A stretch of 64,000 nt of DNA from Bordetella parapertussis (GTDB lineage Bacteria > Pseudomonadota > Gammaproteobacteria > Burkholderiales > Burkholderiaceae_B), in NCBI GenBank assembly GCA_945865935.1, contig CAMBFI010000001.1, forward strand, positions 1-64,000, in the 5' to 3' direction. The notes beneath the pieces are model-generated. The model ran no database searches and was not told where the DNA came from. It was given only the letters and a program-made list of their open reading frames with translations. This document shows, one piece after another, positions 1-64,000 of the stretch. Made by a program: the position numbers and the translations under genes. The number at the start of each line of letters is the position of its first letter. The first letter of the stretch is position 1.

Positions 1-149
1 GCAGTGGCGGGAACATTACAATACGATCAGACCGCATTCAAGTTTGGATTATCAAACGCCGCTTGAGTACGTATCTGGATGGAAAAGCAGTTCAACAACC
101 GGAGCCCTCGTTTCTAAATGAAAATGGTCCGATAAAACCAGACAGGTCA
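1..149 (+). mobile_element. right end of an IS3-family insertion sequence (cut by the window edge)
   Basis: The first bases encode the last residues of an IS3-type transposase. About 28 bases past its stop the sequence reads GATAAAACCAGACAGGTCA, ending at 149. Read inward on the opposite strand this starts TGACCTGTCTGG, the TGACC-type start of many IS3-family terminal repeats, so 149 is my estimate of the right end. The left end lies outside the window, so I cannot say whether the element is complete. From 150 to 320 I see no gene. Confidence 0.6.
2..121 (+). CDS. IS3-family transposase, C-terminal fragment (5' end outside window)
   Basis: Reading from base 2 gives 39 codons and a TGA at 119-121. 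The peptide contains HYNTIRPHSSLDYQTPLEY, the hallmark YNxxRPHSSLxxxTPxEY tail of the integrase core (rve) domain of IS3-family OrfB transposases. This is what remains of the DDE recombinase that moves the element. Only the tail is visible, so activity cannot be judged. The frame is open to the window edge and no internal stop is seen. Confidence 0.8.
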   Translation, partial: QWREHYNTIRPHSSLDYQTPLEYVSGWKSSSTTGALVSK

Positions 150-320
150 ACTATATGATATGGACCGAGACCAGTAGCGATCGTCCTAGTCGTTAAGTTA
201 GTGTGCTTTTTCAAACAACGCTCATCATTGTTATCAAAGAGTAGGCATGGGAAAAGAGAGCGCACTGTGATAACGAATGACTCTCTAAATAAATTCGCTT
301 TGTATAGTGTCGAAGGGATT

Positions 321-1136
321 TTAATTATCTTTGATCAGATCATGAAGTCTAGCGCCCACTACCTCTGAGAATTTTTTATAAAGATCACCATTTTTTCGAT
401 GATGCTGCCGCGCAATACAGTACTTGTGCAAGTGAGATAAATATATGCTACTGACTCCTCTGTTAGCTCTAAGATTAACACGAAGTGACTGAGGGAGCGC
501 GCCCGTTTGAAGAATATGAAATACGAGGTTAAACGCGCCGTGGGCGTCTTGGATATATCTTAATACTTTGTGCCCTGCGAACGCGCATGGTACTAACGCT
601 GCGGCTGTGTAGTTTTTAATTAGCTGTGCGTGCTGATGATCTAGGCTATAGGGATCAAAAAAAACAAACCCGGATCGACTTATTTTCTGGCAGATATGGT
701 CGCACATGAAGTCAATTGATGATCTATCACTTACCCAACGATTTTCAAATGGAACAATTCTTTTATTCACTGAGAATTGAGGGGAAAATGAAATAAAATT
801 TGCATCTAAGATCTGTGAAAAATTAATCGCGGCATAACCACCCATACTGCCACCATATGTCCAATTATTCTGAGTCTTAATTTCAGACTTGATTAACTGT
901 ATAACTTCAGACATCTCAGAGCACTGATACCAATTATTTTTTCTGGGAATAACATGAATTTCTTTGAATCCTTTATACGCAAATGCTCCTTCACCAAAAC
1001 CTTTTAGTTTCTCTATGGGCATATCAGCATACGGAGACTTTAGCCAACTACCAAAAGTAATAATTGTCCCCTGTGCTTGTTCTCCGATGGAAAACACTGC
1101 AAGATCACTTCCATCAAAAATATTGGTTTTCCGCAT
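321..1136 (-). CDS. hypothetical protein, alpha/beta-hydrolase-like
   Basis: 271 residues starting at an ATG. Not a family I can name. Around residues 94-101 the sequence YGGSMGGYAA is a textbook nucleophile elbow (G-x-S-x-G after a strand), so an alpha/beta-hydrolase fold acting on an ester or carbohydrate is likely. A candidate catalytic His lies late in the chain (DAHGAFN). There is no signal peptide or membrane segment, which suggests a cytoplasmic protein. The gene is visibly AT-richer than the rest of the window and sits between an IS3 end and dTDP-sugar genes, as is common for exchangeable surface-polysaccharide loci. Function is inferred only. Confidence 0.65.
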   Translation of the reverse strand: MRKTNIFDGSDLAVFSIGEQAQGTIITFGSWLKSPYADMPIEKLKGFGEGAFAYKGFKEIHVIPRKNNWYQCSEMSEVIQLIKSEIKTQNNWTYGGSMGGYAAINFSQILDANFISFSPQFSVNKRIVPFENRWVSDRSSIDFMCDHICQKISRSGFVFFDPYSLDHQHAQLIKNYTAAALVPCAFAGHKVLRYIQDAHGAFNLVFHILQTGALPQSLRVNLRANRGVSSIYLSHLHKYCIARQHHRKNGDLYKKFSEVVGARLHDLIKDN

Positions 1137-1393
1137 ATTGTATTTTTGCGTTAATTAAATTTAACTCGTGTGTCACATCAAGTGAGGCGGTAATAGATCG
1201 TCCCCTAGAGTTAGACTAACATACAGCAGTATTTTTATTTGCCCGATGGTCGTCCATGAACAAGGCGGTTGGTAAAGATTGAAGATAATCTTCCCTGTCA
1301 TACGAAGGCTATTGCATATCCAATTTTGGTAAAGAGAAATGTGATGCGCAGTCCTCTAAGAAACAGTATTCACCACAAAGGCTATTCGGTAGC

Positions 1394-2281
1394 ATGAAAA
1401 AACGTAAAGGCATTATCTTGGCGGGGGGCTCAGGCTCACGTCTATTTCCCGCAACCATTGCGGTATCAAAGCAGTTGTTGCCGGTGTTTGATAAGCCGAT
1501 GATTTATTACCCGCTCAGTACCCTTATGCTAGCGGGGATCAACGAGATATTGATTATCTCGACACCACAAGATACACCGCGCTTTGAGCATTTGTTGGGA
1601 GACGGATCGCGCTGGGGGCTGCAGCTGAGCTATGTTGTACAGCCTAGCCCTGACGGGCTCGCGCAAGCTTTTATCTTGGGCGAAGAGTTTCTTGCTGATT
1701 CGCCCAGTGCGTTAGTGCTCGGAGACAATATTTTTTATGGTCATGATTTTCAAAAACTATTGTCCAGCGCAAACGATAAGCAGACGGGTGCAACGGTGTT
1801 TGCGTACCATGTTCACGATCCCGAGAGGTATGGAGTTGCACAGTTTGACGATACGGGCAAGGTGTTATCTCTAGAAGAAAAGCCGACACAGCCAAAATCG
1901 AACTATGCGGTGACGGGGCTTTATTTCTATGATGAAAGGGTGATTGAGTTTGCTAAAAGTCTTGCGCCTTCGCCAAGAGGAGAGCTGGAAATCACCGACT
2001 TGAATCGTAAGTACTTGGAACGCAATGCACTAAATGTAGAGATCATGGGCCGCGGTTATGCCTGGCTCGATACTGGCACCCATGAATCGCTGCTTGAGGC
2101 TGGTCAATATATTGCGACCATCGAGAAACGCCAAGGCTTGAAGATTTCTTGCCCTGAAGAAATTGCATACCGAAGTGGTTGGATTGACTCGCAGCAACTC
2201 GATGCTTTAGCAAAGCCTTTGGCCAAGACTGGCTATGGCCAGTATTTGTTGAACCTTCTGAAGCATGCGGGTCACTCATGA
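1394..2281 (+). CDS. rfbA: glucose-1-phosphate thymidylyltransferase
   Basis: RmlA/RfbA makes dTDP-glucose from dTTP and glucose 1-phosphate, the first step of dTDP-L-rhamnose and related sugar synthesis in the cytoplasm. The 295 residues match the family length. The N-terminal nucleotide-binding signature [11 protein letters not shown] (about residues 12-22) is followed by [17 protein letters not shown], and [12 protein letters not shown] and [20 protein letters not shown] are typical. The end overlaps rfbC by four bases (ATGA), so the two are translationally coupled. rfbB and rfbD are not in the window and must lie elsewhere if rhamnose is the product. Confidence 0.95.
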
Positions 2282-2829
2282 TAGTTCAGCGATTGTCGAT
2301 ACCGGAGGTTATCCTCATCACGCCAAAGGTGTATGGTGACGCGCGCGGGTATTTTTATGAGAGCTTCAATGCAAAGCGGTTCTACGAGCTTACTGCAAGC
2401 GATGTGCCGTTTGTGCAAGACAACCACTCGAGCTCTGTGTTGGGCACGCTTCGAGGCTTGCATTACCAAATCGCACCCCATGGGCAAGGCAAGCTGGTGC
2501 GAGTCGTAGAGGGCGCGGTATTTGATGTGGTAGTCGATCTGCGACGTTCGTCCCCGAGCTTTGGTCAGTGGACGTCTGCGATATTGTCGGCAGAAAATCA
2601 ACAACAGCTGTGGATCCCGCAGGGCTTTGCACACGGGTTTTTAACGCTCACAGACACTGCTCAGTTTTTGTACAAAACGACTGACTACTATGCCCCGCAA
2701 GCCGAGCGATGTATTGCCTGGAATGATCCGCAGATCGGGATTGATTGGCCTAGTTTGAGCGTCGCGCCGGTGCTGTCTGCGAAAGATCAAACGGGTATGA
2801 CGCTTTCAGCGGCGGAGTGTTTTAAGTAG
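2278..2829 (+). CDS. rfbC: dTDP-4-dehydrorhamnose 3,5-epimerase
   Basis: RmlC/RfbC epimerises dTDP-4-keto-6-deoxyglucose at C3 and C5 to give the rhamnose precursor. The 183 residues match the usual length of this cupin-fold enzyme. Conserved blocks are [19 protein letters not shown] followed by LRGLHYQ (the catalytic His region), [27 protein letters not shown] and YKTTDYYAP (active-site Tyr). It overlaps the end of rfbA by four bases. Downstream, 2830-2958 has no gene and separates it from convergent kpsC. Confidence 0.95.
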
Positions 2830-2958
2830 TATTCGTGCTATCCAGAGCGCACCGCAGGTTAGTGGCTCTATGCACTTAGGATGCCAGCGATATATTCTCG
2901 GGGTGATTAACTACGAGATGGACGAGCGTTGGCTTCTAGAGGTCGTTAGGCATCGCAA

Positions 2959-4983
2959 TCAACGATGCTTGCTAGTCAGTCGAACGACTAGCCGCAGTAC
3001 TTTCTTAAGCATTTGGGTGATCAGGCTCTGACGCTGTGATTGTTGGTGAACAATCGCGAGTGTTGATTCCGGCGTTCCAAAGTAGCGTGTTCCTGGGATG
3101 AGATAGCGCGGGTACAAAATAAGCGCTGCGGCAACGAGCTCGTCTAAGCTGCGTTTTTTTGTGCGTCGTGGATGCAGAGCATGATCGATGGTTAGCCCCC
3201 AACCAGCATAAAAAGGACTGCCGTAGGTATGCACAGAGCACCCTCTAAGGAGTGCCTCAAAGCCAGTCAGTGAGGTCATTACATGCACCTCATCGACCTT
3301 GTCTAACAGGGATTGCAGTGCGATATCAGTGGTAGTCGCATTGCAGAATAGCTTGGCACGGTACTCTTCGGTGCCTGGCCGGCGAAGTTTGGCCGTGACA
3401 TCAGGGTGTGGCTTGTAGACAATAAAGGCGTTTGGATTGGCTTGGCGAACGGTACGCAATAAATCAATATTGGTCTTGATTTGGTGTGCGCCTTTGGCGA
3501 TCGATGCATCCGACTCCACCTGACCGATCACGAGAATGACCTTTTGCGCAGTGCTGGGCCGATACCAGCGTTGCCCAGGCAAGTTGTATTTTGTGACGCC
3601 GGCTTCAGTGATACCTGCGCGCAAGGCTTGGGCGCGCGAGAGCATTTCGGGGTTGGGTTCAAACTCTTGCAGCAGCAGTTCGAGCTCAGACGGACGGCTT
3701 GCGTCGTAGTAGATACCTTGGGTATCAACGACCCAGGATAGCGGTCGTATGAGGTCGGCACCTAAGCCGACTGAACGAATGAAGCCGTCTTCTAGACGCA
3801 GCACTTTCAGATCTGCACGCTTAACTTCACGACTACCCCAGACCGCAAGCGTGGCCGAGGCGGGGACTTGATCTTCACTGCGCACGAACTGGACCTGACT
3901 GCCTGAGAGAAATCGACGCACGCTTGGACGCTTGTTCCAAGTAAATCCAAGCCCATACACAACGGATGTAAAGCGCTGCCGCAGTGCGCGCTGTTCAACC
4001 AGCCAGTGAACAAATTCTTCGACCTCACAGCGTTGCTGTGTCACGGGATTGATGTAGCGCGGATAGGCAATCAGTGCTGCGTGTACAAGCTGAGTCAAAG
4101 CGATTTTCTGCCGACGAGCTTGCCCGTCTTGCTCTGGAGCGGGAAGGTAATCGGTAGTGAGCCCCCAGCCTGCATAAAAGGGCATGCCGAACGTGTGCAC
4201 GGGCTTTCCCCACAGCAGTCCTTCAAAGCCGAGTTGAGACGTCACGGTATACACAGCGTGTGTATGTTCGAGCAAGGCTACGGGATGGGTATCGTGCGCC
4301 CAGATCTGTACGCGAGGATGCTCGCAAACTTTTTCGGGATCAAAGTGTCCCTTTTTGTGTCCGGCCATGACTTCAGGATGGACTTTGATGAGGATGGTTT
4401 TGTCAGGATGATCGCTCAGCGCTGTAGCAAGCATCTGCTCGAAGCAAGCTGCGTCGGCTCGGCCTAGACTGATGGATGCGTCTCCCTGTGTTTGATCTAC
4501 GACCAGCACATAAGGTTTTGATGGGAAGGCAGGGGTTTGTAGAGCTGGCTCTCGCAGATGGTTGTATTTTGAGACACGCGCACTACGCCAAGTCGCAATC
4601 AGTTGTTGTGCGCGAGCAGTCTGTGCCTCGGTGAGAGGTTCTTTAGCCAGCTCTTCGAGGCGTGAGGGGTGGTTGGCGTCGTAATACACACCAAGATCAT
4701 CGACGATGATTGAGAGCGGCGGCGCATCGTGTCCGAGTGCGATCGAACGCAAAAAGCCGTCTTCAAGCGCGAGGTAGGGAAGCTCGCGCCTGCGCGCGTA
4801 TTCACGCGCTTTATCTGCCGTGGCTTTGTGTCCCCAACCGGCGATGGCGTCAATAGGTTCTTTAAAGCACCCAAAGCGTCGGGTGATGAGTTTTGCGTCA
4901 AGCAAAGTTTCAATGTCGGCAATCTTTGCGATCGCACGAGAAAACACCCCAAGCTTTTTGTACGATTGATGGTGCGCACTCAT
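2959..4983 (-). CDS. kpsC: capsular polysaccharide beta-Kdo transferase, KpsC/LipB family
   Basis: KpsC builds the poly-Kdo linker joining ABC-exported (group 2) capsule to its lipid anchor on the inner face of the inner membrane. The 674 residues show two tandem modules, about 10-330 and 340-650. Both repeat LEDGF[LI]RS, a V[DV]D..G[VI]YYDA block, a K.HP[ED]V motif (about 200-205 and 525-529), TS..GFE.LL.G and PFYAGWGLT. This matches the known two-domain architecture with both beta-Kdo transferase activities. The start codon overlaps the stop of the upstream hydrolase gene by four bases. kpsS and the capsule ABC transporter are not in the window. Confidence 0.92.
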   Translation of the reverse strand: MSAHHQSYKKLGVFSRAIAKIADIETLLDAKLITRRFGCFKEPIDAIAGWGHKATADKAREYARRRELPYLALEDGFLRSIALGHDAPPLSIIVDDLGVYYDANHPSRLEELAKEPLTEAQTARAQQLIATWRSARVSKYNHLREPALQTPAFPSKPYVLVVDQTQGDASISLGRADAACFEQMLATALSDHPDKTILIKVHPEVMAGHKKGHFDPEKVCEHPRVQIWAHDTHPVALLEHTHAVYTVTSQLGFEGLLWGKPVHTFGMPFYAGWGLTTDYLPAPEQDGQARRQKIALTQLVHAALIAYPRYINPVTQQRCEVEEFVHWLVEQRALRQRFTSVVYGLGFTWNKRPSVRRFLSGSQVQFVRSEDQVPASATLAVWGSREVKRADLKVLRLEDGFIRSVGLGADLIRPLSWVVDTQGIYYDASRPSELELLLQEFEPNPEMLSRAQALRAGITEAGVTKYNLPGQRWYRPSTAQKVILVIGQVESDASIAKGAHQIKTNIDLLRTVRQANPNAFIVYKPHPDVTAKLRRPGTEEYRAKLFCNATTTDIALQSLLDKVDEVHVMTSLTGFEALLRGCSVHTYGSPFYAGWGLTIDHALHPRRTKKRSLDELVAAALILYPRYLIPGTRYFGTPESTLAIVHQQSQRQSLITQMLKKVLRLVVRLTSKHR

Positions 4984-6926
4984 GTTGTTTGGTAGCGCCG
5001 GTTTTCTTGTACACCGTGTAAGGTGTAGTGAATCAACGGGTCGATACCTGCTTGGGCGACATCGGGATTCAATGCAAGATAGAGCGTAGGGTCAAAACCT
5101 GCAGGAACATTAATGCAGAAGGGCCGGCGCTCCTTTGCACCATGACGACGATAGTGCTCTTCTGCTGACATACCGGATCGCAAAACGTCTGGATTGAGCC
5201 GCAGATAAGTCGCCGCATGAAAGTCTTCTGGCAGTGGGATGGGGATATGCTGCGCAAATTGTAGGTGGAGACTCGGTGTGCCGGTGGTGATCTCAGACAA
5301 AGTACGTGACATTGAGCTGATCAGGCAGAGGTGAATGCCGTAGCCATCGGGTGGTCGTTTCACACCACAGGCATCAAAGGGGTTCACCTTAGCGGTGCAG
5401 AGCGGATCAGTCGCCGATGACAAATCCACCCACAAGAGCTGACGTTGGGTAGCGATTGTGGCGAGTTCGGACCTGAATGCAGTGGCGCGTGGCAGTAGCC
5501 CCAGCATGGGTAGGTGCTGATCACACGTCAGTAAGCCGATCTTGGCGGGATGCTCAAAGAGCTTAGGGTAGCGTTCGATCGCACGCGCCAAGGTGCTGAC
5601 CGCCATCATTGCACCCGAGCCATGTCCAACGATAATGATTTCATCATCGCGGTTTTGTTGTACCCGCTCGATGATCTGTTGTGCAAACTGATCTAGACGT
5701 GCGTCGATCTCGGAGACCTCGTCATGCGCTTGCCTGGCTGTGAATGCGTAGCTGCGCATCATCCCGTCAAGTTTGCGCGAGGTCTCAAACCGGTGTGCAA
5801 AGCGCCAGACGAGCCAGCAGGCACCAGCGGCTATAGCGGCGAGTAGTGCTTTGCTTGTGGGTGAGGTGCTTATTGTTCCTGTAACTGTTGTTAGAACTAA
5901 GCTGCCGGTCACGTAGGTCAGAGTCGCAATCAGCACACAGGAGAGTGCGGTCAGCAGAATCAATACGTTAGGGCTTAAGAGATGCTTCGCTGCAGGTGCC
6001 GACAGCTTCGAGTACTTCTGAAAAAAACCACTTAAGAGATAGCGCGGGGTGACTTGAACGTAGCTCAACCAGTGCGTAAAGCGACTCGTCGGCCAGTGCT
6101 TGCGTACGATGTCGTCCCAGCCCAGGAACTGAAAGTCAGTGTGGGTGCCAGGCACTTGGTCCGACGCAGGTGTGTCTACGGACCACGCTGTTGCGTTTGT
6201 TTGTGTATGTGAATGGGTTTGTGTTTGTGATTGTATGGTTTTGCGTTCGTTGATGGGGAGATCTGCATCAGCTTTGGTAAGCTCGGTTTTAAAGAGCTCG
6301 TAATAGTGCTTCGCGCCTCGTGGGTCAAAGCCGCTTAGGTAAAACACGCAGCGTTGCGAAATGGATTCGTCAGTCGTGAGGCGGATGAGTTTTTCAATTG
6401 CATCGGTGATGCTTAACCAGTCCTGCTCTGAGTACGTGCTTTCATGATCTGCGTCGACATGCAGGATTTTTGTGCGCGGGAGCAGGCTAAAGCGCTCGTA
6501 TAAGTCCGTGTGGCCATAGCGGTCACGGGTGCCTTGAATAATCAAAGTCGGTAGTGCCAAGGTCTGTAAGTGCTTGGTGCGCCAGTCCTCTGGCGGCTGG
6601 CCCTGCGATTGGAATGGAAAACCAAAGCAAATACATGCCGCAATCTTGTCAGGATGCTGTTCGGCGAACTTGGTGATGATCCGACCGCCCGACGAGCGAC
6701 CAATGAGGATGACGGGCTCGTCGATAGACTCGATTAATGTCGCAAGGGTTTCTAGTCTTAGGGCTGGGTCGAGCGGGTCGACCGTCAGTTGCTCTGGCGG
6801 TGGAATGAGAGAGTGTTGTGGGTAGGTGCTGATGCCAAGGCGTGCAGATAAAAACTGCGTAACCCGCTCTTCAAGAGCGCGGTCACCGGGATAAGAGTTA
6901 CCAGCGAGATAAACCGCTTTGACCAA
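4980..6926 (-). CDS. two-part hydrolase-like membrane protein with C-terminal NPDV repeats
   Basis: 648 residues; the best-placed start is a TTG at 6924-6926. Residues 1-180 are a compact alpha/beta hydrolase with nucleophile motif GRSSGG (Ser78), Asp in GTRDRYGH (135) and His in DADHEST (161). A T/Q/H-rich linker (about 231-244) follows, then two likely membrane segments (about 318-347 and 358-377). A second hydrolase-like part reads IIVGHGSGAMMA near 431-442; the residue after GH, normally Ser, is Gly. The end carries two repeats of the YLxLNPDV...HYxxHGxxE[NR]R type seen in polysaccharide glycosyltransferases (about 570-600 and 611-643). It is coupled to kpsC, which suggests a surface-glycan role. 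The precise function is unknown. Confidence 0.8.
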   Translation of the reverse strand: MVKAVYLAGNSYPGDRALEERVTQFLSARLGISTYPQHSLIPPPEQLTVDPLDPALRLETLATLIESIDEPVILIGRSSGGRIITKFAEQHPDKIAACICFGFPFQSQGQPPEDWRTKHLQTLALPTLIIQGTRDRYGHTDLYERFSLLPRTKILHVDADHESTYSEQDWLSITDAIEKLIRLTTDESISQRCVFYLSGFDPRGAKHYYELFKTELTKADADLPINERKTIQSQTQTHSHTQTNATAWSVDTPASDQVPGTHTDFQFLGWDDIVRKHWPTSRFTHWLSYVQVTPRYLLSGFFQKYSKLSAPAAKHLLSPNVLILLTALSCVLIATLTYVTGSLVLTTVTGTISTSPTSKALLAAIAAGACWLVWRFAHRFETSRKLDGMMRSYAFTARQAHDEVSEIDARLDQFAQQIIERVQQNRDDEIIIVGHGSGAMMAVSTLARAIERYPKLFEHPAKIGLLTCDQHLPMLGLLPRATAFRSELATIATQRQLLWVDLSSATDPLCTAKVNPFDACGVKRPPDGYGIHLCLISSMSRTLSEITTGTPSLHLQFAQHIPIPLPEDFHAATYLRLNPDVLRSGMSAEEHYRRHGAKERRPFCINVPAGFDPTLYLALNPDVAQAGIDPLIHYTLHGVQENRRYQTT

Positions 6927-7110
6927 GGTCCGCTCTAGAAAGGATGGTGGGTTTAGTTATAGAAAGTATAACTGTTTGGGAGTGGGGGAGTATGGGGCGG
7001 TATTAGCGCCAAACTGTACGTAATCGTTGTGATACTAGGGCCGGTTGGCGCTTGGCGGCATAGTGCTTGCGCTTATTCGAGATAACTTGTGTATCCAAAG
7101 CCCTCTCTAA

Positions 7111-7863
7111 TTACGCCACCCAAATCGCGACGCCCAAGAAAATACCTAACAATAAAATCGGCTTGTAGTTGGTTTTAAATCTGTCGCAAGACAGATAAGA
7201 GGCGCTTAAGATCAAAATTAGCAATATGGTTCGAAAGATTGGACCGATCACCGCTGGTTCTTGATTTTGCATCAGAAAGGTGGTTGAAAGGCCAGCAGCA
7301 TAGAGCAACCCGACACACAGGCGTGTGATCGCCGCGGCATTCAAACACATGAGGATTAAATACACGGCATCGATGTGTCGCGTCTGGTCATGGGAGCGCG
7401 CTGCGCAGATGGCCTGAATAAAGCCCCAGAGAACCAACAACGGAATCACACCGAATAACAGTTGATTGGCGGGTGATTGAATCATTTGGCTATTGAGGAT
7501 CAGCGCAAACAACGCGAATATCGGTAAGCAAACAAAGGCGAGCGTTCGACCAAAAATCTTATGAAAGCGTGCCTTTGCGGGCGACGGGCGCACAAAAAGC
7601 ATGATCCCTAACTGGCAAAGTACCCCGCCGTATAACAAGAAGCTCGTGGCGGCATGCAAGGTAATGACCGTAGTAGAGTTAACTTCAAAAAAACCAAAAT
7701 TAACTATTTTTTGAGGGATGATCCAACCTAGTTTTGGATATCCCCACACGCCGCGTTCAAAAAAATAACGCAAGGTATCAAAAAATGAAACTTGCGCCAG
7801 TACACCCAGACAGATAAAAAAGATCTGTGTTTTAGAAAATAACTGAATGATGTTTGTCGCCAT
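7111..7863 (-). CDS. multi-pass membrane protein of unknown function
   Basis: 250 residues, mostly hydrophobic, with about seven probable transmembrane helices. Features are an LHAATSFLLYGG segment and a RFHKIFGR loop, giving His residues next to membrane helices. This loosely recalls DUF2306-type membrane proteins, but I cannot assign the family with confidence. The start lies two bases after the stop of the upstream metallo-beta-lactamase-fold gene, so the pair is almost surely co-transcribed and translationally coupled. A short uncharacterised spacer of 184 bases (6927-7110) follows before the next minus-strand gene. Confidence 0.7.
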   Translation of the reverse strand: MATNIIQLFSKTQIFFICLGVLAQVSFFDTLRYFFERGVWGYPKLGWIIPQKIVNFGFFEVNSTTVITLHAATSFLLYGGVLCQLGIMLFVRPSPAKARFHKIFGRTLAFVCLPIFALFALILNSQMIQSPANQLLFGVIPLLVLWGFIQAICAARSHDQTRHIDAVYLILMCLNAAAITRLCVGLLYAAGLSTTFLMQNQEPAVIGPIFRTILLILILSASYLSCDRFKTNYKPILLLGIFLGVAIWVA

Positions 7864-7865
7864 AC

Positions 7866-8966
7866 TTAGAACCGTGTGATGAGGTTTCTTAGGTTGAACT
7901 CATCCGAATGCGCGGGCATTGACACCACGTCACCATCGACACCGATTTTGATTGGACCAGTGTAGATTTTGTTGGCTTGGCCCATAAAGATGCCTTCAGC
8001 GCCGGGCAACTGGAGGGGAGGCGTAATGCCAGAAAGCAGTAGGTATTTCACGGACGCTTGAGCTGCGGTGTGCGCTGCCTCTTCGGGTGACGTGTGCTGT
8101 GTCATGATCAATGAAAAGAGATCGGCGACATGGGCGAGACCAGATTTAACTGCACCATTTAAGTAGGCCTGCATCAACACGGGAGACAAGGCGTCATGAA
8201 CCAGTAAATCAACGCCTTTTGCACGGTGAACGAAGTTTGCGTTTTTGCTTACATCGCCAGTGATCAAGGCGCTGCGTCCTTTATAACGAAAAATATAACC
8301 AAGTGAGGGTGCCTCACTCGCGGCGTTGACTTGAAAGGCCAAAATTTCTAGATCACTAGTTTTAGAAATCGTTGCGATATCGTCAGATTTTTCGAACTGA
8401 ATCGTGATGGGTCGTCCGCCATAACTGAATTCGGATACGTTCTTCGCATTCAAGGTGCTCAGCTTGTATCGGCTGTCGATGAAATAGGCCTGATTCAGGC
8501 TTGAGACAACATCTTCGACGCCCTTTGGACCTAAAACCGGCAAAGGCCTATCGGATTTTGCGAGAAGCCAGTTCCAATTTAATAACTGACCTAAACCGTT
8601 TATTTGATAGGAGTGCAATGAGGTCAAAAACACGGCTTTGACTTCGCCGGCGCCAAAGTTCATGCTCTCTATGATTTGAGTGCTTTTATTACCGGCCCCG
8701 ACAACAAAGAGCTGTTGTCCTGCTAGCACCAAGACACAGGGTTCGCTTCGCTTTGGATCGACCAAAAATTGTGAACCAGCGCCGCACAAGGCGACATGAA
8801 GACCATCGGGCAAATAGGCCGCATTGCTGCTTGCTAGTCGATGCCCCACAGCCAGTTGGATAATTCGCTCGAGTAATGGTTGTCGAAAAGCATAGAGACT
8901 CGCACCCAATGCAAGCAGTGTGAGCGCGAAGATCAATAACTTAGAACGAAGAATTCGAAGACGCAT
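7866..8966 (-). CDS. membrane-anchored metallo-beta-lactamase-fold protein, probably degenerate
   Basis: 366 residues with one N-terminal membrane anchor (LLIFALTLLALGASLYAF), so probably facing the periplasm. The order of blocks follows the RNase Z/arylsulfatase-like MBL fold: VLVLAGQQLFVVGAG, AVFLTSLHSYQINGLG, ALITGDVSKN, DLLVHDAL, HTSPEEAAHTAAQASVK. In active relatives the second block is HxHxDH; here it reads S-L-H-S-Y-Q, so three of four metal ligands are missing. The late His (THLxP) is also replaced (LSGITPP). The Asp of GDV and the His of HTSPEE remain. Hydrolytic activity is therefore doubtful. Its partner is the membrane protein encoded immediately downstream. Confidence 0.75.
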   Translation of the reverse strand: MRLRILRSKLLIFALTLLALGASLYAFRQPLLERIIQLAVGHRLASSNAAYLPDGLHVALCGAGSQFLVDPKRSEPCVLVLAGQQLFVVGAGNKSTQIIESMNFGAGEVKAVFLTSLHSYQINGLGQLLNWNWLLAKSDRPLPVLGPKGVEDVVSSLNQAYFIDSRYKLSTLNAKNVSEFSYGGRPITIQFEKSDDIATISKTSDLEILAFQVNAASEAPSLGYIFRYKGRSALITGDVSKNANFVHRAKGVDLLVHDALSPVLMQAYLNGAVKSGLAHVADLFSLIMTQHTSPEEAAHTAAQASVKYLLLSGITPPLQLPGAEGIFMGQANKIYTGPIKIGVDGDVVSMPAHSDEFNLRNLITRF

Positions 8967-9051
8967 TGGCTAATGAGAGTTGGTTGCTGCGTTTAATATA
9001 TCTGTACGAGGTAGCTATAGATACATCGAATGGTAAACTAAAAAATACGCA

Positions 9052-11787
9052 ATGCGGAACGCTATTCTTTTGAAAAAAAACTCCAAGACACACGTGTTTG
9101 AGTCGCAACTAAGCCTTGCGTGCATGCTCTTGCTTGCACTTGGGCTGTGGTTTCATGGCGTTTCGAATGCCAACGGATGCGGTAATGTCATCGCCCCACT
9201 AATAGGCCCGTGCTCCAATAGCGTAACCACCACCTTTAATGTGACTAGTGATGGAATACTCTCTGGTGGGACGGAAGGGGTCATTAACAACAGTCCGGGA
9301 GTGATCACAACCTTCACTAACGCAGGTTCAGTGAGTGGCACGGCCTACGGTATAAAAAATAACAGCGGCGCTGAGATCGGTGTTTTGACAAACACCGGCA
9401 CGATTAGTGGTGGCACGGCGAGCATTTATAACGCGGGCACCATCACCACTATCAATAATAAGCAAGGTGCTAGCAGCAGTGCCTTAACCTACACCGGCAT
9501 CTTGCCTGTGAATTACAACATCATCGTGACCAGCACCAGTGTCTATGGCAAATTGTCTGCGAGCTCTGTCACAAATGCCTCGGGTACCAGCGGACTGACC
9601 TTTGGGATTCACGATAGTTCGGTGCTCACCAGTGAACGATATCTGAGTGTATTGAGTGGGCTCACCTCAGCCAACATTAGCATTAGTAGCCTGTCGGGCA
9701 CCTACGGCGACTTTAGTTGGTCGTTAGTCAACGCGAGTGGGTCGTCGACGATTTGGGATTTAGTCGTGAGTGCGTCGAGTACAGGTTCGGTGACTTTGCC
9801 CACTATAGCCGCCGGTACAGGTGTGCTCCTCAGTAATGTGGGGGTGACCGTCAGCCCTGTATTTGCGGGCGGCTCATTAATTCTACAAACTGCGGATCGC
9901 TCGAGTATCGCTTTTAGTGTCACGGGCGCGGGCGGCACCATTGTTAGCCCCACCTCGGGAAGCGCGACTTTGTCTGGCGTATTCTCGGGCGCGGGAGGTT
10001 TAACGTTTTCGGGTTCGGGCACAACGATATTTACGGGGGCCAACACCTACTCAGGTGGCACCACAGTTGCCTCGGGCACCTTATCCATACAAGGTGATTC
10101 GGCGACTGGTTCGGGTCCTGTGTATGTGGCAAGTGGCGCGCAATTGATGGGTACTGGAACGATTGCGGGAGCGTTGACTGTCGCGGGTGTGTTAAAGCCG
10201 GGCCAATCACCTGGTTATCTTGCGACGAATGCAACGGTCACAATGCAAAGTGGTTCGATTTTTCAGCAAGATATTGCAGGTGTGCTGCAGTCTTCAGCGA
10301 GCGCCCCGGTGGGGGCGAGTGGCTATTACGCCTATCTAAATGTCTTAAGCGGACAGTTCGTGATTGATGCAGGTGCGACGTTGACGCCGCAGCTCAGCAA
10401 TCTCTTTAGTGCGACTGAAAGCGGCTATGGCAGCTCGGTGTATGTGCCCCAACTGGGTGATCGCTTCAGAATCATCACCGCCGCGCAGGCCGTTTCTGGT
10501 CGATTCTCTATCGTGACACAGCCGGCTGAACTGGCGGCGGGTACTCAGTTCCTCGCTTTTTACAACATGAGCAATAGCAACAGCGTAGACCTGTTAACTG
10601 TGCCTTTGTCTTATTCAAATACGTTGGCAGCGACCACACACAACATTGAAGCAACCGCGACTGTACTCGACCGACTTGTAGTTTTGAATCAATCGGGAAG
10701 CGCGAGCGTTTCGCAAGAGCAGTTGCTGTATGCAACAGCAGAGCAACGAACAGGTGGCTTGCAGGGATTTGTAACGGGCTTAGCAGGCGAGGTACATGCC
10801 GCTTCAGTGGCGGTGTTGCCACAAACAACACAGCGACTACAACAGGCTTTACTCGGTCGATTAAGTGATCTGCCCTTGATGTTGCCTAATGTCAATGCAA
10901 ACACCAACTCACGCTTGGGTGTTCAAAATGGGCAGACAGCTGCCGTACAGTCTGTCTCGGATGGCAAGCTGTGGGGCGAGGCCGCCTATCAGCGGGGTGA
11001 TCGAGCAAGTAACGAGGGCGGCAGTGGCTATAGCAGTAACTTATATCAGGTGGTATTTGGCTCAGATTTTTACTCCGATGCGCAACAAAAAATTAAGCTT
11101 GGAGCAGGGGTGTCGTTAGCAAATACCTTGGTCGCAGCAAGCGGCGGCAACAGTACTTTGCAACAGGGTGCGCTGTTTTTGTACGGGAAGATGCCAGTGC
11201 TGGATGCGTATGTGCTTGACGCCGTTGCAAGCCTAGGGTTGAGTTCTGCTGACTTGTCGCGCAGCGATGTAACCGGTTTGACGAGTGGTTTTAAAAATAA
11301 AGCGGTAATGGGTAATGACGTGTTGCTCAGTCTGGGGCTGAGCCGGTCTTTCTCATACGACAGCGTTGGGATCACGCCTTTCGCACGCGTCGCATTTCAG
11401 CAAGTGAATCAAGATGCTTACAACGAAGGTAGTGGGCCCGCTGCACTAAAGATCGACCGCTTTAGTGGAAATGGAGTGCGCGGCACGCTCGGGGTCGCGT
11501 TGTCATCACTCAATAAAGATCCGTTGCGCGACACCTATACTTATCGAGCGAGTGTCGCTGTGGGTGCGGATTCGCAAGGCTTATTGAACCCAACGCTGAA
11601 TACGACGCTAGCGAACCAGTCTTTGGCGCTGACGACACCGACTGCGGGTGCACTCTTCGTGCAGGCAGGCCTCTATGGCACTGTGCGGGTTGACGACAAT
11701 ATCTATGCTTATGCTGGGCTGGCTGGTGAATTGCGTAATGCGCAAACGCTATACGGGGGCAGTATCGGTTTGCGGATACAGTTTTGA
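9052..11787 (+). CDS. autotransporter with passenger beta-helix and outer-membrane beta-barrel
   Basis: A type V secreted protein of 911 residues. The N-terminus has a long positively charged stretch and a hydrophobic signal segment (LSLACMLLLALGLWF), with cleavage likely near SNA. The passenger is low-complexity, Ser/Thr/Gly-rich and built of short strands (residues 40-500). It includes an autotransporter-associated strand repeat near residues 320-350 (TGANTYSGGTT). The last 270 or so residues alternate like a 12-strand barrel and end in LRIQF, a terminal Phe typical of BAM substrates. The gene is transcribed divergently from the MBL-fold gene. The ligand or activity of the passenger is unknown. 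Confidence 0.9.
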   Translation: MRNAILLKKNSKTHVFESQLSLACMLLLALGLWFHGVSNANGCGNVIAPLIGPCSNSVTTTFNVTSDGILSGGTEGVINNSPGVITTFTNAGSVSGTAYGIKNNSGAEIGVLTNTGTISGGTASIYNAGTITTINNKQGASSSALTYTGILPVNYNIIVTSTSVYGKLSASSVTNASGTSGLTFGIHDSSVLTSERYLSVLSGLTSANISISSLSGTYGDFSWSLVNASGSSTIWDLVVSASSTGSVTLPTIAAGTGVLLSNVGVTVSPVFAGGSLILQTADRSSIAFSVTGAGGTIVSPTSGSATLSGVFSGAGGLTFSGSGTTIFTGANTYSGGTTVASGTLSIQGDSATGSGPVYVASGAQLMGTGTIAGALTVAGVLKPGQSPGYLATNATVTMQSGSIFQQDIAGVLQSSASAPVGASGYYAYLNVLSGQFVIDAGATLTPQLSNLFSATESGYGSSVYVPQLGDRFRIITAAQAVSGRFSIVTQPAELAAGTQFLAFYNMSNSNSVDLLTVPLSYSNTLAATTHNIEATATVLDRLVVLNQSGSASVSQEQLLYATAEQRTGGLQGFVTGLAGEVHAASVAVLPQTTQRLQQALLGRLSDLPLMLPNVNANTNSRLGVQNGQTAAVQSVSDGKLWGEAAYQRGDRASNEGGSGYSSNLYQVVFGSDFYSDAQQKIKLGAGVSLANTLVAASGGNSTLQQGALFLYGKMPVLDAYVLDAVASLGLSSADLSRSDVTGLTSGFKNKAVMGNDVLLSLGLSRSFSYDSVGITPFARVAFQQVNQDAYNEGSGPAALKIDRFSGNGVRGTLGVALSSLNKDPLRDTYTYRASVAVGADSQGLLNPTLNTTLANQSLALTTPTAGALFVQAGLYGTVRVDDNIYAYAGLAGELRNAQTLYGGSIGLRIQF

Positions 11788-11819
11788 TAGTTAACGTATC
11801 GCTGCGTGGATTGTGATGA

Positions 11820-12749
11820 CTAGCCAGACATCCCGTTGATGCTAGTTCTTGCATGACTGTGCATGACCTCGCGCTGCAGCGCATCTGCTGCCAGCCCTAA
11901 AATTGCGTCGATCCAGACTTGGAGCTCCATTGCACACAGCAGGCCGTTTTTGTCGTGTTCAATCAAGTGCTGCCACGGACCTGGATTGGCGTAGATGCCT
12001 ACTGCGCCTGCTTGGGTAATATCAAAAAATTTTGTGTAGGACCGAGACTGATTAAATGGTTGATCCAACATTGGTGCCAGTCCAATGTCTCGACCGGGAG
12101 TGGCTAAAAACGTTTGGTAGCTTGGCCACTTCATGGGATGAACGACGGTTACGCGCGGTATGGAGCGATACAGTTGATTGACGGCGTGGTCCCCGATGAT
12201 TTCAAAGCTGATACTCGGGTTGGCGTCGATGCATTGTTCAATCACTGGCTTGAGCCATTCGATTTCTTCACGGTGTGACGCACTCCCATGGTAGAAGACC
12301 CGACAAGCACGGCTCGGAGCGTTGATTGGCTTGGGCGCGATGAGCGCGGGGTTGCGACGTGCATATTTAGCCTTCAGCCAGGGCGACGATACCCAAAGGC
12401 TTGCCTGCATTTGTTCAAGCCAGCGTTGATGACGCGTGGCGTGCATCACGAGCTTGTAGCGATATTTCCAAGGCAGTCCAGCAGATGCTTGGACATCAAG
12501 CAAGTCATCATCCATAAAATAGACGAGCCTGACTAAACTTGTTCTGACTTGGGCGATACGTGTCTTCCAATGAGCGGGTACGTAGCGTACGAAGACAACG
12601 CTTGAAAACGCTAGATCTTGTGCCGAAGGAAGTTGATCCCAGGTGCAGCGAATCACCGGATTGGGTTCGTACTTAAGCGCGGGCAGCACAAAGTAGTCGG
12701 TCGAAGGGTTGGGACCCTCTTCAACAATGTAGGTACGAAGCGCGATCAT
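11820..12749 (-). CDS. glycosyltransferase-like protein (GT-B, group 1-like)
   Basis: About 309 residues from the ATG at 12749 (MIALRTYIVEEGPN); an in-frame TTG at 12794 is a possible alternative start. A GT-B C-terminal half is suggested by FYHGSASHREEIEWLKPV (about 160-180 from the ATG), FEIIGDHA, and DIGLAPMLDQPFNQ followed by SYTKFFDITQAGAVGIYA. The last is the usual donor-site loop, with E replaced by other residues in the E-x7-E motif. A likely role is sugar transfer in surface polysaccharide synthesis, in keeping with the kpsC and rfb genes nearby. It is convergent with the autotransporter gene, 32 bases away. The donor and acceptor cannot be read from the sequence. Confidence 0.7.
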   Translation of the reverse strand: MIALRTYIVEEGPNPSTDYFVLPALKYEPNPVIRCTWDQLPSAQDLAFSSVVFVRYVPAHWKTRIAQVRTSLVRLVYFMDDDLLDVQASAGLPWKYRYKLVMHATRHQRWLEQMQASLWVSSPWLKAKYARRNPALIAPKPINAPSRACRVFYHGSASHREEIEWLKPVIEQCIDANPSISFEIIGDHAVNQLYRSIPRVTVVHPMKWPSYQTFLATPGRDIGLAPMLDQPFNQSRSYTKFFDITQAGAVGIYANPGPWQHLIEHDKNGLLCAMELQVWIDAILGLAADALQREVMHSHARTSINGMSG

Positions 12750-13126
12750 TGGCTCAGTGCCTTGAGCGACGGTTTTCTTGGCTGCCCAACTCAAAATTTA
12801 AGGTTTGAAAGGCAAACGCCTCACGACCGCAGAGTTTGCTTAGTAAGTTAAGCATGAGAGGATCGGTGGCAAGCTGCTTTGCTGGGCATCGTCAAAATAG
12901 GGCGACGCTATAAAGTCTGAAAGAAACGGTGACTCGATAATTGGAACGCCAGCAAGAATTGGAATGGATTGCATCGCGCTGTTGGCTTCTAGATAAGGGA
13001 TATTTAATGAGGATAGTATAACGATATGCAAAAACTCGGGTGTTTCGCTAAACAACCTGCGCAGTAATCTCGGGTTGTTGCTGGTTTAGAATCAGTTGTC
13101 TCAATTAGCAGCTCAGGAGCAACACT
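12750..13126. other. intergenic stretch without a supported gene
   Basis: About 330-380 bases between two divergent genes. On the minus strand 12840-13055 could encode 71 residues in the same frame as the glycosyltransferase, ending in a TAG-type stop before its start. It has no recognisable motif or clear ribosome binding site, so I do not call it. The last bases, CAGGAG at about 13111-13116, are the ribosome binding site of the dioxygenase. The rest shows no repeat or hairpin that I can see. Confidence 0.5.
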
Positions 13127-14197
13127 ATGCTTTCCTTACAGCATCCTTCAAATTGGCGTACAGCCGATCTGCAGAACGATCAGCGCTGGATTTTTCGGGT
13201 GGACGAGCAAGCGCGTCAGGAAATGATCAAAGCAGTTGTGGCGATTGCGGATCCTGCTAAGACCTTGTTTGATTATCGTCCGGCTGATTTTGTCTGGAGT
13301 AAGACGTTGCAGATTCTGTCGGCGGCCCTTCAAGAGGTCAAGCTTGGCCGGGGTGTGGCCTTGATCAAAGGCTTGCCACGTGAAGAACTAACCGCGCATC
13401 AGTTTGAAATCTTGACGTGGGGGCTTGGTTTGCACTCAGGAGTCCCCCGTCCGCAGGGCAAAGAAACGCAATACATCTCTGCTGTCCGGAATGCAGGGAT
13501 GGACTATCGAACGGGTACCGGTCGTGGTTACTCTTCAAATGCAGATCTTGATTTCCATACAGACTCGTCGGACATCATTTTCCTGAGCTGCTTTAACAAA
13601 GCGGTGTCGGGTGGCAAGACCATCATCAGTAGTTCGATGGCCGGGCATGATGTGATGGTACGTGAGCATCCAGAGCATGTGAAATGGTTGTATGAGCCAA
13701 TCGCCTTTAGCCGCCAAGGCGAGCAAGCGCCCGACGAAGGTCCTTACGTGATCATGCCGATTTTTTCAGAGTGCAAGGGCAAGTGGTTTGGTCGTTGGAA
13801 CTGGAATCGCGTGCGCAGTGCGCAAAAGATTGAAGGTGCTCCGCAGCTTAAGCCGGAGCAATTCGCCGCGCTGGAGCAATTTGATCAAGTGATGCGTCGA
13901 CCCGATGTGGCGTTCGAGATGTGGCTTGAGCCGGGTGATGTACAAATTATTAGCAGCCATGTCACGCTGCACTCGCGTACTGAATTTACGGATCACGAGG
14001 ATCCAGCGCAAAAAAGACTGCTATACCGTCTTTGGATCGCGCCGCCGGATAGTGATCAGATGCCTGAGTCTTGGAGGGATCTGTACCGAAGCTGCGAACC
14101 CGGTACAGTCCGTGGTGGAATTCGTGGTTTTAAGCACGACGAGCGCTGTAAGCAGTTTGAGGCACGCCAGGCCAAAGATTGCGGCATGACGGCCTAA
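13127..14197 (+). CDS. TauD/TfdA-family Fe(II)/2-oxoglutarate dioxygenase
   Basis: 356 residues, with CAGGAG upstream of the ATG. The fold is that of TauD/TfdA enzymes that hydroxylate small molecules using 2-oxoglutarate and O2. Iron ligands are visible as FHTDSSD (HxD, about 143-145) and TLHSRTEF (distal His, about 280). The Arg that binds 2-oxoglutarate is in RLLYRLW about 20 residues later. The sequence resembles the larger gamma-butyrobetaine/clavaminate-type branch with the SGGKT motif (VSGGKTIISS). The substrate is unknown. It faces a Bug-type solute receptor gene across a strong hairpin. Confidence 0.85.
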   Translation: MLSLQHPSNWRTADLQNDQRWIFRVDEQARQEMIKAVVAIADPAKTLFDYRPADFVWSKTLQILSAALQEVKLGRGVALIKGLPREELTAHQFEILTWGLGLHSGVPRPQGKETQYISAVRNAGMDYRTGTGRGYSSNADLDFHTDSSDIIFLSCFNKAVSGGKTIISSSMAGHDVMVREHPEHVKWLYEPIAFSRQGEQAPDEGPYVIMPIFSECKGKWFGRWNWNRVRSAQKIEGAPQLKPEQFAALEQFDQVMRRPDVAFEMWLEPGDVQIISSHVTLHSRTEFTDHEDPAQKRLLYRLWIAPPDSDQMPESWRDLYRSCEPGTVRGGIRGFKHDERCKQFEARQAKDCGMTA

Positions 14198-14215
14198 GCT
14201 CATGTAAAAGCCTAT

Positions 14216-14257
14216 TTTTGCGACTTTTATGCAATTGGCTTCAAGAAAGTCGCAAAA
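14216..14257. terminator. bidirectional hairpin between convergent genes
   Basis: Two perfectly complementary 12-base arms, TTTTGCGACTTT (14216-14227) and AAAGTCGCAAAA (14246-14257), enclose an 18-base loop. They lie between the convergent dioxygenase and Bug genes. The U/A ends of the arms on each strand suit a two-way Rho-independent terminator, although the loop is long. Confidence 0.6.
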
Positions 14258-14280
14258 CAACGTGTTGGTGCTTGGCTGCT

Positions 14281-15276
14281 TTACTCCAGCGTAATCTTTG
14301 CATCCTCTATGATCTTGGCCCAACGTACGCGCTCGTCTGCTGCGTACTTGGTGAAGGCCGCGGAGGAATCTCCGATCGTGACGGCGCCCTTGCTCAAGAA
14401 CTCTTCTTTGAACTGCGGGTCGTTCAAGATTTTGACCGTTTCAGCATTGAGCTTGGCGACGATGTCTGGAGGTGTACCTTTTGGTGCGAACAAGCCGAAC
14501 CAACCACTCACGTCAAAGCCAGGTAAGCCGGATTCGGCTAAAGTCGGAACGTCTGGTAAAAGTGCTGAACGCTTAGCCGACGTGACACCAAGTGCGGTCA
14601 GCTTGCCTGACTTGATTAATGACAGACAGACCGGCAAGTTACAAAACATCATTTCAACGCGACCACCGATGATGTCATTGATGACCGGTGTTGTTCCTTT
14701 GTAAGGAATATGCACCATCTCTACGCCAGCCATCTTCTTATAGATCTCGCCTGCAAGGTGCATGCTGCCCCCTGCACCGCTTGAGCCGTAATTAAAGCTC
14801 TTTTGCTTTTGTAGAGCGAGTAACTCTTTGATGTTCTTGGCCGGAACATGCGAGCCAACGACGAGCACGTTCGGCACGCTAATCAAGTTGGTGATGCCAA
14901 CGTAATCGCGCTGTGGATCGTATTTGATATTCTTGTGCAGCAAGACGTTGATCGAGCCGATACTGGTTGCGCCGACCAGAAGCGTGTAACCGTCAGCTGG
15001 TGCTGAGGCAACGTACGCGGCGCCAATATTGCCGTCCGCACCTGCTTTGTTTTCCGCCACAACGGGCTGGCCCAGGGCAATAGAAAGCTTGTTTGCAATG
15101 GTGCGTGTCAAGATATCGGTGAGTGTGCCGGGCGCAAAAGGCGCGACGATAGTGATGGGCTTGTTTGGGTAGTTAGCGGCGCCTTGAGCGTTTGCTTGCG
15201 AGCTTGCAAACAAAGCCAACGCTGCCACACTGCTCACACCAACGGCACGAATTGTTGAGAAGATATTTTTTGGCAT
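14281..15276 (-). CDS. Bug/TctC-family periplasmic solute-binding protein
   Basis: 331 residues from the ATG at 15276, chosen because a GGAG lies about 8 bases upstream; a longer reading would start inside the FKBP gene spacing. A signal peptide (VAALALFASSQANAQG) is followed by the family start YPNKPITIVAPFAPGTLTD. VVAENKAGADGNIGAAYVA and PYKGTTPVINDIIGG are typical of the Bug fold, which captures carboxylates in the periplasm for tripartite transporters. No membrane subunits lie nearby. It follows the FKBP gene by 13 bases, so it may be read from the lptF-FKBP unit. Confidence 0.9.
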   Translation of the reverse strand: MPKNIFSTIRAVGVSSVAALALFASSQANAQGAANYPNKPITIVAPFAPGTLTDILTRTIANKLSIALGQPVVAENKAGADGNIGAAYVASAPADGYTLLVGATSIGSINVLLHKNIKYDPQRDYVGITNLISVPNVLVVGSHVPAKNIKELLALQKQKSFNYGSSGAGGSMHLAGEIYKKMAGVEMVHIPYKGTTPVINDIIGGRVEMMFCNLPVCLSLIKSGKLTALGVTSAKRSALLPDVPTLAESGLPGFDVSGWFGLFAPKGTPPDIVAKLNAETVKILNDPQFKEEFLSKGAVTIGDSSAAFTKYAADERVRWAKIIEDAKITLE

Positions 15277-15289
15277 GGTGTTCTCCGGA

Positions 15290-15637
15290 TTAGCTGATCG
15301 CAAGAAGTTCTACATCGAATACCAAGGTGGCGTTAGGCGGAATCACACCGCCCGCACCACGCGCACCATAGCCCATCTCAGGGGGGATGATCAATGTACG
15401 CTTGCCACCGATTTTCATGCCGGCAACGCCTTCGTCCCAGCCTTTGATGACATGGCCTGCACCCAACGGAAAATCAAACGGATCGCCGCGGTCTACCGAG
15501 CTATCAAACTTAGCGCCCTTGTTGCCTGCTGCTGTCGTATCGTGCAGCCATCCGGTGTAATGCACCGAAACGTGCTGACCGGTTGCCGCTTCGGCGCCCG
15601 CGCCGATGGTAATGTCGATTTTTTGAAGTCCGCTCAT
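15290..15637 (-). CDS. FKBP-type peptidyl-prolyl cis-trans isomerase
   Basis: 115 residues from the ATG at 15637 (AAGGAAA upstream); an extended start seven codons earlier is less likely. This is a single, compact FKBP domain that speeds proline isomerisation during folding, with no signal peptide, so cytoplasmic. Visible are VSVHYTGWL, KFDSS, a GHVIKGWDEGVAGMKIGGKR block, and GYGARGAGGVIPPNATLVFD with the aromatic/aliphatic pocket residues. It starts 31 bases past the lptF stop, so it is likely the second gene of the lptF operon. Confidence 0.95.
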   Translation of the reverse strand: MSGLQKIDITIGAGAEAATGQHVSVHYTGWLHDTTAAGNKGAKFDSSVDRGDPFDFPLGAGHVIKGWDEGVAGMKIGGKRTLIIPPEMGYGARGAGGVIPPNATLVFDVELLAIS

Positions 15638-15667
15638 GAGGTTTTCCTTTTTTATCAATTTAGATGG

Positions 15668-16783
15668 TTAAGCTGGCGCCACGGTTGGTGACTTGGGAGT
15701 TTTGATTCTTAAGCGATGCCACAGCAACAAGAGCGTGAAGGCAGCAAAGATGGCATGTACAAGCCAGACCCCCACAACAAAGGAGAGTTTGCTGTGAATA
15801 ATCCAACCCTGTGAGAGGTTGATGAGGTTCAGATAAAGCATAGCCACTAAGCCGGCCATGAGTAAGTCGCCAGAGCGCCCGATGCGCGGGTTCACTGCGC
15901 CTAAGGGGATCGCGATTAAGGCAAGATTCAATGCTGCCATCGGCAAAGCGACGCGCCACATTAATTGGCCTGAGGAGTTCGGAACCCGGTCGCTAATTAA
16001 CCATGCTGTTGGACGTGAGCGACGGCTGTTTAAGGTATCTTCACGCGCTCTCTTAAGAGAGGCTTCACCGTCTTTGCTTTCAATTCTTGCGCCGAAGGAA
16101 TCAAATTCGACGAGCCGCATTTCAGGTGTGCCAAGCTTGAAGTCATAACGATGGCCTTCGCCCAGAACGAGAAACTTGTCTCCGTTTACTTCCATGACGG
16201 TATCGGCTGAGTTTGAAGTGATTAAGCTAAACCAGTCCGGATCAATCAGTCGCATAAAAACTTGCCCTAAGGGGCCGTCGGGCGTCGTGGGGCCTTCGAC
16301 AAAAAATACGCGCGATCCTTTTTCTGTTTCGAGAAATTGACCTGGGGTGACTTTGGACAAGTCTGACCGCAACTCGAAGCGGGCACGGTATTCACCGATC
16401 TGACGGTTGGCCCAAGGCGTGCCGTATAGCGTTAAAAACGCAATGAGAAAAGAGACGGGGATCGCCACACGCAATACGGGGTTGATCCAGTTAAGCAGGG
16501 ACAGGCCGCTCGAGAACCAGACCACCATTTCAGATTCGCGATAGTTACGCGTGACCGTGGTGAGCACGCCAATAAAAAGCGAAACTGCCAAGATAATGGG
16601 CAAAGCGGCGATGGTCGTAAACGCAGCGAGTCCCACCACGACATCCGCACCGATCCGTCCGGCGGCCGCTTCGCCTAATAGCCTGACAAGTACCACGCTT
16701 AGCCAAATCACAATAAGCGTCGACAGTACGACACTCGTGTGGTTGGTGATTTCAGATACAACGGAACGTTTAAATAAAGACAT
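15668..16783 (-). CDS. lptF: LPS export permease LptF
   Basis: 371 residues. LptF is one of the two membrane subunits of the LptB2FG ABC extractor that lifts lipopolysaccharide from the inner membrane. The start MSLFKRSVVSEITNHTS, three N-terminal helices, a periplasmic beta-jellyroll (about residues 130-265, e.g. GQFLETEKGSRVFFVEG) and three C-terminal helices match the family. The gene normally has lptG immediately after it. Here an FKBP gene follows instead and no lptG is in the window, so it must be encoded elsewhere. Confidence 0.88.
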   Translation of the reverse strand: MSLFKRSVVSEITNHTSVVLSTLIVIWLSVVLVRLLGEAAAGRIGADVVVGLAAFTTIAALPIILAVSLFIGVLTTVTRNYRESEMVVWFSSGLSLLNWINPVLRVAIPVSFLIAFLTLYGTPWANRQIGEYRARFELRSDLSKVTPGQFLETEKGSRVFFVEGPTTPDGPLGQVFMRLIDPDWFSLITSNSADTVMEVNGDKFLVLGEGHRYDFKLGTPEMRLVEFDSFGARIESKDGEASLKRAREDTLNSRRSRPTAWLISDRVPNSSGQLMWRVALPMAALNLALIAIPLGAVNPRIGRSGDLLMAGLVAMLYLNLINLSQGWIIHSKLSFVVGVWLVHAIFAAFTLLLLWHRLRIKTPKSPTVAPA

Positions 16784-16883
16784 CAGGCTGTGCGCGCCAA
16801 AGCAAAAAAAGGGTGCTAGCCCAGCTACGTCAAGCTAGCTAAGAGAATTTAGCACAATGTGGCCTGTTTACTTGTTTGATCGC

Positions 16884-17834
16884 TTAGGCGTTTGGCAACT
16901 TGTTAATGTGGTCGATCATGCGTTGCCGCATTGCTTCATCAGGCAGTCTGCCAACTCCTCCACCGATATTGTCCGCCATGTTTGCGACCCGGCTTGTTGC
17001 TGGAGTGATGCAGGTGACGGTTGGATGGCTCGCAACGAACTTGAGAAAGAATTGCGCCCAGGTTGTTGCGTCAAATTCCTTTGCCCATTCAGGCACTTGC
17101 TGTCCTTTGACACGCGTCCAAAGGCGTGCCCGACCGAAGGGAGCATAGACAAGCACTGCGATGCCGCGCTCTTTGGCGAGAGGCAAAATAGTTTTTTCCG
17201 CGAACAGGTCATCAATCGCGTAGTTCGTGCCGATGAAATCCACTTGCTGTGTGCGCATGGTTTCAATGAGTTCAGCGTACTGATTTTCGAAAGTTGTTGT
17301 GATGCCGATATAGCGTACGCGTCCTTGTTGCTTTGCTTCGCGCAAGATGGGCAGTTGGGTGGCGATGTCACCCATGTTGTGAACTTGGATCAGATCAATA
17401 ACAGGACGATCAATCCGTTTGAAGGAAGCTTCAAGTTGCTTGCGTGCCGCCTCGACGTCTGCTTTGCCACCTCGTGCTGCGACATTTAACTTGGTCGCCC
17501 AGAATAGTTTTTTGTTAAGACCTAATTCTTGCGCGATTTTTCCGGCGACCTCTTCGGATGCACCATAGCTCGGTGCTGTATCAAATAGTCTGCCGCCTAG
17601 CTCGATCATTTTGGCGAGCACTGCTTTGAGGGCATCGTGATCTTCTGTGCGCGCAACTTGCGCGAAGGTGGCGGAGCTACCCAGGCCGATGATGGGCAAG
17701 CGCTCACCGTTTGTCGGGATGGCGCGCGTGATGAGTGGACCCGCAGTCGATAGATTTTGCGCCCACGCGTGAGGAAGTACGGCGGTGCCAGCGGCAGCAA
17801 GGGCGGTTTGTAGCAAGGTACGTCGGTTCATCAT
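16884..17834 (-). CDS. aldo/keto reductase with Tat signal peptide
   Basis: 316 residues from the ATG at 17834, six bases after AGGAG; a second ATG follows directly. The twin-arginine motif NRRTLLQ and a hydrophobic stretch ending in AWAQN predict Tat export to the periplasm, unusual for this mainly cytoplasmic family. The AKR tetrad is visible: Asp and Tyr in FDTAPSYG, Lys in ATKLN, His in QVHN. The barrel end SRVANMADNIGG is typical. It probably reduces a carbonyl with NADPH, but the substrate is unknown. It is 88 bases downstream of the MFS gene. Confidence 0.88.
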   Translation of the reverse strand: MMNRRTLLQTALAAAGTAVLPHAWAQNLSTAGPLITRAIPTNGERLPIIGLGSSATFAQVARTEDHDALKAVLAKMIELGGRLFDTAPSYGASEEVAGKIAQELGLNKKLFWATKLNVAARGGKADVEAARKQLEASFKRIDRPVIDLIQVHNMGDIATQLPILREAKQQGRVRYIGITTTFENQYAELIETMRTQQVDFIGTNYAIDDLFAEKTILPLAKERGIAVLVYAPFGRARLWTRVKGQQVPEWAKEFDATTWAQFFLKFVASHPTVTCITPATSRVANMADNIGGGVGRLPDEAMRQRMIDHINKLPNA

Positions 17835-17864
17835 GTTTGGCTCCTGCGCAAAATAAAGAAATGA

Positions 17865-17910
17865 TCTGTGTGGTGAGTGTGCGTTGTGAGTGTGTGTGGT
17901 GAATGTATAT
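17865..17910. repeat. GTG-rich low-complexity tract
   Basis: The plus strand between two minus-strand genes reads as imperfect GTG/TGTG repeats (for example GTGTGGTGAGTGTG, then GTTGTGAGTGTGTG). The minus-strand transcript would carry CAC-rich repeats in the leader of the reductase gene. No function can be assigned. Confidence 0.5.
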
Positions 17911-17922
17911 TGTGAATCAAAC

Positions 17923-19212
17923 TTATCGTGAGCGATTTTTGGGAGTGGTTCCCAGCCAAATGCCCAGCACCATCCAAAGCGCAGCAAGCGGTATGGCAAA
18001 CCATGCCAACCCCGCAAGTCCCATGCCCAGGCCTTTTAACAAGCCCTCTGTTTGTGCACCCAGTGCGTCGCCGCCGCGATATACAAACGTATCGATAAAA
18101 GCTTTAGCTTTGTAGCGATCTTCTCTCGCGGTATGTGTAAACAGCGTCTCACGTGCTGGGCGCATGACACCCCGCTGTACCGCTTTGAAGCTGGCCTCTG
18201 CAGCAATGAGCGCGGCAAGCGAGCCAACAACCGCTAATCCAATAAAGCCAAAGGCTACGGTCAAGGGCAGCAGGGCCATGGTGAACGCAATACCAAACCG
18301 CTTGATCAAATGGCTGGTCAAAAAGCCCTGCAAGACGAAGGTTGCCACTTGGGTATAGAAATCGATGCGGGCGAAGGTTTCGGTGCGTGTGTCTGTATCG
18401 AGCGCCAAGGCAGCTACCATTTGCAGCCGCGTGAAGTAGAGTAGGGTGGCGACCACGGCAAGAATCAATACGTACGCCGAGATTCCAAGCAAGAAGGGGG
18501 ACCGCAGCACGGCACTAAAACCTGCCCAGGCATTACCGCCGATTGGCTGTTCGACCTCTTGTTTGGCCGAAGCTTCCGAACCTTGTTCTTTATCGCCTGT
18601 AGGCAAAGGGCCGCACAGTCTCGACATCCACCAGGCACAAAGCGTCGCCAAAACAAGAAAACAGGCCGCCACGAGCAATAGGGTCGCGGTGCCATAGGGT
18701 TTGGCGAGCTGACTGGCGAGCCACGGCCCGAACATGGCACCGAGTGTGCCACCAAGTGAAATCGCACCAAATAGCCGTTCGCTCTGGTCCTTGGTGAAGC
18801 TGTCGGTCATCAGTGCCCAAAACAACATGGTCGCAAATAAATTGAAGACGCTGAACCAAACATAAAAAACTTGACCGCTGATCTGACCAACGTGCGTGGG
18901 ACTAGAGACCAACAACAGATAAAAGCCAACGAGCCCTAGGGCGAAAAAAAGATAAGTGGTGGAAATAAATACTTGGCGTTTGAAACGGCTCACGAGCCAA
19001 CCAAAAATAGGGTTCACTAATAAGGTGACGAGTAGTGTGCCAAAGAAGAGCCAGCGAATTGCTTCGATTCCACGCTGCATGCCAAGCGCTTCGCGCGCGG
19101 GCCGCACGACCATCAGCGCGCTAAGTACAAAAAAGAAAAACAGCCCCGCGACGAGCGTACGGGAGAGTTCCTCGCGGCGCACATTGGTGAAGGTTCGCAA
19201 GAGTGAGGTCAT
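17923..19212 (-). CDS. MFS-type membrane transporter
   Basis: 429 residues with about twelve transmembrane helices. The start VRREELSRTLVAGLFFFFV and VVRPAREALGMQRG resemble the ATP/ADP-antiporter-like branch of MFS carriers found in many betaproteobacteria. Arg-rich loops such as RFKRQ and DQSERLFG lie between helices. The substrate is unknown. It lies in the same direction as the Tat reductase gene and upstream of it, and could form a loose operon with it. Nothing else supports a specific role. Confidence 0.85.
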   Translation of the reverse strand: MTSLLRTFTNVRREELSRTLVAGLFFFFVLSALMVVRPAREALGMQRGIEAIRWLFFGTLLVTLLVNPIFGWLVSRFKRQVFISTTYLFFALGLVGFYLLLVSSPTHVGQISGQVFYVWFSVFNLFATMLFWALMTDSFTKDQSERLFGAISLGGTLGAMFGPWLASQLAKPYGTATLLLVAACFLVLATLCAWWMSRLCGPLPTGDKEQGSEASAKQEVEQPIGGNAWAGFSAVLRSPFLLGISAYVLILAVVATLLYFTRLQMVAALALDTDTRTETFARIDFYTQVATFVLQGFLTSHLIKRFGIAFTMALLPLTVAFGFIGLAVVGSLAALIAAEASFKAVQRGVMRPARETLFTHTAREDRYKAKAFIDTFVYRGGDALGAQTEGLLKGLGMGLAGLAWFAIPLAALWMVLGIWLGTTPKNRSR

Positions 19213-19394
19213 GCGACAGCCTAGACGGCCTAATTGGTGGTGGGGTGAGGCATGAGTGCCGAGTCGATATTACCGACTTACATTGCAAGGCGCGAGAGGT
19301 TCTTTTATAAGCCTAGGAACAAAGCAGAGCTTAGTGCCTGTCGGGTCGGTGGGTGAAACCCGTAAAATCTCGACATCTAACAGAGAGGTCCGTC

Positions 19395-19955
19395 TTGCCT
19401 TTAGCTCCTACCGTTGAACGTGAAGAAATCCATACTAGGCACATTACGATGCGTGCTTATCGCCGAGCAGATGGTTTATATGACATTGAGGGGCGCGTGG
19501 AGGATTCCAAGCCCGTCCCCTTCATGGCGCCGCTTGCGACGGTTGAAAAGCCGGCTGGTGAGCACATTCATGATATCTGGGTCCGCCTGGTGATTGATGA
19601 TGAGTTTCTGATTCACGATGTCGCGGCGTCGTCCGATGCCACCCCTTTTGGTGTGTGCAAAGAGGCACCTGCGACCCTGATGAAGTTGAAAGGTGAGCGG
19701 ATTGGTGCGGGCTGGAACAAGATCGTGCGTGGTCACCTGAAAGGTGCCGCAGGGTGCACGCACATGATGGAATTGCTCGGGCCTCTAGCCACAGCTGCCT
19801 ATCAGGCCTTGTGGCCCTTCATCCGCTCGCGTCCCGACCCCGTCGATGCAAATGGCCGTCCGCTAAAGGTCAATAGCTGTTACGCCTATGCGAGCCATAC
19901 CCACGTCATTAAGCAGATGTGGCCACAGCATTACACCGGTCCAGACAAGAGCTAA
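19395..19955 (+). CDS. DUF2889 domain protein
   Basis: 186 residues if the TTG at 19395 is the start. AGAGAGG (19382-19388) lies at the right distance and LPLAPTVEREEIHTR matches the family start. A GTG at 19353 in frame is possible but gives an extra tail unlike relatives. The family core TMRAYRRADGLYDIEGRV and HDIWVRLVIDDEFLIHDV is clear. DUF2889 proteins are common in Burkholderiales and have no known function. Its stop interlocks with that of the convergent PfkB kinase gene (shared CTAA), so there is no gap between the transcripts. Confidence 0.85.
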   Translation: MPLAPTVEREEIHTRHITMRAYRRADGLYDIEGRVEDSKPVPFMAPLATVEKPAGEHIHDIWVRLVIDDEFLIHDVAASSDATPFGVCKEAPATLMKLKGERIGAGWNKIVRGHLKGAAGCTHMMELLGPLATAAYQALWPFIRSRPDPVDANGRPLKVNSCYAYASHTHVIKQMWPQHYTGPDKS

Positions 19956-20905
19956 TCCTCTTTGACGACTTGCGCGTGTGGGTAAAGCGCGCGCATCACT
20001 TCCGGTTCACAGACATTGGAGTGGCGATTCATGACCGCCGACGCAGCGCTTGCGAGCCCATACGCCACGCAGCGGTCAAGCGCTTCACCCTTGTGCATGG
20101 CCCAAACAAAGCCTCCAACAAAGTTATCTCCGGCCCCAACAGTTGTGACGACTTCTACTGGAATCGCCTGCGCCCGAAAGGCTTGTGACGATGTGACGAC
20201 TAAGGCCCCCGCGTCTCCTAGGGAGAGCGCAACGATTTCGGCCTGTCCAGACTGAACAATCGTGCGTGCCGCCGCCCGCCATTGTGCGTCGGTCTTGAGC
20301 GATTGCCCCGTTAATTCTTCTAGCTCACGCAAACTGGGTTTGACGAGATAGACGCCAGCCTCGAGTGCAAGCTTAAGCGGAGCACCTGAGCTATCGAGCA
20401 CGAGGCGCGCGCCCTTACTTTTTATGGCGGCAGCGAGTGTTGCAAAAAAATGATCAGGCACGCCGCGCGGCAGGCTACCACTGGCAACGACGGTATCCCC
20501 AGCTTGTGCCGCTGCGAGGATGGCGTCGAGGCAGGACTGCCACTCTGGCTCAGTCAGTGTGGGCCCAGGCAAGATAAATCGAAAATCTTTACCGGTTGTT
20601 GTTTCGTGGACTGAAAACGCTTCTCGGGTCTCACCCAAGGTCTGGATGAAGTGGCTGCGAATGCCTTCGGCATTCAATGCTTGCACGAGCAGTTGGCCTG
20701 TGACGCCACCCGCGGGATAAAACGCTGTGCATGCGTCGGTAGAATCTGGATTCAGCACTGAGAGCACTCGGGCGACGTTGATGCCGCCGCCACCTGGCTG
20801 GGTTTTTGCTGCTGCGCAGCGTAATTTGTCGGTATGTACGACTTTGTCGATCGAAGTCGAAACATCGAGCGCTGGATTCATCGTGAGTGTGAAGACTTTG
20901 CTCAT
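19952..20905 (-). CDS. PfkB-family hexose kinase (1-phosphofructokinase type)
   Basis: 317 residues from the ATG at 20905 (MSKVFTLTMNPALD); longer in-frame readings run into the divergent lyase promoter. The PfkB fold is shown by NPALDVS, the GGGGINVARVLS substrate site, VASGSLPRGVP and the ATP-site motif VGAGDNFVGGF, where the Asp is the catalytic base. It phosphorylates a sugar phosphate, most likely fructose 1-phosphate or 6-phosphate. It is transcribed divergently from the CitE-type lyase, with 121 bases between. Its stop overlaps that of the DUF2889 gene. Confidence 0.9.
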   Translation of the reverse strand: MSKVFTLTMNPALDVSTSIDKVVHTDKLRCAAAKTQPGGGGINVARVLSVLNPDSTDACTAFYPAGGVTGQLLVQALNAEGIRSHFIQTLGETREAFSVHETTTGKDFRFILPGPTLTEPEWQSCLDAILAAAQAGDTVVASGSLPRGVPDHFFATLAAAIKSKGARLVLDSSGAPLKLALEAGVYLVKPSLRELEELTGQSLKTDAQWRAAARTIVQSGQAEIVALSLGDAGALVVTSSQAFRAQAIPVEVVTTVGAGDNFVGGFVWAMHKGEALDRCVAYGLASAASAVMNRHSNVCEPEVMRALYPHAQVVKED

Positions 20906-21026
20906 GGCACAGGCGAATCCCTCAGAGTAAGTCCTTCGATTATCGCTCAATCTGCCCAAGCTATACTCAAAGCCATGTGTAAAAAGAGACGGTTCAGGTC
21001 TCTGCTTAGAAAACCGGAGAATTGAG

Positions 21027-21908
21027 ATGCGATCCCTGCTATTTGTGCCTGCAGACAGTTCGCGCAAGCTTGAGAAGTCTTTGCAAAGCGGCGCAGATGT
21101 TTTGATATTCGATCTTGAAGACGCTGTCTCGATGGCGCGCAAACAAGACGGTCGTGAGGAATTGGTTAAGTTCTTGACGCATACCAAGCAAAGCAAGATT
21201 GCAACATCAAAGCTCTATGTTCGTGTGAATGCGCTTGGTACAGGATTGACGCTTGCGGATCTTGCCGCGGTGATGCGCTGTCGGCCCGATGGTGTTGTAT
21301 TGCCTAAAGCAAGTGGCGCCAAAGACCTCGCCTTGCTCTGCGCGTATCTTGAAACGTTCGAGCATCTGTATCCACAAGGTAGTGACCTGACCTCAATCAT
21401 CGCAATCGTGACAGAGAATGCTGAGTCCCTGGCGGGCTTGAATGAATATCGGGGTGCTACGCCGCGCCTCGCGGGCATGATGTGGGGTGCTGAAGATTTG
21501 TCGGGTGATATTGGTGCCCTAACCAACAAGGAAGAGGATGGCTCGGGCGAATGGACCTCTCCTTTTAATTTAGTACGCTCGCTTTGTTTGTTTGCTGCGA
21601 CCGCTGCCGGGGTACCTGCCATCGACACGGTGCCCACGGTGATTAATGATGCCGAAGCGCTGACACGCGAAACGCGTCGCGCCTACCGTGATGGCTTCTC
21701 TGCAAAGGCCGCGATTCATCCCGGCCAAGTGCCGGTTATTAATCAGGCGATGACGCCTGATGCTGCCACGCAGGACTGGGCGCAAAAAGTAGTGGCAGCG
21801 TTTGCAAGTAGTGGCAAGGTGGGTGTTGCGACGTTAGACGGAAAAATGTTGGATATGCCGCATCTGCGGTTAGCTAAAAAAATTATCGCTGCGGCACAGC
21901 TAGCGTAA
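21027..21908 (+). CDS. HpcH/CitE-type acyl-CoA lyase (citramalyl-CoA lyase-like)
   Basis: 293 residues. The CitE fold cleaves a beta-hydroxyacyl-CoA, usually to acetyl-CoA plus a 2-oxo acid. Visible are RSLLFVPAD, IFDLEDAV (Mg site), VRVNALG, VVLPKASG, the MMWGAEDLSGDIGA block and AKAAIHPGQV. The start of this five-gene run (lyase, CoA-transferase, acyl-CoA dehydrogenase, MaoC hydratase, MFS) resembles itaconate or methylsuccinate clusters, where the lyase splits citramalyl-CoA to acetyl-CoA and pyruvate. I infer that role. The next gene starts 34 bases on. Confidence 0.9.
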   Translation: MRSLLFVPADSSRKLEKSLQSGADVLIFDLEDAVSMARKQDGREELVKFLTHTKQSKIATSKLYVRVNALGTGLTLADLAAVMRCRPDGVVLPKASGAKDLALLCAYLETFEHLYPQGSDLTSIIAIVTENAESLAGLNEYRGATPRLAGMMWGAEDLSGDIGALTNKEEDGSGEWTSPFNLVRSLCLFAATAAGVPAIDTVPTVINDAEALTRETRRAYRDGFSAKAAIHPGQVPVINQAMTPDAATQDWAQKVVAAFASSGKVGVATLDGKMLDMPHLRLAKKIIAAAQLA

Positions 21909-21942
21909 GTATCGCGATGACGGTTCAAGAGGTCGTTAAATA

Positions 21943-23151
21943 ATGAGTGGTCCACTGAAAGGTATACGCGTAGTTGATATGACTGCGATATTGATGGGCC
22001 CGTATGCGGCCCAGTTGCTGGGTGATATGGGGGCAGATGTTATTAAAGTGGAGTCGCCCTCAGGTGATATGGTCCGCGACGTCGGACCGATGCAGCATCC
22101 GAGGATGGGATCGCTGTACTTGCATGTCAATCGCAGCAAGCGCGGCATGGTCTTGGATGTGAAGCAAGCGGACGGGCTAGAAGCGATTAAAAAACTCATC
22201 GTGACGGCAGATATTCTGCTCTATAACGTGCGTCCACAAGCGATGGCGCGACTGGGGCTCGGTTACGACGAAGTAAAAAAGATTAATCCACGTATTTTGT
22301 ATGCGGGCACCTTCGGTTTCGGTCAAGACGGTCCTTACGGGCATAAGCCGGCCTTCGATGATTTGATTCAGGGGGCGATTGGTTTACCGTCGCTCATTAA
22401 GCAGGCGGGCTCTGATGTGCCGCGCTATGTTCCATCCAATTTGGTGGATCGCACGGTTGGTTTGTATGCCGCCACCTCATTGTGTGCTGCGCTCTATCAC
22501 CGTGAAAAAACGGGTGTGGGCCAGCGGATCGACATCCCGATGTTTGAGACGATGATTAGCCATCTGCTGAGTGACCACATCGGAGGACAAACCTTTGATC
22601 CGCCCAATGGCCCGCCTGGCTATCCACGCTTACTGGCCTCAGAGCGTCGCCCCTACAAAACGGCTGACGGCTATGTGTGCGCGGTGATTTATAACGATAA
22701 ACAATGGGCATCATTTTTTAATGCGATCGGCAAGTCCGAGATTTTTGAAACGGATGCAAGATTCAAGAATTTGAGCGTCCGCACGCAGCACATCAATGAT
22801 TTACAGGGACTGGTTGCCAAGATCTTTGTGGAGCGCACGACCGAGGAGTGGCTCAAGCTCTTAGAGGTCGCTGACATCCCCACGATGCCTTTGCACACGC
22901 TTGAGACGATTTTTGATGATCCTCATTTGAATGCCATTGAGTTTTTCAAATGGAAGGAGCATCCGACGGAAGGGCGTATTCGCATGGTGGATGTGCCGAC
23001 GACTTGGACGGAGAGCCAACCCGAACATGGACGTCACGCACCACGCTTAGGCGAACATAGTATTGAAGTGCTCCGTGAGCTTGGATATTCAGAGCAAAAA
23101 ATCGCCGATATGGTGCGTCAGGGCGTCACACTGATACCGGACTCAAAATAG
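21943..23151 (+). CDS. CaiB/BaiF (class III) CoA-transferase
   Basis: 402 residues. It transfers CoA between a carboxylic acid and a CoA thioester through an Asp-linked intermediate. Family markers are the N-terminal GIRVVDMTAILMGPYA, KVESPSGDMVRD and NRSKRGM, the catalytic Asp in PSNLVDRTVG (about 170), and GVGQRIDIPMFE. In this operon it is well placed to activate the dicarboxylic acid, such as itaconate or methylsuccinate from succinyl-CoA, which the later enzymes oxidise and split. That role is inferred from neighbours. The acyl-CoA dehydrogenase gene follows 34 bases later. Confidence 0.92.
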   Translation: MSGPLKGIRVVDMTAILMGPYAAQLLGDMGADVIKVESPSGDMVRDVGPMQHPRMGSLYLHVNRSKRGMVLDVKQADGLEAIKKLIVTADILLYNVRPQAMARLGLGYDEVKKINPRILYAGTFGFGQDGPYGHKPAFDDLIQGAIGLPSLIKQAGSDVPRYVPSNLVDRTVGLYAATSLCAALYHREKTGVGQRIDIPMFETMISHLLSDHIGGQTFDPPNGPPGYPRLLASERRPYKTADGYVCAVIYNDKQWASFFNAIGKSEIFETDARFKNLSVRTQHINDLQGLVAKIFVERTTEEWLKLLEVADIPTMPLHTLETIFDDPHLNAIEFFKWKEHPTEGRIRMVDVPTTWTESQPEHGRHAPRLGEHSIEVLRELGYSEQKIADMVRQGVTLIPDSK

Positions 23152-23185
23152 CATTCGAACAGCGCATTGATATTGAGGTGTAGTG

Positions 23186-24352
23186 ATGGACTTTTCATTA
23201 TCGCAAGAGCAAGAGACTATCCGTGAGGCGATCGCGAAGATTTGCGAACGCTTCGATGACCAGTATTGGCTCGAGAAAGACAAACACGGCGGTTTTCCTG
23301 CGGATTTTCATCAAGCACTCGCCAAGGACGGCTGGCTAGGGATTTGTATTCCTGAGGTCTACGGTGGTTCTGGGCTCGGCATCACCGAAGCGGCCATTAT
23401 GATGCAGACAATCAGTGAGTCGGGTGCAGGCATGAGCGGCGCCTCGGCGGTGCACATGAATATCTTTGGTTTAAATCCCGTCGTGCAGTTTGGGACCGAA
23501 GAGCAAAAGAAACGTATGTTGCCGCCTCTGGTAGCCGGCACAGAGCGCGCATGTTTTGCGGTCACTGAACCCAACACTGGCTTGAACACTACGCAGTTAA
23601 AGGTCAAAGCCGAACGTGCCGGTGATCACTATGTGTTGAGCGGAACAAAGGTTTGGATCTCAACGGCGCAGGTTGCAGAGAAGATGTTGATCCTCGCGCG
23701 TACGACGCCGCTTGAGGAGGTAAAAAAACATACCGATGGATTGAGCTTGTTTTATACGGACTTTGATCGTAATTTTATTAAAGTCCATGAGATTGAAAAA
23801 ATGGGTCGTAAGGCCGTTGATTCAAACGAACTATTTATCGACGGCTTAAAAGTCCCCGTAGCGGATCGCATTGGTGAGGAGGGCAAAGGCTTTCATTACA
23901 TCATGCATGGTATGAATGCCGAACGCATCTTGATCGCTGCCGAAGGCGTTGGCCTGGGGAAAGTGGCACTCAAGCGCGCCACCAACTATGCAAAAGAACG
24001 CGTGGTGTTTGACCGTCCAATTGGACAAAATCAAGGTATTCAACACCCGCTGGCAGCCTGCTGGATGGAGCTCGAGGCAGCTAACCTCATGGTGATGCTG
24101 GCAGCAACGCTCTTCGATAAAGGAGAGTCTTGCGGTGCCCAAGCGAACGCGGCCAAATACTTGGCGGGTGAGGCAGGTTTTAATGCCTGCCAGACTGCGG
24201 TGATGACGCACGGTGGCTTTGGCTACGCCAAGGAATATCACGTTGAACGCTATTTGCGTGAAGTCTTGATTACTCGTATCGCACCCGTCAGCCCGCAGTT
24301 GGTATTGTGCTTTATCGCCGAGCGCGTGCTTGGCTTGCCCAAGTCCTATTAG
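23186..24352 (+). CDS. acyl-CoA dehydrogenase lacking the canonical Glu loop
   Basis: 388 residues from the ATG at 23186; a GTG three bases earlier is less well spaced from GAGG. It is an FAD enzyme that makes a 2,3-double bond in an acyl-CoA. The core is clear (CFAVTEPNTGLNTT, VLSGTKVWIS, KMGRKAVDSNELF). Where most members carry the EGT catalytic Glu, this one reads ITRIAPVSPQ. Instead GMNAERILIAAEGVG holds a Glu (about 250) at the place used by isovaleryl-CoA dehydrogenase. Branched acyl-CoA such as methylsuccinyl-CoA would suit the operon. It is followed nine bases later by the MaoC gene. Confidence 0.88.
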   Translation: MDFSLSQEQETIREAIAKICERFDDQYWLEKDKHGGFPADFHQALAKDGWLGICIPEVYGGSGLGITEAAIMMQTISESGAGMSGASAVHMNIFGLNPVVQFGTEEQKKRMLPPLVAGTERACFAVTEPNTGLNTTQLKVKAERAGDHYVLSGTKVWISTAQVAEKMLILARTTPLEEVKKHTDGLSLFYTDFDRNFIKVHEIEKMGRKAVDSNELFIDGLKVPVADRIGEEGKGFHYIMHGMNAERILIAAEGVGLGKVALKRATNYAKERVVFDRPIGQNQGIQHPLAACWMELEAANLMVMLAATLFDKGESCGAQANAAKYLAGEAGFNACQTAVMTHGGFGYAKEYHVERYLREVLITRIAPVSPQLVLCFIAERVLGLPKSY

Positions 24353-24361
24353 GAGAGTTCT

Positions 24362-24814
24362 ATGGCCGGTCTGTATTTCGAAGAGTTTGAGGTGGGTCAG
24401 TTATTTAAGCATTCCATGACGCGCACGGTCACTGAGATGGATAATGTCTTGTTCTCGACCCTCACGATGAACCCCCAGCCCTTGCACTTAGACAAAGAGT
24501 TTGCCGCTAAGACAGAGTTTGGCCAGATCTTAGTCAACAGTTTATTTACCCTGGGTCTAGTGATCGGCATCACGGTGGGGGAGACCACACTCGGTACGAC
24601 CATTGCGAACCTAGGTATGACGGACACGCGTTTTCCACACCCGGTCTTTTATGGCGACACAATTCATGTAGAGACCACCATCGTATCCAAGCGCTTAAGT
24701 AAATCGCGTGGGGACGCGGGGATTGTGGAGTTCGAGCACCGTGGCATCAATCAGCGCGATGAAATCGTTTGTATCTGTCGTCGGTCCGGCTTCATGAAGT
24801 GCCGACCCGCATGA
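24362..24814 (+). CDS. MaoC-like hydratase (mesaconyl/itaconyl-CoA hydratase type)
   Basis: 150 residues, one hot-dog fold domain. The hydratase site reads STLTMNPQPLHLDKEFAAK, in which Asn and His (NPxPLHxD) take the usual D-x-x-x-x-H places of the R-specific hydratase family. This version is found in hydratases acting on branched C5 dicarboxyl-CoA. It would add water to the enoyl-CoA made by the preceding dehydrogenase or taken from itaconyl-CoA, giving the lyase substrate. GQILVNSLFTLGLVIG and DTIHVETTIVSKR are typical of this fold. The stop overlaps the MFS gene start by four bases (ATGA at 24811). Confidence 0.9.
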   Translation: MAGLYFEEFEVGQLFKHSMTRTVTEMDNVLFSTLTMNPQPLHLDKEFAAKTEFGQILVNSLFTLGLVIGITVGETTLGTTIANLGMTDTRFPHPVFYGDTIHVETTIVSKRLSKSRGDAGIVEFEHRGINQRDEIVCICRRSGFMKCRPA

Positions 24815-26088
24815 TCGAGCAACGCCCATCCGATGCCCGGATGGCAGTGATCGTGCTGTTGATTTGTTTCTTATTCAACATGCTTGGTCGCGGAGTGGGT
24901 GACGCGTATGTCACCTTTCTACTCCCGCTTGAGAAAGATTTTGGCTGGACACGCTCTGAGCTTGCGAGCGTCTACTCCATCTACATGATCGCCAACGGAT
25001 TGTCTGCACCCTTCATTGGCATGTTGTTTGATCGCCGCGGTCCGCGTTTCGTCTATTTGTTGGGTTTGCTCTGCTTGGGTATTGGGTATCTGCTCGCTGG
25101 CAACTTGACGCAGCTTTGGCAGTTTCATCTGTGCGTTGGTATAGCGGGTGGAATTGGGGTGGGTGCGTTAGGGATGGTTCCTTCAGCGAGTCTGATTAGC
25201 CGCTGGTTTCCTCACAACACCAGCACTGCCATCGGAATTGCTTACGCGGGCTTTGGTGCTGGGACGCTCGTCATTGTGCCTTTCGCCCAATATCTGAATG
25301 AGGTGATTGGTTGGCGCAACGCGTATTACACCCTAGGAGGGATTTTGATTGGGCTGTTGCCTTTAGTCTTGGCGTTGCCTTGGAAGGTCATTAGGGCTGG
25401 GCGACGGGTCGAAGCAGAGGCTGCTGTGAAGCCGACTGATTCGGTTGTACCGCCTGTTTCTATATCACTCTCAGAGTCGCCCTTGCGCGATGCGATCAAG
25501 ACAACAGGTTTTTGGGCTTTAGCCCAAGCCTTCTTTTTTACGTCGGTCGTGGTCTACACAGTGATTGTGCAGATTATTCCGTATTTGGTGAGTGTCGGCT
25601 TTTCAGCGCTAGAGGCAGCGAGCTCTTTCGGTATTGCCGGAATTCTATCGGTGCTAGGGGTGAGCTCTGCGGGCCGCCTATCGGACCGCTTTGGCGCACG
25701 CTGGACCGCCACATTATCCTTCACCTGCACCTCGATTGGTTTATGCGCATTGCTTGGGTTGATCTATTTCCCCTCGCAATGGTTGCTGATGATCTTTGTT
25801 GTTTTTTTTGGGATTGCACAAGGCGCGCGAGGTCCGATCGTATCGGGCTTGTGCACAAAACTCTTCCCGCGCCATGGGCTAGCCATCATATACGGCGCCA
25901 TCTACGCGTGTATGTCGCTAGGCGCGGCGGCCGGTGCAATGATCTCGGGGTTGTTCTATGACTTCTCAGGCGGTTATAAGGCGAGTATTATTTTTTCGAT
26001 GATGAACGTGATTTTGGCGGTTTCACCATTCTGGTATTCAAAACAGTTGCGGCAGTTTGAGCGTAAATCCTTTGAGCGACAATCTTAA
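24811..26088 (+). CDS. MFS transporter (oxalate/monocarboxylate-type)
   Basis: 425 residues from the ATG at 24811, which overlaps the hydratase stop; an in-frame ATG upstream at 24769 lies inside the hydratase gene. Twelve helices are evident. FGWTRSELASVYSIYM, APFIGMLFDRRGPR and the matching loop AGRLSDRFGARW in the second half are classic MFS loops of the OxlT/monocarboxylate porter group. Fusion with the operon by translational coupling suggests it imports the acid degraded by the preceding enzymes. The histidine phosphatase gene begins 15 bases after it. Confidence 0.9.
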   Translation: MIEQRPSDARMAVIVLLICFLFNMLGRGVGDAYVTFLLPLEKDFGWTRSELASVYSIYMIANGLSAPFIGMLFDRRGPRFVYLLGLLCLGIGYLLAGNLTQLWQFHLCVGIAGGIGVGALGMVPSASLISRWFPHNTSTAIGIAYAGFGAGTLVIVPFAQYLNEVIGWRNAYYTLGGILIGLLPLVLALPWKVIRAGRRVEAEAAVKPTDSVVPPVSISLSESPLRDAIKTTGFWALAQAFFFTSVVVYTVIVQIIPYLVSVGFSALEAASSFGIAGILSVLGVSSAGRLSDRFGARWTATLSFTCTSIGLCALLGLIYFPSQWLLMIFVVFFGIAQGARGPIVSGLCTKLFPRHGLAIIYGAIYACMSLGAAAGAMISGLFYDFSGGYKASIIFSMMNVILAVSPFWYSKQLRQFERKSFERQS

Positions 26089-26103
26089 ATTCTGGGTGCT
26101 TCG

Positions 26104-26700
26104 ATGACGATCGGTATACATTTAAAAAAATTCGCGAGCGTGGTGTTCATAGCGTTGGTATGTCTGTTTAGTTTGACAGGTGTCGCCCGAGCGGATTTGC
26201 TCAGCGACTTAACAAATGGCGAATATGTTTTGATGATTCGTCATGCGGATGCCCCCGGCGTTGGCGATCCCGGTGGCTATAAGCTGGACCAGTGCGCGAC
26301 GCAGCGTAATCTTGGGGACTATGGGCGCAGACAGTCGATCGCGATTGGGCAGTGGCTTGCCGATCGTAAGATTCAGAGTGCGAAGATGTTTAGTAGCGCC
26401 TGGTGCCGTTGCGTGGATACGGCGACTTTGATGAATAAGGGACCTGTTCTCATTGAGTCGGCTCTAGGTTCTTTCTTTGACGATATGCGTCGTCGTGACG
26501 CACAGAATCGTGCGCTGCAAAACTTGATCGCTGCAAATCTGAAGGCCTTTCCAAAACAGCCCCTCATCTACGTGACACATCACGTCAATATTGAGGCCTT
26601 CACAGGACAAGCGATTGGTGTGGGGGATATCGTGTTGGCACGCGTGACCCCTGAGGGTCGCTATGTTTCACATCAGACTTTTTCTAGCCCTAGGCCTTGA
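26104..26700 (+). CDS. periplasmic histidine phosphatase family protein
   Basis: 198 residues. A signal peptide (FASVVFIALVCLFSLTG, cleavage near ARA-DLL) sends it to the periplasm. The phosphatase core is visible: phospho-His in MIRHADAP (about 48, SixA-like RHA rather than RHG), FSSAWCRCVDTA with the second Arg, LGSFFDD, and the second His in VTHHVNIEA. This fold removes phosphate from small molecules or protein. The substrate is unknown. It lies directly after the carrier gene and 25 bases before uppP; whether it shares their transcripts is unclear. Confidence 0.85.
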   Translation: MTIGIHLKKFASVVFIALVCLFSLTGVARADLLSDLTNGEYVLMIRHADAPGVGDPGGYKLDQCATQRNLGDYGRRQSIAIGQWLADRKIQSAKMFSSAWCRCVDTATLMNKGPVLIESALGSFFDDMRRRDAQNRALQNLIAANLKAFPKQPLIYVTHHVNIEAFTGQAIGVGDIVLARVTPEGRYVSHQTFSSPRP

Positions 26701-26725
26701 GTCCATAGCATCACTTTAGATTCTT

Positions 26726-27565
26726 ATGACTGATCAAACTATTTATTTGCTGAAAGCTTTCTTTTTAGGTGTATTGGAAGGCATAACGGAATTCTTGCCG
26801 ATATCCAGTACCGGTCATTTGATTCTATTTGGCAACTGGATCAACTTTGAATCGGATGAAGCGAAAGTCTTCGAGGTGGTGATCCAGCTTGGCTCGATCC
26901 TGGCTGTGATGTGGATCTTTCGACAGCGGTTGATTCAAATGATTGTGGGGACCTTGCGCTTGGATCCGGTCGAGGTGGCCTTCACACGTAATCTGTTGAT
27001 TGCCTTTTTGCCGTCCGCGATTATTGGACTGCTATTTATAAAAATGATTAAGGCCTTGTTTTTTCATCCGGGCGTCGTGGCAGTCACACTCGTTCTGGGT
27101 GGCTTCATTATGTTGTGGGTTGAACGTCGTCGTTCCCCTGCAGAGGCTGCGGTCCTTGCGGCACGTCCCCAGGCGCGTACGTTGGAGCAAATCAGTTGGA
27201 AGCAGGCGCTTGCAGTAGGGTGCGCCCAATGCTTGGCCATGGTGCCCGGGACTTCGCGTTCGGGTGCTACCATCATCGGCGGAATGCTCTCTGGTATTCA
27301 GCGCAAGACGGCAACCGAGTTTTCTTTCTTTCTTGCCATGCCGACGATGCTTGCCGCCGCTTTATACGATACCTATAAGCACGCGGGGTTGTTGAGCCAG
27401 CAAGATGTGCTGGCGATCGCTGTCGGTTTCCTCAGTGCCTTTCTGTGTGCACTGCTGGTGGTGCGCGCGGTGTTGGCATTCGTTTCAAAACACACCTACC
27501 GCGTATTCGCCTGGTATCGGATCGGGTTGGGTATCGTTGTGGGTGTTTGGCTTTGGGTGGCTTGA
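26726..27565 (+). CDS. uppP: undecaprenyl-diphosphatase
   Basis: 279 residues, the family length, with eight likely helices. UppP (BacA) hydrolyses undecaprenyl diphosphate to the monophosphate at the outer face of the inner membrane, recycling the lipid carrier for peptidoglycan and surface glycans. The Glu-rich motif GVLEGITEFLPISSTGH (about 15-31) and MVPGTSRSGATIIGGM (about 170-185) are the defining catalytic loops. It also confers some bacitracin resistance in other bacteria. The next gene is a toxin-antitoxin module 120 bases on; no link to it is implied. Confidence 0.97.
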   Translation: MTDQTIYLLKAFFLGVLEGITEFLPISSTGHLILFGNWINFESDEAKVFEVVIQLGSILAVMWIFRQRLIQMIVGTLRLDPVEVAFTRNLLIAFLPSAIIGLLFIKMIKALFFHPGVVAVTLVLGGFIMLWVERRRSPAEAAVLAARPQARTLEQISWKQALAVGCAQCLAMVPGTSRSGATIIGGMLSGIQRKTATEFSFFLAMPTMLAAALYDTYKHAGLLSQQDVLAIAVGFLSAFLCALLVVRAVLAFVSKHTYRVFAWYRIGLGIVVGVWLWVA

Positions 27566-27660
27566 GCCACGCAGTTTTACGAATTGGTTAGCCCCGCATA
27601 AATTGATAGTGTGCACGTTACTTCCCTGACGGAATTTCGCGAAGCTCATCGCGATGATTT

Positions 27661-27681
27661 CGTGTGTATCGTGTGTATAAT
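27661..27681 (+). promoter_or_regulatory. hicA promoter region: tandem 9-base repeat and TATAAT
   Basis: Two adjacent copies of CGTGTGTAT (27661-27669 and 27670-27678) run into a perfect TATAAT at 27676-27681. The hicA ATG follows four bases later, which implies a leaderless or very short-leader transcript. No good -35 is visible at 16-18 bases. The repeats are placed where a HicB-type repressor would bind, which is inference. Confidence 0.5.
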
Positions 27682-27685
27682 CGTC

Positions 27686-27880
27686 ATGCAAAGCAAAGAT
27701 CTCATCCGTCTTCTTACGGCTGCGGGCTGGCATCTCCGCTCAACGCGGGGATCTCATCATGTGTTCGTACATCCTTTAAAAAAAGGGCATCTCTCGGTGC
27801 CTCACCCTAAGAAAGATCTTGGGACTGGATTGCTTAAAAAAATCCTAAAATCGGCAGGTATCGAGGATCGAAAGATATGA
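27686..27880 (+). CDS. hicA: HicA-family mRNA interferase toxin
   Basis: 64 residues from the ATG at 27686 (MQSKDLIRLLTAAG). HicA is a small double-stranded-RNA-binding-fold ribonuclease that cuts mRNA when free of HicB. The core GWHLRSTRGSHHVFVHP carries the catalytic His of the GSHH motif, and the tail LGTGLLKKILKSAGI is typical. An upstream GTG in frame is possible but adds a segment with no family similarity. The stop overlaps the hicB start by four bases, the usual HicAB arrangement. Active or not cannot be told. Confidence 0.92.
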   Translation: MQSKDLIRLLTAAGWHLRSTRGSHHVFVHPLKKGHLSVPHPKKDLGTGLLKKILKSAGIEDRKI

Positions 27881-28269
27881 AATATCCAATTGCAATTGAG
27901 CCCGGTGATGACTCCTTCTCCTGGGGCGTAGTCGTTCCAGACCTGCCAGGATGTTTTTCTGCTTCGGACGACGGGCTTGACGATGCGATTGAGCAAGCAA
28001 AGATTGCGATCGAGTTATGGATAGAAGTTGCCATTGATGAGGGTCAAGTCATTCCTCGCCCCACCCCCATTGATATGCATCGAAAAAATAAGCAGTTTAA
28101 AGGCTGGGTTTGGGCGATCGTCGAGATTGATCCGGCGCTGTTGTCGGACGACATCGAGCGCGTCAATATCTCCTTGCCTAAAAAAGTGCTGGCACGTTTA
28201 GATGCAAAGGCTAGATCTTTAGGAGAAACGCGTTCGGGTTATATCGCGCACTTGGCGCTGATTGCTTAA
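27877..28269 (+). CDS. hicB: HicB-family antitoxin
   Basis: 130 residues. The N-terminal half has the degraded RNase H-like fold of HicB (SFSWGVVVPDLPGCFSASDD). The C-terminal half is a ribbon-helix-helix DNA-binding part (VNISLPKKVLARLDAKA followed by ETRSGYIAHLAL). HicB blocks HicA and represses its own promoter. It overlaps hicA by four bases (ATGA), so the two are coupled. After the stop 87 bases precede the FAH-family gene, which has its own RBS. Confidence 0.93.
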   Translation: MKYPIAIEPGDDSFSWGVVVPDLPGCFSASDDGLDDAIEQAKIAIELWIEVAIDEGQVIPRPTPIDMHRKNKQFKGWVWAIVEIDPALLSDDIERVNISLPKKVLARLDAKARSLGETRSGYIAHLALIA

Positions 28270-28355
28270 AGCGGCGCGCCAAGAGGTTGTCGGGCTATTA
28301 CAATCTGATTTACGTTATTTCAAAATATAACAACGCATACACAACGGAGCACAAC

Positions 28356-29228
28356 ATGCGCTTATTTAGCTACCAAGATAAAAATAAACAGAAACGTGTC
28401 GGCTTGCTAAGAGCACCTGATGCGAAAGAGTTTATTGATCTGTCCGCAACGGATGCAGCGCTGCCGAAAAGTTTGCTTGAAATCATCGAGACTGCAGGTG
28501 CGATGGATCGGGTGGCGCAGGTGGCTAAAGCTTCCAATGCGGTGATTCAGCCTTTAGCTGGCGTGAGTTTTATTCCCTTGGTGGATAAGCCCAGCAAGAT
28601 TATTTGCCTAGGGTTGAATTACGCAGACCATGCTGCAGAAGGCGGTCATGCTCGTCCTGAGTATCCGGCTTTCTTTATGCGCGGACCGAGTTCAATGGTG
28701 GGGCATCTTGAGCCAATGATTCGTCCTAAGGTGTCTGATAAGTTCGACTACGAAGCGGAACTGGCTTTTGTTGTGGGCAAGCGTGCGCGTCATCTTACTG
28801 AACAGAACGCACTGGACTACGTGGCCGGCTATAGCGCCTTTAACGATGGCAGCTTGCGCGACTATCAGCGCAAGTCTACCCAGTGGACCATTGGTAAGAA
28901 CTTTGACGGCACGGGTGCTTTTGGTCCTTGGCTCGTCACGCCCGATGAGTTACCTCGCGCTGCGGATGGTTTGAGGATTCAGTCGCGGCTAAACGGACAG
29001 ATCATGCAAGATGCCAACACCAAAAACTTTTTGTGGGGTGTCGTTGAAACCCTGGTGTTGATCACAGAATGTATGACCCTCGAGCCTGGTGATGTGATCA
29101 TCACTGGAACGCCTGCCGGTGTGGGCTATGCCCGGAAGCCACCGGTGTTCATGAAGCAAGGCGATACGATTGAAATTGAAATCGATGGGATTGGCGTATT
29201 GTCCAACCCCATCGCTGACGAAGCTTAA
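28356..29228 (+). CDS. fumarylacetoacetate hydrolase (FAH) family protein
   Basis: 290 residues from the ATG at 28356 (ACGGAG six bases upstream). The FAH fold uses a divalent metal to open or isomerise oxo-diacids in aromatic or sugar-acid breakdown. Visible are ICLGLNYADHAAE, FFMRGPSSM, FDYEAELAFVVGKRAR with metal-binding Glu and Asp (DYEAEL), IGKNFDGTGAFGPW, and IITGTPAGVGYARKPP. The specific reaction (hydrolase, isomerase or decarboxylase) is not decided by these motifs. A perfect hairpin closes its 3' end against the convergent CoA-transferase. Confidence 0.92.
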   Translation: MRLFSYQDKNKQKRVGLLRAPDAKEFIDLSATDAALPKSLLEIIETAGAMDRVAQVAKASNAVIQPLAGVSFIPLVDKPSKIICLGLNYADHAAEGGHARPEYPAFFMRGPSSMVGHLEPMIRPKVSDKFDYEAELAFVVGKRARHLTEQNALDYVAGYSAFNDGSLRDYQRKSTQWTIGKNFDGTGAFGPWLVTPDELPRAADGLRIQSRLNGQIMQDANTKNFLWGVVETLVLITECMTLEPGDVIITGTPAGVGYARKPPVFMKQGDTIEIEIDGIGVLSNPIADEA

Positions 29229-29238
29229 GTACCGCCAC

Positions 29239-29264
29239 GTCTAGGCAAAGAAATTTGCCTAGAC
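29239..29264. terminator. hairpin with GAAA loop between convergent genes
   Basis: Perfect 11-base arms GTCTAGGCAAA (29239-29249) and TTTGCCTAGAC (29254-29264) enclose a GAAA tetraloop. The hairpin lies just after the FAH gene, and its right arm reaches into the stop of the convergent CoA-transferase. A bidirectional terminator is likely, although neither side has a long T run. Confidence 0.6.
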
Positions 29265-30455
29265 AACGCCTTGTTCGCGGAACTTGGCGATCTCGTCGGC
29301 CGAGTAGCCAACTTCCCCTAAGACCTCGTCGGTGTGCTCGCCCCACTGCGGTGCAGTGGTTACGACATCGGCGGGGGTGCGGCTCAACACTGCAGGCTGC
29401 GTGATAAAGCCTTTTTGCTTACCGTTTTTGTCATTGACCATCTTCGAGATGTTCGATTGTTTGACGTGATCGTCAGCAAACATTTGTGGCACGTTGTAGA
29501 CCGGACCAGCGGGAACGCCTGCGTTGTTAAGCGATTCCACCCAGTGGGCAACCGTCTTGGTACGGAACACTTCGTTCAGTACCTTGTTGCACTTCGCACG
29601 GTTCACCGCGCGTGTTTTTTCATTAGCGAAGTCAGGATCGTTCATCCACTCTGGGTGTTGCATCAGTTCGCACAAACGGACCCAGTTGCCTTGGCCTGAA
29701 GCACCGAGGTTAAACACGCCATCACTCGCTTCAAACAGACCCATCGGGCTAGATGTTGGGTGATCGTTACCGGCTTGACCTGCGACGTCACCTTCGTTGA
29801 GGTAGCGTGCCGCCTGAAAATCCATCATGGCGATTTGAGCGTGCAGTAAGGACGCGTGTACCCACTGGCCTTTACCTGAACGTTCGCGTTCAAGCAGTGC
29901 AGTCAAAATACCAATGCCCGCGTAGAGGCCTGCGCTCATGTCGGCGACGGCCAGTCCTGCTCGCACAGGACCTTGGCCAGGGATGCCAGTCACTGACATC
30001 AGTCCGCCCATCCCTTGCATGATCTGATCGAAACCGGGGCGTGACGAGTACGGACCTTCTTGGCCGTAGCCAGAGATGCTCGCTAAGATAATCCGTGGAT
30101 TCACTTTTGCAAGTGATTCGTAATCGACGCCCAATTTCTTTTTGATGTCGGGGCGCCAGTTTTCGACGACCACGTCAGCGGTTTTGACGAGACGCATCAT
30201 GACGTCAAGCGCACCAGGCTTCTTTAAGTTCAAGGTCATGGCCCGCTTGTTGCGGTTGAGGTTTTGAAAATCACCCCCTTCGCGATTGGCAGCAAACATG
30301 CCTTCATTCGGGTCTACGCCCTTGGGTGGCTCGATCCGAATAACGTCCGCACCAAAGTCGGCTAAGAGGCGCACGCAGTTAGGGCCCGCACGCACGCGGG
30401 ACATATCTAGAACTTTGAGATTAGAGAGGGCAGAGGATGCTTGAATTTTTGACAT
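29259..30455 (-). CDS. CaiB/BaiF CoA-transferase
   Basis: 398 residues, class III CoA-transferase fold. Markers are NLKVLDMSRVRAGPNCVRLL, FGADVIRIEPPKG, NRNKRAM, the catalytic Asp in GLAVADMSAGLYAG (about 170) and GKGQWVHASLLHAQ. The N-terminal DMSRVRAGP resembles the formyl/oxalate-type branch. It is one of three such genes in the window, each in a different neighbourhood, and lies head-to-head with a crotonase gene (149 bases between starts). Its acid substrate is unknown. Confidence 0.92.
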   Translation of the reverse strand: MSKIQASSALSNLKVLDMSRVRAGPNCVRLLADFGADVIRIEPPKGVDPNEGMFAANREGGDFQNLNRNKRAMTLNLKKPGALDVMMRLVKTADVVVENWRPDIKKKLGVDYESLAKVNPRIILASISGYGQEGPYSSRPGFDQIMQGMGGLMSVTGIPGQGPVRAGLAVADMSAGLYAGIGILTALLERERSGKGQWVHASLLHAQIAMMDFQAARYLNEGDVAGQAGNDHPTSSPMGLFEASDGVFNLGASGQGNWVRLCELMQHPEWMNDPDFANEKTRAVNRAKCNKVLNEVFRTKTVAHWVESLNNAGVPAGPVYNVPQMFADDHVKQSNISKMVNDKNGKQKGFITQPAVLSRTPADVVTTAPQWGEHTDEVLGEVGYSADEIAKFREQGVV

Positions 30456-30604
30456 GGCTTTGTTGGAAGTGAATCAGAAGAGGATTGCAAAAAATGGGTC
30501 TAGCCTTGTTGTTTTTTATGGGCTGGAAGCTGTTTTATAAGTTGCTTTCAGGTTTATTGCAAGGGATACTACTATGTGAACAACTATAACTGGAGAAGCC
30601 CCTC

Positions 30605-31387
30605 ATGGCCGAAATTTTGACAACTAAAAACGGTGCCGTAGGCACGATCACGATTTCTAACCCCACTAAGATGAACGCCATGTCGGTTCAGATGTGGATG
30701 GACTTGCCTAAAGCGATTCGAGCCTTTGATGCAGATCCTGAGGTGAGAGTGATTGTGATTGCTGGCGTGGGCGAGAAAGCTTTTGTGTCGGGTGCGGATA
30801 TTTCGCAGTTCGACAAGCTGCGTAGTTCGGCAAAGACGCAAGATGATTACGATAATGCGGTAGCTGACTCGATGGTCGCGCCGGTGGAGTGCTCTAAACC
30901 GGTCATTGCCAAGATTCGTGGCTTTTGTTTTGGAGGTGGCTTGGGCTTAGCCGCTGCCTGTGACATTCGGATCTGCTCTGAGGATGCAACCTTCAGGATG
31001 CCTGCCGCGCGCTTAGGTTTAGGCTATGGCCATAAAGGTATCAAGCGTTTTACAGACATTATCGGGCTGGCGAATGCCACCGATATTTTTGTGACGGCGC
31101 GTCGCTTTGATGCGCCAGATGCGTTGCGTATGGGCTTTGTATCGCGTGTGTGTGCCGGCAGTGAGATTGATGCGGTCGTCGATCAGTACACCAAGATGAT
31201 CGGCGAGAACGCACCGCTGACTGTCGCAGCAAGCAAGTTTAATATCCGCCAAGTGTGCGCCCATCCTGAAGAGCAGGATATGGAACGTGCGGTACAGATG
31301 GTGAAAAACTGCTTCGCGAGCGAAGACTTCAAAGAAGGCCGTACCGCCTTCATGGAAAAACGTCCTGCACAGTTCAAGGGTCGTTAA
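30605..31387 (+). CDS. crotonase-fold protein without the canonical catalytic glutamates
   Basis: 260 residues, with GGAG upstream of the ATG. The fold is that of enoyl-CoA hydratase: KAFVSGADISQFD provides the oxyanion-loop region and CFGGGLGLAAACDIRICSE is the first active-site helix. In true hydratases two glutamates sit at GGG.ELA and MPE..LG. Here they are Gly (GGGLGLA) and Ala (FRMPAARLGLGYG). Another reaction, such as decarboxylation or isomerisation, or binding only, is likely. It follows a divergent CoA-transferase and precedes a perfect terminator. Confidence 0.88.
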   Translation: MAEILTTKNGAVGTITISNPTKMNAMSVQMWMDLPKAIRAFDADPEVRVIVIAGVGEKAFVSGADISQFDKLRSSAKTQDDYDNAVADSMVAPVECSKPVIAKIRGFCFGGGLGLAAACDIRICSEDATFRMPAARLGLGYGHKGIKRFTDIIGLANATDIFVTARRFDAPDALRMGFVSRVCAGSEIDAVVDQYTKMIGENAPLTVAASKFNIRQVCAHPEEQDMERAVQMVKNCFASEDFKEGRTAFMEKRPAQFKGR

Positions 31388-31390
31388 TTA

Positions 31391-31420
31391 AAAAAGGCGC
31401 CTCACTGAAGGCGCCTTTTT
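31391..31420. terminator. Rho-independent terminator
   Basis: Arms GGCGCC (31396-31401) and GGCGCC (31410-31415) with A5 before and T5 or more after (extended stem AAAAAGGCGCC). Loop of eight bases. It works on both strands between the crotonase gene and the convergent cupin gene; it is the strongest terminator in the window. Confidence 0.9.
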
Positions 31421-31436
31421 TTATGATTGTGTGATT

Positions 31437-32225
31437 CTATGCGCCTTCACGCTTAGGGAACTGCATACACATCATCGCAACACCCGTGCTCGAGGATTGC
31501 ACGACGGGGGCTTTGTCTGTGGGGGCGATAAAAATCAATGAGCGTTCGCATGCATCTTCGCCGTTGATTGTGCAGGCACCACGCAAGACCATCCAGTATT
31601 GACCGCGGCCAGTATCCGGTGCCGGACCAGAAATGACTTGCGCTGAGGTGGTTTGATAGAGGGTTGCAACGAGTCCGTCCGCTTCAGCAGGCACGACAGC
31701 ATGCGTCTTGATGCCATCAATGTTGTTTGGACCATCCGCATCGCCGATCAAGGCGGGGATCAATCCTAAGCCGTGACGATAGGATTTTGTTTTGCCTTTC
31801 AGTGCCTCTTTGTGTTCGGGCATCCAGCGCGCACCAGGATCCCAGCCGTTGCGCAAGGTGTAGTACTCGATATTGGTACCTTCAGCATGAATCGGAGCAT
31901 AGGGAGTGAAGGCCATTGCGTAATGCACGGTCATGCCTTCAATTGGCTTGATTCCAAACTTTCCTTCACCGGAAACAAATACTTGAAATTGGTCCGCTTG
32001 ATGGTAGTGACCGGGAATCGATGAGTTGGCGCCTTGTTCAACTAGAAAGGCGATCGGCTCCAATGGCGGGGGAAACGCCTCGGGTGCTCTCGGCGGCATG
32101 TTTTTTGCTCTGCGCTCGACGGAGTTCATCCCGACACAGGAGGATACCCACGTGTCCGTTCCATTAGGCAGTTTGTAATAGTGACGTTCTTTGAGGGCTT
32201 GCTCTTTTGTGACCACGTGTGACAT
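31437..32225 (-). CDS. cupin-fold protein of unknown function
   Basis: 262 residues. A cupin metal-site motif is seen in SIPGHYHQADQFQVFVSG (HxH then a Q/E-rich strand, about 90-107). A second, weaker barrel half follows (VPAEADGLVATLYQT, GRGQYWMVLRGACTING). There is no signal peptide. It lies after the Bug gene on the opposite strand and faces the terminator of the crotonase gene. Related proteins in Burkholderiales lie near aromatic-acid genes, but I cannot name a reaction. Confidence 0.7.
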   Translation of the reverse strand: MSHVVTKEQALKERHYYKLPNGTDTWVSSCVGMNSVERRAKNMPPRAPEAFPPPLEPIAFLVEQGANSSIPGHYHQADQFQVFVSGEGKFGIKPIEGMTVHYAMAFTPYAPIHAEGTNIEYYTLRNGWDPGARWMPEHKEALKGKTKSYRHGLGLIPALIGDADGPNNIDGIKTHAVVPAEADGLVATLYQTTSAQVISGPAPDTGRGQYWMVLRGACTINGEDACERSLIFIAPTDKAPVVQSSSTGVAMMCMQFPKREGA

Positions 32226-32368
32226 GTCTCAGTCATCCTTTTTCTACAACGGACTCGATGAGGTTAATCTTACCCGCTGGCGCGACGACCTGTCGATACT
32301 GCGTGTAAAAAGGGCATAATTGCGCTTTAAATAAATGTATAAGAAAAACTGAGTCGGGAGATGTTCAA

Positions 32369-33358
32369 ATGGTAAAGCTGAGTAAATCGATTTCCACAGT
32401 GATTTTGGCAGGTGTATTAGGGATTGCTGGCGTGCAATCTGCCTTTGCACAGGCTAATTTTCCTGACAAACCCATATCTATCCACGTTGGGTTCCCACCA
32501 GGAACATCGACCGACTCGATCGCCAGGATCCTTGGCGAAAAAATGAGCAAGGATCTGGGGCAACCGATCATCGTTCGAAACAAGCCTGGAGTCGGTGGCA
32601 CATTAGCGCCCGCCGAGGTCGCTAAAGCCAAACCTGACGGCTATAACTTACTGCTGAGCGCGACAGCTCCGATGAACACGGCGGCACATCTGTTTAAGAG
32701 CCTGCCTTATGACCCGCTTAAGGATTTCGTGCCAATTGGGCAGACATCCTGGCTGCCCATGATGTTGGTGACGAACAAGACCAAGGGGCTAGATACCTTT
32801 GAGAAGTTTGTCGCCTATGCGCGTGCAAATCCAGAAAAATTGACTTATGCATCGATTGGTAATGGCACAACGAGCCATCTCGTGATGTTGATGTTGTTGA
32901 CTAAAGCGAATCTGAAAATGGTACATGTGCCGTATCAAGGTAGCTCGCAGTCGCAAGCAGATGTGATTGGCGGGAACGTTGATGCGACCTTCGATACGAT
33001 GGTTACCGTGCATCCCCACTATAAGTCTGGCCGACTGAATGCTTTGGCAGTGAGTACGAGTCGACGCGCTGAAATGGATCCAGCCATCCCGACACTCGAA
33101 GAGAAAGGTATCAAGGATTTCAACCTCGGCGCGTGGATTGGGATGTTCGCACCCAAGGGCACGCCACAACCTGTCGTCGAAAAGATTCATGCCGCACTGA
33201 ATCGCGCGCTGCAAGATCCCGAGACGAGTAAAAAACTCGTTGCCTTAGGCTCTGAAGTCGTGGTGAGTCCAACCTCTGCCGACTTTGGTGTGTTCGTGAA
33301 GCAGAACTATGATTTGTGGGGCGAACTCGTGAAGATTTCGGGGATTGAGCGGCAATAA
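32369..33358 (+). CDS. Bug/TctC-family periplasmic solute-binding protein
   Basis: 329 residues. A signal peptide (STVILAGVLGIAGVQSAFAQA) is followed by the family core: FPDKPISIHVGFPPGTSTD, IVRNKPGVGGTLAPAEV, VPYQGSSQSQADVIGG, and GMFAPKGTPQPVVE. It captures a carboxylate in the periplasm. No TctA/TctB-type membrane genes are in the window, so it is an orphan receptor that may share a transporter. It faces the convergent thioesterase gene across a hairpin. Confidence 0.93.
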   Translation: MVKLSKSISTVILAGVLGIAGVQSAFAQANFPDKPISIHVGFPPGTSTDSIARILGEKMSKDLGQPIIVRNKPGVGGTLAPAEVAKAKPDGYNLLLSATAPMNTAAHLFKSLPYDPLKDFVPIGQTSWLPMMLVTNKTKGLDTFEKFVAYARANPEKLTYASIGNGTTSHLVMLMLLTKANLKMVHVPYQGSSQSQADVIGGNVDATFDTMVTVHPHYKSGRLNALAVSTSRRAEMDPAIPTLEEKGIKDFNLGAWIGMFAPKGTPQPVVEKIHAALNRALQDPETSKKLVALGSEVVVSPTSADFGVFVKQNYDLWGELVKISGIERQ

Positions 33359-33374
33359 TGGCTGGCTGAATGAG

Positions 33375-33397
33375 ACTGAGATCAAGCGGATCTCAGT
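33375..33397. terminator. hairpin between convergent genes
   Basis: Perfect arms ACTGAGATC (33375-33383) and GATCTCAGT (33389-33397) with a five-base loop. It lies just past the Bug gene stop and covers the last codons of the convergent thioesterase gene. It has no long T run, so termination is likely but unproven. Confidence 0.5.
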
Positions 33398-33840
33398 GTG
33401 TCGATGACTTCACGGAACCCCGCAGGTAGCGCCTCGGGGCGTTGCGATTGTTTATCGACGCAGACGTGCACAAAGAGACCTTGTGCGGCGGCTTGCTCTG
33501 AGTCGTCTGTAAAGACGGCGACTTCGTAAGTGATGGAGCTGCGTCCAAGGCGATGCGGCCGAACGCCTACTTGAATGGTGCCGGGTGCTGAGACTTGACT
33601 AAAGTAGCGGCATTCCGAGGCGACCACTAATGTCTGGTAGCGACCGGAAATATGGGGTCGCAGGGCATAGTGCAATAAAAATGCATCGACAGCGGTATCA
33701 AAAAACGAATAGTAGTGTGCGTTATTGACGTGTCCGTAGGAGTCGTTATCGGCCCAGCGCAAAGTAACAGGGTCAAAAAAAGAAAAATCTTTTTTGTATA
33801 AAGGTGCGCTGCGACTTGGTTCTTTTTTTTCAGTGGTCAT
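33382..33840 (-). CDS. acyl-CoA thioesterase, 4HBT (hot-dog) family
   Basis: 152 residues from the ATG at 33840; an upstream in-frame TTG is less likely. The 4-hydroxybenzoyl-CoA thioesterase motif is clear: RWADNDSYGHVNNAHYYSFF (about 30-49), in which the Asp of ADND is the catalytic residue. It cleaves an acyl-CoA to free acid and CoA in the cytoplasm. Neighbouring genes (Bug, MFS) concern acid transport, so it may recycle CoA or release a toxic acyl-CoA. The substrate is unknown. Confidence 0.92.
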   Translation of the reverse strand: MTTEKKEPSRSAPLYKKDFSFFDPVTLRWADNDSYGHVNNAHYYSFFDTAVDAFLLHYALRPHISGRYQTLVVASECRYFSQVSAPGTIQVGVRPHRLGRSSITYEVAVFTDDSEQAAAQGLFVHVCVDKQSQRPEALPAGFREVIDTLRSA

Positions 33841-33905
33841 GATCGTCTGTGTCGTCAAAGAATTTTAAATTGTTTCGCCCTATCTGTTGTGGCGCGAGAC
33901 ATTCG

Positions 33906-35126
33906 TTAGTCAGGCTGGTATTTGCTTGAGATGAGGCACAGCGCAGCAAAGATGGCTATTCCTAGACCTGCGGAGAGCCATAAGGCGTGAGAGCCCCATT
34001 CTGTCACCGCTAAGCCAAAGAGAAAAGGTGCGGCCGCTTGCGCGAACTTAGAGGGCATCATGAGCCATCCTTGGCGCTGTCCATAGCCCCTAGTCCCGAA
34101 GATCGCTAGAGGCAGTGTCCCGCGAGAGATAATCAGAATCCCATTACCTAGACCGTGCAGGACCACGAAGACGGCGGCAAACGGTGCTCCAAAAATAAAG
34201 AGCAGTGTCGCGCCGACAGGATGAGCGAAGGCTGCGATGCGAGCGCTTATCAGGGGATGCCAGCGTCGCATAAAAAAGAAATCCAGCAAGCGGCCTAGCA
34301 CCTGCGAGGGACCAACAAAGGCACCGATGGCAAAGGCAACGGCAAGCGGCACGCCGATGTCCTCAAGCATGCGCGGCATGTGCGTCATTAAACCCATTCC
34401 CACGAAGGAACTTGCCGCAAAGACAAAGGCAAGCAGCACGCCGGTGTATTTGCCTGGACCGCCAGGCGTTGAGGATGCAGGGGGTGGTGTCTGTGAGGTC
34501 GACGCTACCGCTTGAGCTTCGGTTGCAGGTGTTGGTTGGGGTGTTGTTTGAGGTGTCACCGAAGGATTCGGTTTCGGCACCAACGCGTTGACAGGCAGGC
34601 CAATGAGTACGTGCGTGGCCGCCCAGAACCAGCAGGTGCCACGCCAACCAAAGTGCGACTCAATGTAGACGGAGGCGGTCCACCCAACCAAGCTTGCAAA
34701 CCCTGCGATCAGTGTGACGCCGGTAATGGGATTGCGTGACTCTTTACCGAATAGCCGGACAATGGTGGCGAATGCGACTTCGAAGAGCCCACAGGCCATG
34801 CCAAAGCCCAAGATGGCATAGGCGATCAATATTGAGAGCAGCCCTTGAGAAAAGCCCAGTAGGGTGAGCGCGATCGCGAAGGACACGCTAGACATCATCA
34901 AGACAGGTCTTCCGCCAAAACGATCAACTAGCCGACCAACATAGGGGCCCGCAAACGCTGATACGCAAAGCGCCAGGGAAAAGGCTGCGAATATCGTTGC
35001 GGGTGAAAGGTCGAGGTCTTTGCTGGCTGGGATGGTGGTGACGGCAGGGAGGTAGTGCGAGCCCGCGCTGGCCAGAATTTGTGCGATGCCCGTGAAACCA
35101 ACAGCGCGATAGATACGGAGATTCAT
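33906..35126 (-). CDS. MFS transporter
   Basis: 406 residues and about twelve helices. Loops GPYVGRLVDRFGGRP and FKVARLF-like segments (TIVRLFGKESRNPI) follow the MFS plan. The middle loop (about residues 195-220) is rich in Pro, Thr, Ala and Gln (TPQTTPQPTPATEAQ), an unusually long, low-complexity linker between the two six-helix halves. The substrate is unknown. The start is 117 bases from the divergent gene at 35243. Confidence 0.88.
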   Translation of the reverse strand: MNLRIYRAVGFTGIAQILASAGSHYLPAVTTIPASKDLDLSPATIFAAFSLALCVSAFAGPYVGRLVDRFGGRPVLMMSSVSFAIALTLLGFSQGLLSILIAYAILGFGMACGLFEVAFATIVRLFGKESRNPITGVTLIAGFASLVGWTASVYIESHFGWRGTCWFWAATHVLIGLPVNALVPKPNPSVTPQTTPQPTPATEAQAVASTSQTPPPASSTPGGPGKYTGVLLAFVFAASSFVGMGLMTHMPRMLEDIGVPLAVAFAIGAFVGPSQVLGRLLDFFFMRRWHPLISARIAAFAHPVGATLLFIFGAPFAAVFVVLHGLGNGILIISRGTLPLAIFGTRGYGQRQGWLMMPSKFAQAAAPFLFGLAVTEWGSHALWLSAGLGIAIFAALCLISSKYQPD

Positions 35127-35242
35127 GTCTTTATTTTTCGAGAGTTCACTGGCTTTGCTCTATTATCCAGTTTTATACAAAAGTATTTTGGTTTTAACTG
35201 GGCTAAGATTAATCGAGTAAACCTGTCATTCATTCTGCAAAC

Positions 35243-35734
35243 ATGGAAATCACCCAGATACACGTGAATTACCTCGATACGGAAGACCGTATTTTGATGC
35301 GTGTTAACTTTGGCATCGATCAGCAAGTGGCCTTGACGCTTACGCGCCGAATTGCCCGTTTCATCTTAGAGAACATTGCAGCAATGCCCCATGTGCCAGT
35401 TGAAATTGTGGCGCCGCAGACTCCGATTGCTCTCGAAGAGCGTCCTGCACAAGATAGTACGTCTAGGGCTAATAATGGGGCAGCGCTGGTCCTCAATGCG
35501 AACTGTCGGCGCACAAATTTAGAGGCCGGTTTTACTTTTGTATGTGATGGGTCGCTGGAGTTGAATTTGAACTTATCGCTCGTTTTAGCGAAAGGCTTGG
35601 AGAAGTTGCTTTGGCCTATCGTTGAGCAAGCCCAATGGTTTGTCGCATTGCGCCCTCAGTCGGCTGCCTCAATCGAGCAAACGCCACAGGATCCGCTGTT
35701 CGCAACCTTGTCGACTTCCACACTCATACATTGA
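35243..35734 (+). CDS. hypothetical protein, unknown family
   Basis: 163 residues, with no signal peptide or membrane segment. The N-terminus (MEITQIHVNYLDTEDRILMR) has an alternating strand pattern followed by LTLTRRIARFIL. It recalls a family of small proteins of unknown function found in methylotrophs and Burkholderiales that share D-R-[IL]-L-[LM]-R and L-T-R-R, but I cannot name it. The start is divergent from the MFS gene. A long hairpin lies 80 bases after its stop. Function unknown. Confidence 0.6.
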   Translation: MEITQIHVNYLDTEDRILMRVNFGIDQQVALTLTRRIARFILENIAAMPHVPVEIVAPQTPIALEERPAQDSTSRANNGAALVLNANCRRTNLEAGFTFVCDGSLELNLNLSLVLAKGLEKLLWPIVEQAQWFVALRPQSAASIEQTPQDPLFATLSTSTLIH

Positions 35735-35814
35735 TTCGTTAGACGATCTCGACTGTGTGGCGACGCTGATAGCCTTTTGATCAGGTTCGCGCAATGCAAA
35801 GACAGCACTCTGCG

Positions 35815-35847
35815 TGAGCAGAACGGCGCGTATCGCAGTTCTGCTCA
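35815..35847. other. long hairpin in a 237-base gap
   Basis: Perfect ten-base arms TGAGCAGAAC (35815-35824) and GTTCTGCTCA (35838-35847) enclose a 13-base loop that itself can form a GCG/CGC pair. It lies in the gap between the hypothetical gene and the M20 peptidase gene. It could be a terminator for the first; no T run follows, so the role is open. Confidence 0.4.
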
Positions 35848-35971
35848 TCAATCATCGAAAAGCCAAAGTCTTTGCCATGGCAGTAACATGACGTCTCAGA
35901 CTGCGCTTCATTGGTCTAGAATAAGAGATGTTTAGTTTGCTATCCCCCCAAAAATATTGTCGAGAGAAACC

Positions 35972-37369
35972 ATGAGCCGTCAGCAAGCGATCGATTCTGC
36001 CACCGCCTATTTTGATCAAGGTATGTTTCAGTCGACCCTGGCGCGTCGCGTCGCGATACCGACGGAAAGCCAAGAGCCAGGAAAGATCCCTTTGCTCACG
36101 TCTTATCTGACCGAGGAGTTGGCACCTACGCTTAAAGGGCTCGGCTTTGATTGCAAGATCATTCCTAATCCGATTGAAGGCGGTGCACCCTTCATGGTTG
36201 CAAGTCGTACTGAGTCAGACGCGGGCTTTACGGTGTTGACCTACGGTCACGGTGATGTGGTACGGGGCTATGCACCGCAGTGGATCGAAGGTTTGGAGCC
36301 TTGGACATTAAAAATCCAAGGAGATCGCTGGTATGGCCGTGGCACGGCAGATAACAAGGGTCAGCATACGATCAACCTTGCGGCACTTGAGCAAGTCCTT
36401 CAAGCACGCGGTGGCAAGCTTGGTTACAACGTGACCCTGTTAATTGAAATGGGTGAAGAGATGGGTTCACCCGGTTTGCGAGAAATGTGTCAACAGCACG
36501 GTGACTTGCTTAAAGCCGATTTGTTTTTAGCGTCTGATGGGCCACGCGTATCCGCGACTCGTCCAACACTCTTTCTGGGCTCACGCGGTGCGTTCAATTT
36601 TGAGCTCAAGCTCAATGTGCGGCAGGGCGCGCATCACTCTGGCAACTGGGGCGGCTTGCTTAAGAACCCCGGCATCCGTTTGGCACACGCGATCGCATCG
36701 ATGGTCGACTCCAAAGGGAAGATTCTCGTCCCTAAACTTTTGCCTAGTTCCTTGCCCGATAACGTCAAAAAGGCACTTGCAAACATTCAAGTAGGTGGCG
36801 GGCCCAATGATCCTGAGATCGATCCTGATTGGGCTGAGCCAGGTTTGACGCCGACCGAGCGAGTCTTTGCGTGGAATACCTTTGAGACCCTTGCGTTTAA
36901 GACGGGCAATCCCGATGCGCCAGTGAACGCGATACCGGGTTACGCCATTGCGTTTTGTCAGTTGCGTTACGTGGTGGGCAGTGACAATGAAAACTTCTTA
37001 AAGCACATTCGTGAGCATCTTGATGCGCATGGGTTTACCGATGTCGAAGCGGTCGCGAGTCGTGGCGAAGCGGCAGAGGCGACACGCCTGGATCCAGATA
37101 ACGCCTGGGTCAAGATGGCTGCAGCATCTATTACGCGCACAACGGGTAAAACAGTTGATATTCTGCCTAACTTAGGCGGTACCTTACCGAATGATGCGTT
37201 TTCAAAAATTCTGGGCTTGCCCACGGTGTGGGTCCCGCATTCGTATGCCGCTTGTTCGCAGCACGCCCCGAACGAGCATATGCTCGGTTCGGTTGCACGG
37301 GAGTCTTTGCAGCTCATGGCGGGCTTGCTGTGGGACTTAGGCGATGAAGGTGCAAAGATTGCCGCTTAA
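35972..37369 (+). CDS. M20-family metallopeptidase
   Basis: 465 residues from the ATG at 35972 (GAGAG just upstream); an in-frame TTG at 35957 is unlikely. M20 enzymes use two zinc ions to hydrolyse amino-terminal or amide bonds. Zinc ligands are visible as YGHGDVVRG (HxD), GTADNKGQ (bridging Asp), and the catalytic Glu pair EMGEEMGS. A last ligand is His in PHSYAACSQH. A lid domain (about 200-320) precedes the end. It lies upstream of a D-aminoacylase gene, which suggests joint breakdown of an N-acylated or dipeptide-like compound. Confidence 0.9.
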   Translation: MSRQQAIDSATAYFDQGMFQSTLARRVAIPTESQEPGKIPLLTSYLTEELAPTLKGLGFDCKIIPNPIEGGAPFMVASRTESDAGFTVLTYGHGDVVRGYAPQWIEGLEPWTLKIQGDRWYGRGTADNKGQHTINLAALEQVLQARGGKLGYNVTLLIEMGEEMGSPGLREMCQQHGDLLKADLFLASDGPRVSATRPTLFLGSRGAFNFELKLNVRQGAHHSGNWGGLLKNPGIRLAHAIASMVDSKGKILVPKLLPSSLPDNVKKALANIQVGGGPNDPEIDPDWAEPGLTPTERVFAWNTFETLAFKTGNPDAPVNAIPGYAIAFCQLRYVVGSDNENFLKHIREHLDAHGFTDVEAVASRGEAAEATRLDPDNAWVKMAAASITRTTGKTVDILPNLGGTLPNDAFSKILGLPTVWVPHSYAACSQHAPNEHMLGSVARESLQLMAGLLWDLGDEGAKIAA

Positions 37370-37449
37370 TAAGATGTTGCCGACTGTTCTGACAATAATG
37401 TGCGCTTAAAAATTTCGTGCTTAAAAATCAATTGGAAAACTTCTGAATC

Positions 37450-38904
37450 ATGACAACCAAGTTTGATTTACTTATTCGTAATGCGACCGTCATCGACGGC
37501 ACAGGCGCTGATCGCTATACCGCTGACATTGGCATCAATGCAGACCGCATCGTAAAAGTTGGAGACCTGTCGGGGTGCAGCGCTAAAAAAGAGATTGATC
37601 TGAAAGGGCATGTGGCAGCCCCTGGTTTCATTGACGCGCATACGCATGATGATCGTTTGATGTTGTCGAATCCGGAGATGACTCCTAAAGTCAGTCAGGG
37701 TGTGACGACTATTATTGGTGGCAATTGCGGTGTTTCATTAGCGCCGATGCCACGGCCGATTCCTGATCCTGTCACGCCTCCCTTGAATCTATTGGATGAC
37801 GAAGGCAAGTGGTTTCGCTTCCGTAGTTTTAAAGAGTATCTCGATGCATTGAAGGCTGAGCCTGCTACGACCAACCGCGCGATGTTGGTTGGGCACACAA
37901 CCTTGCGTGTGGCGACCATGGATGATCTTGAACAGCCTGCGAATGCGAAACAAATTCAGGCAATGCAAGAGCTTGTCGTCGAGGCAATGCAAGCCGGCGC
38001 GATTGGTGTTTCAACCGGCTTGTTTTATGAGCCTGCCGTTGCCGCGCCGACTGAAGAAGTGATCGAAATCTGTCAACCACTCAAAAAATATAACGGCTTG
38101 TACTGTACGCATATGCGTGACGAAGCTGATGGCGTCATGGATTCACTCGAAGAGACCTTTCGCATTGGTCGTGAAGTCGGTGTGCCGGTTGTGATTTCGC
38201 ATCACAAAGTCATTGGACAGAAAAACTATGGCCGTTCGGACGAGACCCTTGAGTTCATTCGAAAGAGTATGGCGATGCAGCCGATCTGCCTCGACTGCTA
38301 CCCCTACACTGCAGGCTCAACGGTGCTGTCCGCCAGTCGCGCTGTCACCTCGGCACGCGTGATCGTGACTTGGTCCAAACCCTTACCGCAGTATGCGGGC
38401 CAAGACCTCGACAAGATTGCGGCGCAGATGGGCGTAGCGCAAGATGAGGCAATTGAGCGTCTATTGCCTGCAGGTGCGATTTATTTCCGTATGGATGAAG
38501 GTGACGTACAAAAGATATTGCAATTTGCGCCAACGATGATTGGCTCAGACGGTTTGCCCCATGACTCCTCACCACATCCTCGTTTGTGGTCCACGTTCCC
38601 CCGCGTGCTTGGGCATTATCGTCGCAGTCTCGGCTTGTTTTCGCTTGAGACCGCCGTACATAAAATGACTGGTCTGACTGCTGTGAATTTTGGTCTGACG
38701 GACCGCGGTGTGATTAAAGAGGGTGCCTTCGCAGATCTGACGCTTTTTGATGAAGAGACCGTTGACGAAGTCGCAACCTATGAGAATCCGATTGCGTTGG
38801 CCAAAGGTATCCACACCGTTATCGTGAATGGCGATATTGTTTGGAACGATGGTAAGGCAACGGGCGCGAGACCTGGGCGCGTGTTGTCTCGTCCGCTGAA
38901 CTAA
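37450..38904 (+). CDS. N-acyl-D-amino-acid deacylase (D-aminoacylase family)
   Basis: 484 residues of the amidohydrolase superfamily. The metal motif PGFIDAHTHDD (HxH, about 60-66), TTIIGGNCGVS with Cys as metal bridge, HMRDEADG, ISHHKVIGQ and GSDGLPHDSSPHPR match N-acyl-D-amino-acid deacylases, which release free D-amino acid from N-acylated forms. The tail (VNFGLTDRGVIKEGAFADL) is typical of the small beta domain. It starts 80 bases after the M20 gene and precedes the DUF6817-like gene, probably forming one transcription unit. Confidence 0.92.
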   Translation: MTTKFDLLIRNATVIDGTGADRYTADIGINADRIVKVGDLSGCSAKKEIDLKGHVAAPGFIDAHTHDDRLMLSNPEMTPKVSQGVTTIIGGNCGVSLAPMPRPIPDPVTPPLNLLDDEGKWFRFRSFKEYLDALKAEPATTNRAMLVGHTTLRVATMDDLEQPANAKQIQAMQELVVEAMQAGAIGVSTGLFYEPAVAAPTEEVIEICQPLKKYNGLYCTHMRDEADGVMDSLEETFRIGREVGVPVVISHHKVIGQKNYGRSDETLEFIRKSMAMQPICLDCYPYTAGSTVLSASRAVTSARVIVTWSKPLPQYAGQDLDKIAAQMGVAQDEAIERLLPAGAIYFRMDEGDVQKILQFAPTMIGSDGLPHDSSPHPRLWSTFPRVLGHYRRSLGLFSLETAVHKMTGLTAVNFGLTDRGVIKEGAFADLTLFDEETVDEVATYENPIALAKGIHTVIVNGDIVWNDGKATGARPGRVLSRPLN

Positions 38905-38958
38905 TTTTCGAATGCTCTTAGAACGCTCTATAAAAAAATTTGATTGAGATCCATCGAC

Positions 38959-40047
38959 ATGACGACCAAGATGCCAACGCTTGATTCCACACAACTGACC
39001 CGTGCGGTTGCCTTGCTTGATGAGGAATGGCTGGCGCATGATCCTGAGTTGGGACCTGTCATGCCTTTAGTGCTCGGGCGCGGCGTTGGTCAGGATTGGC
39101 ATAAGGCCGGAACGTTTCGGCACCACTTAGTGGGGGTGACACGTACCTTGACCTTGTGGCAACAGCCACTGGTGGTGCGTCAGCTTGGGCTGTTGCACAG
39201 CGTGTATGGAAATGCACATGTTGATTTGGTGAAGTTCGATCCAAAGAGTGAGCGTGGACGCCTGCAAGAAGCTGTTGGTGAAGATGCCGAGCGACTCATC
39301 CATCTGTTTTGTGTCATGTCGCGTACTGAGCTCGTGCGTGAGCTGTTTAAAGGTAACCTCAAGCAGGACGGTAGCCTCACGATTACCTTGAATGGTGCGC
39401 CGTTTGTACTGCCACCGCGAGATGTTGCGATTTATATCGTGGTGACGATGGCTGATATCTGTGAGCAGTGGTACAGCTGGCAAGATGATATCTATATGGG
39501 CTATCCAGATTACAGGGCGGATAATGCCCAGTTACATTGGGGGGCGGCGCTTTGGCCAGGGCCGATGCGTCCGTCTACCTATCGCTGGAGTCAGATTTCA
39601 AAGCTCGCGACACTATTGCAGCACCCTGGTTTGAAGGGCTTGTTGCCAACACCTCCTGTATTTGACTTGGGGCAGGGAGTGCTCACCGCTGAGAATGAAG
39701 CGTCGGCTGCTGCGTTGTACTGGTCCGTGATGCAGCAAAACCAACCGATGCTGTCGCCTGACGCGACAATCGCCGTGTTGAAGCAAACGATTGCCTTGAA
39801 CCCTTACGTTGCCGAACCCTACCTTGTGTTAGCACAGCTCTACATGACGTTCCGAAACTTTGAAGAAGGTGAGCGCTACGCAGCCGCTGGCGTTCAGTTA
39901 GTTTCGTGCTGGGGTAACTCTTGGGATAAGCGGATTGGCTGGGATGCTTGGATGTCGTGGGGACGTGTGCTGCTGCAATCCGCACAGAAGCGCCAGTGGC
40001 CAGAGACGCTCAACAAGTTAAACAACGTCGCGCTGACGCCTGAGTAA
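38959..40047 (+). CDS. DUF6817-like protein with C-terminal repeats
   Basis: 362 residues from the ATG at 38959; an in-frame TTG lies 15 bases upstream. The front half (AGTFRHHLVGVTRTLTLWQQ, GLLHSVYGNAHVDLVKF) looks like the helical HD-like DUF6817 domain. The second half has helical pairs such as PYVAEPYLVLAQLYMTFRN of TPR type. No enzyme motif can be assigned safely. It follows two amide-hydrolase genes, so a role in the same pathway is possible but not shown. Confidence 0.6.
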   Translation: MTTKMPTLDSTQLTRAVALLDEEWLAHDPELGPVMPLVLGRGVGQDWHKAGTFRHHLVGVTRTLTLWQQPLVVRQLGLLHSVYGNAHVDLVKFDPKSERGRLQEAVGEDAERLIHLFCVMSRTELVRELFKGNLKQDGSLTITLNGAPFVLPPRDVAIYIVVTMADICEQWYSWQDDIYMGYPDYRADNAQLHWGAALWPGPMRPSTYRWSQISKLATLLQHPGLKGLLPTPPVFDLGQGVLTAENEASAAALYWSVMQQNQPMLSPDATIAVLKQTIALNPYVAEPYLVLAQLYMTFRNFEEGERYAAAGVQLVSCWGNSWDKRIGWDAWMSWGRVLLQSAQKRQWPETLNKLNNVALTPE

Positions 40048-40143
40048 ATCGTATTGAGCTGATGCGCGAACCAGTGGGCTAATTTGTCCACCCGTCAGAT
40101 CGGCGACCATCGTTATTTCGCTACACTTTGCCTATTAGCAAAT

Positions 40144-40160
40144 ATTCTGTTTTACAGAAT
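40144..40160 (+). promoter_or_regulatory. palindromic operator of the higBA promoter
   Basis: ATTCTGT (40144-40150) and ACAGAAT (40154-40160) form a perfect 7-base inverted repeat with a 3-base centre. It overlaps the -35 box, where HigA-type Xre repressors bind. This placement makes autoregulation likely. Confidence 0.6.
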
Positions 40161-40179
40161 CTGTTTGGCGGAATATACT
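40151..40179 (+). promoter_or_regulatory. higBA promoter (TTTACA-N17-TATACT)
   Basis: -35 TTTACA (40151-40156) and -10 TATACT (40174-40179) each differ from consensus in one base and are spaced by exactly 17 bases. The higB ATG is at 40184, so transcription would begin at about the start codon: a leaderless or near-leaderless message. Confidence 0.65.
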
Positions 40180-40183
40180 ATTT

Positions 40184-40462
40184 ATGATTGCTTCATTCCG
40201 GTGTCTCGATACCCAGGCACTCTTTCGGACGATTCACGTTGGAAAGTTTTCCAATATAGAGCGTAGTGCGAGACGTAAATTATTGATGTTGCACGCGGCT
40301 TCATGCTTGCAAGCCCTAAGAGTCCCGCCTGGGAACAGGCTGGAGGCTCTCCGCGGTGATAGGAGGGGGCAGCACAGTATTCGTGTCAATGAACAATGGA
40401 GAATTTGTTTTGTTTGGCGCGATGAGGCTGCCCATGATGTTGAAATTGTTGATTATCACTAA
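40184..40462 (+). CDS. higB: HigB-type RelE-family toxin
   Basis: 92 residues. The RelE-fold toxin cuts mRNA on the ribosome. The N-terminus MIASFRCLDTQALF and the middle RKLLMLHAASCLQALRVPPG (about 40-60) are characteristic of HigB. The C-terminus SIRVNEQWRICFVWRDEA holds the basic and aromatic residues of the active site. The start is fixed by this match despite the promoter lying only five bases upstream. It is followed by higA with its own start six bases after the stop. Active or not cannot be told. Confidence 0.92.
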   Translation: MIASFRCLDTQALFRTIHVGKFSNIERSARRKLLMLHAASCLQALRVPPGNRLEALRGDRRGQHSIRVNEQWRICFVWRDEAAHDVEIVDYH

Positions 40463-40468
40463 GTGAAA

Positions 40469-40777
40469 ATGATGACTAGGCGTTTGCAAGAAATACACCC
40501 AGGTGAGATTTTGAACGAAGAGTTCTTGAAGCCTCTGCAGATAACCGGTCGACGCTTATCTAGTGATATAGATGTTCCAGCGAGTCGCATTAGTGAAATC
40601 TTGAATGGCAACCGACCGATCACGGCAGATACTGCTGTGAGGCTTGGAATTTATTTCTCGATGGATCCGATTTTTTGGATCAACTTACAAGCGGAATATG
40701 ATGTCCGTGTCGCAATTCGAGAGAATAAAAAAACGTTGCAATCGCGCATTCGTGTATACCAACCCATTGCCGCGTAG
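40469..40777 (+). CDS. higA: HigA-type antitoxin with Xre HTH
   Basis: 102 residues from the ATG at 40469 (a second ATG follows at 40472, and a GTG at 40463 is possible). HigA is a helix-turn-helix protein that binds HigB and represses the operon. RRLSSDIDVPASRISEILNG (about 30-49 in this numbering) is the HTH and PITADTAVRLGIYF the second helix pair. Unlike most TA pairs, the toxin gene comes first, the standard higBA order. It ends convergently with the nuclease gene 38 bases on. Confidence 0.93.
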   Translation: MMTRRLQEIHPGEILNEEFLKPLQITGRRLSSDIDVPASRISEILNGNRPITADTAVRLGIYFSMDPIFWINLQAEYDVRVAIRENKKTLQSRIRVYQPIAA

Positions 40778-40814
40778 CCGCTTGTGTGCGAAGGCTTTCG
40801 CCTAGGCGTTGCCT

Positions 40815-41669
40815 TTAAAGCTCCACGACTGGCAACGAGCTAGTCAGTATTGGTTTGCATAGAATCTTGTAGCCGTCGCTATCGAACGCAGCGGCGATGG
40901 TGCTGAGATCTCTCGCTTGTTCAATCGTCCTAGCGCTACCCAAGTACAGCCAGTTGTGCACCACATGAATATCGGTCTGCGTATCATTTTTTTCGACCAA
41001 ACCGATTGGCCCCGCATAAGGCCAACATTCAATACGCTGATTTTCTAGTTGTTGTGTGAGTCGGTTATGGTGTTCTGCGACCGTTTCGATGCCACAACAG
41101 GCCCCAGCGCAACGCTTTAGCATGTGTCTGAAGCAAGGGCGATTCGCAGACGCTTTTTCAATGCCGAGTAGTCCCAAACACAGGTTGGCCTCATCCGCGA
41201 GATCTTTGAGTGCTTCAAGCGCAGAATGCCTACTCGCAAATAGTCCGTATAGATTCGGTGTGTGTGCAAAATCAATGTCCTTTGAATACACGATCTCAGG
41301 CTTATCGTCTTGCAGTCTGATGGAGCACATTTGACGTGTGCGTCGTAGTTTTTGATTAAAGAGGGGTTGTTGTTCTTTGATCAATTGGGCTTCAAGCAAG
41401 AGTGCACCGATCTCACCGACCGTTTGAATGAAAGTGATGCGCTGTGTTTGGCGAAGCATGCGGGCTTCGTCAAGGGTACGAAAGTGAGACATCACGCGCG
41501 TACGTATATTGATACTTTTTCCGATGTAAAGCGGCAAGCTATCGGATAGGCCGTGAAAGATATAAACGCCCGGTGTCTGCGGCAGATCGTCCAGATACTC
41601 GCGTAAGTGCTCAGGGTATGTGTAGCCCAGAGTAGGGTCAAACTCTGGGTGTCGGCGCGTGCGCGGCAT
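40815..41669 (-). CDS. cho: GIY-YIG excinuclease Cho (UvrC-like)
   Basis: 284 residues, close to E. coli Cho. Cho makes an incision 5' or 3' to damage in nucleotide excision repair through a UvrC-like GIY-YIG domain. The motif TPGVYIFHG with LYIGKSINIRTRV, and the Glu in LLLEAQLIKEQQPLFN (metal site), are clear. A Cys-rich segment CFRHMLKRCAGACCG (about 195-209) matches the UvrC Cys cluster. UvrC itself is not in the window. It is coupled by three bases to the flavoprotein gene upstream. Confidence 0.88.
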   Translation of the reverse strand: MPRTRRHPEFDPTLGYTYPEHLREYLDDLPQTPGVYIFHGLSDSLPLYIGKSINIRTRVMSHFRTLDEARMLRQTQRITFIQTVGEIGALLLEAQLIKEQQPLFNQKLRRTRQMCSIRLQDDKPEIVYSKDIDFAHTPNLYGLFASRHSALEALKDLADEANLCLGLLGIEKASANRPCFRHMLKRCAGACCGIETVAEHHNRLTQQLENQRIECWPYAGPIGLVEKNDTQTDIHVVHNWLYLGSARTIEQARDLSTIAAAFDSDGYKILCKPILTSSLPVVEL

Positions 41670-41672
41670 GGT

Positions 41673-43283
41673 TTAGCGAGTCGCGTAACTGAGCGCGACG
41701 GCCTCTGCTACCTTGATGCCGTCCACGCCAGCTGACAAAATCCCACCTGCGTAGCCAGCGCCTTCGCCAGCGGGATACAGTCCTTTGATGTTGAGGCTCT
41801 GATAGTCGTCGCCCCGCGTAATGCGTAGCGGTGAAGACGTGCGCGTCTCCACACCAGTGAGCACGGCATCGTACATGGAAAAGCCTTTGATTTGACGCTC
41901 AAACGCAGGAATCGCTTCGCGAATCGCTTGAATCGCATAATCAGGTAGGCTGGACGCTAAGTCGGTGAGATGCACGCCAGGTTTATAAGATGGGATCACA
42001 CTGCCAAAAGCAGTGGAGGCCTTGCCAACAAGGAAATCACCCACGAGTTGGCCCGGGGCTTCGTAGGTGCCACCGCCTAATTCAAACGCCTTGGATTCAA
42101 TCGTACGTTGAAACTCAATCCCCGCCATGGCGTCACCCGGATAGTCAGCGGGTGTGATGCCGACGACAATCCCAGCGTTTGCATTACGCTCATTGCGTGA
42201 GTATTGGCTCATGCCGTTCGTCACAACACGATTAGGCTCTGAGGCTGCCGCTACGACGGTACCGCCTGGGCACATACAAAAGCTGTAGACGCTACGTCCA
42301 TTATTGGCGTGATGCACAAGCTTGTAGTCTGCGGCACCGATCAGTTTATTGCCCGCGTGGGGGCCAAGTCGAGCGCGGTCAATCATAGACTGCGGGTGCT
42401 CGATACGAAAGCCAACTGAAAACGGCTTGGCTTCCATGTAGACGCCAGCTTCGTGCAGCACTTTGAAAGTGTCGCGAGCGCTATGACCCAGAGCCAGTAC
42501 AACATGGTCTGCAGCAATGTGTTCGCCGCTTTCGAGTGTCAGGCCACGCAGTTGTTGATGGTCAATCTCCAATCCAACGACTTTTTGGCCAAACCGAATC
42601 TCACCACCAAGAGCGATGATTTCTTCCCGCATTTTTTCGACGACACCGACCAGCCGGAACGTACCGATATGAGGCTTGGCGACGTACACGATCTCTTCGG
42701 GCGCGCCGGCCTTGACGAATTCGCGGATGACTTTACGACCGTAGAATTTCGGATCTTTGATCTGGCTATAGAGCTTGCCATCAGAAAAAGTGCCGGCCCC
42801 ACCTTCGCCGAACTGTACGTTGGACTCTGGATCGAGTACGTTTTTGCGCCAAAGCTTCCAGGTGTCTTTGGTGCGTTCCCGGACTGCTTTGCCACGCTCA
42901 AGCACAAGGGGCTTAAACCCCATCTGAGCGAGCAGTAGCGCTGCGAAGATGCCGCAGGGTCCAAAGCCCACAACAACTGGCCGAAGCCGCTGTGACAGGG
43001 TCTCGCTCGAGGCTTGAGCGACGTAATGGTAGCCCGTGTCTGGTGTTGGGGTCACCCGCGCGTCCTCTTTATGACGCTTGAGGACTGAGCTTGGATCTTT
43101 TACCGAGACATCTACGATATAGGTGAAGGACAGCGCTGCTTTTTTACGCGCGTCGTAGCTGCGTTTGAAGATCTCAACCCCCAGCAATTCGCTAGCAGAG
43201 ATGCCTAGACGCTCAAGGATGGCAGCCTCAAGATCTTGCGGGGTGTGGTCGACGGGTAAGCGTAATTCGGTAAGGTGAATCAT
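41673..43283 (-). CDS. NAD(P)/FAD-dependent oxidoreductase
   Basis: 536 residues from the ATG at 43283; a TTG three codons earlier is less likely. The N-terminus is a small domain (ELRLPVDHTPQDLEAAI). The FAD-binding GxGxxG equivalent reads VVVGFGPCGIFAALLLAQMG (about 105-124) and the end AGEGAGYAGGILSAGVDGIK binds the flavin. The family is often labelled uncharacterised FAD-dependent dehydrogenase and its substrate is unknown. It is co-directional with the nuclease gene, with a three-base gap; the pairing is odd. Confidence 0.88.
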   Translation of the reverse strand: MIHLTELRLPVDHTPQDLEAAILERLGISASELLGVEIFKRSYDARKKAALSFTYIVDVSVKDPSSVLKRHKEDARVTPTPDTGYHYVAQASSETLSQRLRPVVVGFGPCGIFAALLLAQMGFKPLVLERGKAVRERTKDTWKLWRKNVLDPESNVQFGEGGAGTFSDGKLYSQIKDPKFYGRKVIREFVKAGAPEEIVYVAKPHIGTFRLVGVVEKMREEIIALGGEIRFGQKVVGLEIDHQQLRGLTLESGEHIAADHVVLALGHSARDTFKVLHEAGVYMEAKPFSVGFRIEHPQSMIDRARLGPHAGNKLIGAADYKLVHHANNGRSVYSFCMCPGGTVVAAASEPNRVVTNGMSQYSRNERNANAGIVVGITPADYPGDAMAGIEFQRTIESKAFELGGGTYEAPGQLVGDFLVGKASTAFGSVIPSYKPGVHLTDLASSLPDYAIQAIREAIPAFERQIKGFSMYDAVLTGVETRTSSPLRITRGDDYQSLNIKGLYPAGEGAGYAGGILSAGVDGIKVAEAVALSYATR

Positions 43284-43388
43284 AGAGTGCAACGATACAC
43301 AAATTTCTTGCCAATTGGCGGCCGCGAGCTAAGCTGAAATCTATAAAATATGCGCAGTTTCGTGTTCTTCCAAGATAAAGAGGTTGTG

Positions 43389-44153
43389 ATGGATTCAGGA
43401 TTGAAGGGAAAAGTAGCGCTCGTGACGGGTGGTTCCAAGGGAATTGGCTTTGCGATTGCTCAGGCGCTCGCCGCGGAGGGCTGTCACCTACGGTTAGCGG
43501 CACGCGACCTAGGTTCTTTAAACGCTGCGCGTGAAACGCTTCAGTCCACCTATGCGGTTGACGTTAAAGTGCAATCTGTCAATTTGTCTGAGCCAGGTGC
43601 AGCAGAAACCTTGGCTGCAGCATTTCCTGAGACCGATATTTTGATTAATAGCGCCGGTGCGATTGCACGCGGTAGCCTGTTGAATATTGATCCGGCAGGG
43701 TTTCGCGAGGGCTTTGAAGGGAAGGTGACCGCAAGCATGATGCTCAGTCGAGCCCTGTACCCTCAGATGATGTCGCGTAAATATGGCGTGATCATCAATA
43801 TCATCGGAATCGCTGGGGAAAAACTCAACCCTAACTCTATTGGCACTTCAGTCGCGAATGCTGCTTTGATCGCGTTTACGAAGGCCTTTGGTGCAGAGAG
43901 TGTTGATCACGGGGTACGGGTGCTAGGGATCAATCCTGGCTTGATCCACACTGGTCGCACCGACAACCTATTACATCCCAAAACGGAAGTTGATCGCCAA
44001 GCCTATGCAAAGGTGATGGCGAATCTTCCGTATGGGCGAATGGGAAAGCCAGAGGAGGTCGCAAGCCTAGCCGTATTTTTGGCTTCTGACGCAGCCAAGT
44101 ACATCAGCGGTGATGTGATCTCGGTCGATGCGGGCACGCGCTTTCGCGCGTAG
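43389..44153 (+). CDS. short-chain dehydrogenase/reductase
   Basis: 254 residues from the ATG at 43389, with AGAGG five bases upstream. SDR markers are the cofactor-binding TGGSKGIGFAIA, NSAG (43670 region), and GTSVANAALIAFTKAFG, where the usual YxxxK reads N-A-A-L. This departs from the standard catalytic Tyr-Lys pair (VGTSVANAAL in place of YSASK), though IGIAGEKLNPNS precedes it. Activity is therefore uncertain. It ends convergently with a Bug gene across a small hairpin. Confidence 0.85.
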   Translation: MDSGLKGKVALVTGGSKGIGFAIAQALAAEGCHLRLAARDLGSLNAARETLQSTYAVDVKVQSVNLSEPGAAETLAAAFPETDILINSAGAIARGSLLNIDPAGFREGFEGKVTASMMLSRALYPQMMSRKYGVIINIIGIAGEKLNPNSIGTSVANAALIAFTKAFGAESVDHGVRVLGINPGLIHTGRTDNLLHPKTEVDRQAYAKVMANLPYGRMGKPEEVASLAVFLASDAAKYISGDVISVDAGTRFRA

Positions 44154-44175
44154 CCCGACCCAGCTTACTCGGGCT
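44152..44175. terminator. small hairpin between convergent genes
   Basis: Seven-base arms AGCCCGA (44152-44158) and TCGGGCT (44169-44175) overlap both stop codons of the SDR and Bug genes. It is short, but suited to bidirectional termination. Confidence 0.45.
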
Positions 44176-45130
44176 TGATGCCGATCTGCTTGACCAGATC
44201 ACCCCAGACTTTGTCTTCTTTCTCGAGAAACTTAGCGAATTGTTGCGGTGTATCGGTGCTGCTTTGCGCACCGATCTCGGCGATACGCTTGACCATCGCA
44301 GGCGAGGCCATGACTTTCATGACTTCGGCGTAAAGTCGATCGACGATTGGTTTTGGAGTGCCTGCAGGCAAGAAGAGTGCGTACCACTCATACAACTCAA
44401 AGCCTGGGAAACCTGACTCCGCGATCGTTGGGATGTCCTTTAAGGCCTCAGGTCGTGTAGCCCCCGTCGTTGCGATAGGACGAAGCTTTCCACTCTTAAC
44501 GTGTGGGATCGTGGAAGTTGGGCTGTTGATCAGCATCTGGATATGTCCAGCAAGCAGATCTGTGAGTGCTGGACCGCCACCCTTGTAGCCGATCTCAGTG
44601 ATGTTTACGGCGGCAAGCTTAATCAGGTATTGCATAGAGAGCTGACCCGAGGTCAGGCCACCTGGCGTACCGTAAGCCAAAGTGCCTGGTTTCGCTTTTG
44701 CGAGAGCAACGAGTTCTTGTAGATTCTTGGCAGGCACGCTAGGGTTGACGGTGAGGATGCCAGGCATCAGCGCGAGCATCGCAAGAGGGATGAAATCTTT
44801 CTTGCTGTCGTAAGGTAAGCTCTTGGTAATGTGCGGGTTAATCGCGTGTGCGCTAATGAACAGACCAATTGTGTTGCCATCAGGAGCTGCCCTTGCAACT
44901 TCTCGGGTCGCAATAGTGCTGTTCGCACCTGGCTTATTCACCACGAGCACGGGCTGCCCAAGGGCTTTGGAAAGATCGGGAGCGATCGCTCGGGCCAGCA
45001 CGTCTGAGGTGCCACCAGGTGCAAAGGTAACGATGAGTTGAATCGGCTTATTCGGCCAGTCAGTTTGTGCAAAGCTCGAGAGCGCGAAACTGCTTGCCGC
45101 GAGTGCAAACAAGAATTTAATTTTTTTCAT
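44165..45130 (-). CDS. Bug/TctC-family periplasmic solute-binding protein
   Basis: 321 residues. A signal peptide (FALAASSFALSSFAQT) precedes DWPNKPIQLIVTFAPGGTSD, VVNKPGANSTIATREV, GYKGGGPALTDLLAGH and ALFLPAGTPKPIVD, all typical. It is the last gene of the minus-strand operon, 51 bases after the racemase-like CoA-transferase gene. This suggests a periplasmic receptor for the acid that the operon degrades. It has no transporter subunits nearby. Confidence 0.93.
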   Translation of the reverse strand: MKKIKFLFALAASSFALSSFAQTDWPNKPIQLIVTFAPGGTSDVLARAIAPDLSKALGQPVLVVNKPGANSTIATREVARAAPDGNTIGLFISAHAINPHITKSLPYDSKKDFIPLAMLALMPGILTVNPSVPAKNLQELVALAKAKPGTLAYGTPGGLTSGQLSMQYLIKLAAVNITEIGYKGGGPALTDLLAGHIQMLINSPTSTIPHVKSGKLRPIATTGATRPEALKDIPTIAESGFPGFELYEWYALFLPAGTPKPIVDRLYAEVMKVMASPAMVKRIAEIGAQSSTDTPQQFAKFLEKEDKVWGDLVKQIGIKPE

Positions 45131-45181
45131 TTGAAGTCTCCAAGTGTTTTCGGTTTTAGTTTTAATGGTCTGCTGCGTATG

Positions 45182-46288
45182 TTATTTCAAAACCTCTTGC
45201 GTGTGTGCACCCAGCACGGGGCTTGTGTTGTCGGGGTTTTCGCTAAGGAAGACTGCGCTAATAGGGGTTGGCAAGGCGGGCATGCGTTGTCCGCTAGCGA
45301 CAATGACCCCGCGATTAAAGACGCCACGCGCCTTGAAGTGTGGATCTGATACGGCTTGCTCGAGTCCAATGACCTCTGTGACGCAAGTGTCTTTCCCTTC
45401 AAACTTTTCGAGCCAGTACGCCGCCGGATGTTGAGCAATGGTTTTTGCGACACTGGCTTTTACGAGCGCTGGATTGTCGAGATGTTCAAGTTCAGATAAA
45501 CCAAGAATCGACAGAAAGTTATTCCAAAACTTATCCTCCAGTGGAGCGGCTGCAAGATACTTATCATCTGCAGTTTGATAGATCTGATACCGAGGGCTGC
45601 CGCCCGTCACTAGCTCATCACCCGCTTTAGGCCACTCATCTGCGGCCCAGCCCGCTCCCAGCCCCCAGTACATCAGGGGAAACAGATTATCGGACATCGA
45701 TATATCAAGATGACACCCCACGCCGGTTTGATCGCAGTGGCGCAGTCCCAACAAAATATTCATCACGGCTGGGTAAGCGCCCGCTGCAAGGTCTGCGGTG
45801 AGGACGGGCGGCACGAAGGGTGCACCAGACTGATCGCTGCCAAGACGCACCATACCGGTACGGGCTTGATAATTCATGTCATGCGCTGCCACTTGAGCAT
45901 AGGGACCATACTGCCCAAAACCCGTAATCGAGCAGTAAATGATGCGCGGGTTAAGCGCTTTCGCGGCTTCGTAGCCTAAACCGAGGCGATCCATCACCCC
46001 CGGTCTGAATTGCTCAACGATGACGTCCGCTTGGGCGATCAGGATTTCAATCTTCTTTCGGATTGTCGGGTCTTTGAGGTCTGCGACGATCGATTTTTTT
46101 CCACGATTCAAGAGGCAGAAATTTACGCTGTCGGGCCCGACCTTTGGTTCGTAATCCCGCATATCGTCGCCCGAGGCGCGTTCAATCTTAATGACATCCG
46201 CGCCCGCATCCGCCAAGAGCAGTGTGCACATGGGTCCTGGCAAGAGCGTACTGAAGTCCAGCACTTTGACTCCCTCAAGCGGCTGCAT
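45182..46288 (-). CDS. CaiB/BaiF protein, alpha-methylacyl-CoA racemase-like
   Basis: 368 residues. The class III fold is shown by LEGVKVLDFSTLLPGPMCTL, NRGKKSIVADL, the Asp in LTADLAAGAYP (about 160) and GVGCHLDISMSDN. The stretch AAHDMNYQARTGMVRLG matches the catalytic His region (HDINY) of alpha-methylacyl-CoA racemases, which invert the 2-methyl branch. It overlaps the preceding pseudo-dehydrogenase gene by 14 bases (46275-46288), so translation is tightly coupled. A racemase would help when ring-cleavage products are branched. Confidence 0.88.
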   Translation of the reverse strand: MQPLEGVKVLDFSTLLPGPMCTLLLADAGADVIKIERASGDDMRDYEPKVGPDSVNFCLLNRGKKSIVADLKDPTIRKKIEILIAQADVIVEQFRPGVMDRLGLGYEAAKALNPRIIYCSITGFGQYGPYAQVAAHDMNYQARTGMVRLGSDQSGAPFVPPVLTADLAAGAYPAVMNILLGLRHCDQTGVGCHLDISMSDNLFPLMYWGLGAGWAADEWPKAGDELVTGGSPRYQIYQTADDKYLAAAPLEDKFWNNFLSILGLSELEHLDNPALVKASVAKTIAQHPAAYWLEKFEGKDTCVTEVIGLEQAVSDPHFKARGVFNRGVIVASGQRMPALPTPISAVFLSENPDNTSPVLGAHTQEVLK

Positions 46289-46946
46289 CGTCGTCCTCGA
46301 TGAGAAGATTCTGTTTTAACCAAGCGTTGCGCGCGCGACGAGCTGGCGCATAAGCTTCTTGGCCGAGTTGCTCGTATAGATCCTGGGTGACCTCGAAATG
46401 ATGATGCAAACCCGAGCGATTTAATAGCGCGATTGGACCGTCTGGATAACCCAGGCCAAGTCTAAGCGTCATATCCATGTCGTTGGCCGTGGCCAGACCC
46501 TCGTCGAGACGGCGCAGCGCTGCGTTGTAATAAGGACGAACGAGACGGTTAAGAATCCTGCCTGGAAAGTCATTGCAGATTGCGACGACTAGCCCTGAAG
46601 CCTCAAAAGCTGCACGCGCCGCTGCAAGTGCTTGGGTACTGGTGTAGGGCTTGCGCACGAGTTCCACGAGCTTTGTTGGCGCATCGTCACCCAAACGGAA
46701 ACGAGCAAAGCCAAGCACATTCTCAGGACCATTGTCGTCATCAATATGAATGCCTAAACATTCGTTACCGAGTTCGACTGCGATGAATGTCGCGGCCTCG
46801 TGATCAAACACTGAATTGGCAAAGGCTTCAGCAGCATCTTGTCCGATATAGACCAGGCTAGTGCCTTTGGAATCTGCTTGATTGATAAAGGCATGCTTGT
46901 CTGGAAAGGACTGACTGTCGCCCGCTGCAATGATTTGATAGGTCAT
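46275..46946 (-). CDS. 3-hydroxyacyl-CoA dehydrogenase-like pseudoenzyme (NAD domain lost)
   Basis: 223 residues from the ATG at 46946. The C-terminal dimerisation domain is intact (ICNDFPGRILNRLVRPYYN, DMTLRLGLGYPDGPIAL). The N-terminal Rossmann start lacks GxGxxG (MTYQIIAAGDSQSFPD), and the catalytic His, normally in HFFNP, is replaced in a stretch reading ARFRLGDDAP. Oxidation of hydroxyacyl-CoA is therefore unlikely; a structural partner or regulator is more plausible. It begins four bases after the intact homologue, so the two were probably made by duplication. Confidence 0.8.
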   Translation of the reverse strand: MTYQIIAAGDSQSFPDKHAFINQADSKGTSLVYIGQDAAEAFANSVFDHEAATFIAVELGNECLGIHIDDDNGPENVLGFARFRLGDDAPTKLVELVRKPYTSTQALAAARAAFEASGLVVAICNDFPGRILNRLVRPYYNAALRRLDEGLATANDMDMTLRLGLGYPDGPIALLNRSGLHHHFEVTQDLYEQLGQEAYAPARRARNAWLKQNLLIEDDDAAA

Positions 46947-46950
46947 GCTG

Positions 46951-47826
46951 TCAGGCTCCGAAAATCTTGTTGCTGTCATACGTATGAAAGCCCTTGCCGG
47001 TTTTACGGCCCAAGCGTCCTGCACCAATCATGCGCTTGACGAGCGGTGGGCATGCTGCCCGCGGCTCGTTCGTCACGCCGTGAAGCGCCTCGCAGAGTAA
47101 GAGTTGCGTATCCATACCCACCATATCGAGCAGTTCAAGTGGGCCCAGTGGGTAGCCGAGCGCAGTTTTAACAGCAAGGTCGATGTCTGCGGGCTCGGCA
47201 ACACCTTGGTCGACCAGATTAATCACATCGTTATGCCAAGGGACAAGAAAGTAATTGAGGATAAATCCCGGGGTGTCACGTGTACGCACAGGACGCTGCC
47301 CTAGGGCTTCACATAATTTCCACGCTTTGTCGAAGGTCTCGTCCGAAGTATTCATTCCAGGCGACATTTCAACCAGTTTCATCAATTGTGCAGGTAAACA
47401 AAAATGCATGCCGACAAAACGATCGTCGCGCCCGGTTCCGCCCGCAATCTCGGTGATCGATATGGTCGACGTATTGGAAGCAAAAAGAGTGTGGGAGGGA
47501 CAGACATCATTGAGCTGTTTAAAGATAGCGTGCTTGACCTTAAGATCTTCAAACACCGCCTCGATGACTAAATCGCAATCGCTAAAGTCTTGAATACTTG
47601 TGGTGGTTAAAAATTGCGCCATGATCAGCGCGTCTTCGCCCTCGGCAAGTTTGCCTCGTTCGACGGACTTTTTGAGAAAAGCGGCGGCTTGTTTACGTGC
47701 GTTTTCTAGAGGCTCGGGCTTTAAGTCGTAAATGCGGGTTTTAAAGCCGGCGCGTGCTGCAACGATGGCGATGCCGGTGCCCATCGTGCCACAGCCGACA
47801 ATTCCAATGGTTTGCTTGGCGTTCAT
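46951..47826 (-). CDS. 3-hydroxyacyl-CoA dehydrogenase
   Basis: 291 residues. It oxidises a 3-hydroxyacyl-CoA to the 3-oxo form with NAD. The Rossmann motif GIVGCGTMGTGIAIVAARAG (about 8-27), the VIEAVFEDL segment, FASNTSTISIT (substrate Ser) and MHFCLPAQLMKLVE with the catalytic His (HFFNP in most members) are visible. The C-terminal domain follows (TPGFILNYFLVPWHNDVI). It overlaps the acyl-CoA dehydrogenase gene by four bases. In the operon it suits the later beta-oxidation of pimeloyl-CoA. Confidence 0.92.
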   Translation of the reverse strand: MNAKQTIGIVGCGTMGTGIAIVAARAGFKTRIYDLKPEPLENARKQAAAFLKKSVERGKLAEGEDALIMAQFLTTTSIQDFSDCDLVIEAVFEDLKVKHAIFKQLNDVCPSHTLFASNTSTISITEIAGGTGRDDRFVGMHFCLPAQLMKLVEMSPGMNTSDETFDKAWKLCEALGQRPVRTRDTPGFILNYFLVPWHNDVINLVDQGVAEPADIDLAVKTALGYPLGPLELLDMVGMDTQLLLCEALHGVTNEPRAACPPLVKRMIGAGRLGRKTGKGFHTYDSNKIFGA

Positions 47827-48998
47827 TTTTTATCCTTGCGTAAAAAGCTGCGCCCGATCAATTGGCGATGGACCTGATTGGTACCTTCCCAGATTTGCGT
47901 AATCTTGGCATCGCGCATGAGTCGCTCCACACGATAGTCTTTGCAATAGCCATAGCCACCTAGGAATTGCACAGCATCGGTTGCGATCCGCATCGCGAGA
48001 TCGGTCGCTTTAAGTTTAAGAATCGATGCCTCGATGCCCACATCGGGGGCATCATCTTGAATCAATTGAGCGACCCGCCATAGCCAAGATTCGACCAGTA
48101 CAAGTTCGGCAGCGAGGTCTGCGATGTTGAACTGTAAGCCTTGAAACTCTAGGAGCCGCTTGCCCGACTGACTGCGATTGTTCATGTATTCAATCGCATC
48201 CTCAAAGGCTGCGCGAGCGATTCCAAGGGCATGCGCTGCGACGCTCGGTCTGGATTTATTGAGCGAGGCGAGTAATATTTTTAAACCGTCACCGGGGGCG
48301 CATAAAAGGTTCGCGCGAGGAATGCGCGCGTTGTCAAAGGCTAAGGATGCGGTGCCCGAGGCGCGCGTACCCATTTTGTCTTCGGTGCCGGTGATGCTGA
48401 AACCGGGTGTTCCCTTTTCAAGGACCACTGCAGAGATCGATTCCTTGCTGCCAGGGATTTCACTCCATTTGCCGAACATGATGTAGAGATCAGAAACATC
48501 GCCGTTCGAGATGAAAATCTTACTGCCATTCACAATGATCGAATCACCATCGGGAGTGAAAGTAGTTTTCATGCCCGTGGCATCAGACCCGGCTGTGGGC
48601 TCGGTGATGACCAACGACGCGAGCCCACCTTCAGCGATACGAGGGAGTAGGCGTGTCTTTTGCTCTTCGTTGCCGAAGTCCATCAAAGGCTTAACGGCAT
48701 GAAAATTCGTCGCCCAGATGATGCCAGTCGAGGCGCAGGCCTGACTGAGCTCGCGTACGCACGCGAGGTAGCAGGCGTAAGAAAGTGGTGCACCGCCGTA
48801 TTCTTCGGGGATGAACATGGCGTTCAAACCGAGTGCATTAATTTCTTGGACGTTGTCCCAAGGAAACTCACCTGATTTATCGTACTCAGCCGCACGCGGC
48901 GCAATTTTTTCACGCGCGAGTTGCTGCACTGAATCCAACAGCATGGATTCCTCTTGTGTCCATTTCTGCGAGGCGTCGAGACGACTTAATACATTCAT
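47823..48998 (-). CDS. acyl-CoA dehydrogenase (cyclohexanecarboxyl-CoA dehydrogenase type)
   Basis: 391 residues; FAD enzyme with the standard site: LVITEPTAGSDATGMKT, MGTRASGT, RDAKITQIWEGTNQVHRQ (catalytic Glu of EGT). In the alicyclic-acid operon it is best placed to make cyclohex-1-ene-1-carboxyl-CoA, the AliB step. That substrate is inferred from neighbours, since the sequence alone does not distinguish it from other short-chain enzymes. The stop overlaps the 3-hydroxyacyl-CoA dehydrogenase start by four bases. Confidence 0.9.
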   Translation of the reverse strand: MNVLSRLDASQKWTQEESMLLDSVQQLAREKIAPRAAEYDKSGEFPWDNVQEINALGLNAMFIPEEYGGAPLSYACYLACVRELSQACASTGIIWATNFHAVKPLMDFGNEEQKTRLLPRIAEGGLASLVITEPTAGSDATGMKTTFTPDGDSIIVNGSKIFISNGDVSDLYIMFGKWSEIPGSKESISAVVLEKGTPGFSITGTEDKMGTRASGTASLAFDNARIPRANLLCAPGDGLKILLASLNKSRPSVAAHALGIARAAFEDAIEYMNNRSQSGKRLLEFQGLQFNIADLAAELVLVESWLWRVAQLIQDDAPDVGIEASILKLKATDLAMRIATDAVQFLGGYGYCKDYRVERLMRDAKITQIWEGTNQVHRQLIGRSFLRKDKK

Positions 48999-49013
48999 GA
49001 TGGGTGTCCGAAA

Positions 49014-49772
49014 TTATTGCAACATGCCGTGTCCACCATCAATGTAGATGGTTTCTCCCGTCATGTAAGGGGAATTCAGTACAAAAAGTGAGGTAACGAG
49101 TTGGCCCACATCCTGAGCCTTGCCTGGCACGCCGGCGGGAATGCGTTTGGCGAGGAACTCAGCAAGCGGTCCTTTCTCGAGCATCTCGCGGTTAAAGTCG
49201 GTTTGGATATAGCCTGGCGCGACGTTCAATACACGGATTCCCTTCGAGGCCCATTCGACCGCCATGCAGCGTGTCATGGCCGCAACGGCGGCCTTTGTGG
49301 CGCAATAGGTAAGGTGTTGTTTGATGCCCAGCTTGTCAAAGAACGAGCCGATGTTCACGATTAGGCCACTCTTGTTTTCAAGTAAGTGAGGATAGGCCAC
49401 CTGGCTTGCGGCAAGAACTGAGTAGGCGTTGACATCCATGACGTTCTTGAACTCCGCCTCCGCGATGCTCTCGACGCGCCCTTGTGAATGAATACCTGCG
49501 TTATTGACTAGCCCAACGATGGGTTGGCCGCAACGCGTCACGACATCAGCGAAGGCATCTTTGAGTTGTTCGGGTCGACTGACATCGCATTTTGCGCTAA
49601 ACCACTGTGCTCGGTCGGCGTCTGTTGCGCCATCGACATGAGGTGCCTCACCTGATCGTGATAGACATCCCACCGCATAGCCTGCACGTGCTAATCCAAG
49701 CGAGATCGCTGCACCAATTCCGCGGCTTGCGCCCGTCACGATGATGCAACCCTTTGAAGTTGAGGCAGTCAT
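49014..49772 (-). CDS. short-chain dehydrogenase/reductase
   Basis: 252 residues. The cofactor motif TGASRGIGAAIS, NNAG, and the catalytic set SFFDKLGIKQHLTYCATKAA with Tyr and Lys in YCATK are clear. In the operon it could oxidise 2-hydroxycyclohexanecarboxyl-CoA to the 2-oxo form, the BadH role, before ring cleavage by the BadI-like hydrolase. Its sequence is not unusually close to BadH as far as I recall, so this is inference from position. It starts three bases from the crotonase gene. Confidence 0.88.
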   Translation of the reverse strand: MTASTSKGCIIVTGASRGIGAAISLGLARAGYAVGCLSRSGEAPHVDGATDADRAQWFSAKCDVSRPEQLKDAFADVVTRCGQPIVGLVNNAGIHSQGRVESIAEAEFKNVMDVNAYSVLAASQVAYPHLLENKSGLIVNIGSFFDKLGIKQHLTYCATKAAVAAMTRCMAVEWASKGIRVLNVAPGYIQTDFNREMLEKGPLAEFLAKRIPAGVPGKAQDVGQLVTSLFVLNSPYMTGETIYIDGGHGMLQ

Positions 49773-49774
49773 TT

Positions 49775-50557
49775 CTATTGATCCTTAAATACAGGAGGAC
49801 GTTTTTCTAAAAAGGCGGTCATCCCTTCTGTGGCATCTGCTGAGCGAAAAGCCAGTGTTGAGCAGTCTCGCTCGATACGAAGCCCTTCGGCAAGCGTGGT
49901 TTGCATGCCACGCAGGATAGCTTGCTTGGCCATGTCTAGCGCAATCAGTCCGTGTTTGAGGTAGGGTTTTAAAAACTCGCGACCGACTGCAGCAGAATCT
50001 TTCGAGTCGACGACACGCGTGACAAGTCCGATGCGCTCGGCTTCCGTTGCATCCACTGTACGCGCAGACAAGATCATGTCCAGTGCACGATCTTGACCAA
50101 TGACACGGGGTAGGCGTTGGGTGCCACCATATCCGGGGATGAGGCCAAGTTTGAGTTCAGGCAGACCCATTTTGGCACCAGGCGTTGCGACGCGGAACGT
50201 GCAAGACAGTGCGAGCTCTAGGCCGCCACCGAAGGCATAGCCATGAATAACCGCGACCGAGGGGACGCGTAATGCGGCCAAGCGATCAAAAACGCTCTGA
50301 CCAAAGCGCGCACCTTCATGCTCTTGCGTCAAGGTGCGTCCCATAAGCTCGGTGATATCTGCACCAGCACAAAAAGATTTTTCGCCTTCCCCAGTGACAA
50401 AGACGCCGCGCACTTGGCCCGCATCAATGGACTCTTCAATTTTCTGTAAAGCGCGGTCGAGCTGTCCCAGTATGTCAAAGCTCAACGCGTTAAGTGCCTT
50501 GGGGCGATTGAGGTGTAAGTGAGCGAGTTGGTCGGCGATATTGAGTTCAATGGCCAT
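49775..50557 (-). CDS. enoyl-CoA hydratase (cyclohex-1-enecarboxyl-CoA hydratase type)
   Basis: 260 residues. The crotonase site is complete: [26 protein letters not shown] (first Glu, about 113) and [18 protein letters not shown] (second Glu, about 133). It adds water to an enoyl-CoA. In the cluster it is well placed to make 2-hydroxycyclohexanecarboxyl-CoA from the cyclohexene form, the BadK step. The gene is flanked by two-base and eight-base gaps, so the five central genes are a compact operon. Confidence 0.9.
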
Positions 50558-50565
50558 AGGGGCTC

Positions 50566-52248
50566 CTAGGTGCTACTAGCTGATTCGGGATTCTTCCAAC
50601 GCACGGGGGTAGGTTGGAGTTCGCCGCGTTTGGTCATTTCTATCAGTTCGCGCTTCAGAATCTTTCCACTAGCAGTCAAGGGAAACGCGGGCATCACGAT
50701 AAAAAACTCGGGCATGTCGTACTTGGATAGACCGACTGCGTGCAAGTGCTGCAGGACTTCGTTGGGATCGAGATCGCCAGCACTTCGCGTAAGTACGGCG
50801 AGGCATACCCGCTCGCCCAACCGGTCGTCTGCGATCGGGAATGCCGCAGCCTTGGCGATGTTTGCGTGCCGATGCGCGAGATCTTCAATACGCGCGGGAT
50901 GGATATTGTGTCCACCGCGAATAATGAGATCCTTCTTGCGTCCGACGATTTGCAGACAGCCTTGATTGTCCATGACACCCAGGTCGCCGCTCATGAACCA
51001 GCCAGAGCCATTGAAAGAGCGCTCTGTTGCAGTTTGATCATCAAAGTAGCCGAGTGTTAAGACGCCACCGCGACCACCGATCTCACCGACTTGTCCAATC
51101 GGTAGTTCGTTATCTGGATTTTCGGCATCAAAAATGCGAATCTCATAACCAAGCCCAGAGCGTCCGCAGGTCGCGACAATTGTGTTGGTAGGATCTGTCG
51201 GCAGGGTGTATTGATGTGAGCCGTTCTCGGTCATGCCATATACATTTTGCGGCGTAATGCCGATACGCAGAAACTGTTCAGCGACTTCGCGTGGGATGGG
51301 AGAACCTGCCATATAAAAGGACTTGACCTGCCCGAGCGCAGATAAGCCGCGCTTGCGAAACTCATCCAAAATATCCATAGCATGGGTCGGCACGCCCATG
51401 ACATAGGTCGCGTGACTCGCGATGATCCAATCGATCGCAGGCGTACCGGACGCGTAGTTGTGAATCGCGAGCTGCATACCAGCGCTCAACCATTGTTCGG
51501 CAGCGACCGTGCCGATGTGATGGCTCAGCGGGCTCAGTGTGAGCAAAATCGTTTCAGTGTTGTGGTGCCAGTCCTTCACCATACTGCGACCATTGGCCAG
51601 CAAAGTGTTGTCACTATGCATGACCCCCTTGGGCAATCCTGTCGTGCCTGACGTAAACGCGAGGTAAACAATTTTGTCTGGATGATCGACGGGTACGGGT
51701 TGCGCGTTCAGGTCGCTGCATTCCTTCGGAAAGGGTAGTGTTCCTGTGGCGAGGGACGCCGCTTGATTGAAATGTGCGCCCGAGACATAGGTGGCCCGCA
51801 GCGACTTTACTTGCTCCAGTTTGTCGAAAATCGGCCGCTTAACAGCATCGGAGCCGTAGCCTGGTGTAGTGAAAAATGCTTTGCAGTCAATACGTTTGAG
51901 TAAGGTAATGATCTCGTCTGCAGTGTAGCTTTGGTGTAAGGAGGGGCAACACACATAGCCGTTACGCGAGCATGCCAGCAAAATCATGACGCTTTCGACA
52001 CGGCTGGGTAGCCAAATTGCGACGCGGTCGCCAGCCTTGAGCCCAGCGTTGTGCAACGTCGCAGCCAAGGCTTCCACGGTATTGAAGACTTCAAGCCACG
52101 TAAGCGTTGTGAAGTTATCTCGCAACGCCACGGAGCTTGGTCGTTGTGTGGTGTGCTTGGCCAGCAAACCAAACATCGTATCGTGTTGCCACGCACCGCT
52201 TGCGTAATGCTCGCGGGTTTTCTGTGGATCATGCAAAGTCAGCATCAT
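50566..52248 (-). CDS. aliA: cyclohexanecarboxylate-CoA ligase-like AMP-binding enzyme
   Basis: 560 residues of the ANL superfamily. The adenylation motifs are YLAFTSGTTGLPKGVMHS (about 210-227), VYGMTENGSHQYT, GWFMSGDLGVM, RKKDLIIRGGHNIHP and the lysine in LTASGKILKREL. It makes an acyl-CoA from a free acid, ATP and CoA. Together with the BadI-type gene just upstream it fits AliA, which activates cyclohexanecarboxylate. The name rests on that neighbourhood, so a related alicyclic or cyclic acid is possible. Confidence 0.85.
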   Translation of the reverse strand: MMLTLHDPQKTREHYASGAWQHDTMFGLLAKHTTQRPSSVALRDNFTTLTWLEVFNTVEALAATLHNAGLKAGDRVAIWLPSRVESVMILLACSRNGYVCCPSLHQSYTADEIITLLKRIDCKAFFTTPGYGSDAVKRPIFDKLEQVKSLRATYVSGAHFNQAASLATGTLPFPKECSDLNAQPVPVDHPDKIVYLAFTSGTTGLPKGVMHSDNTLLANGRSMVKDWHHNTETILLTLSPLSHHIGTVAAEQWLSAGMQLAIHNYASGTPAIDWIIASHATYVMGVPTHAMDILDEFRKRGLSALGQVKSFYMAGSPIPREVAEQFLRIGITPQNVYGMTENGSHQYTLPTDPTNTIVATCGRSGLGYEIRIFDAENPDNELPIGQVGEIGGRGGVLTLGYFDDQTATERSFNGSGWFMSGDLGVMDNQGCLQIVGRKKDLIIRGGHNIHPARIEDLAHRHANIAKAAAFPIADDRLGERVCLAVLTRSAGDLDPNEVLQHLHAVGLSKYDMPEFFIVMPAFPLTASGKILKRELIEMTKRGELQPTPVRWKNPESASST

Positions 52249-52281
52249 GATCGAATGATTCCTTTATGCGCAGACAAGCCG

Positions 52282-53061
52282 TTATTGACCAAACTTCGAG
52301 GCATCTGGCTGACGACGTTCCGCAAAGGAGGCGGCCATTTCGTCATGCTCTTCGGTCTCAAGGTAGCCGCGTAACAGCAAGTCGTGCGCCATGCGGGACA
52401 GACCGCCGACGCCACCGTGCCGGGCATTAAATGCGGCCTTGATCGACGCTAGTGCGAAGGCTCCGCGATCGGCGATTTCAAGCGCCCATTTGCGTGTTTC
52501 AGCGCGTAACTCTGCGGCGGGAACGACCCGGTTGATCAGGCCCATATCAACCGCTTGCTGCGGTGAGATCTTGGGGTTTGAGTACCACATCTCTTTGGCG
52601 CGCTTTTTACCGATCAAGTCCTCGAGATACCATGTTCCGTAGCCTGCATCAAAACTGCCTACCATGGGCCCAACCTGACGGAACATGGCATTGTCCGCGG
52701 CGATCGTCACGTCACACACCATTTGCAATACGTTGCCACCACCGACTGCATAACCGTTTACCGAGGCGATCACGGGCTTTTGTAGCCGATCAATGCTTTC
52801 GTACATTTCAAGCGTTGGCAGGACGCCCGCATAGAGTTGCGTCTCTTCCATGCCGTCCTTGCGGCCACCCAAACAAAAAAAACGATCGCCTGCACCCGTC
52901 AGTACGATCACGCGAGTCCGGGTTTCCCTTCTGATTTCATTGATACAGTCGCGAATCTCATGACACATTTTTTCTGTGAACATGTTGCCGTCTTGCGGAC
53001 GATTCATCGTGATGGTTCCGATGGGGCCATCTTCTTCGTAAAGGATTTCGTCGAACTTCAT
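52282..53061 (-). CDS. badI: 2-ketocyclohexanecarboxyl-CoA hydrolase
   Basis: 259 residues from the ATG at 53061 (GGAG seven bases upstream), the length of BadI; an in-frame extension upstream is not supported. BadI opens the alicyclic ring, giving pimeloyl-CoA. It is a crotonase-fold relative of MenB, and shows RFFCLGGRKDGME, VGGGNVLQMVCDVTIAAD, QVGPMVGSFDAGYG with the Ser/Asp pair, and GKKRAKEMWY. These long, distinctive segments separate it from plain hydratases. It is the second gene of the operon, 33 bases before the ligase. Confidence 0.88.
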   Translation of the reverse strand: MKFDEILYEEDGPIGTITMNRPQDGNMFTEKMCHEIRDCINEIRRETRTRVIVLTGAGDRFFCLGGRKDGMEETQLYAGVLPTLEMYESIDRLQKPVIASVNGYAVGGGNVLQMVCDVTIAADNAMFRQVGPMVGSFDAGYGTWYLEDLIGKKRAKEMWYSNPKISPQQAVDMGLINRVVPAAELRAETRKWALEIADRGAFALASIKAAFNARHGGVGGLSRMAHDLLLRGYLETEEHDEMAASFAERRQPDASKFGQ

Positions 53062-53116
53062 TTGTGATCTCCTGCGACTAAAGTTTGAATGATTGATGTG
53101 TGTAAATGTATCTGAT

Positions 53117-53899
53117 TTAAAGTTGAACGCTGGCGCTTCCGATCCCATCAAACTGCGCCACGACGAGGTCTCCCGCTTGTGCCGCGGGCATGCCGCACCA
53201 GCTGCCCGTCGTGACAATCGAGCCTGCCGGTAAGGTTTGGTCGCCAGCCGTGACGTGTCGCACCCAAAAGGGAATCACCCAGCGCGGGTCTTGTAGGGAG
53301 TGGGTGCCGATGAATTCGAGTGGGGCCTGGTTGCCGATTTTGACAGTGCAGCGTTGTTTGGACCAATCGCGATGTATTTCACGTTCGCTATAGGTGAGCC
53401 AGTCCCCCAAGACGAGTGCGCCGTGCGACTGCATGTCCGCGAGTTTGAGCAAAGGTGAGGCGTTGTCGATTTGATTCCAACGTGAGTCGACGACTTCAAT
53501 CGATACTGTGAGTGCATCGATGAGGTCATGGCCTTGCTCTTCTGTTAAGGCCGCAGCTTCTTGCGGTGTCACGCTGCGTTTAGTTCTGAAGGCGATTTCG
53601 ATTTCAATGAGACGGATATTGAAAGGGTGGGCTCCCGCTTTTGCAGGGCTTGACCAAATGCCTGAGTCGAGTAGGGCGGTGTTGGCGATCTCGCCTTGTC
53701 GCGAGGGTCCGCCGGATTTCCAGTAACGGGCTGGTTGACGTTGGTTCGGTGCGAGAGCTAGCAGCACTTGCTCTTGGACCGCTTGCGCATCTTGCGGGTG
53801 TTGCAGCACGGCGAGTAAGGGCGTTGGATCAACAGGATGTTGATCGGTCCGAGCCGAAAGCAGTGCCTGGGTGACGGCGGCAATATGCGAAGTTGACAT
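53117..53899 (-). CDS. hydratase of the 2-oxopent-4-enoate hydratase (MhpD/FAH) type
   Basis: 260 residues. The FAH-like core is seen in NIRLIEIEIAFRTKR (metal-binding Glu pair), DALTVSIEVVDSRW, ADMQSHGALVLGDW and ITTGSWCGMP, with the T-G-S-W replacing the T-G-x-P loop of family hydrolases. Such enzymes hydrate or decarboxylate 2-oxo-enoic acids in meta-cleavage pathways. Its place as the first gene of the alicyclic-acid operon is unexpected, since BadI already opens the ring. The true reaction is unknown. Confidence 0.8.
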   Translation of the reverse strand: MSTSHIAAVTQALLSARTDQHPVDPTPLLAVLQHPQDAQAVQEQVLLALAPNQRQPARYWKSGGPSRQGEIANTALLDSGIWSSPAKAGAHPFNIRLIEIEIAFRTKRSVTPQEAAALTEEQGHDLIDALTVSIEVVDSRWNQIDNASPLLKLADMQSHGALVLGDWLTYSEREIHRDWSKQRCTVKIGNQAPLEFIGTHSLQDPRWVIPFWVRHVTAGDQTLPAGSIVTTGSWCGMPAAQAGDLVVAQFDGIGSASVQL

Positions 53900-53986
53900 G
53901 AAATTCCACTCTATAGTTGGGAATCAAGGATAATCCAGATCTCTCATCGTCGGCGCCCCGGCGGCGTCCACAATCTAAGAATTCCT

Positions 53987-54526
53987 ATGGCTCTACGCGC
54001 AACGATTTACAAGGCTGAACTCAATGTGGCGGACTCGGACCGTCACTATTACGGGAGTCATGCCTTAACCTTGGCTAGACACCCCTCTGAGACAGACGAA
54101 AGAATGATGGTGCGTCTGCTGGCGTTTGCTTTGCATGCCCAAGAGGACCTGGCATTCACAAAGGGGTTAAGCGACACCGACGAGCCCGATGTTTGGCGTA
54201 AGGATTTGACGGGCGCCATTGATTTGTGGATCGAGGTGGGTCAGCCCGAAGAGCGTCGTATTCTGAAGGCTTGCGGTCGAGCCAAGCAAGTTGTGGTGTA
54301 TTGCTACGCAGGGCATAACAGTAAGCTCTGGTGGGATTCCGTGCGTAATAAGCTTGAGCGCACCCGCAATCTTCGCGTGGTCTGCCTGCCCTCGGATCGG
54401 ACCAAAGAGCTTGCGTCCTGGGCGCAACGCACCATGACACTTCATGTCAATATTCAGGATAGTGAATTGTTTGTGTCGAGCGACCAAGGTCAGCTCATGC
54501 TCGAGCAAGAGGTCTGGCGTGAATAA
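53987..54526 (+). CDS. yaeQ: YaeQ family protein
   Basis: 179 residues. The YaeQ family has a PD-(D/E)XK-like fold of unknown function. The start MALRATIYKAELNVADSDRH, the YYGSHALTLARHPSETDERM core and the DLTGAIDLWIEVGQPEERR block (Asp, Glu and Gln of the nuclease-like site) are typical. No other gene in the run helps to assign a role. It reads divergently from the operon and ends in a strong hairpin before the dehalogenase gene. Confidence 0.93.
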   Translation: MALRATIYKAELNVADSDRHYYGSHALTLARHPSETDERMMVRLLAFALHAQEDLAFTKGLSDTDEPDVWRKDLTGAIDLWIEVGQPEERRILKACGRAKQVVVYCYAGHNSKLWWDSVRNKLERTRNLRVVCLPSDRTKELASWAQRTMTLHVNIQDSELFVSSDQGQLMLEQEVWRE

Positions 54527-54554
54527 GCAGCGCCAGGATGCGTGTGGCGCTGCT
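54526..54554. terminator. bidirectional hairpin
   Basis: Perfect ten-base arms AGCAGCGCCA (54526-54535) and TGGCGCTGCT (54545-54554), GC-rich with a nine-base loop, between yaeQ and the convergent dehalogenase. A two-way terminator is likely. Confidence 0.7.
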
Positions 54555-54568
54555 CTAATGGTCCGGAC

Positions 54569-55288
54569 TTAGACGCCCATTTGCGTAGCGAGATCGCGAA
54601 TATCTTTGGCGACGACATCCCACTTTTCTGTTGCAACCAGATTTGTCTTCTGCTCGGGGCCGTGCTCCGTTGGCCGCGGCCAGAAGGCAGTTTTGAGTCC
54701 GACCTTTCGCGCGGCGGCCAAGTCGTCATTGTGTGCTGCACACATCATGACTTCACTTGGATCAAGCTGCAAAATCTGGGCAACGCCCAAATAGGATTGT
54801 GGCTGCGGCTTGTAGCAGTGAAACACCTCAGTGGATAAGTTTAAATCCCAAGGTAAGCCGGTGTACTTTGCGATGTCTGTCAGCAACGAGACGTTGCCGT
54901 TTGAGAGCGGGGCAATGATGTATTTGCTCTTCAGACGCGTCAGACCCGAGACCGCATCTGGCCAGCCATCGAGGCGATGCCACACTTTGTTGACATGCTG
55001 GCGTTGCGCTTCGGTCATTTTTTCAAGACCAAACTCCGGCAATAACTGCTCGAGAGACTCGCGATGCAAAACATCCAGAATGGTCCATTCTCTCTGACCA
55101 CTGCGTACCTTTTCCATCGAGGGCTGGTAGAGCGAGCGCCACTTCACCGCCAGTGCTGTCCAGTCACAGGAGTAGCCATTCTCCGAACCCCAGCGGGTGA
55201 GATCGCGTGTGATGCTTCCACGCCAGTCGACCACGGAACCAAACGTGTCGAACACCATTGCTTTGACTGTCGAAGTGAGTGTGCTCAT
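54569..55288 (-). CDS. (S)-2-haloacid dehalogenase, type II (HAD superfamily)
   Basis: 239 residues. Type II dehalogenases remove halide from 2-haloacids through an Asp nucleophile. The motif VFDTFGSVVDW (Asp about 15), APLSNGNVSLL and MCAAHNDDLAAARKVGLKTA (the Asp/Asn end motif) are visible. The fold is that of many HAD phosphatases, so a different small substrate is possible. The start abuts the SDR stop, so the two genes are coupled. An acid-activation context is not seen here. Confidence 0.88.
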   Translation of the reverse strand: MSTLTSTVKAMVFDTFGSVVDWRGSITRDLTRWGSENGYSCDWTALAVKWRSLYQPSMEKVRSGQREWTILDVLHRESLEQLLPEFGLEKMTEAQRQHVNKVWHRLDGWPDAVSGLTRLKSKYIIAPLSNGNVSLLTDIAKYTGLPWDLNLSTEVFHCYKPQPQSYLGVAQILQLDPSEVMMCAAHNDDLAAARKVGLKTAFWPRPTEHGPEQKTNLVATEKWDVVAKDIRDLATQMGV

Positions 55289-56062
55289 TTACATCACCGC
55301 GGACATGCCGCCATCAAGGTTGACGCTGCTGCCCGTGACGTAACTAGAAGCCTCAGAGGAGAAGAAGGCAACGACATTGGCGACCTCTTCGGCACGACCG
55401 ACACGACCAAGCGGCACATCTTTGCCGTGATTTTCGTAGAGTTGTTCCACAGAAATACCAGCCTTGGCGGCTTTGCGTTCGTGTTGACCTGCTCGGATCA
55501 AACCAATGCAGATGCTGTTGACAAGAATGTTGTCGCCTGCGAATTCTTTTGATAAAGCTTTGGTCATGGCCAAGCCCGCGGCACGTGTCACCGTTGTTGG
55601 CATTGATTTGGCGCGAGGTTGTTTCGCACCGATGTTTGTCACGTTGATAATGCGACCCCACTTGTTCTTGCGCATTTCTGGGATAGCCAGACGCGACAAG
55701 CGAATCGCAGCGAATAGTTTGAGATCAAAGTCGGCTTGCCAGTCTTTGTCAGTGACGGATTCAAACTCACCGGTCGCCGAGGTGCCGGCGTTGTTAATCA
55801 AGATATCGATGCGGCCATAGGCCTTTAAGATTTCCTGGATGATGCGCGCACATTCCGCGTCCTGACTGACATCAGCCGCAATGGCGAGGACGTTACCGCC
55901 CGCTGCACGAATGTCAGCGGCTACTTGATCTAAGAGTTCCCGTCCGCGGGCTGCAATCACAACGGTCGCGCCCTCCTCGGCGAGCTTCATGGCGCACGCT
56001 TTGCCAATACCTTGAGATCCACCTGTGACAAGCGCCACTCTATTTTTTAGTCCGAGGTCCAT
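55289..56062 (-). CDS. short-chain dehydrogenase/reductase
   Basis: 257 residues. TGGSQGIGKACA binds the cofactor, NNAGTSATGEFES marks the active-site loop, and the Ser-Tyr-Lys positions are changed: around NVTNIGAKQPRAKSMPTTVT the usual YxxxK is not evident, so catalysis is uncertain. It ends exactly where the dehalogenase gene begins, so the two are translated together. A substrate cannot be named. The pair might handle a halo-acid or alcohol, but that is a guess. Confidence 0.85.
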   Translation of the reverse strand: MDLGLKNRVALVTGGSQGIGKACAMKLAEEGATVVIAARGRELLDQVAADIRAAGGNVLAIAADVSQDAECARIIQEILKAYGRIDILINNAGTSATGEFESVTDKDWQADFDLKLFAAIRLSRLAIPEMRKNKWGRIINVTNIGAKQPRAKSMPTTVTRAAGLAMTKALSKEFAGDNILVNSICIGLIRAGQHERKAAKAGISVEQLYENHGKDVPLGRVGRAEEVANVVAFFSSEASSYVTGSSVNLDGGMSAVM

Positions 56063-56134
56063 TTGATATCTCCGTTTAAGCGTTTGTAAGTTGTTGTAGG
56101 TTGTACCGAAATACCTGCCGCATGACTAGTTGTT

Positions 56135-56785
56135 TTAAGTCTCTGTGGCGACTTGCCTGAGCGCCTCTTCAAAGGCCTCCGCGGGTTGTGCACCTTGAAG
56201 CAAGTATTTGTCGTTAATAATGATGGAGGGGACCGAGTGAATACCCATCGAGGTGTACTTCATTTGCTGAGCACGGACGTCTGCGGCAAATTCGTCTGTG
56301 GCGAGGATATCGGACGCCCGTTTTGAGTCGAGCCCAGCGCGGTTGACAGCATCGAGAAGATTTTGTGCTTGGTCAAGATCGACGGCTAACTGAAAATACG
56401 TCACCAGTAATTCACGCTTAAGCCTATGTTGCGCTTGGGCACCGAACTCAAGTCCCGCCCAATGTAAGAGCCTGTGCGCGTTAAAGGTGTTGTAGACGTG
56501 CTTGCGACCCTCAGGGTGAAAGGGATAACCCACTGCTGCCGCACGTGCCTTAATTTCGTTTTGCGTGGCGCGCACTTGTTCAACTGTCTTGCCATATTTT
56601 TGGGTCAGATGTTCAAAGACATCTTGTCCGCCGGGCGGCATATCAGGATTCAATTCGAAGGGTTGGAAGTGCACTTCCACCTCGAACGCACCCCCAATTT
56701 TTTTGATTGCTTGCTCGAGGCCGCCAAGGCCGACGGCGCACCACGGGCACGCGATATCTGAAACATAATCAATCTTGATTGCCAT
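56135..56785 (-). CDS. DsbA-family protein, FrnE-like
   Basis: 216 residues with no signal peptide, hence cytoplasmic. The thioredoxin-fold motif is CPWC in SDIACPWCAVGLGG (about 9-22), typical of FrnE-like and 2-hydroxychromene isomerase relatives. VPSIIINDKYLLQGAQPAE with cis-Pro completes the fold. It may act in thiol redox or glutathione-linked isomerisation. It lies between an SDR and the divergent isopropylmalate-type dehydrogenase; no operon is obvious. Confidence 0.92.
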   Translation of the reverse strand: MAIKIDYVSDIACPWCAVGLGGLEQAIKKIGGAFEVEVHFQPFELNPDMPPGGQDVFEHLTQKYGKTVEQVRATQNEIKARAAAVGYPFHPEGRKHVYNTFNAHRLLHWAGLEFGAQAQHRLKRELLVTYFQLAVDLDQAQNLLDAVNRAGLDSKRASDILATDEFAADVRAQQMKYTSMGIHSVPSIIINDKYLLQGAQPAEAFEEALRQVATET

Positions 56786-56980
56786 GAGTTTTCCGATTTC
56801 AAAGCGTAGGCTAAGCTATAGCCAATAAAGCAATAGGCAATCGCTAGAACCCAAAAGTAAAATTTCCGCATCATGTTAGCGTAAATGCTTGCTGGGCAAG
56901 GGTTTGAAGCCGATACGTGGGCAGTGAGTTGAGTAGAAATTCACCATTTTGGTGCAACAAGAATTTTCAGGAGACTGGGC

Positions 56981-58069
56981 ATGCAAGGTAAATATCAAAT
57001 CGCGACGATCGAAGGCGACGGGATTGGTCCGGAGGTATGCCGCGCTGCCGTCACGGTGTTGAAAGAGGCGCTGGGTGAGGGGGTCATGTCGTTTGATGAC
57101 TTTCCTGGTGGTGCCTCGCACTACGTGAAGACCGGACAGGTTCTTCCTCCCGATACGTTTGATGCGTGTAAGACTGCGCATGCAATGCTGCATGGCGCAG
57201 CGGGTCTGCCCAACGTGACTTACCCAGATGGCACAGAGGTGGGGAACGATCTGCATTTGCAGTTACGGTTCAAGCTAGATTTGTATGCGAATGTGCGCCC
57301 TATTCGTTTATACCAAGGGGATTTTTCACCTCTAAAAAATCGTGCGGCCGGTGATATCGACTACGTGATCGTGCGTGAGAACACCGAAGGTTTGTATGCA
57401 AGTCGCGGGGCCGGCGTGTTGCTGCGCGGAGAAGTCGCGACAGACACCTTGGTGCTCACTCGAAAAGGTTGTGAGCGGATCGCACGCTTTGCGTTTGAAC
57501 TGTCGCGTAAACGCAATGGCGCACCCTCCGACCACAAACGGCGAATGACAGTCTGCGATAAGGCAAACATTTTGCGAAGCTATGCCTTCTTTCGGTCCGT
57601 CTGTGATGATGTGGCCAAAGACTATCCGGACGTGGCGATTGATTACGCCTATGTGGATGCGATTACCGTGCACTTGGTTAAGCGTCCCGAGTTTTACGAT
57701 GTGATCGTTGCAGAAAACTTATTTGGCGACATCATTTCGGATTTGGGTGCTGCAACCGTCGGTGGGATGGGTATTGCGCCGTCGGGCGAGCTCGGAGACA
57801 GACATGGCTTGTTTCAGGGCGCACATGGTTCGGCCCCCGACATTGCGGGTCAAAATATTGCAAGTCCCTTAGCGACGGTCTTATCTGGGTCCTTCATGCT
57901 GCGCTGGCTAGGTGATCGTCATTCGGATCAGCGTTTGATTGATGCGGCCCAACGGGTAGATCGAGCGGTAGAACTTACGTTGGCGCAAGGTAAAGCCATT
58001 CCTAGGGATTTGGGTGGGCTGGCCTCGTGTTCAGAGGTCACGCAGGAAATTTGCCGAAATCTGAAGTAA
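56981..58069 (+). CDS. isocitrate/isopropylmalate-type dehydrogenase
   Basis: 362 residues, AGGAG upstream. It is a decarboxylating beta-hydroxy-acid dehydrogenase: GDGIGPEV (about 12-19), LRFKLDLYANVRP, VRENTEGLYASRG (substrate loop), CDKANILR, VDAITVHLVKRPEFYDVIV and HGSAPDIAGQ (cofactor). The family includes 3-isopropylmalate, isocitrate, tartrate and homoisocitrate enzymes, and these motifs do not separate them. Lone position near efflux and dehalogenase genes favours a catabolic member over LeuB. Confidence 0.9.
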   Translation: MQGKYQIATIEGDGIGPEVCRAAVTVLKEALGEGVMSFDDFPGGASHYVKTGQVLPPDTFDACKTAHAMLHGAAGLPNVTYPDGTEVGNDLHLQLRFKLDLYANVRPIRLYQGDFSPLKNRAAGDIDYVIVRENTEGLYASRGAGVLLRGEVATDTLVLTRKGCERIARFAFELSRKRNGAPSDHKRRMTVCDKANILRSYAFFRSVCDDVAKDYPDVAIDYAYVDAITVHLVKRPEFYDVIVAENLFGDIISDLGAATVGGMGIAPSGELGDRHGLFQGAHGSAPDIAGQNIASPLATVLSGSFMLRWLGDRHSDQRLIDAAQRVDRAVELTLAQGKAIPRDLGGLASCSEVTQEICRNLK

Positions 58070-58143
58070 GGCTCCCCACACAGGGCGCACTGAGGTTTAC
58101 CCGTATAAAATGCGAGGATCAAGCATATAAGCTGGGATTTTTC

Positions 58144-59289
58144 ATGACCAAAGCGGTAGCGGGTGAAACGATCGTTTTAAATAGATTGTTGGTGAAGGAT
58201 TGTTTTAGAAAGCTACTTGCTCTGGCTTGCTTCTTAGCTGTGGCGCCAGCGGTCTTTTCGCAAGGCGCACCGACAGGACCTCTCCCTGTTTCAGTCATTG
58301 AAGCGCGCCCCACTTCTGTGCCAAGTACCCTAGAGGTGACGGGGCAGGCCGAGGGTGCGAAAGAAACTGAAGTGCGAGCACGTGTGAACGGGATTTTGCT
58401 CAAGCGGCTCTTTGTGGAGGGCGCCCCTGTGCAAAGGGGTCAACCGCTCTTTCAGATTGACCCGGTTCCTTTTCAAAATGCGTTAGACGAAGCGCAAGCC
58501 CGCGCTAAACAAACCGAACGTGAAGCGGCACGGCTCAAAAAACTTTTTAGTCAACAAGCGGTTAGCCGTAAAGAATATGATGATGCGACCTCGGTCAATG
58601 AGATTGCGCAGGCGACGTTAAAGACGGCCAAATTAAATCTTGAGTGGACGACGGTGACCGCTCCCGTGGATGGAATCTCCGGACGGTCGTTACGCTCTGA
58701 AGGGCATCTCATCACCAGCACCGGCGATGCGGGTTGGCTCACTTCCATCTATCAGGTTGATCCAATCTGGGTGCGGTTCGGCTTGTCGAGCGCTGACGCG
58801 GCTCAGCTCCCCGCAGGGCGTTTGGATGCTCCAGTGGATGCGCCGGTTCAGTTGTTGTTGGGTAACGGCCAGACCTACGATCAGCCAGGACGGTTGAATT
58901 TTCGCTCTGTGTTTATTGATCCTAAGTTGGGGACGCAACAGTTAAGAGCCGAATTCCCTAATCCGCAACGTGCAATTCTGCCCGGACAGTTTCTGCGGGT
59001 GAGAATCACGACGGGCAGTCTAGATAACGTGTTTCTGGTACCGCAGCGCGCAGTGATCCAAAGTGATCGTGGTTATATGGTTTGGACTGTCGGTAGTGAT
59101 AACAAGGTGGTCCCGACCCCTCTGAAGATGGGTAAATGGTCGGGGCAGAATTGGGTGGTCCTATCTGGATTGAAATCAGGTGATCGGGTTGTAGTGGACC
59201 AAATCATTAAAATTCGCCCAGGCGCGGTAGTGAGCCCTAAGCTAGTTCCGCTTGAGATCCCGCCTCAAGCGCCTAAGGAAACTCGATGA
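58144..59289 (+). CDS. RND efflux periplasmic adaptor (MFP)
   Basis: 381 residues from the ATG at 58144. A signal segment (LLALACFLAVAPAVFSQ) precedes TGQAEGAKETEVRARVNGIL, the lipoyl-like start of AcrA/MexA-type adaptors, which link an inner-membrane pump to the outer-membrane channel. The helical hairpin EAQARAKQTEREAARLK and the DGRSGRSLRSEGH-type tail loop (GISGRSLRSEGHLI) follow, then the barrel (VRITTGSLDNVFLVPQRAV). The start RBS is weak. The end overlaps the permease gene by four bases. Confidence 0.92.
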   Translation: MTKAVAGETIVLNRLLVKDCFRKLLALACFLAVAPAVFSQGAPTGPLPVSVIEARPTSVPSTLEVTGQAEGAKETEVRARVNGILLKRLFVEGAPVQRGQPLFQIDPVPFQNALDEAQARAKQTEREAARLKKLFSQQAVSRKEYDDATSVNEIAQATLKTAKLNLEWTTVTAPVDGISGRSLRSEGHLITSTGDAGWLTSIYQVDPIWVRFGLSSADAAQLPAGRLDAPVDAPVQLLLGNGQTYDQPGRLNFRSVFIDPKLGTQQLRAEFPNPQRAILPGQFLRVRITTGSLDNVFLVPQRAVIQSDRGYMVWTVGSDNKVVPTPLKMGKWSGQNWVVLSGLKSGDRVVVDQIIKIRPGAVVSPKLVPLEIPPQAPKETR

Positions 59290-62200
59290 GCTTTTCGAGC
59301 TTCTTTATTGGACGGCCGATTTTCTCGGCCGTTATTTCTATTACGATCGTGATCGCCGGTTTGATGGCTGCGCGTGGGCTGCCCATCGCTCAGTATCCGC
59401 AGATTGCACCACCGACCGTGATTGTTACGGCGAACTATCCAGGCGCTTCAACAGAGACCCTTACACGCACTGTGGCCGGTCCTATCGAAGAACAGCTTTC
59501 CGGCGTAGAGAACCTTCTGTTTTTTAGTTCTGTTGCGCAGTCCAGCGGTACCTTGGTGATCACGGCAACGTTTGAGGTGGGCACCAACGTTGATACGGCA
59601 ACGGTCAACGTGAATAACCGAGTCAAGATTGCAGAGCCTCGACTACCAGATGTTGTGCGGCAATTTGGTGTGACCGCGCAGAAGCGTTCTAACGACATTC
59701 TGATGGTTGCTGCCGTTACGTCGCCCTCAGACGAATACTCTAATTTGTATTTGTCCAACTATGCGTTAGTCAATGTGCTGGATGAGTTAAAGCGCTTGCC
59801 GGGGGTCGGGGATGCGGCGGTCTTGGGCGCCAAGGATTATGCAATGCGGGTGTGGCTTAAACCCGATCGTATGGCGCAGCTCGGTTTGACGGCTCCGGAT
59901 GTCGCGGCGGCGATCGCGGCGCAAAACAAACAAAACGTTGCTGGAAAGATTGGTCAAGAGCCTGCGCCAGAGGGGCAGCAGCTCGTCTACACGGTGACGG
60001 CGAAGGGACGCCTGGTCACGCCAGAGCAGTTTGGTGAGATTGTCATTCGCTCGACGGGCGCCGGTGGTGTATTGCGTCTGAAAGATGTGGCGCGCGTGGA
60101 GCTCGGTGCAGCCGACTATGACGCGAACACCACGCTGCTGGGCAAACCTGTTGCGTTAGTTGCGACGTATCTGCAGTCAGGCGCTAATGCGCTCGCGGTC
60201 GCCGATAGCGTACGCAAAAAAATGCAAGAGCTTGAAAAGAAATTTCCTCCTGGGATCGAATATGTGATCCCCTTTGATACGACAAAATTTGTGACGGCGT
60301 CTATCAATGAAGTGATGAAGACGCTCGCTGAAGCGATGGTGTTAGTTGCCATTGTCGTATTCATGTTTTTGCAAAACTGGCGTGCCACGCTGATCCCGCT
60401 GATTGCGGTCCCTGTATCGCTGATCGGTACGTTCGCGGGACTTTGGGTATTTGGTTTTTCTATTAATACGCTGACTTTGTTTGCTATGGTGCTGTCGATC
60501 GGTATTGTGGTGGACGATGCAATTGTGGTGCTGGAAAACGTTGAGCGCTTGATGGCTGAGCGACAGTTGTCCCCGAAAGAGGCCGCCTATGAAGCGATGC
60601 GGGAGGTATCTGGTGCGGTGGTTGCTATTGTGCTGGTGTTGTCGGCTGTGTTTATACCGGTAGCCTTTTTGGGTGGTATTGCGGGAAAGTTATATCAACA
60701 GTTTGCTGTGACCGTTGCCTTGGCGGTTGTGTTGTCGGGTGTCGTGGCGCTGACGCTTACGCCTGCGCTGTGTGCTGTGTTGCTCAAGCCCGGGTTGCAT
60801 GAGCCCAAGGGGTTTCGTTGGTTTAATCGTGCCTTTGCCGCGTTTACAGATCGGTATACGGGGTTAGTGAAGTACACGTTGCATCACCGCGTGCTGGGAG
60901 CATCTGTTTTTGGTGCGATCGTCGTGGGTTGTTTTGTGATGTTCCGGATGGTGCCAGGTGGATTTGTTCCGCCAGAAGATCAGGGCTATCTCATTAGTGC
61001 ACTGGTCTTGCCGGATGGGGCTAGTTTGCAGCGCACCCAGGAAACGGGCGATGCGTTTCAGAAAAAGATTGCTCAGGATCCCGGTGTTGCGCGCGTGTTT
61101 GTGATTGCGGGTAACGATATTATTGGGGGCGGACGTCGCACCAATGCGGGCACGGTTTTTATCCCTCTTAAGGATTGGGATCAACGCGAAGCGTCTTCGG
61201 ATCAGCTCGCGAAGAAATTTACGGGTCTAGGCATGACGCTGCCCGATGGCATGGCGTTAGTGTTCAATCCCCCACCTATTCGTGGTTTAGGCTCGGCTGG
61301 GGGCTTTGAATTCTATGTGCAGTCAAAAGGCGAACCCTCTGTGAGTAACTTGGCGCTCGTCACCAATAATTTTATCGAAGAGCTCAAGAAGCAACCAACC
61401 TTAACGGGGATCAATACCTTTTTCAGACCAACTTCTCCTCAGCTCTATGTTGAGGTAGATGAGGCCAAAGCGCTTTCGTTGGGTATCCCAGTGTCTGATG
61501 TGTATTTTAGTTTGCAGGCACTGATGGGTTCACTTTATGTGAACGATTTCAACTTGAATGGACGCACCTATCGCGTGCAGATGCAGGCGGATTCACAGTA
61601 CCGTGCGACCCCGACCGATTTGGGCCAACTGTATGTGCGTGCCGATAATGGCAGCATGGTGCCGATCTCTGCCTTGATTACGGTATCGACTCTTGTCGGT
61701 CCGGAACAACTTGAACGCTTCAATGGCTTTCTCGCTGCGAAGGTTCTTGGCAGCGCGACAGTGGGAGTGAGCTCTGGAGAAGCCATCAAGGTGGTGCAGG
61801 GCGTGGCAGAAGCAAGCTTGCCTAGCGGCTACGAGTTGGCTTGGGCGGGCCAAGCGTATCAGCAGATCCGCACCGGTACGGCTTCTGGGTTAGCGTTCGC
61901 ATTTGGCATCATTATGGTGTTCTTGATCTTAGCTGCGCAGTATGAACGGTGGTCTTTGCCAATCGCAGTGCTCTTGGCAGTGCCATTTGCGGTGTTTGGT
62001 GCGCTGCTTGCTGTATTGGTGCGCTCGATGCCCAATGATATTTACTTTCAAATTGGTTTGATTGTGTTGGTGGGCTTATCTGCCAAAAATGCGATTTTGA
62101 TTGTGGAGTTTGCAGCCCAGAAACGTGAGCAAGGTCTCAACAGCATTGATGCGGCAATGCTTGCCGCCAAGCAGCGGTTTCGACCCATCGTGATGACGTC

Positions 62201-62435
62201 GTTGGCTTTTATTCTGGGTGTTTTCCCCTTGGTGATTTCAAGCGGCGCCGGTGCGGCAGCTCGCAAATCAATGGGCACAGGCGTATTTGGTGGGATGTTG
62301 GTATCGACCTTCATTGCGACGATATTTGTGCCGATGTTTTATACATGGTTGTCGCGCAAGCAAAAGACTGCAGAGGCCCAGCCAGCTGAGCGCAGTGGCG
62401 CGTTATCGGATGTTGACGCAGGAAATAAGCCATGA
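59286..62435 (+). CDS. RND multidrug efflux permease, AcrB/MexB (HAE-1) family
   Basis: 1049 residues, the standard length. It is the proton-driven pump trimer of the inner membrane. The start MSFSSFFIGRPIFSAVISI, IEEQLSGVENLLFFSS, the proton-relay Asp pair in IGIVVDDAIVVLENVERLM (about 405) and the Lys of VLVGLSAKNAILIVEFA (about 930) are all present, with twelve helices. It is coupled to the adaptor and to the outer-membrane gene by ATGA overlaps. The substrate range is unknown. Confidence 0.97.
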   Translation: MSFSSFFIGRPIFSAVISITIVIAGLMAARGLPIAQYPQIAPPTVIVTANYPGASTETLTRTVAGPIEEQLSGVENLLFFSSVAQSSGTLVITATFEVGTNVDTATVNVNNRVKIAEPRLPDVVRQFGVTAQKRSNDILMVAAVTSPSDEYSNLYLSNYALVNVLDELKRLPGVGDAAVLGAKDYAMRVWLKPDRMAQLGLTAPDVAAAIAAQNKQNVAGKIGQEPAPEGQQLVYTVTAKGRLVTPEQFGEIVIRSTGAGGVLRLKDVARVELGAADYDANTTLLGKPVALVATYLQSGANALAVADSVRKKMQELEKKFPPGIEYVIPFDTTKFVTASINEVMKTLAEAMVLVAIVVFMFLQNWRATLIPLIAVPVSLIGTFAGLWVFGFSINTLTLFAMVLSIGIVVDDAIVVLENVERLMAERQLSPKEAAYEAMREVSGAVVAIVLVLSAVFIPVAFLGGIAGKLYQQFAVTVALAVVLSGVVALTLTPALCAVLLKPGLHEPKGFRWFNRAFAAFTDRYTGLVKYTLHHRVLGASVFGAIVVGCFVMFRMVPGGFVPPEDQGYLISALVLPDGASLQRTQETGDAFQKKIAQDPGVARVFVIAGNDIIGGGRRTNAGTVFIPLKDWDQREASSDQLAKKFTGLGMTLPDGMALVFNPPPIRGLGSAGGFEFYVQSKGEPSVSNLALVTNNFIEELKKQPTLTGINTFFRPTSPQLYVEVDEAKALSLGIPVSDVYFSLQALMGSLYVNDFNLNGRTYRVQMQADSQYRATPTDLGQLYVRADNGSMVPISALITVSTLVGPEQLERFNGFLAAKVLGSATVGVSSGEAIKVVQGVAEASLPSGYELAWAGQAYQQIRTGTASGLAFAFGIIMVFLILAAQYERWSLPIAVLLAVPFAVFGALLAVLVRSMPNDIYFQIGLIVLVGLSAKNAILIVEFAAQKREQGLNSIDAAMLAAKQRFRPIVMTSLAFILGVFPLVISSGAGAAARKSMGTGVFGGMLVSTFIATIFVPMFYTWLSRKQKTAEAQPAERSGALSDVDAGNKP

Positions 62436-63850
62436 GCCTGACACGTGCGCTGAGTGGTGCTCTGATGCTGCTTGGCTTGAGCGGTTGCTTGCTGGGGCCT
62501 GACTATAAACGTCCAGAGATTGAGTTGCCCAAAGGGTTTAATACCGGTGATGTTGTCACGCCAGCCTTATCGTCAACTGCAATGGCGAGTGTGACGGTTA
62601 AGCAGGACTGGTGGACCCAGTTTGGGGACCAGACCTTAAATCAGCTGGTCGACAGGGCACGCACTGAAAACGCGGATCTTCAAATCGCGTTGGGTCGCTT
62701 GGCCCAAGCCGAAGCCTTAGCGCGTCAAGCGGGGGCTGCACAGTATCCAAGCTTGAATATGACGGGTTCTGGCACGCGGGCGTCGACGGGAACATCGGTA
62801 AGCCCCACTGGCATTGGCTTACAGACGAACACCTCGCAACTTGGCTTGGTGACCTCTTACGAACTGGATGTGTGGGGCAGGGTAAGACGTAACATCGAAT
62901 CGGCGAGTTCACTTGCGACAGCAAGTGCCTATGATCGCGACAGTATCGCGCTGACCGTCTCAGCATTGGTGAGTAATACTTATATGCGCCTGCGCTCCCT
63001 TGATGCGCAAATTATTGTGCTGAGTCACTCGGTGCAGACACGAGCGGATACGCTGCGTGTCGCGCGAGCGAAGTTAGCCGGAGGCCTCGTATCGCCGATT
63101 GATGTGAACCAGGCGCTTGCTGCGCGATCGGCCTCGCAGGCAACCTTGTCCGAACTTACACGTCAGCGTGCGATTGCGCAAAATCAATTGGGCGTCTTGA
63201 CCGGAAAATTGGATCTCAAGCTTGAGCCGTTGGATTTAAGGTCGTTGCCGACTCCGCCTGTGCCGCCAACCGGGCTGCCATCGACCATACTCGAGAGTCG
63301 TCCGGATATTAATCGCGTCGAGCAAGAACTGACGGCGGCCAATGCACGGATAGGTGTGGCAACAGCGAATTTCTTCCCGACGCTTTCTCTGACTGGCGTG
63401 TTTGGCTCGCAAAGTGTTGATTTCAGCGCATTTTTATCGGGACGCAGCGCCGTGTGGTCAGCCAGCATTGGTCTATTGCAGCCTATTTTTACTGGTGGTG
63501 CCTTGCAGGCCAGACTTGATTTTGCAAACGCTCAGCAACAAGAAGTGTTGGGCAACTATGTCAAGATCATTCGGGTGGCCTTTGGTGAAGTCAGTGATGC
63601 CCTGGTGTCGGTTAGTCAAACGCTTGAAACTGAGCAGTTTTTAACCGAACAAGTGCAGGCTGCGACCAAGGCGGAAGAGTTGGCTGCCTTACGTTATGAG
63701 GCGGGTTATGTAGACTACCTCAATGTCTTGGAGGCGCAGCGGGCTGCGAACGACGCGAACTTGGCATTCGTCATTAATCGCTCGTTGCGACTGCAGGCTG
63801 GAGTCGATTTATTTAAGGCACTTGGCGGTGGTTGGGCGGCTAGTCCATAA
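62432..63850 (+). CDS. outer-membrane efflux channel, NodT/OprM family lipoprotein
   Basis: 472 residues. The lipobox LSGCLLGPDYKRPEI after a short signal segment predicts a lipid-anchored outer-membrane channel. The OEP repeats (TENADLQIALGRLAQAEAL, SRPDINRVEQELTAANARIG-like ESRPDINRVEQELTAANA) and the second repeat near the end (GEVSDALVSVSQTLETEQF) form the beta-barrel and helical tunnel. It closes the RND operon, overlapping the permease by four bases. The window leaves no room to see a regulator downstream. Confidence 0.94.
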   Translation: MSLTRALSGALMLLGLSGCLLGPDYKRPEIELPKGFNTGDVVTPALSSTAMASVTVKQDWWTQFGDQTLNQLVDRARTENADLQIALGRLAQAEALARQAGAAQYPSLNMTGSGTRASTGTSVSPTGIGLQTNTSQLGLVTSYELDVWGRVRRNIESASSLATASAYDRDSIALTVSALVSNTYMRLRSLDAQIIVLSHSVQTRADTLRVARAKLAGGLVSPIDVNQALAARSASQATLSELTRQRAIAQNQLGVLTGKLDLKLEPLDLRSLPTPPVPPTGLPSTILESRPDINRVEQELTAANARIGVATANFFPTLSLTGVFGSQSVDFSAFLSGRSAVWSASIGLLQPIFTGGALQARLDFANAQQQEVLGNYVKIIRVAFGEVSDALVSVSQTLETEQFLTEQVQAATKAEELAALRYEAGYVDYLNVLEAQRAANDANLAFVINRSLRLQAGVDLFKALGGGWAASP

Positions 63851-63894
63851 TCGCGTATCAAGATAGTTGATCATCATTGACGAGGGATAACTCC

Positions 63895-64000
63895 ATGAAT
63901 GAAGCAATAGAAAAACAGTACAACCCACGCACGACCATTACGCCTGAGCAATTGGCTACGTACACAGAGCTCGGTACTCGGTCGAGTCAAGCAGCGCGCG
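63895..64000 (+). CDS. start of an unidentified gene (3' end outside window)
   Basis: A good ribosome binding site (GAGGGA, about 63882-63887) precedes an ATG at 63895. The 35 visible codons (MNEAIEKQYNPRTTITP and onward) run open to the edge. The front of some alpha/beta-hydrolases looks like this, but the fragment is too short to name. Confidence 0.6.
   Translation, partial: MNEAIEKQYNPRTTITPEQLATYTELGTRSSQAAR

Follow-up and report, generated by a model that had tools for sequence, protein, structure and literature searches.

A conserved acyl-CoA cassette with a BadI/MenB-like hydrolase of a third clade and its possible role in the ring opening of alicyclic acids

The 64,000-nucleotide stretch of contig CAMBFI010000001.1 analysed here (the window) carries a run of acyl-CoA genes which the initial annotation read as a complete cyclohexanecarboxylate operon, and the question is whether these genes act on cyclohexanecarboxylate itself or on another ring acid. 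The operon is real: ten ORFs lie on the minus strand in the order previously described (Table 1), nine of them within 45182–53899 and the Bug gene outside that interval, into which it had been wrongly counted. From the FAA gene to the Bug gene, the intergenic gaps are 55, 33, 8, 2, 15, −4, 4, −14 and 51 bp; most are thus shorter than 35 bp, as had been noted (7 of 9 are at most 33 bp), but "several" overlaps is too strong a word for two gene pairs. The BadI-like gene is taken here to begin at ATG 53061, whereas the mechanical ORF starts from a TTG; for the second dehydrogenase gene the start used is ATG 46946. Searching the window for tRNAs and Rfam families gave no matches. We consider it reasonably probable that a conserved cassette for the CoA activation and hydrolytic ring opening of an alicyclic acid, bad-ali-like and with an enzyme set of its own, is represented in the window by this operon.

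Table 1. Genes of the operon in the window; locus counts refer to the matches listed among 56 loci with enough flank.
Feature	Position	Strand	Basis and remarks
FAA-superfamily protein	53117..53899	-	Pfam FAA_hydrolase; directly upstream of hydrolase; neighbour, non-core
BadI/MenB-like crotonase of a third clade; likely ring-opening beta-ketoacyl-CoA hydrolase, judged from sequence	52282..53061	-	Tree, profile scores, residues
AMP-forming acyl-CoA ligase (free-acid activation)	50566..52248	-	Pfam AMP-binding; AliA model 227.4/792.3 bits; core, 50/56 loci
Enoyl-CoA hydratase, crotonase family	49775..50557	-	Profile and Pfam; cassette core, 51/56 loci
SDR alcohol dehydrogenase	49014..49772	-	Profile and Pfam; cassette core, 51/56 loci
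Acyl-CoA dehydrogenase, butyryl/short-chain type	47823..48998	-	Profile and Pfam; cassette core, 51/56 loci
3-Hydroxyacyl-CoA dehydrogenase, N-terminal half (NAD-binding and first C domain), split PaaH-type	46951..47826	-	PRK08268 6-290 of 507; GCGTMG motif
Second half of split PaaH-type 3-hydroxyacyl-CoA dehydrogenase	46275..46946	-	PRK08268 347-494
Family III CoA-transferase fold protein, alpha-methylacyl-CoA racemase type	45182..46288	-	FAR/MCR relatives; 39/56 loci
Bug/TctC-type periplasmic solute-binding protein	44165..45130	-	Pfam TctC; 51 bp past racemase; genus-level companion

First of all, the putative ring hydrolase belongs to neither of the two families after which it could be named. 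Its score against the BadI model (TIGR03210) is 218.8 bits, below the cut-off of 467.6, and it also stays under both MenB cut-offs (222.6 of 342.7 bits for TIGR01929 and 255.6 of 380 for PRK07396), although it resembles MenB in fold family and in having the GSFD motif; its identity to annotated menB products is 43–47%, and no men genes lie within the operon. In a tree of 62 hand-picked rows from the available loci, the rows being tblastn-matched segments rather than full proteins, the hydrolase is placed in a third clade that contains neither BadI nor MenB (support 100/98 and 100/99). The MenB rows form a clade of their own (100/99), and the BadI rows do not appear as one demonstrated clade. 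The free tree unites the third clade with MenB at 75/95, a node that is not starred, while its union with BadI is not rejected (AU p 0.657; likelihood 8.44 above the free tree), and the tree and the AU test leave undecided whether BadI or MenB is the sister group. That is to say, the phylogeny earlier suggested as a check on BadI came out neither way. The branch is apparently unstudied; 12 plasmid records show a match at 60% identity or above, of which 11 call the product "enoyl-CoA hydratase-related protein" and the twelfth is not annotated.

As for the residues, Ser136 and Asp138 of the GSFD motif are kept in all 59 clade, BadI and MenB rows, including each of the 30 clade rows, and we take the Ser and Asp of this GS-x-D motif to be the catalytic pair. 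Arg128, Met133, Glu147 and Asp148 are found in 30/30 clade rows and in 0/29 BadI or MenB rows, and Tyr233 is conserved across the clade, the BadI and MenB rows having Y or F at that ambiguously aligned column. The kept Ser and Asp are consistent with a divergent BadI converting 2-oxocyclohexanecarboxyl-CoA to pimeloyl-CoA, that is, with a true cyclohexanecarboxylate operon, and the AU result does not oppose it; nor does the window's own genome hold another BadI-like gene (next best match 34%). The same two residues argue against reading the protein as a hydrolase of acyclic beta-ketoacyl-CoAs or as an ordinary hydratase, since three outgroup crotonases of the same genome have other residues at these columns.

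The tree placement concerns the hydrolase only, and the other genes were judged on profile scores and synteny. All ten names given initially are backed by Pfam at the family level, but BadI, AliA and AliB are not supported at the equivalog level, the acyl-CoA dehydrogenase reaching 145.9 of 575.35 bits against the AliB model and the ligase 227.4 of 792.3 against the AliA model; the SDR had no NCBIfam match at E ≤ 1e-60. Cut-offs as sole proof were abandoned, because in a control scan of eight proteins from BadI-family loci three passed their own cut-off and five missed it. Three of these misses were BadH, the SDRs beside BadI-family genes matching that model at 347–381 bits, below its 431.2 cut-off; this 3/3 result makes cut-offs alone indecisive and speaks for the cyclohexanecarboxylate reading. 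For this reason we argue from the tree and from how far the window's scores lie below those of the BadI-family loci: 219 versus 474 bits for BadI, 146 versus 573–602 for AliB and 227 versus 727–818 for AliA.

These gaps tell against cyclohexanecarboxylate, and so does the distribution of the genes. Of 300 Burkholderiales genomes, 6 contain a protein passing the BadI cut-off; the window's own genus has BadI-family genes (L032, at 403 bits, and L036), a BadI-family gene of at least 400 bits is also present in 4 of the 14 Burkholderiales genomes that carry the cassette hydrolase, and on one Cupriavidus plasmid the cassette is accompanied by a badI operon whose BadI exceeds its cut-off. Since both are found in the same genomes, neither simply replaces the other. 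Furthermore, in L178 and L179 a MarR-family gene lies next to the BadI-family gene, which is not so in L177 and L180, as against a sigma-54 activator in cassette relatives; L178 and L179 also have no annotated CaiB-family protein and no 3-hydroxyacyl-CoA dehydrogenase pair (L177 does have a CoA-transferase gene). Activation, desaturation, hydration, oxidation and hydrolysis are all covered by gene families in the operon, as had been claimed, but nothing gene-specific points to cyclohexanecarboxylate, and a true cyclohexanecarboxylate operon is judged unlikely. The genome holds 13 acyl-CoA dehydrogenase matches including that of the operon (10 were scanned) and two thiolases over the cut-off, which is uninformative on pimeloyl-CoA use.

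The gene previously called a pseudo-dehydrogenase encodes the C-terminal module of a PaaH-type enzyme with two modules. In a 514-aa homologue its match lies in the second C domain; the two adjacent genes match successive parts of PRK08268 (Table 1), all proteins being below the 508-bit subfamily cut-off, and both modules are fused in one 504-aa protein in L041 (covering PRK08268 5–489) and in six flagged ORFs. Because fused orthologues exist, the pair is a split two-module dehydrogenase, and the idea of a pseudoenzyme was discarded. The closest solved relatives of the CaiB protein are FAR/MCR racemases: the His of its AHDMNY segment aligns with that of GHDINY (2g04, 1x74) and is likewise followed by Asp, both presumably being functional residues of alpha-methylacyl-CoA racemase. 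It is not obvious what such a racemase would do in a pathway that starts from unsubstituted cyclohexanecarboxylate.

In relatives, the cassette has the order CoA-transferase, hydrolase, ligase, hydratase, SDR, acyl-CoA dehydrogenase, two-part 3-hydroxyacyl-CoA dehydrogenase and racemase. The genome loci were the best 80 of at least 559 relatives, which biases the synteny count to close relatives, and 31 of 87 loci were left out for insufficient flank, giving 56. Among the matches listed, the SDR, hydratase, acyl-CoA dehydrogenase and both 3-hydroxyacyl-CoA dehydrogenase genes are each near the hydrolase in 51/56 loci, so that the gene order is beyond chance; the ligase is found in 50/56 and the racemase in 39/56, and its absence at threshold from the other 17 means that alpha-substitution cannot be essential everywhere. 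A separate PAAH2 count of 39/56, made at a loose 36% threshold and probably inflated by paralogues (L097 was scored, and none is shown there), is not used as evidence. The cassette is hosted by Alcaligenaceae, Burkholderiaceae, rhizobia, roseobacters and sphingomonads, in part on plasmids; the host of the window is a freshwater bacterium. Among the same matches, the Bug gene (at least 60% identity) and the FAA gene occur in 4/56 loci each. The latter, initially called MhpD-like, is a distant FAA-superfamily protein (HpaH 33 bits against a cut-off of 351.5) and in the four congeners L101, L103, L106 and L109 some 7 kb separate it from the hydrolase; it was dropped as a core pathway step.

Relatives often carry a divergently oriented sigma-54 activator. 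A −24/−12 type site lies on the coding strand in 22/22 activator–transferase gaps, and for none of them did more than 1.5% of the shuffles give such a match; these 22 are the loci passing filters out of 105, a set which holds the same genus places twice, and some of them are near-identical (L039/L129, L111/L112). At the window locus the activator, the −24/−12 site and the CoA-transferase are all missing, and no regulator was found among the scanned proteins at 44165–56785 (ORFs of at least 150 aa, except for an SDR-like ORF at 55289–56062); the three missing elements were probably lost. On plasmids, neither activator nor transferase was seen in Celeribacter L041, and no activator in Ancylobacter L045.

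On the preferred reading of an alicyclic-acid cassette, the ligase would convert the free acid to its CoA ester, the acyl-CoA dehydrogenase would introduce the 1-ene, the hydratase would add water, and the SDR or the two-part 3-hydroxyacyl-CoA dehydrogenase would oxidise the product to a 2-oxo ring acyl-CoA. The third-clade hydrolase could then open the ring by a retro-Dieckmann reaction to give a dicarboxylic mono-CoA ester, whose chain might enter beta-oxidation through the PaaH-type dehydrogenase, while the racemase may turn over an alpha-methyl or other alpha-substituted intermediate and Bug proteins may serve uptake. Could the operon instead serve only beta-oxidation of branched or dicarboxylic acyl-CoAs, with no ring opening? 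The PaaH-type dehydrogenase and racemase would suit this, as would the relatives' CoA-transferase, whose best model is succinate-glutarate CoA-transferase (300.8/750, far below cut-off), and the minimal cassettes L133 and L167, which are without ligase, SDR and acyl-CoA dehydrogenase. However, a separate hydratase gene accompanies the hydrolase, the operon has no thiolase gene, and the kept Ser and Asp set the protein apart from the three outgroup crotonases described above; the beta-oxidation reading is quite improbable. For the preferred reading it is a difficulty that these two minimal cassettes, as well as L140 and L165, which are without any core gene, do not conform to a single set sequence of reactions.

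As judged from neighbours in a minority of loci, the operon probably acts on a ring acid that is substituted or oxidised, terpenoid- or naphthenate-like in kind, rather than on plain cyclohexanecarboxylate. In six congener genomes a PRISE-family and FAD_binding_2 module is found upstream of the transferase, the window's genome has it intact at another place, and in Cupriavidus a PRISE gene stands beside the cassette together with a dehydroquinase-II-like gene; the PRISE and FAD_binding_2 neighbours link the cassette to cyclic ketones or enones. The idea of tetrahydrophthalate as substrate was given up, none of the papers searched pairing it with Cupriavidus.

Compared with known systems, the operon is not a member of bad-ali. 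The bad-ali system of Rhodopseudomonas palustris and Aromatoleum sp. CIB shares with it the five reaction types of ligase, acyl-CoA dehydrogenase, hydratase, SDR and crotonase-fold ring hydrolase and, according to PMC9795900, is proven in the latter, so that "best known from Rhodopseudomonas" undersells its range. The window hydrolase is in another clade, its AliA, AliB and BadH scores are low, and the cassette adds the 3-hydroxyacyl-CoA dehydrogenase pair, the racemase and, in relatives, the CoA-transferase; regulation is by MarR-type BadR in Aromatoleum and Rhodopseudomonas (PMC9795900), as opposed to the sigma-54 activator of many cassette relatives. The mrc operon of Castellaniella defragrans, a member of the Alcaligenaceae, follows the same hydratase, dehydrogenase and ring-hydrolase logic (PMC4109377), and a monoterpene ring-cleavage operon for perillyl-CoA-type substrates would agree with a racemase for branched intermediates, the PRISE link and an AtuA-family gene upstream in a Jezberella locus. 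Yet AtuA occurs in 2 of 105 loci (L086 and L113), both being the same place in one genome, and this terpene link was rejected; the same source gives mrc MaoC and dienoyl reductase genes, neither type being among the ten operon proteins by Pfam, and reports MrcE as 88% identical to an Azoarcus BadI, so by description mrc probably uses the BadI clade. An mrc-like operon is accordingly very improbable. The chcpca cluster of Rhodococcus aetherivorans BCP1, an aerobic one likened by description, has badI, badH, aliA and aliB-like genes and is induced by cyclohexane- and cyclopentanecarboxylate, but differs in its TetR regulators and glutaryl-CoA dehydrogenase (PMC5906575).

If read by similarity alone as BadI or MenB, the hydrolase gene would credit genomes with cyclohexanecarboxylate or menaquinone chemistry that is perhaps absent. 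We know of no enzyme activity or growth phenotype for any cassette member found here. More tentatively, the third-clade hydrolases might form a class of ring-opening beta-ketoacyl-CoA hydrolases that is so far uncharacterised, its pocket (Arg128, Met133, Glu147–Asp148) being distinct and suited to a polar substituted alicyclic acyl-CoA, in which case the cassette, sigma-54-controlled in many hosts, carried on plasmids across Proteobacteria and with an actinobacterial branch, could constitute a new route by which oxidised terpenoid or naphthenic acids are degraded aerobically. Often plasmid-borne and present in freshwater, soil and marine hosts, it is a candidate for poorly known aerobic alicyclic-acid breakdown, including that of naphthenic acids, and the clade residues and sigma-54 promoter are direct handles for testing. 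The echA biofilm gene of Achromobacter was set aside: the available part of PMC6684605 compares EchA with DspI, and no link to the cassette was seen in it. In the opening of steroid rings C and D, EchA20 is also a MenB-like crotonase performing a reverse Dieckmann ring opening, likened here by description, with 24% identity to BadI (PMC5380842); unlike the EchA20/IpdAB system, the window operon has no IpdAB-like genes. An IpdA-like gene lies near the reduced cassettes L042 and L167.

The ten genes named by the initial annotation were all found on the minus strand in the order given there, and Pfam agrees with its family-level names (listed in the table). From the FAA-superfamily gene, formerly called MhpD-like, to the Bug gene, the intergenic gaps are 55, 33, 8, 2, 15, −4, 4, −14 and 51 bp, and a search of the 64-kb window for RNA families and tRNAs found none. 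The host genome consists of 54 contigs (3.25 Mb), and the hydrolase occurs at an identity of at least 84% in 19 of the 31 other genomes of the genus, a count that includes one partial match. The nearest named operon carrier is Zwartia hollandica LF4-65 (hydrolase 98% identical) and a more distant one is Jezberella montanilacus (84%), both of which are freshwater Alcaligenaceae.

Genes of the operon in the window, and the BadI and third-clade hydrolase genes of plasmid pRK1-1 (Cupriavidus basilensis)
Feature	Location	Strand	Basis
FAA-superfamily protein	53117-53899	minus	Pfam
BadI-like hydrolase	52282-53061	minus	Pfam
AMP ligase	50566-52248	minus	Pfam
Enoyl-CoA hydratase	49775-50557	minus	Pfam
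SDR	49014-49772	minus	Pfam
Acyl-CoA dehydrogenase	47823-48998	minus	Pfam
3-hydroxyacyl-CoA dehydrogenase	46951-47826	minus	Pfam
C-terminal-type partner of 3-hydroxyacyl-CoA dehydrogenase	46275-46946	minus	Pfam
CaiB-fold protein	45182-46288	minus	Pfam
Bug	44165-45130	minus	Pfam
badI of pRK1-1	locus L180, 3188-3988		
Third-clade hydrolase of the pRK1-1 cassette	locus L039, 14001-14780		

In the hydrolase tree (62 rows, LG+C20, support as bootstrap/SH-aLRT), the window's protein groups with other proteobacterial rows in a clade of 28 (100/98), which two actinobacterial rows join at 100/99 on a branch of 1.46. This third clade is separate from 12 MenB rows (100/99) and from 17 BadI-family rows, whose status as a single clade is without support in the tree; a row counts as "BadI-family" here if, when scanned, it reached at least 403 bits with the BadI model, or if it is a plasmid gene adjoining an aliA, aliB or SDR gene, and the rows do not include the R. 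palustris BadI. The free tree joins the third clade and MenB at 75/95, a constraint uniting the third clade with BadI is 8.44 higher in likelihood than the free tree (p-AU 0.657), and one uniting BadI with MenB against the third clade has a p-AU of 0.633; long branches meet at this join. All 59 non-outgroup rows keep the Ser and Asp of the GS-x-D motif, and Arg128, Met133, Glu147 and Asp148 occur in 30/30 third-clade rows and 0/29 BadI or MenB rows. The phylogeny proposed earlier to place the protein with BadI or MenB therefore yields a third answer, a clade outside both. Two other genomes of the genus (G017 and G002) carry BadI-family proteins in other loci, L032 (403 bits) and L036 respectively, and G002 additionally has a partial third-clade match.

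The profile scores were compared with the bad-ali system of cyclohexanecarboxylate degradation. On the NCBIfam models, the BadI-like protein reaches 218.8 bits (equivalog cut-off 467.6), the acyl-CoA dehydrogenase on the AliB model 145.9 (575.35) and the ligase on the AliA model 227.4 (792.3), and the SDR has no NCBIfam match at E ≤ 1e-60. Eight proteins encoded in BadI-family loci of plasmids from Paracoccus, Marinobacter and Cupriavidus served as controls and scored 573 and 602 (AliB), 727 and 818 (AliA), 347, 350 and 381 (BadH, cut-off 431) and 474 bits (BadI); since only three of the eight reach their own cut-off, the cut-offs by themselves are not decisive, and the window genes score much lower than these controls. 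Order-wide, proteins above the BadI cut-off occur in 6 of 300 genomes. Membership of bad-ali was tested and falls, on the low scores and the separate clade; the operon is predicted to work in a bad-ali-like manner.

Hydrolase relatives with 66–85% identity are found on plasmids of Achromobacter, Paraburkholderia, Cupriavidus, Burkholderia, Aminobacter, Salipiger, Celeribacter and Ancylobacter, and in 80 loci that come from named genomes or from MAGs and are the best-scoring of at least 559 relatives. Among 87 loci examined, 56 had sufficient flank for synteny counts. Five genes, those for the SDR, the hydratase, the acyl-CoA dehydrogenase and the two parts of the 3-hydroxyacyl-CoA dehydrogenase, have a count of 51 each; the other counts are 50 for the ligase, 47 for a CoA-transferase, 39 for the racemase (no match at the threshold in 17), 28 for a sigma-54 activator and 26 for a quinone-oxidoreductase-like gene. 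The FAA gene is present in only 4/56, so that it is no member of this conserved cassette, and in four congeners (L101, L103, L106, L109) about 7 kb lie between it and the hydrolase. A minimal cassette of transferase, hydrolase, hydratase and dehydrogenase pair is seen in L133 and L167, and in L140 and L165 the hydrolase is without any other core gene. At E ≤ 1e-80 the hydrolase was found in one of 398 genomes of an even phylum sample, the window's own, and an order sample has it in 14 of 300, again counting the window's own; given this rarity and the plasmid relatives, the cassette is therefore sporadic and partly plasmid-borne.

Several neighbouring genes were observed in these loci. Genes labelled IpdA-like, from a type I CoA-transferase annotation, lie near reduced cassettes on Paraburkholderia xenovorans LB400 chromosome 3 (L167 4226-5167) and, in another phylum, on a Rhodococcus opacus plasmid (L042 5134-6057), and the two are 63% identical. 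A hydantoinase A/B pair is downstream of the cassette in a MAG (L164 16039-20213). Ligases of Alicycliphilus pDP3 (L202 11507-13168) and Arthrobacter pLDW-10 (L203 12001-13644), 49% and 46% identical to that of the operon, adjoin genes of the xanthine-dehydrogenase type, a quinone-oxidoreductase type and the polysaccharide-deacetylase family, and the annotation of the stretches covered includes no BadI-like gene; in view of these different surroundings, other pathways seem to share the ligase family.

The 3-hydroxyacyl-CoA dehydrogenase is divided over two genes. On PRK08268, a profile of PaaH-type two-module enzymes with 507 positions, the 291-aa protein covers positions 6–290 and the 223-aa protein 347–494, and in Celeribacter one 504-aa protein covers 5–489; six more fusions were picked up by an ORF scan, the Celeribacter fusion not being among them. 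Judged by this coverage and the fused relatives, the second gene, previously called a pseudo-dehydrogenase, encodes the second module of a PaaH-type enzyme that is split in two, and not a stand-alone enzyme in decay. The best solved relatives of the CaiB-fold protein are fatty-acyl and alpha-methylacyl-CoA racemases; its AHDMNY His aligns with the GHDINY of racemases and an Asp further on is kept, which we take to be the catalytic residues of these enzymes. The racemase-like label is thus borne out, and it suggests that the pathway includes an alpha-substituted acyl-CoA.

Promoters were scanned where a transferase and a divergent sigma-54 activator are separated by 50–700 bp. In all 22 loci that passed, the gap contains a −24/−12 type site on the operon strand with 9 or 10 of 10 consensus bases, scored as well by at most 1.5% of single-base shuffles of the same gap (n = 200); because some loci are near-duplicates, the 22 gaps are not 22 independent cases. 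For the FAA and BadI-like genes of the window, the best upstream score is 6/10, and at three places in the congeners L100 and L101 it is 6 or 7/10. In the window's own genome, neither the activator (a single match, 44% over residues 233–503 of 560) nor the CoA-transferase (40% for the best of 23 matches) has a close relative. Since site, activator and CoA-transferase are missing while several congeners retain the transferase, the window operon represents a reduced form of the cassette. The CaiB-family gene giving that 40% match adjoins, on contig C14 of the same genome (58348-60675), a gene for a protein above the 3-sulfinopropanoyl-CoA desulfinase cut-off (622.8/600).

It has been reported that badHI deletion in Aromatoleum sp. 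CIB abolishes growth on cyclohexanecarboxylate with or without oxygen, proving bad-ali for this substrate (PMC9795900). As for other systems, the Rhodococcus chcpca cluster is described as responding to cyclohexanecarboxylate with a 70- to 290-fold and to cyclopentanecarboxylate with a 180- to 800-fold induction (PMC5906575), Castellaniella mrc genes as employing a BadI-like MrcE (PMC4109377), steroid ring opening by EchA20 as a reverse Dieckmann reaction (PMC5380842), and a naphthenate pathway of Cupriavidus gilardii CR3 as predicted chiefly from isoenzymes (PMC4547698). The family I transferase ThnP, which performs intramolecular CoA transfer on ring diacids (PMC11659651), is a precedent for a possible role of the relatives' CoA-transferase, although the latter belongs to another transferase family. 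No description of this cassette or hydrolase clade was found among the top results of searches of the open-access literature, and the operon is real and conserved and, with a ring-opening activity predicted from sequence, would be an apparently undescribed variant of ring-opening acid catabolism.

Plasmid pRK1-1 carries a badI operon (474 bits, above the cut-off) about 30 kb from the cassette. A BadI-family gene of at least 400 bits is present in 4/14 cassette-hydrolase genomes vs 13/300 overall (Fisher p 0.0017, uncorrected for kinship, with three of the four double carriers in one genus and the two order samples taken as the same 300 genomes since their identifiers match). Because both systems coexist, their substrates probably differ. 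In six congener genomes, the transferase is preceded by genes for a 175-aa protein (no Pfam match), a PRISE-family and a FAD_binding_2 protein; in four of these genomes the set, with a Bug gene, can be seen to lie between the FAA and transferase genes. Contig C8 of the window's genome has relatives of the Bug, 175-aa, PRISE and FAD_binding_2 proteins in the same order. In Cupriavidus, a PRISE gene, a dehydroquinase-II-like gene and an SDR adjoin the cassette, and dehydroquinase-II-like genes also occur in L131 and L144. PRISE enzymes are reported to reduce activated double bonds of 1,4-enones (PMC11643720), and these clues, present in a minority of loci, point to oxidised rings.

These C8 genes, for Bug, 168-aa, PRISE-family and FAD_binding_2 proteins (L208 9021-13025, about 27.0–31.0 kb of the contig), lie on a contig other than the operon's and are followed by Amdase-family and SMP-30/gluconolactonase-family genes, and in Jezberella an AtuA-family gene is upstream of the cassette (L113 7192-8550). 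In the window, a plus-strand YaeQ-family gene (53987-54526) diverges from the FAA gene, a pair retained in congeners even with FAA far from the cassette. Further upstream, HAD-like hydrolase, SDR-like and DsbA-like genes stand in a row (54569-56785) that recurs in L096 and in Zwartia hollandica (L097), and on the plus strand three ORFs (58027-63850), with lengths of 420, 1049 and 472 aa, resemble a tripartite RND efflux pump in size.
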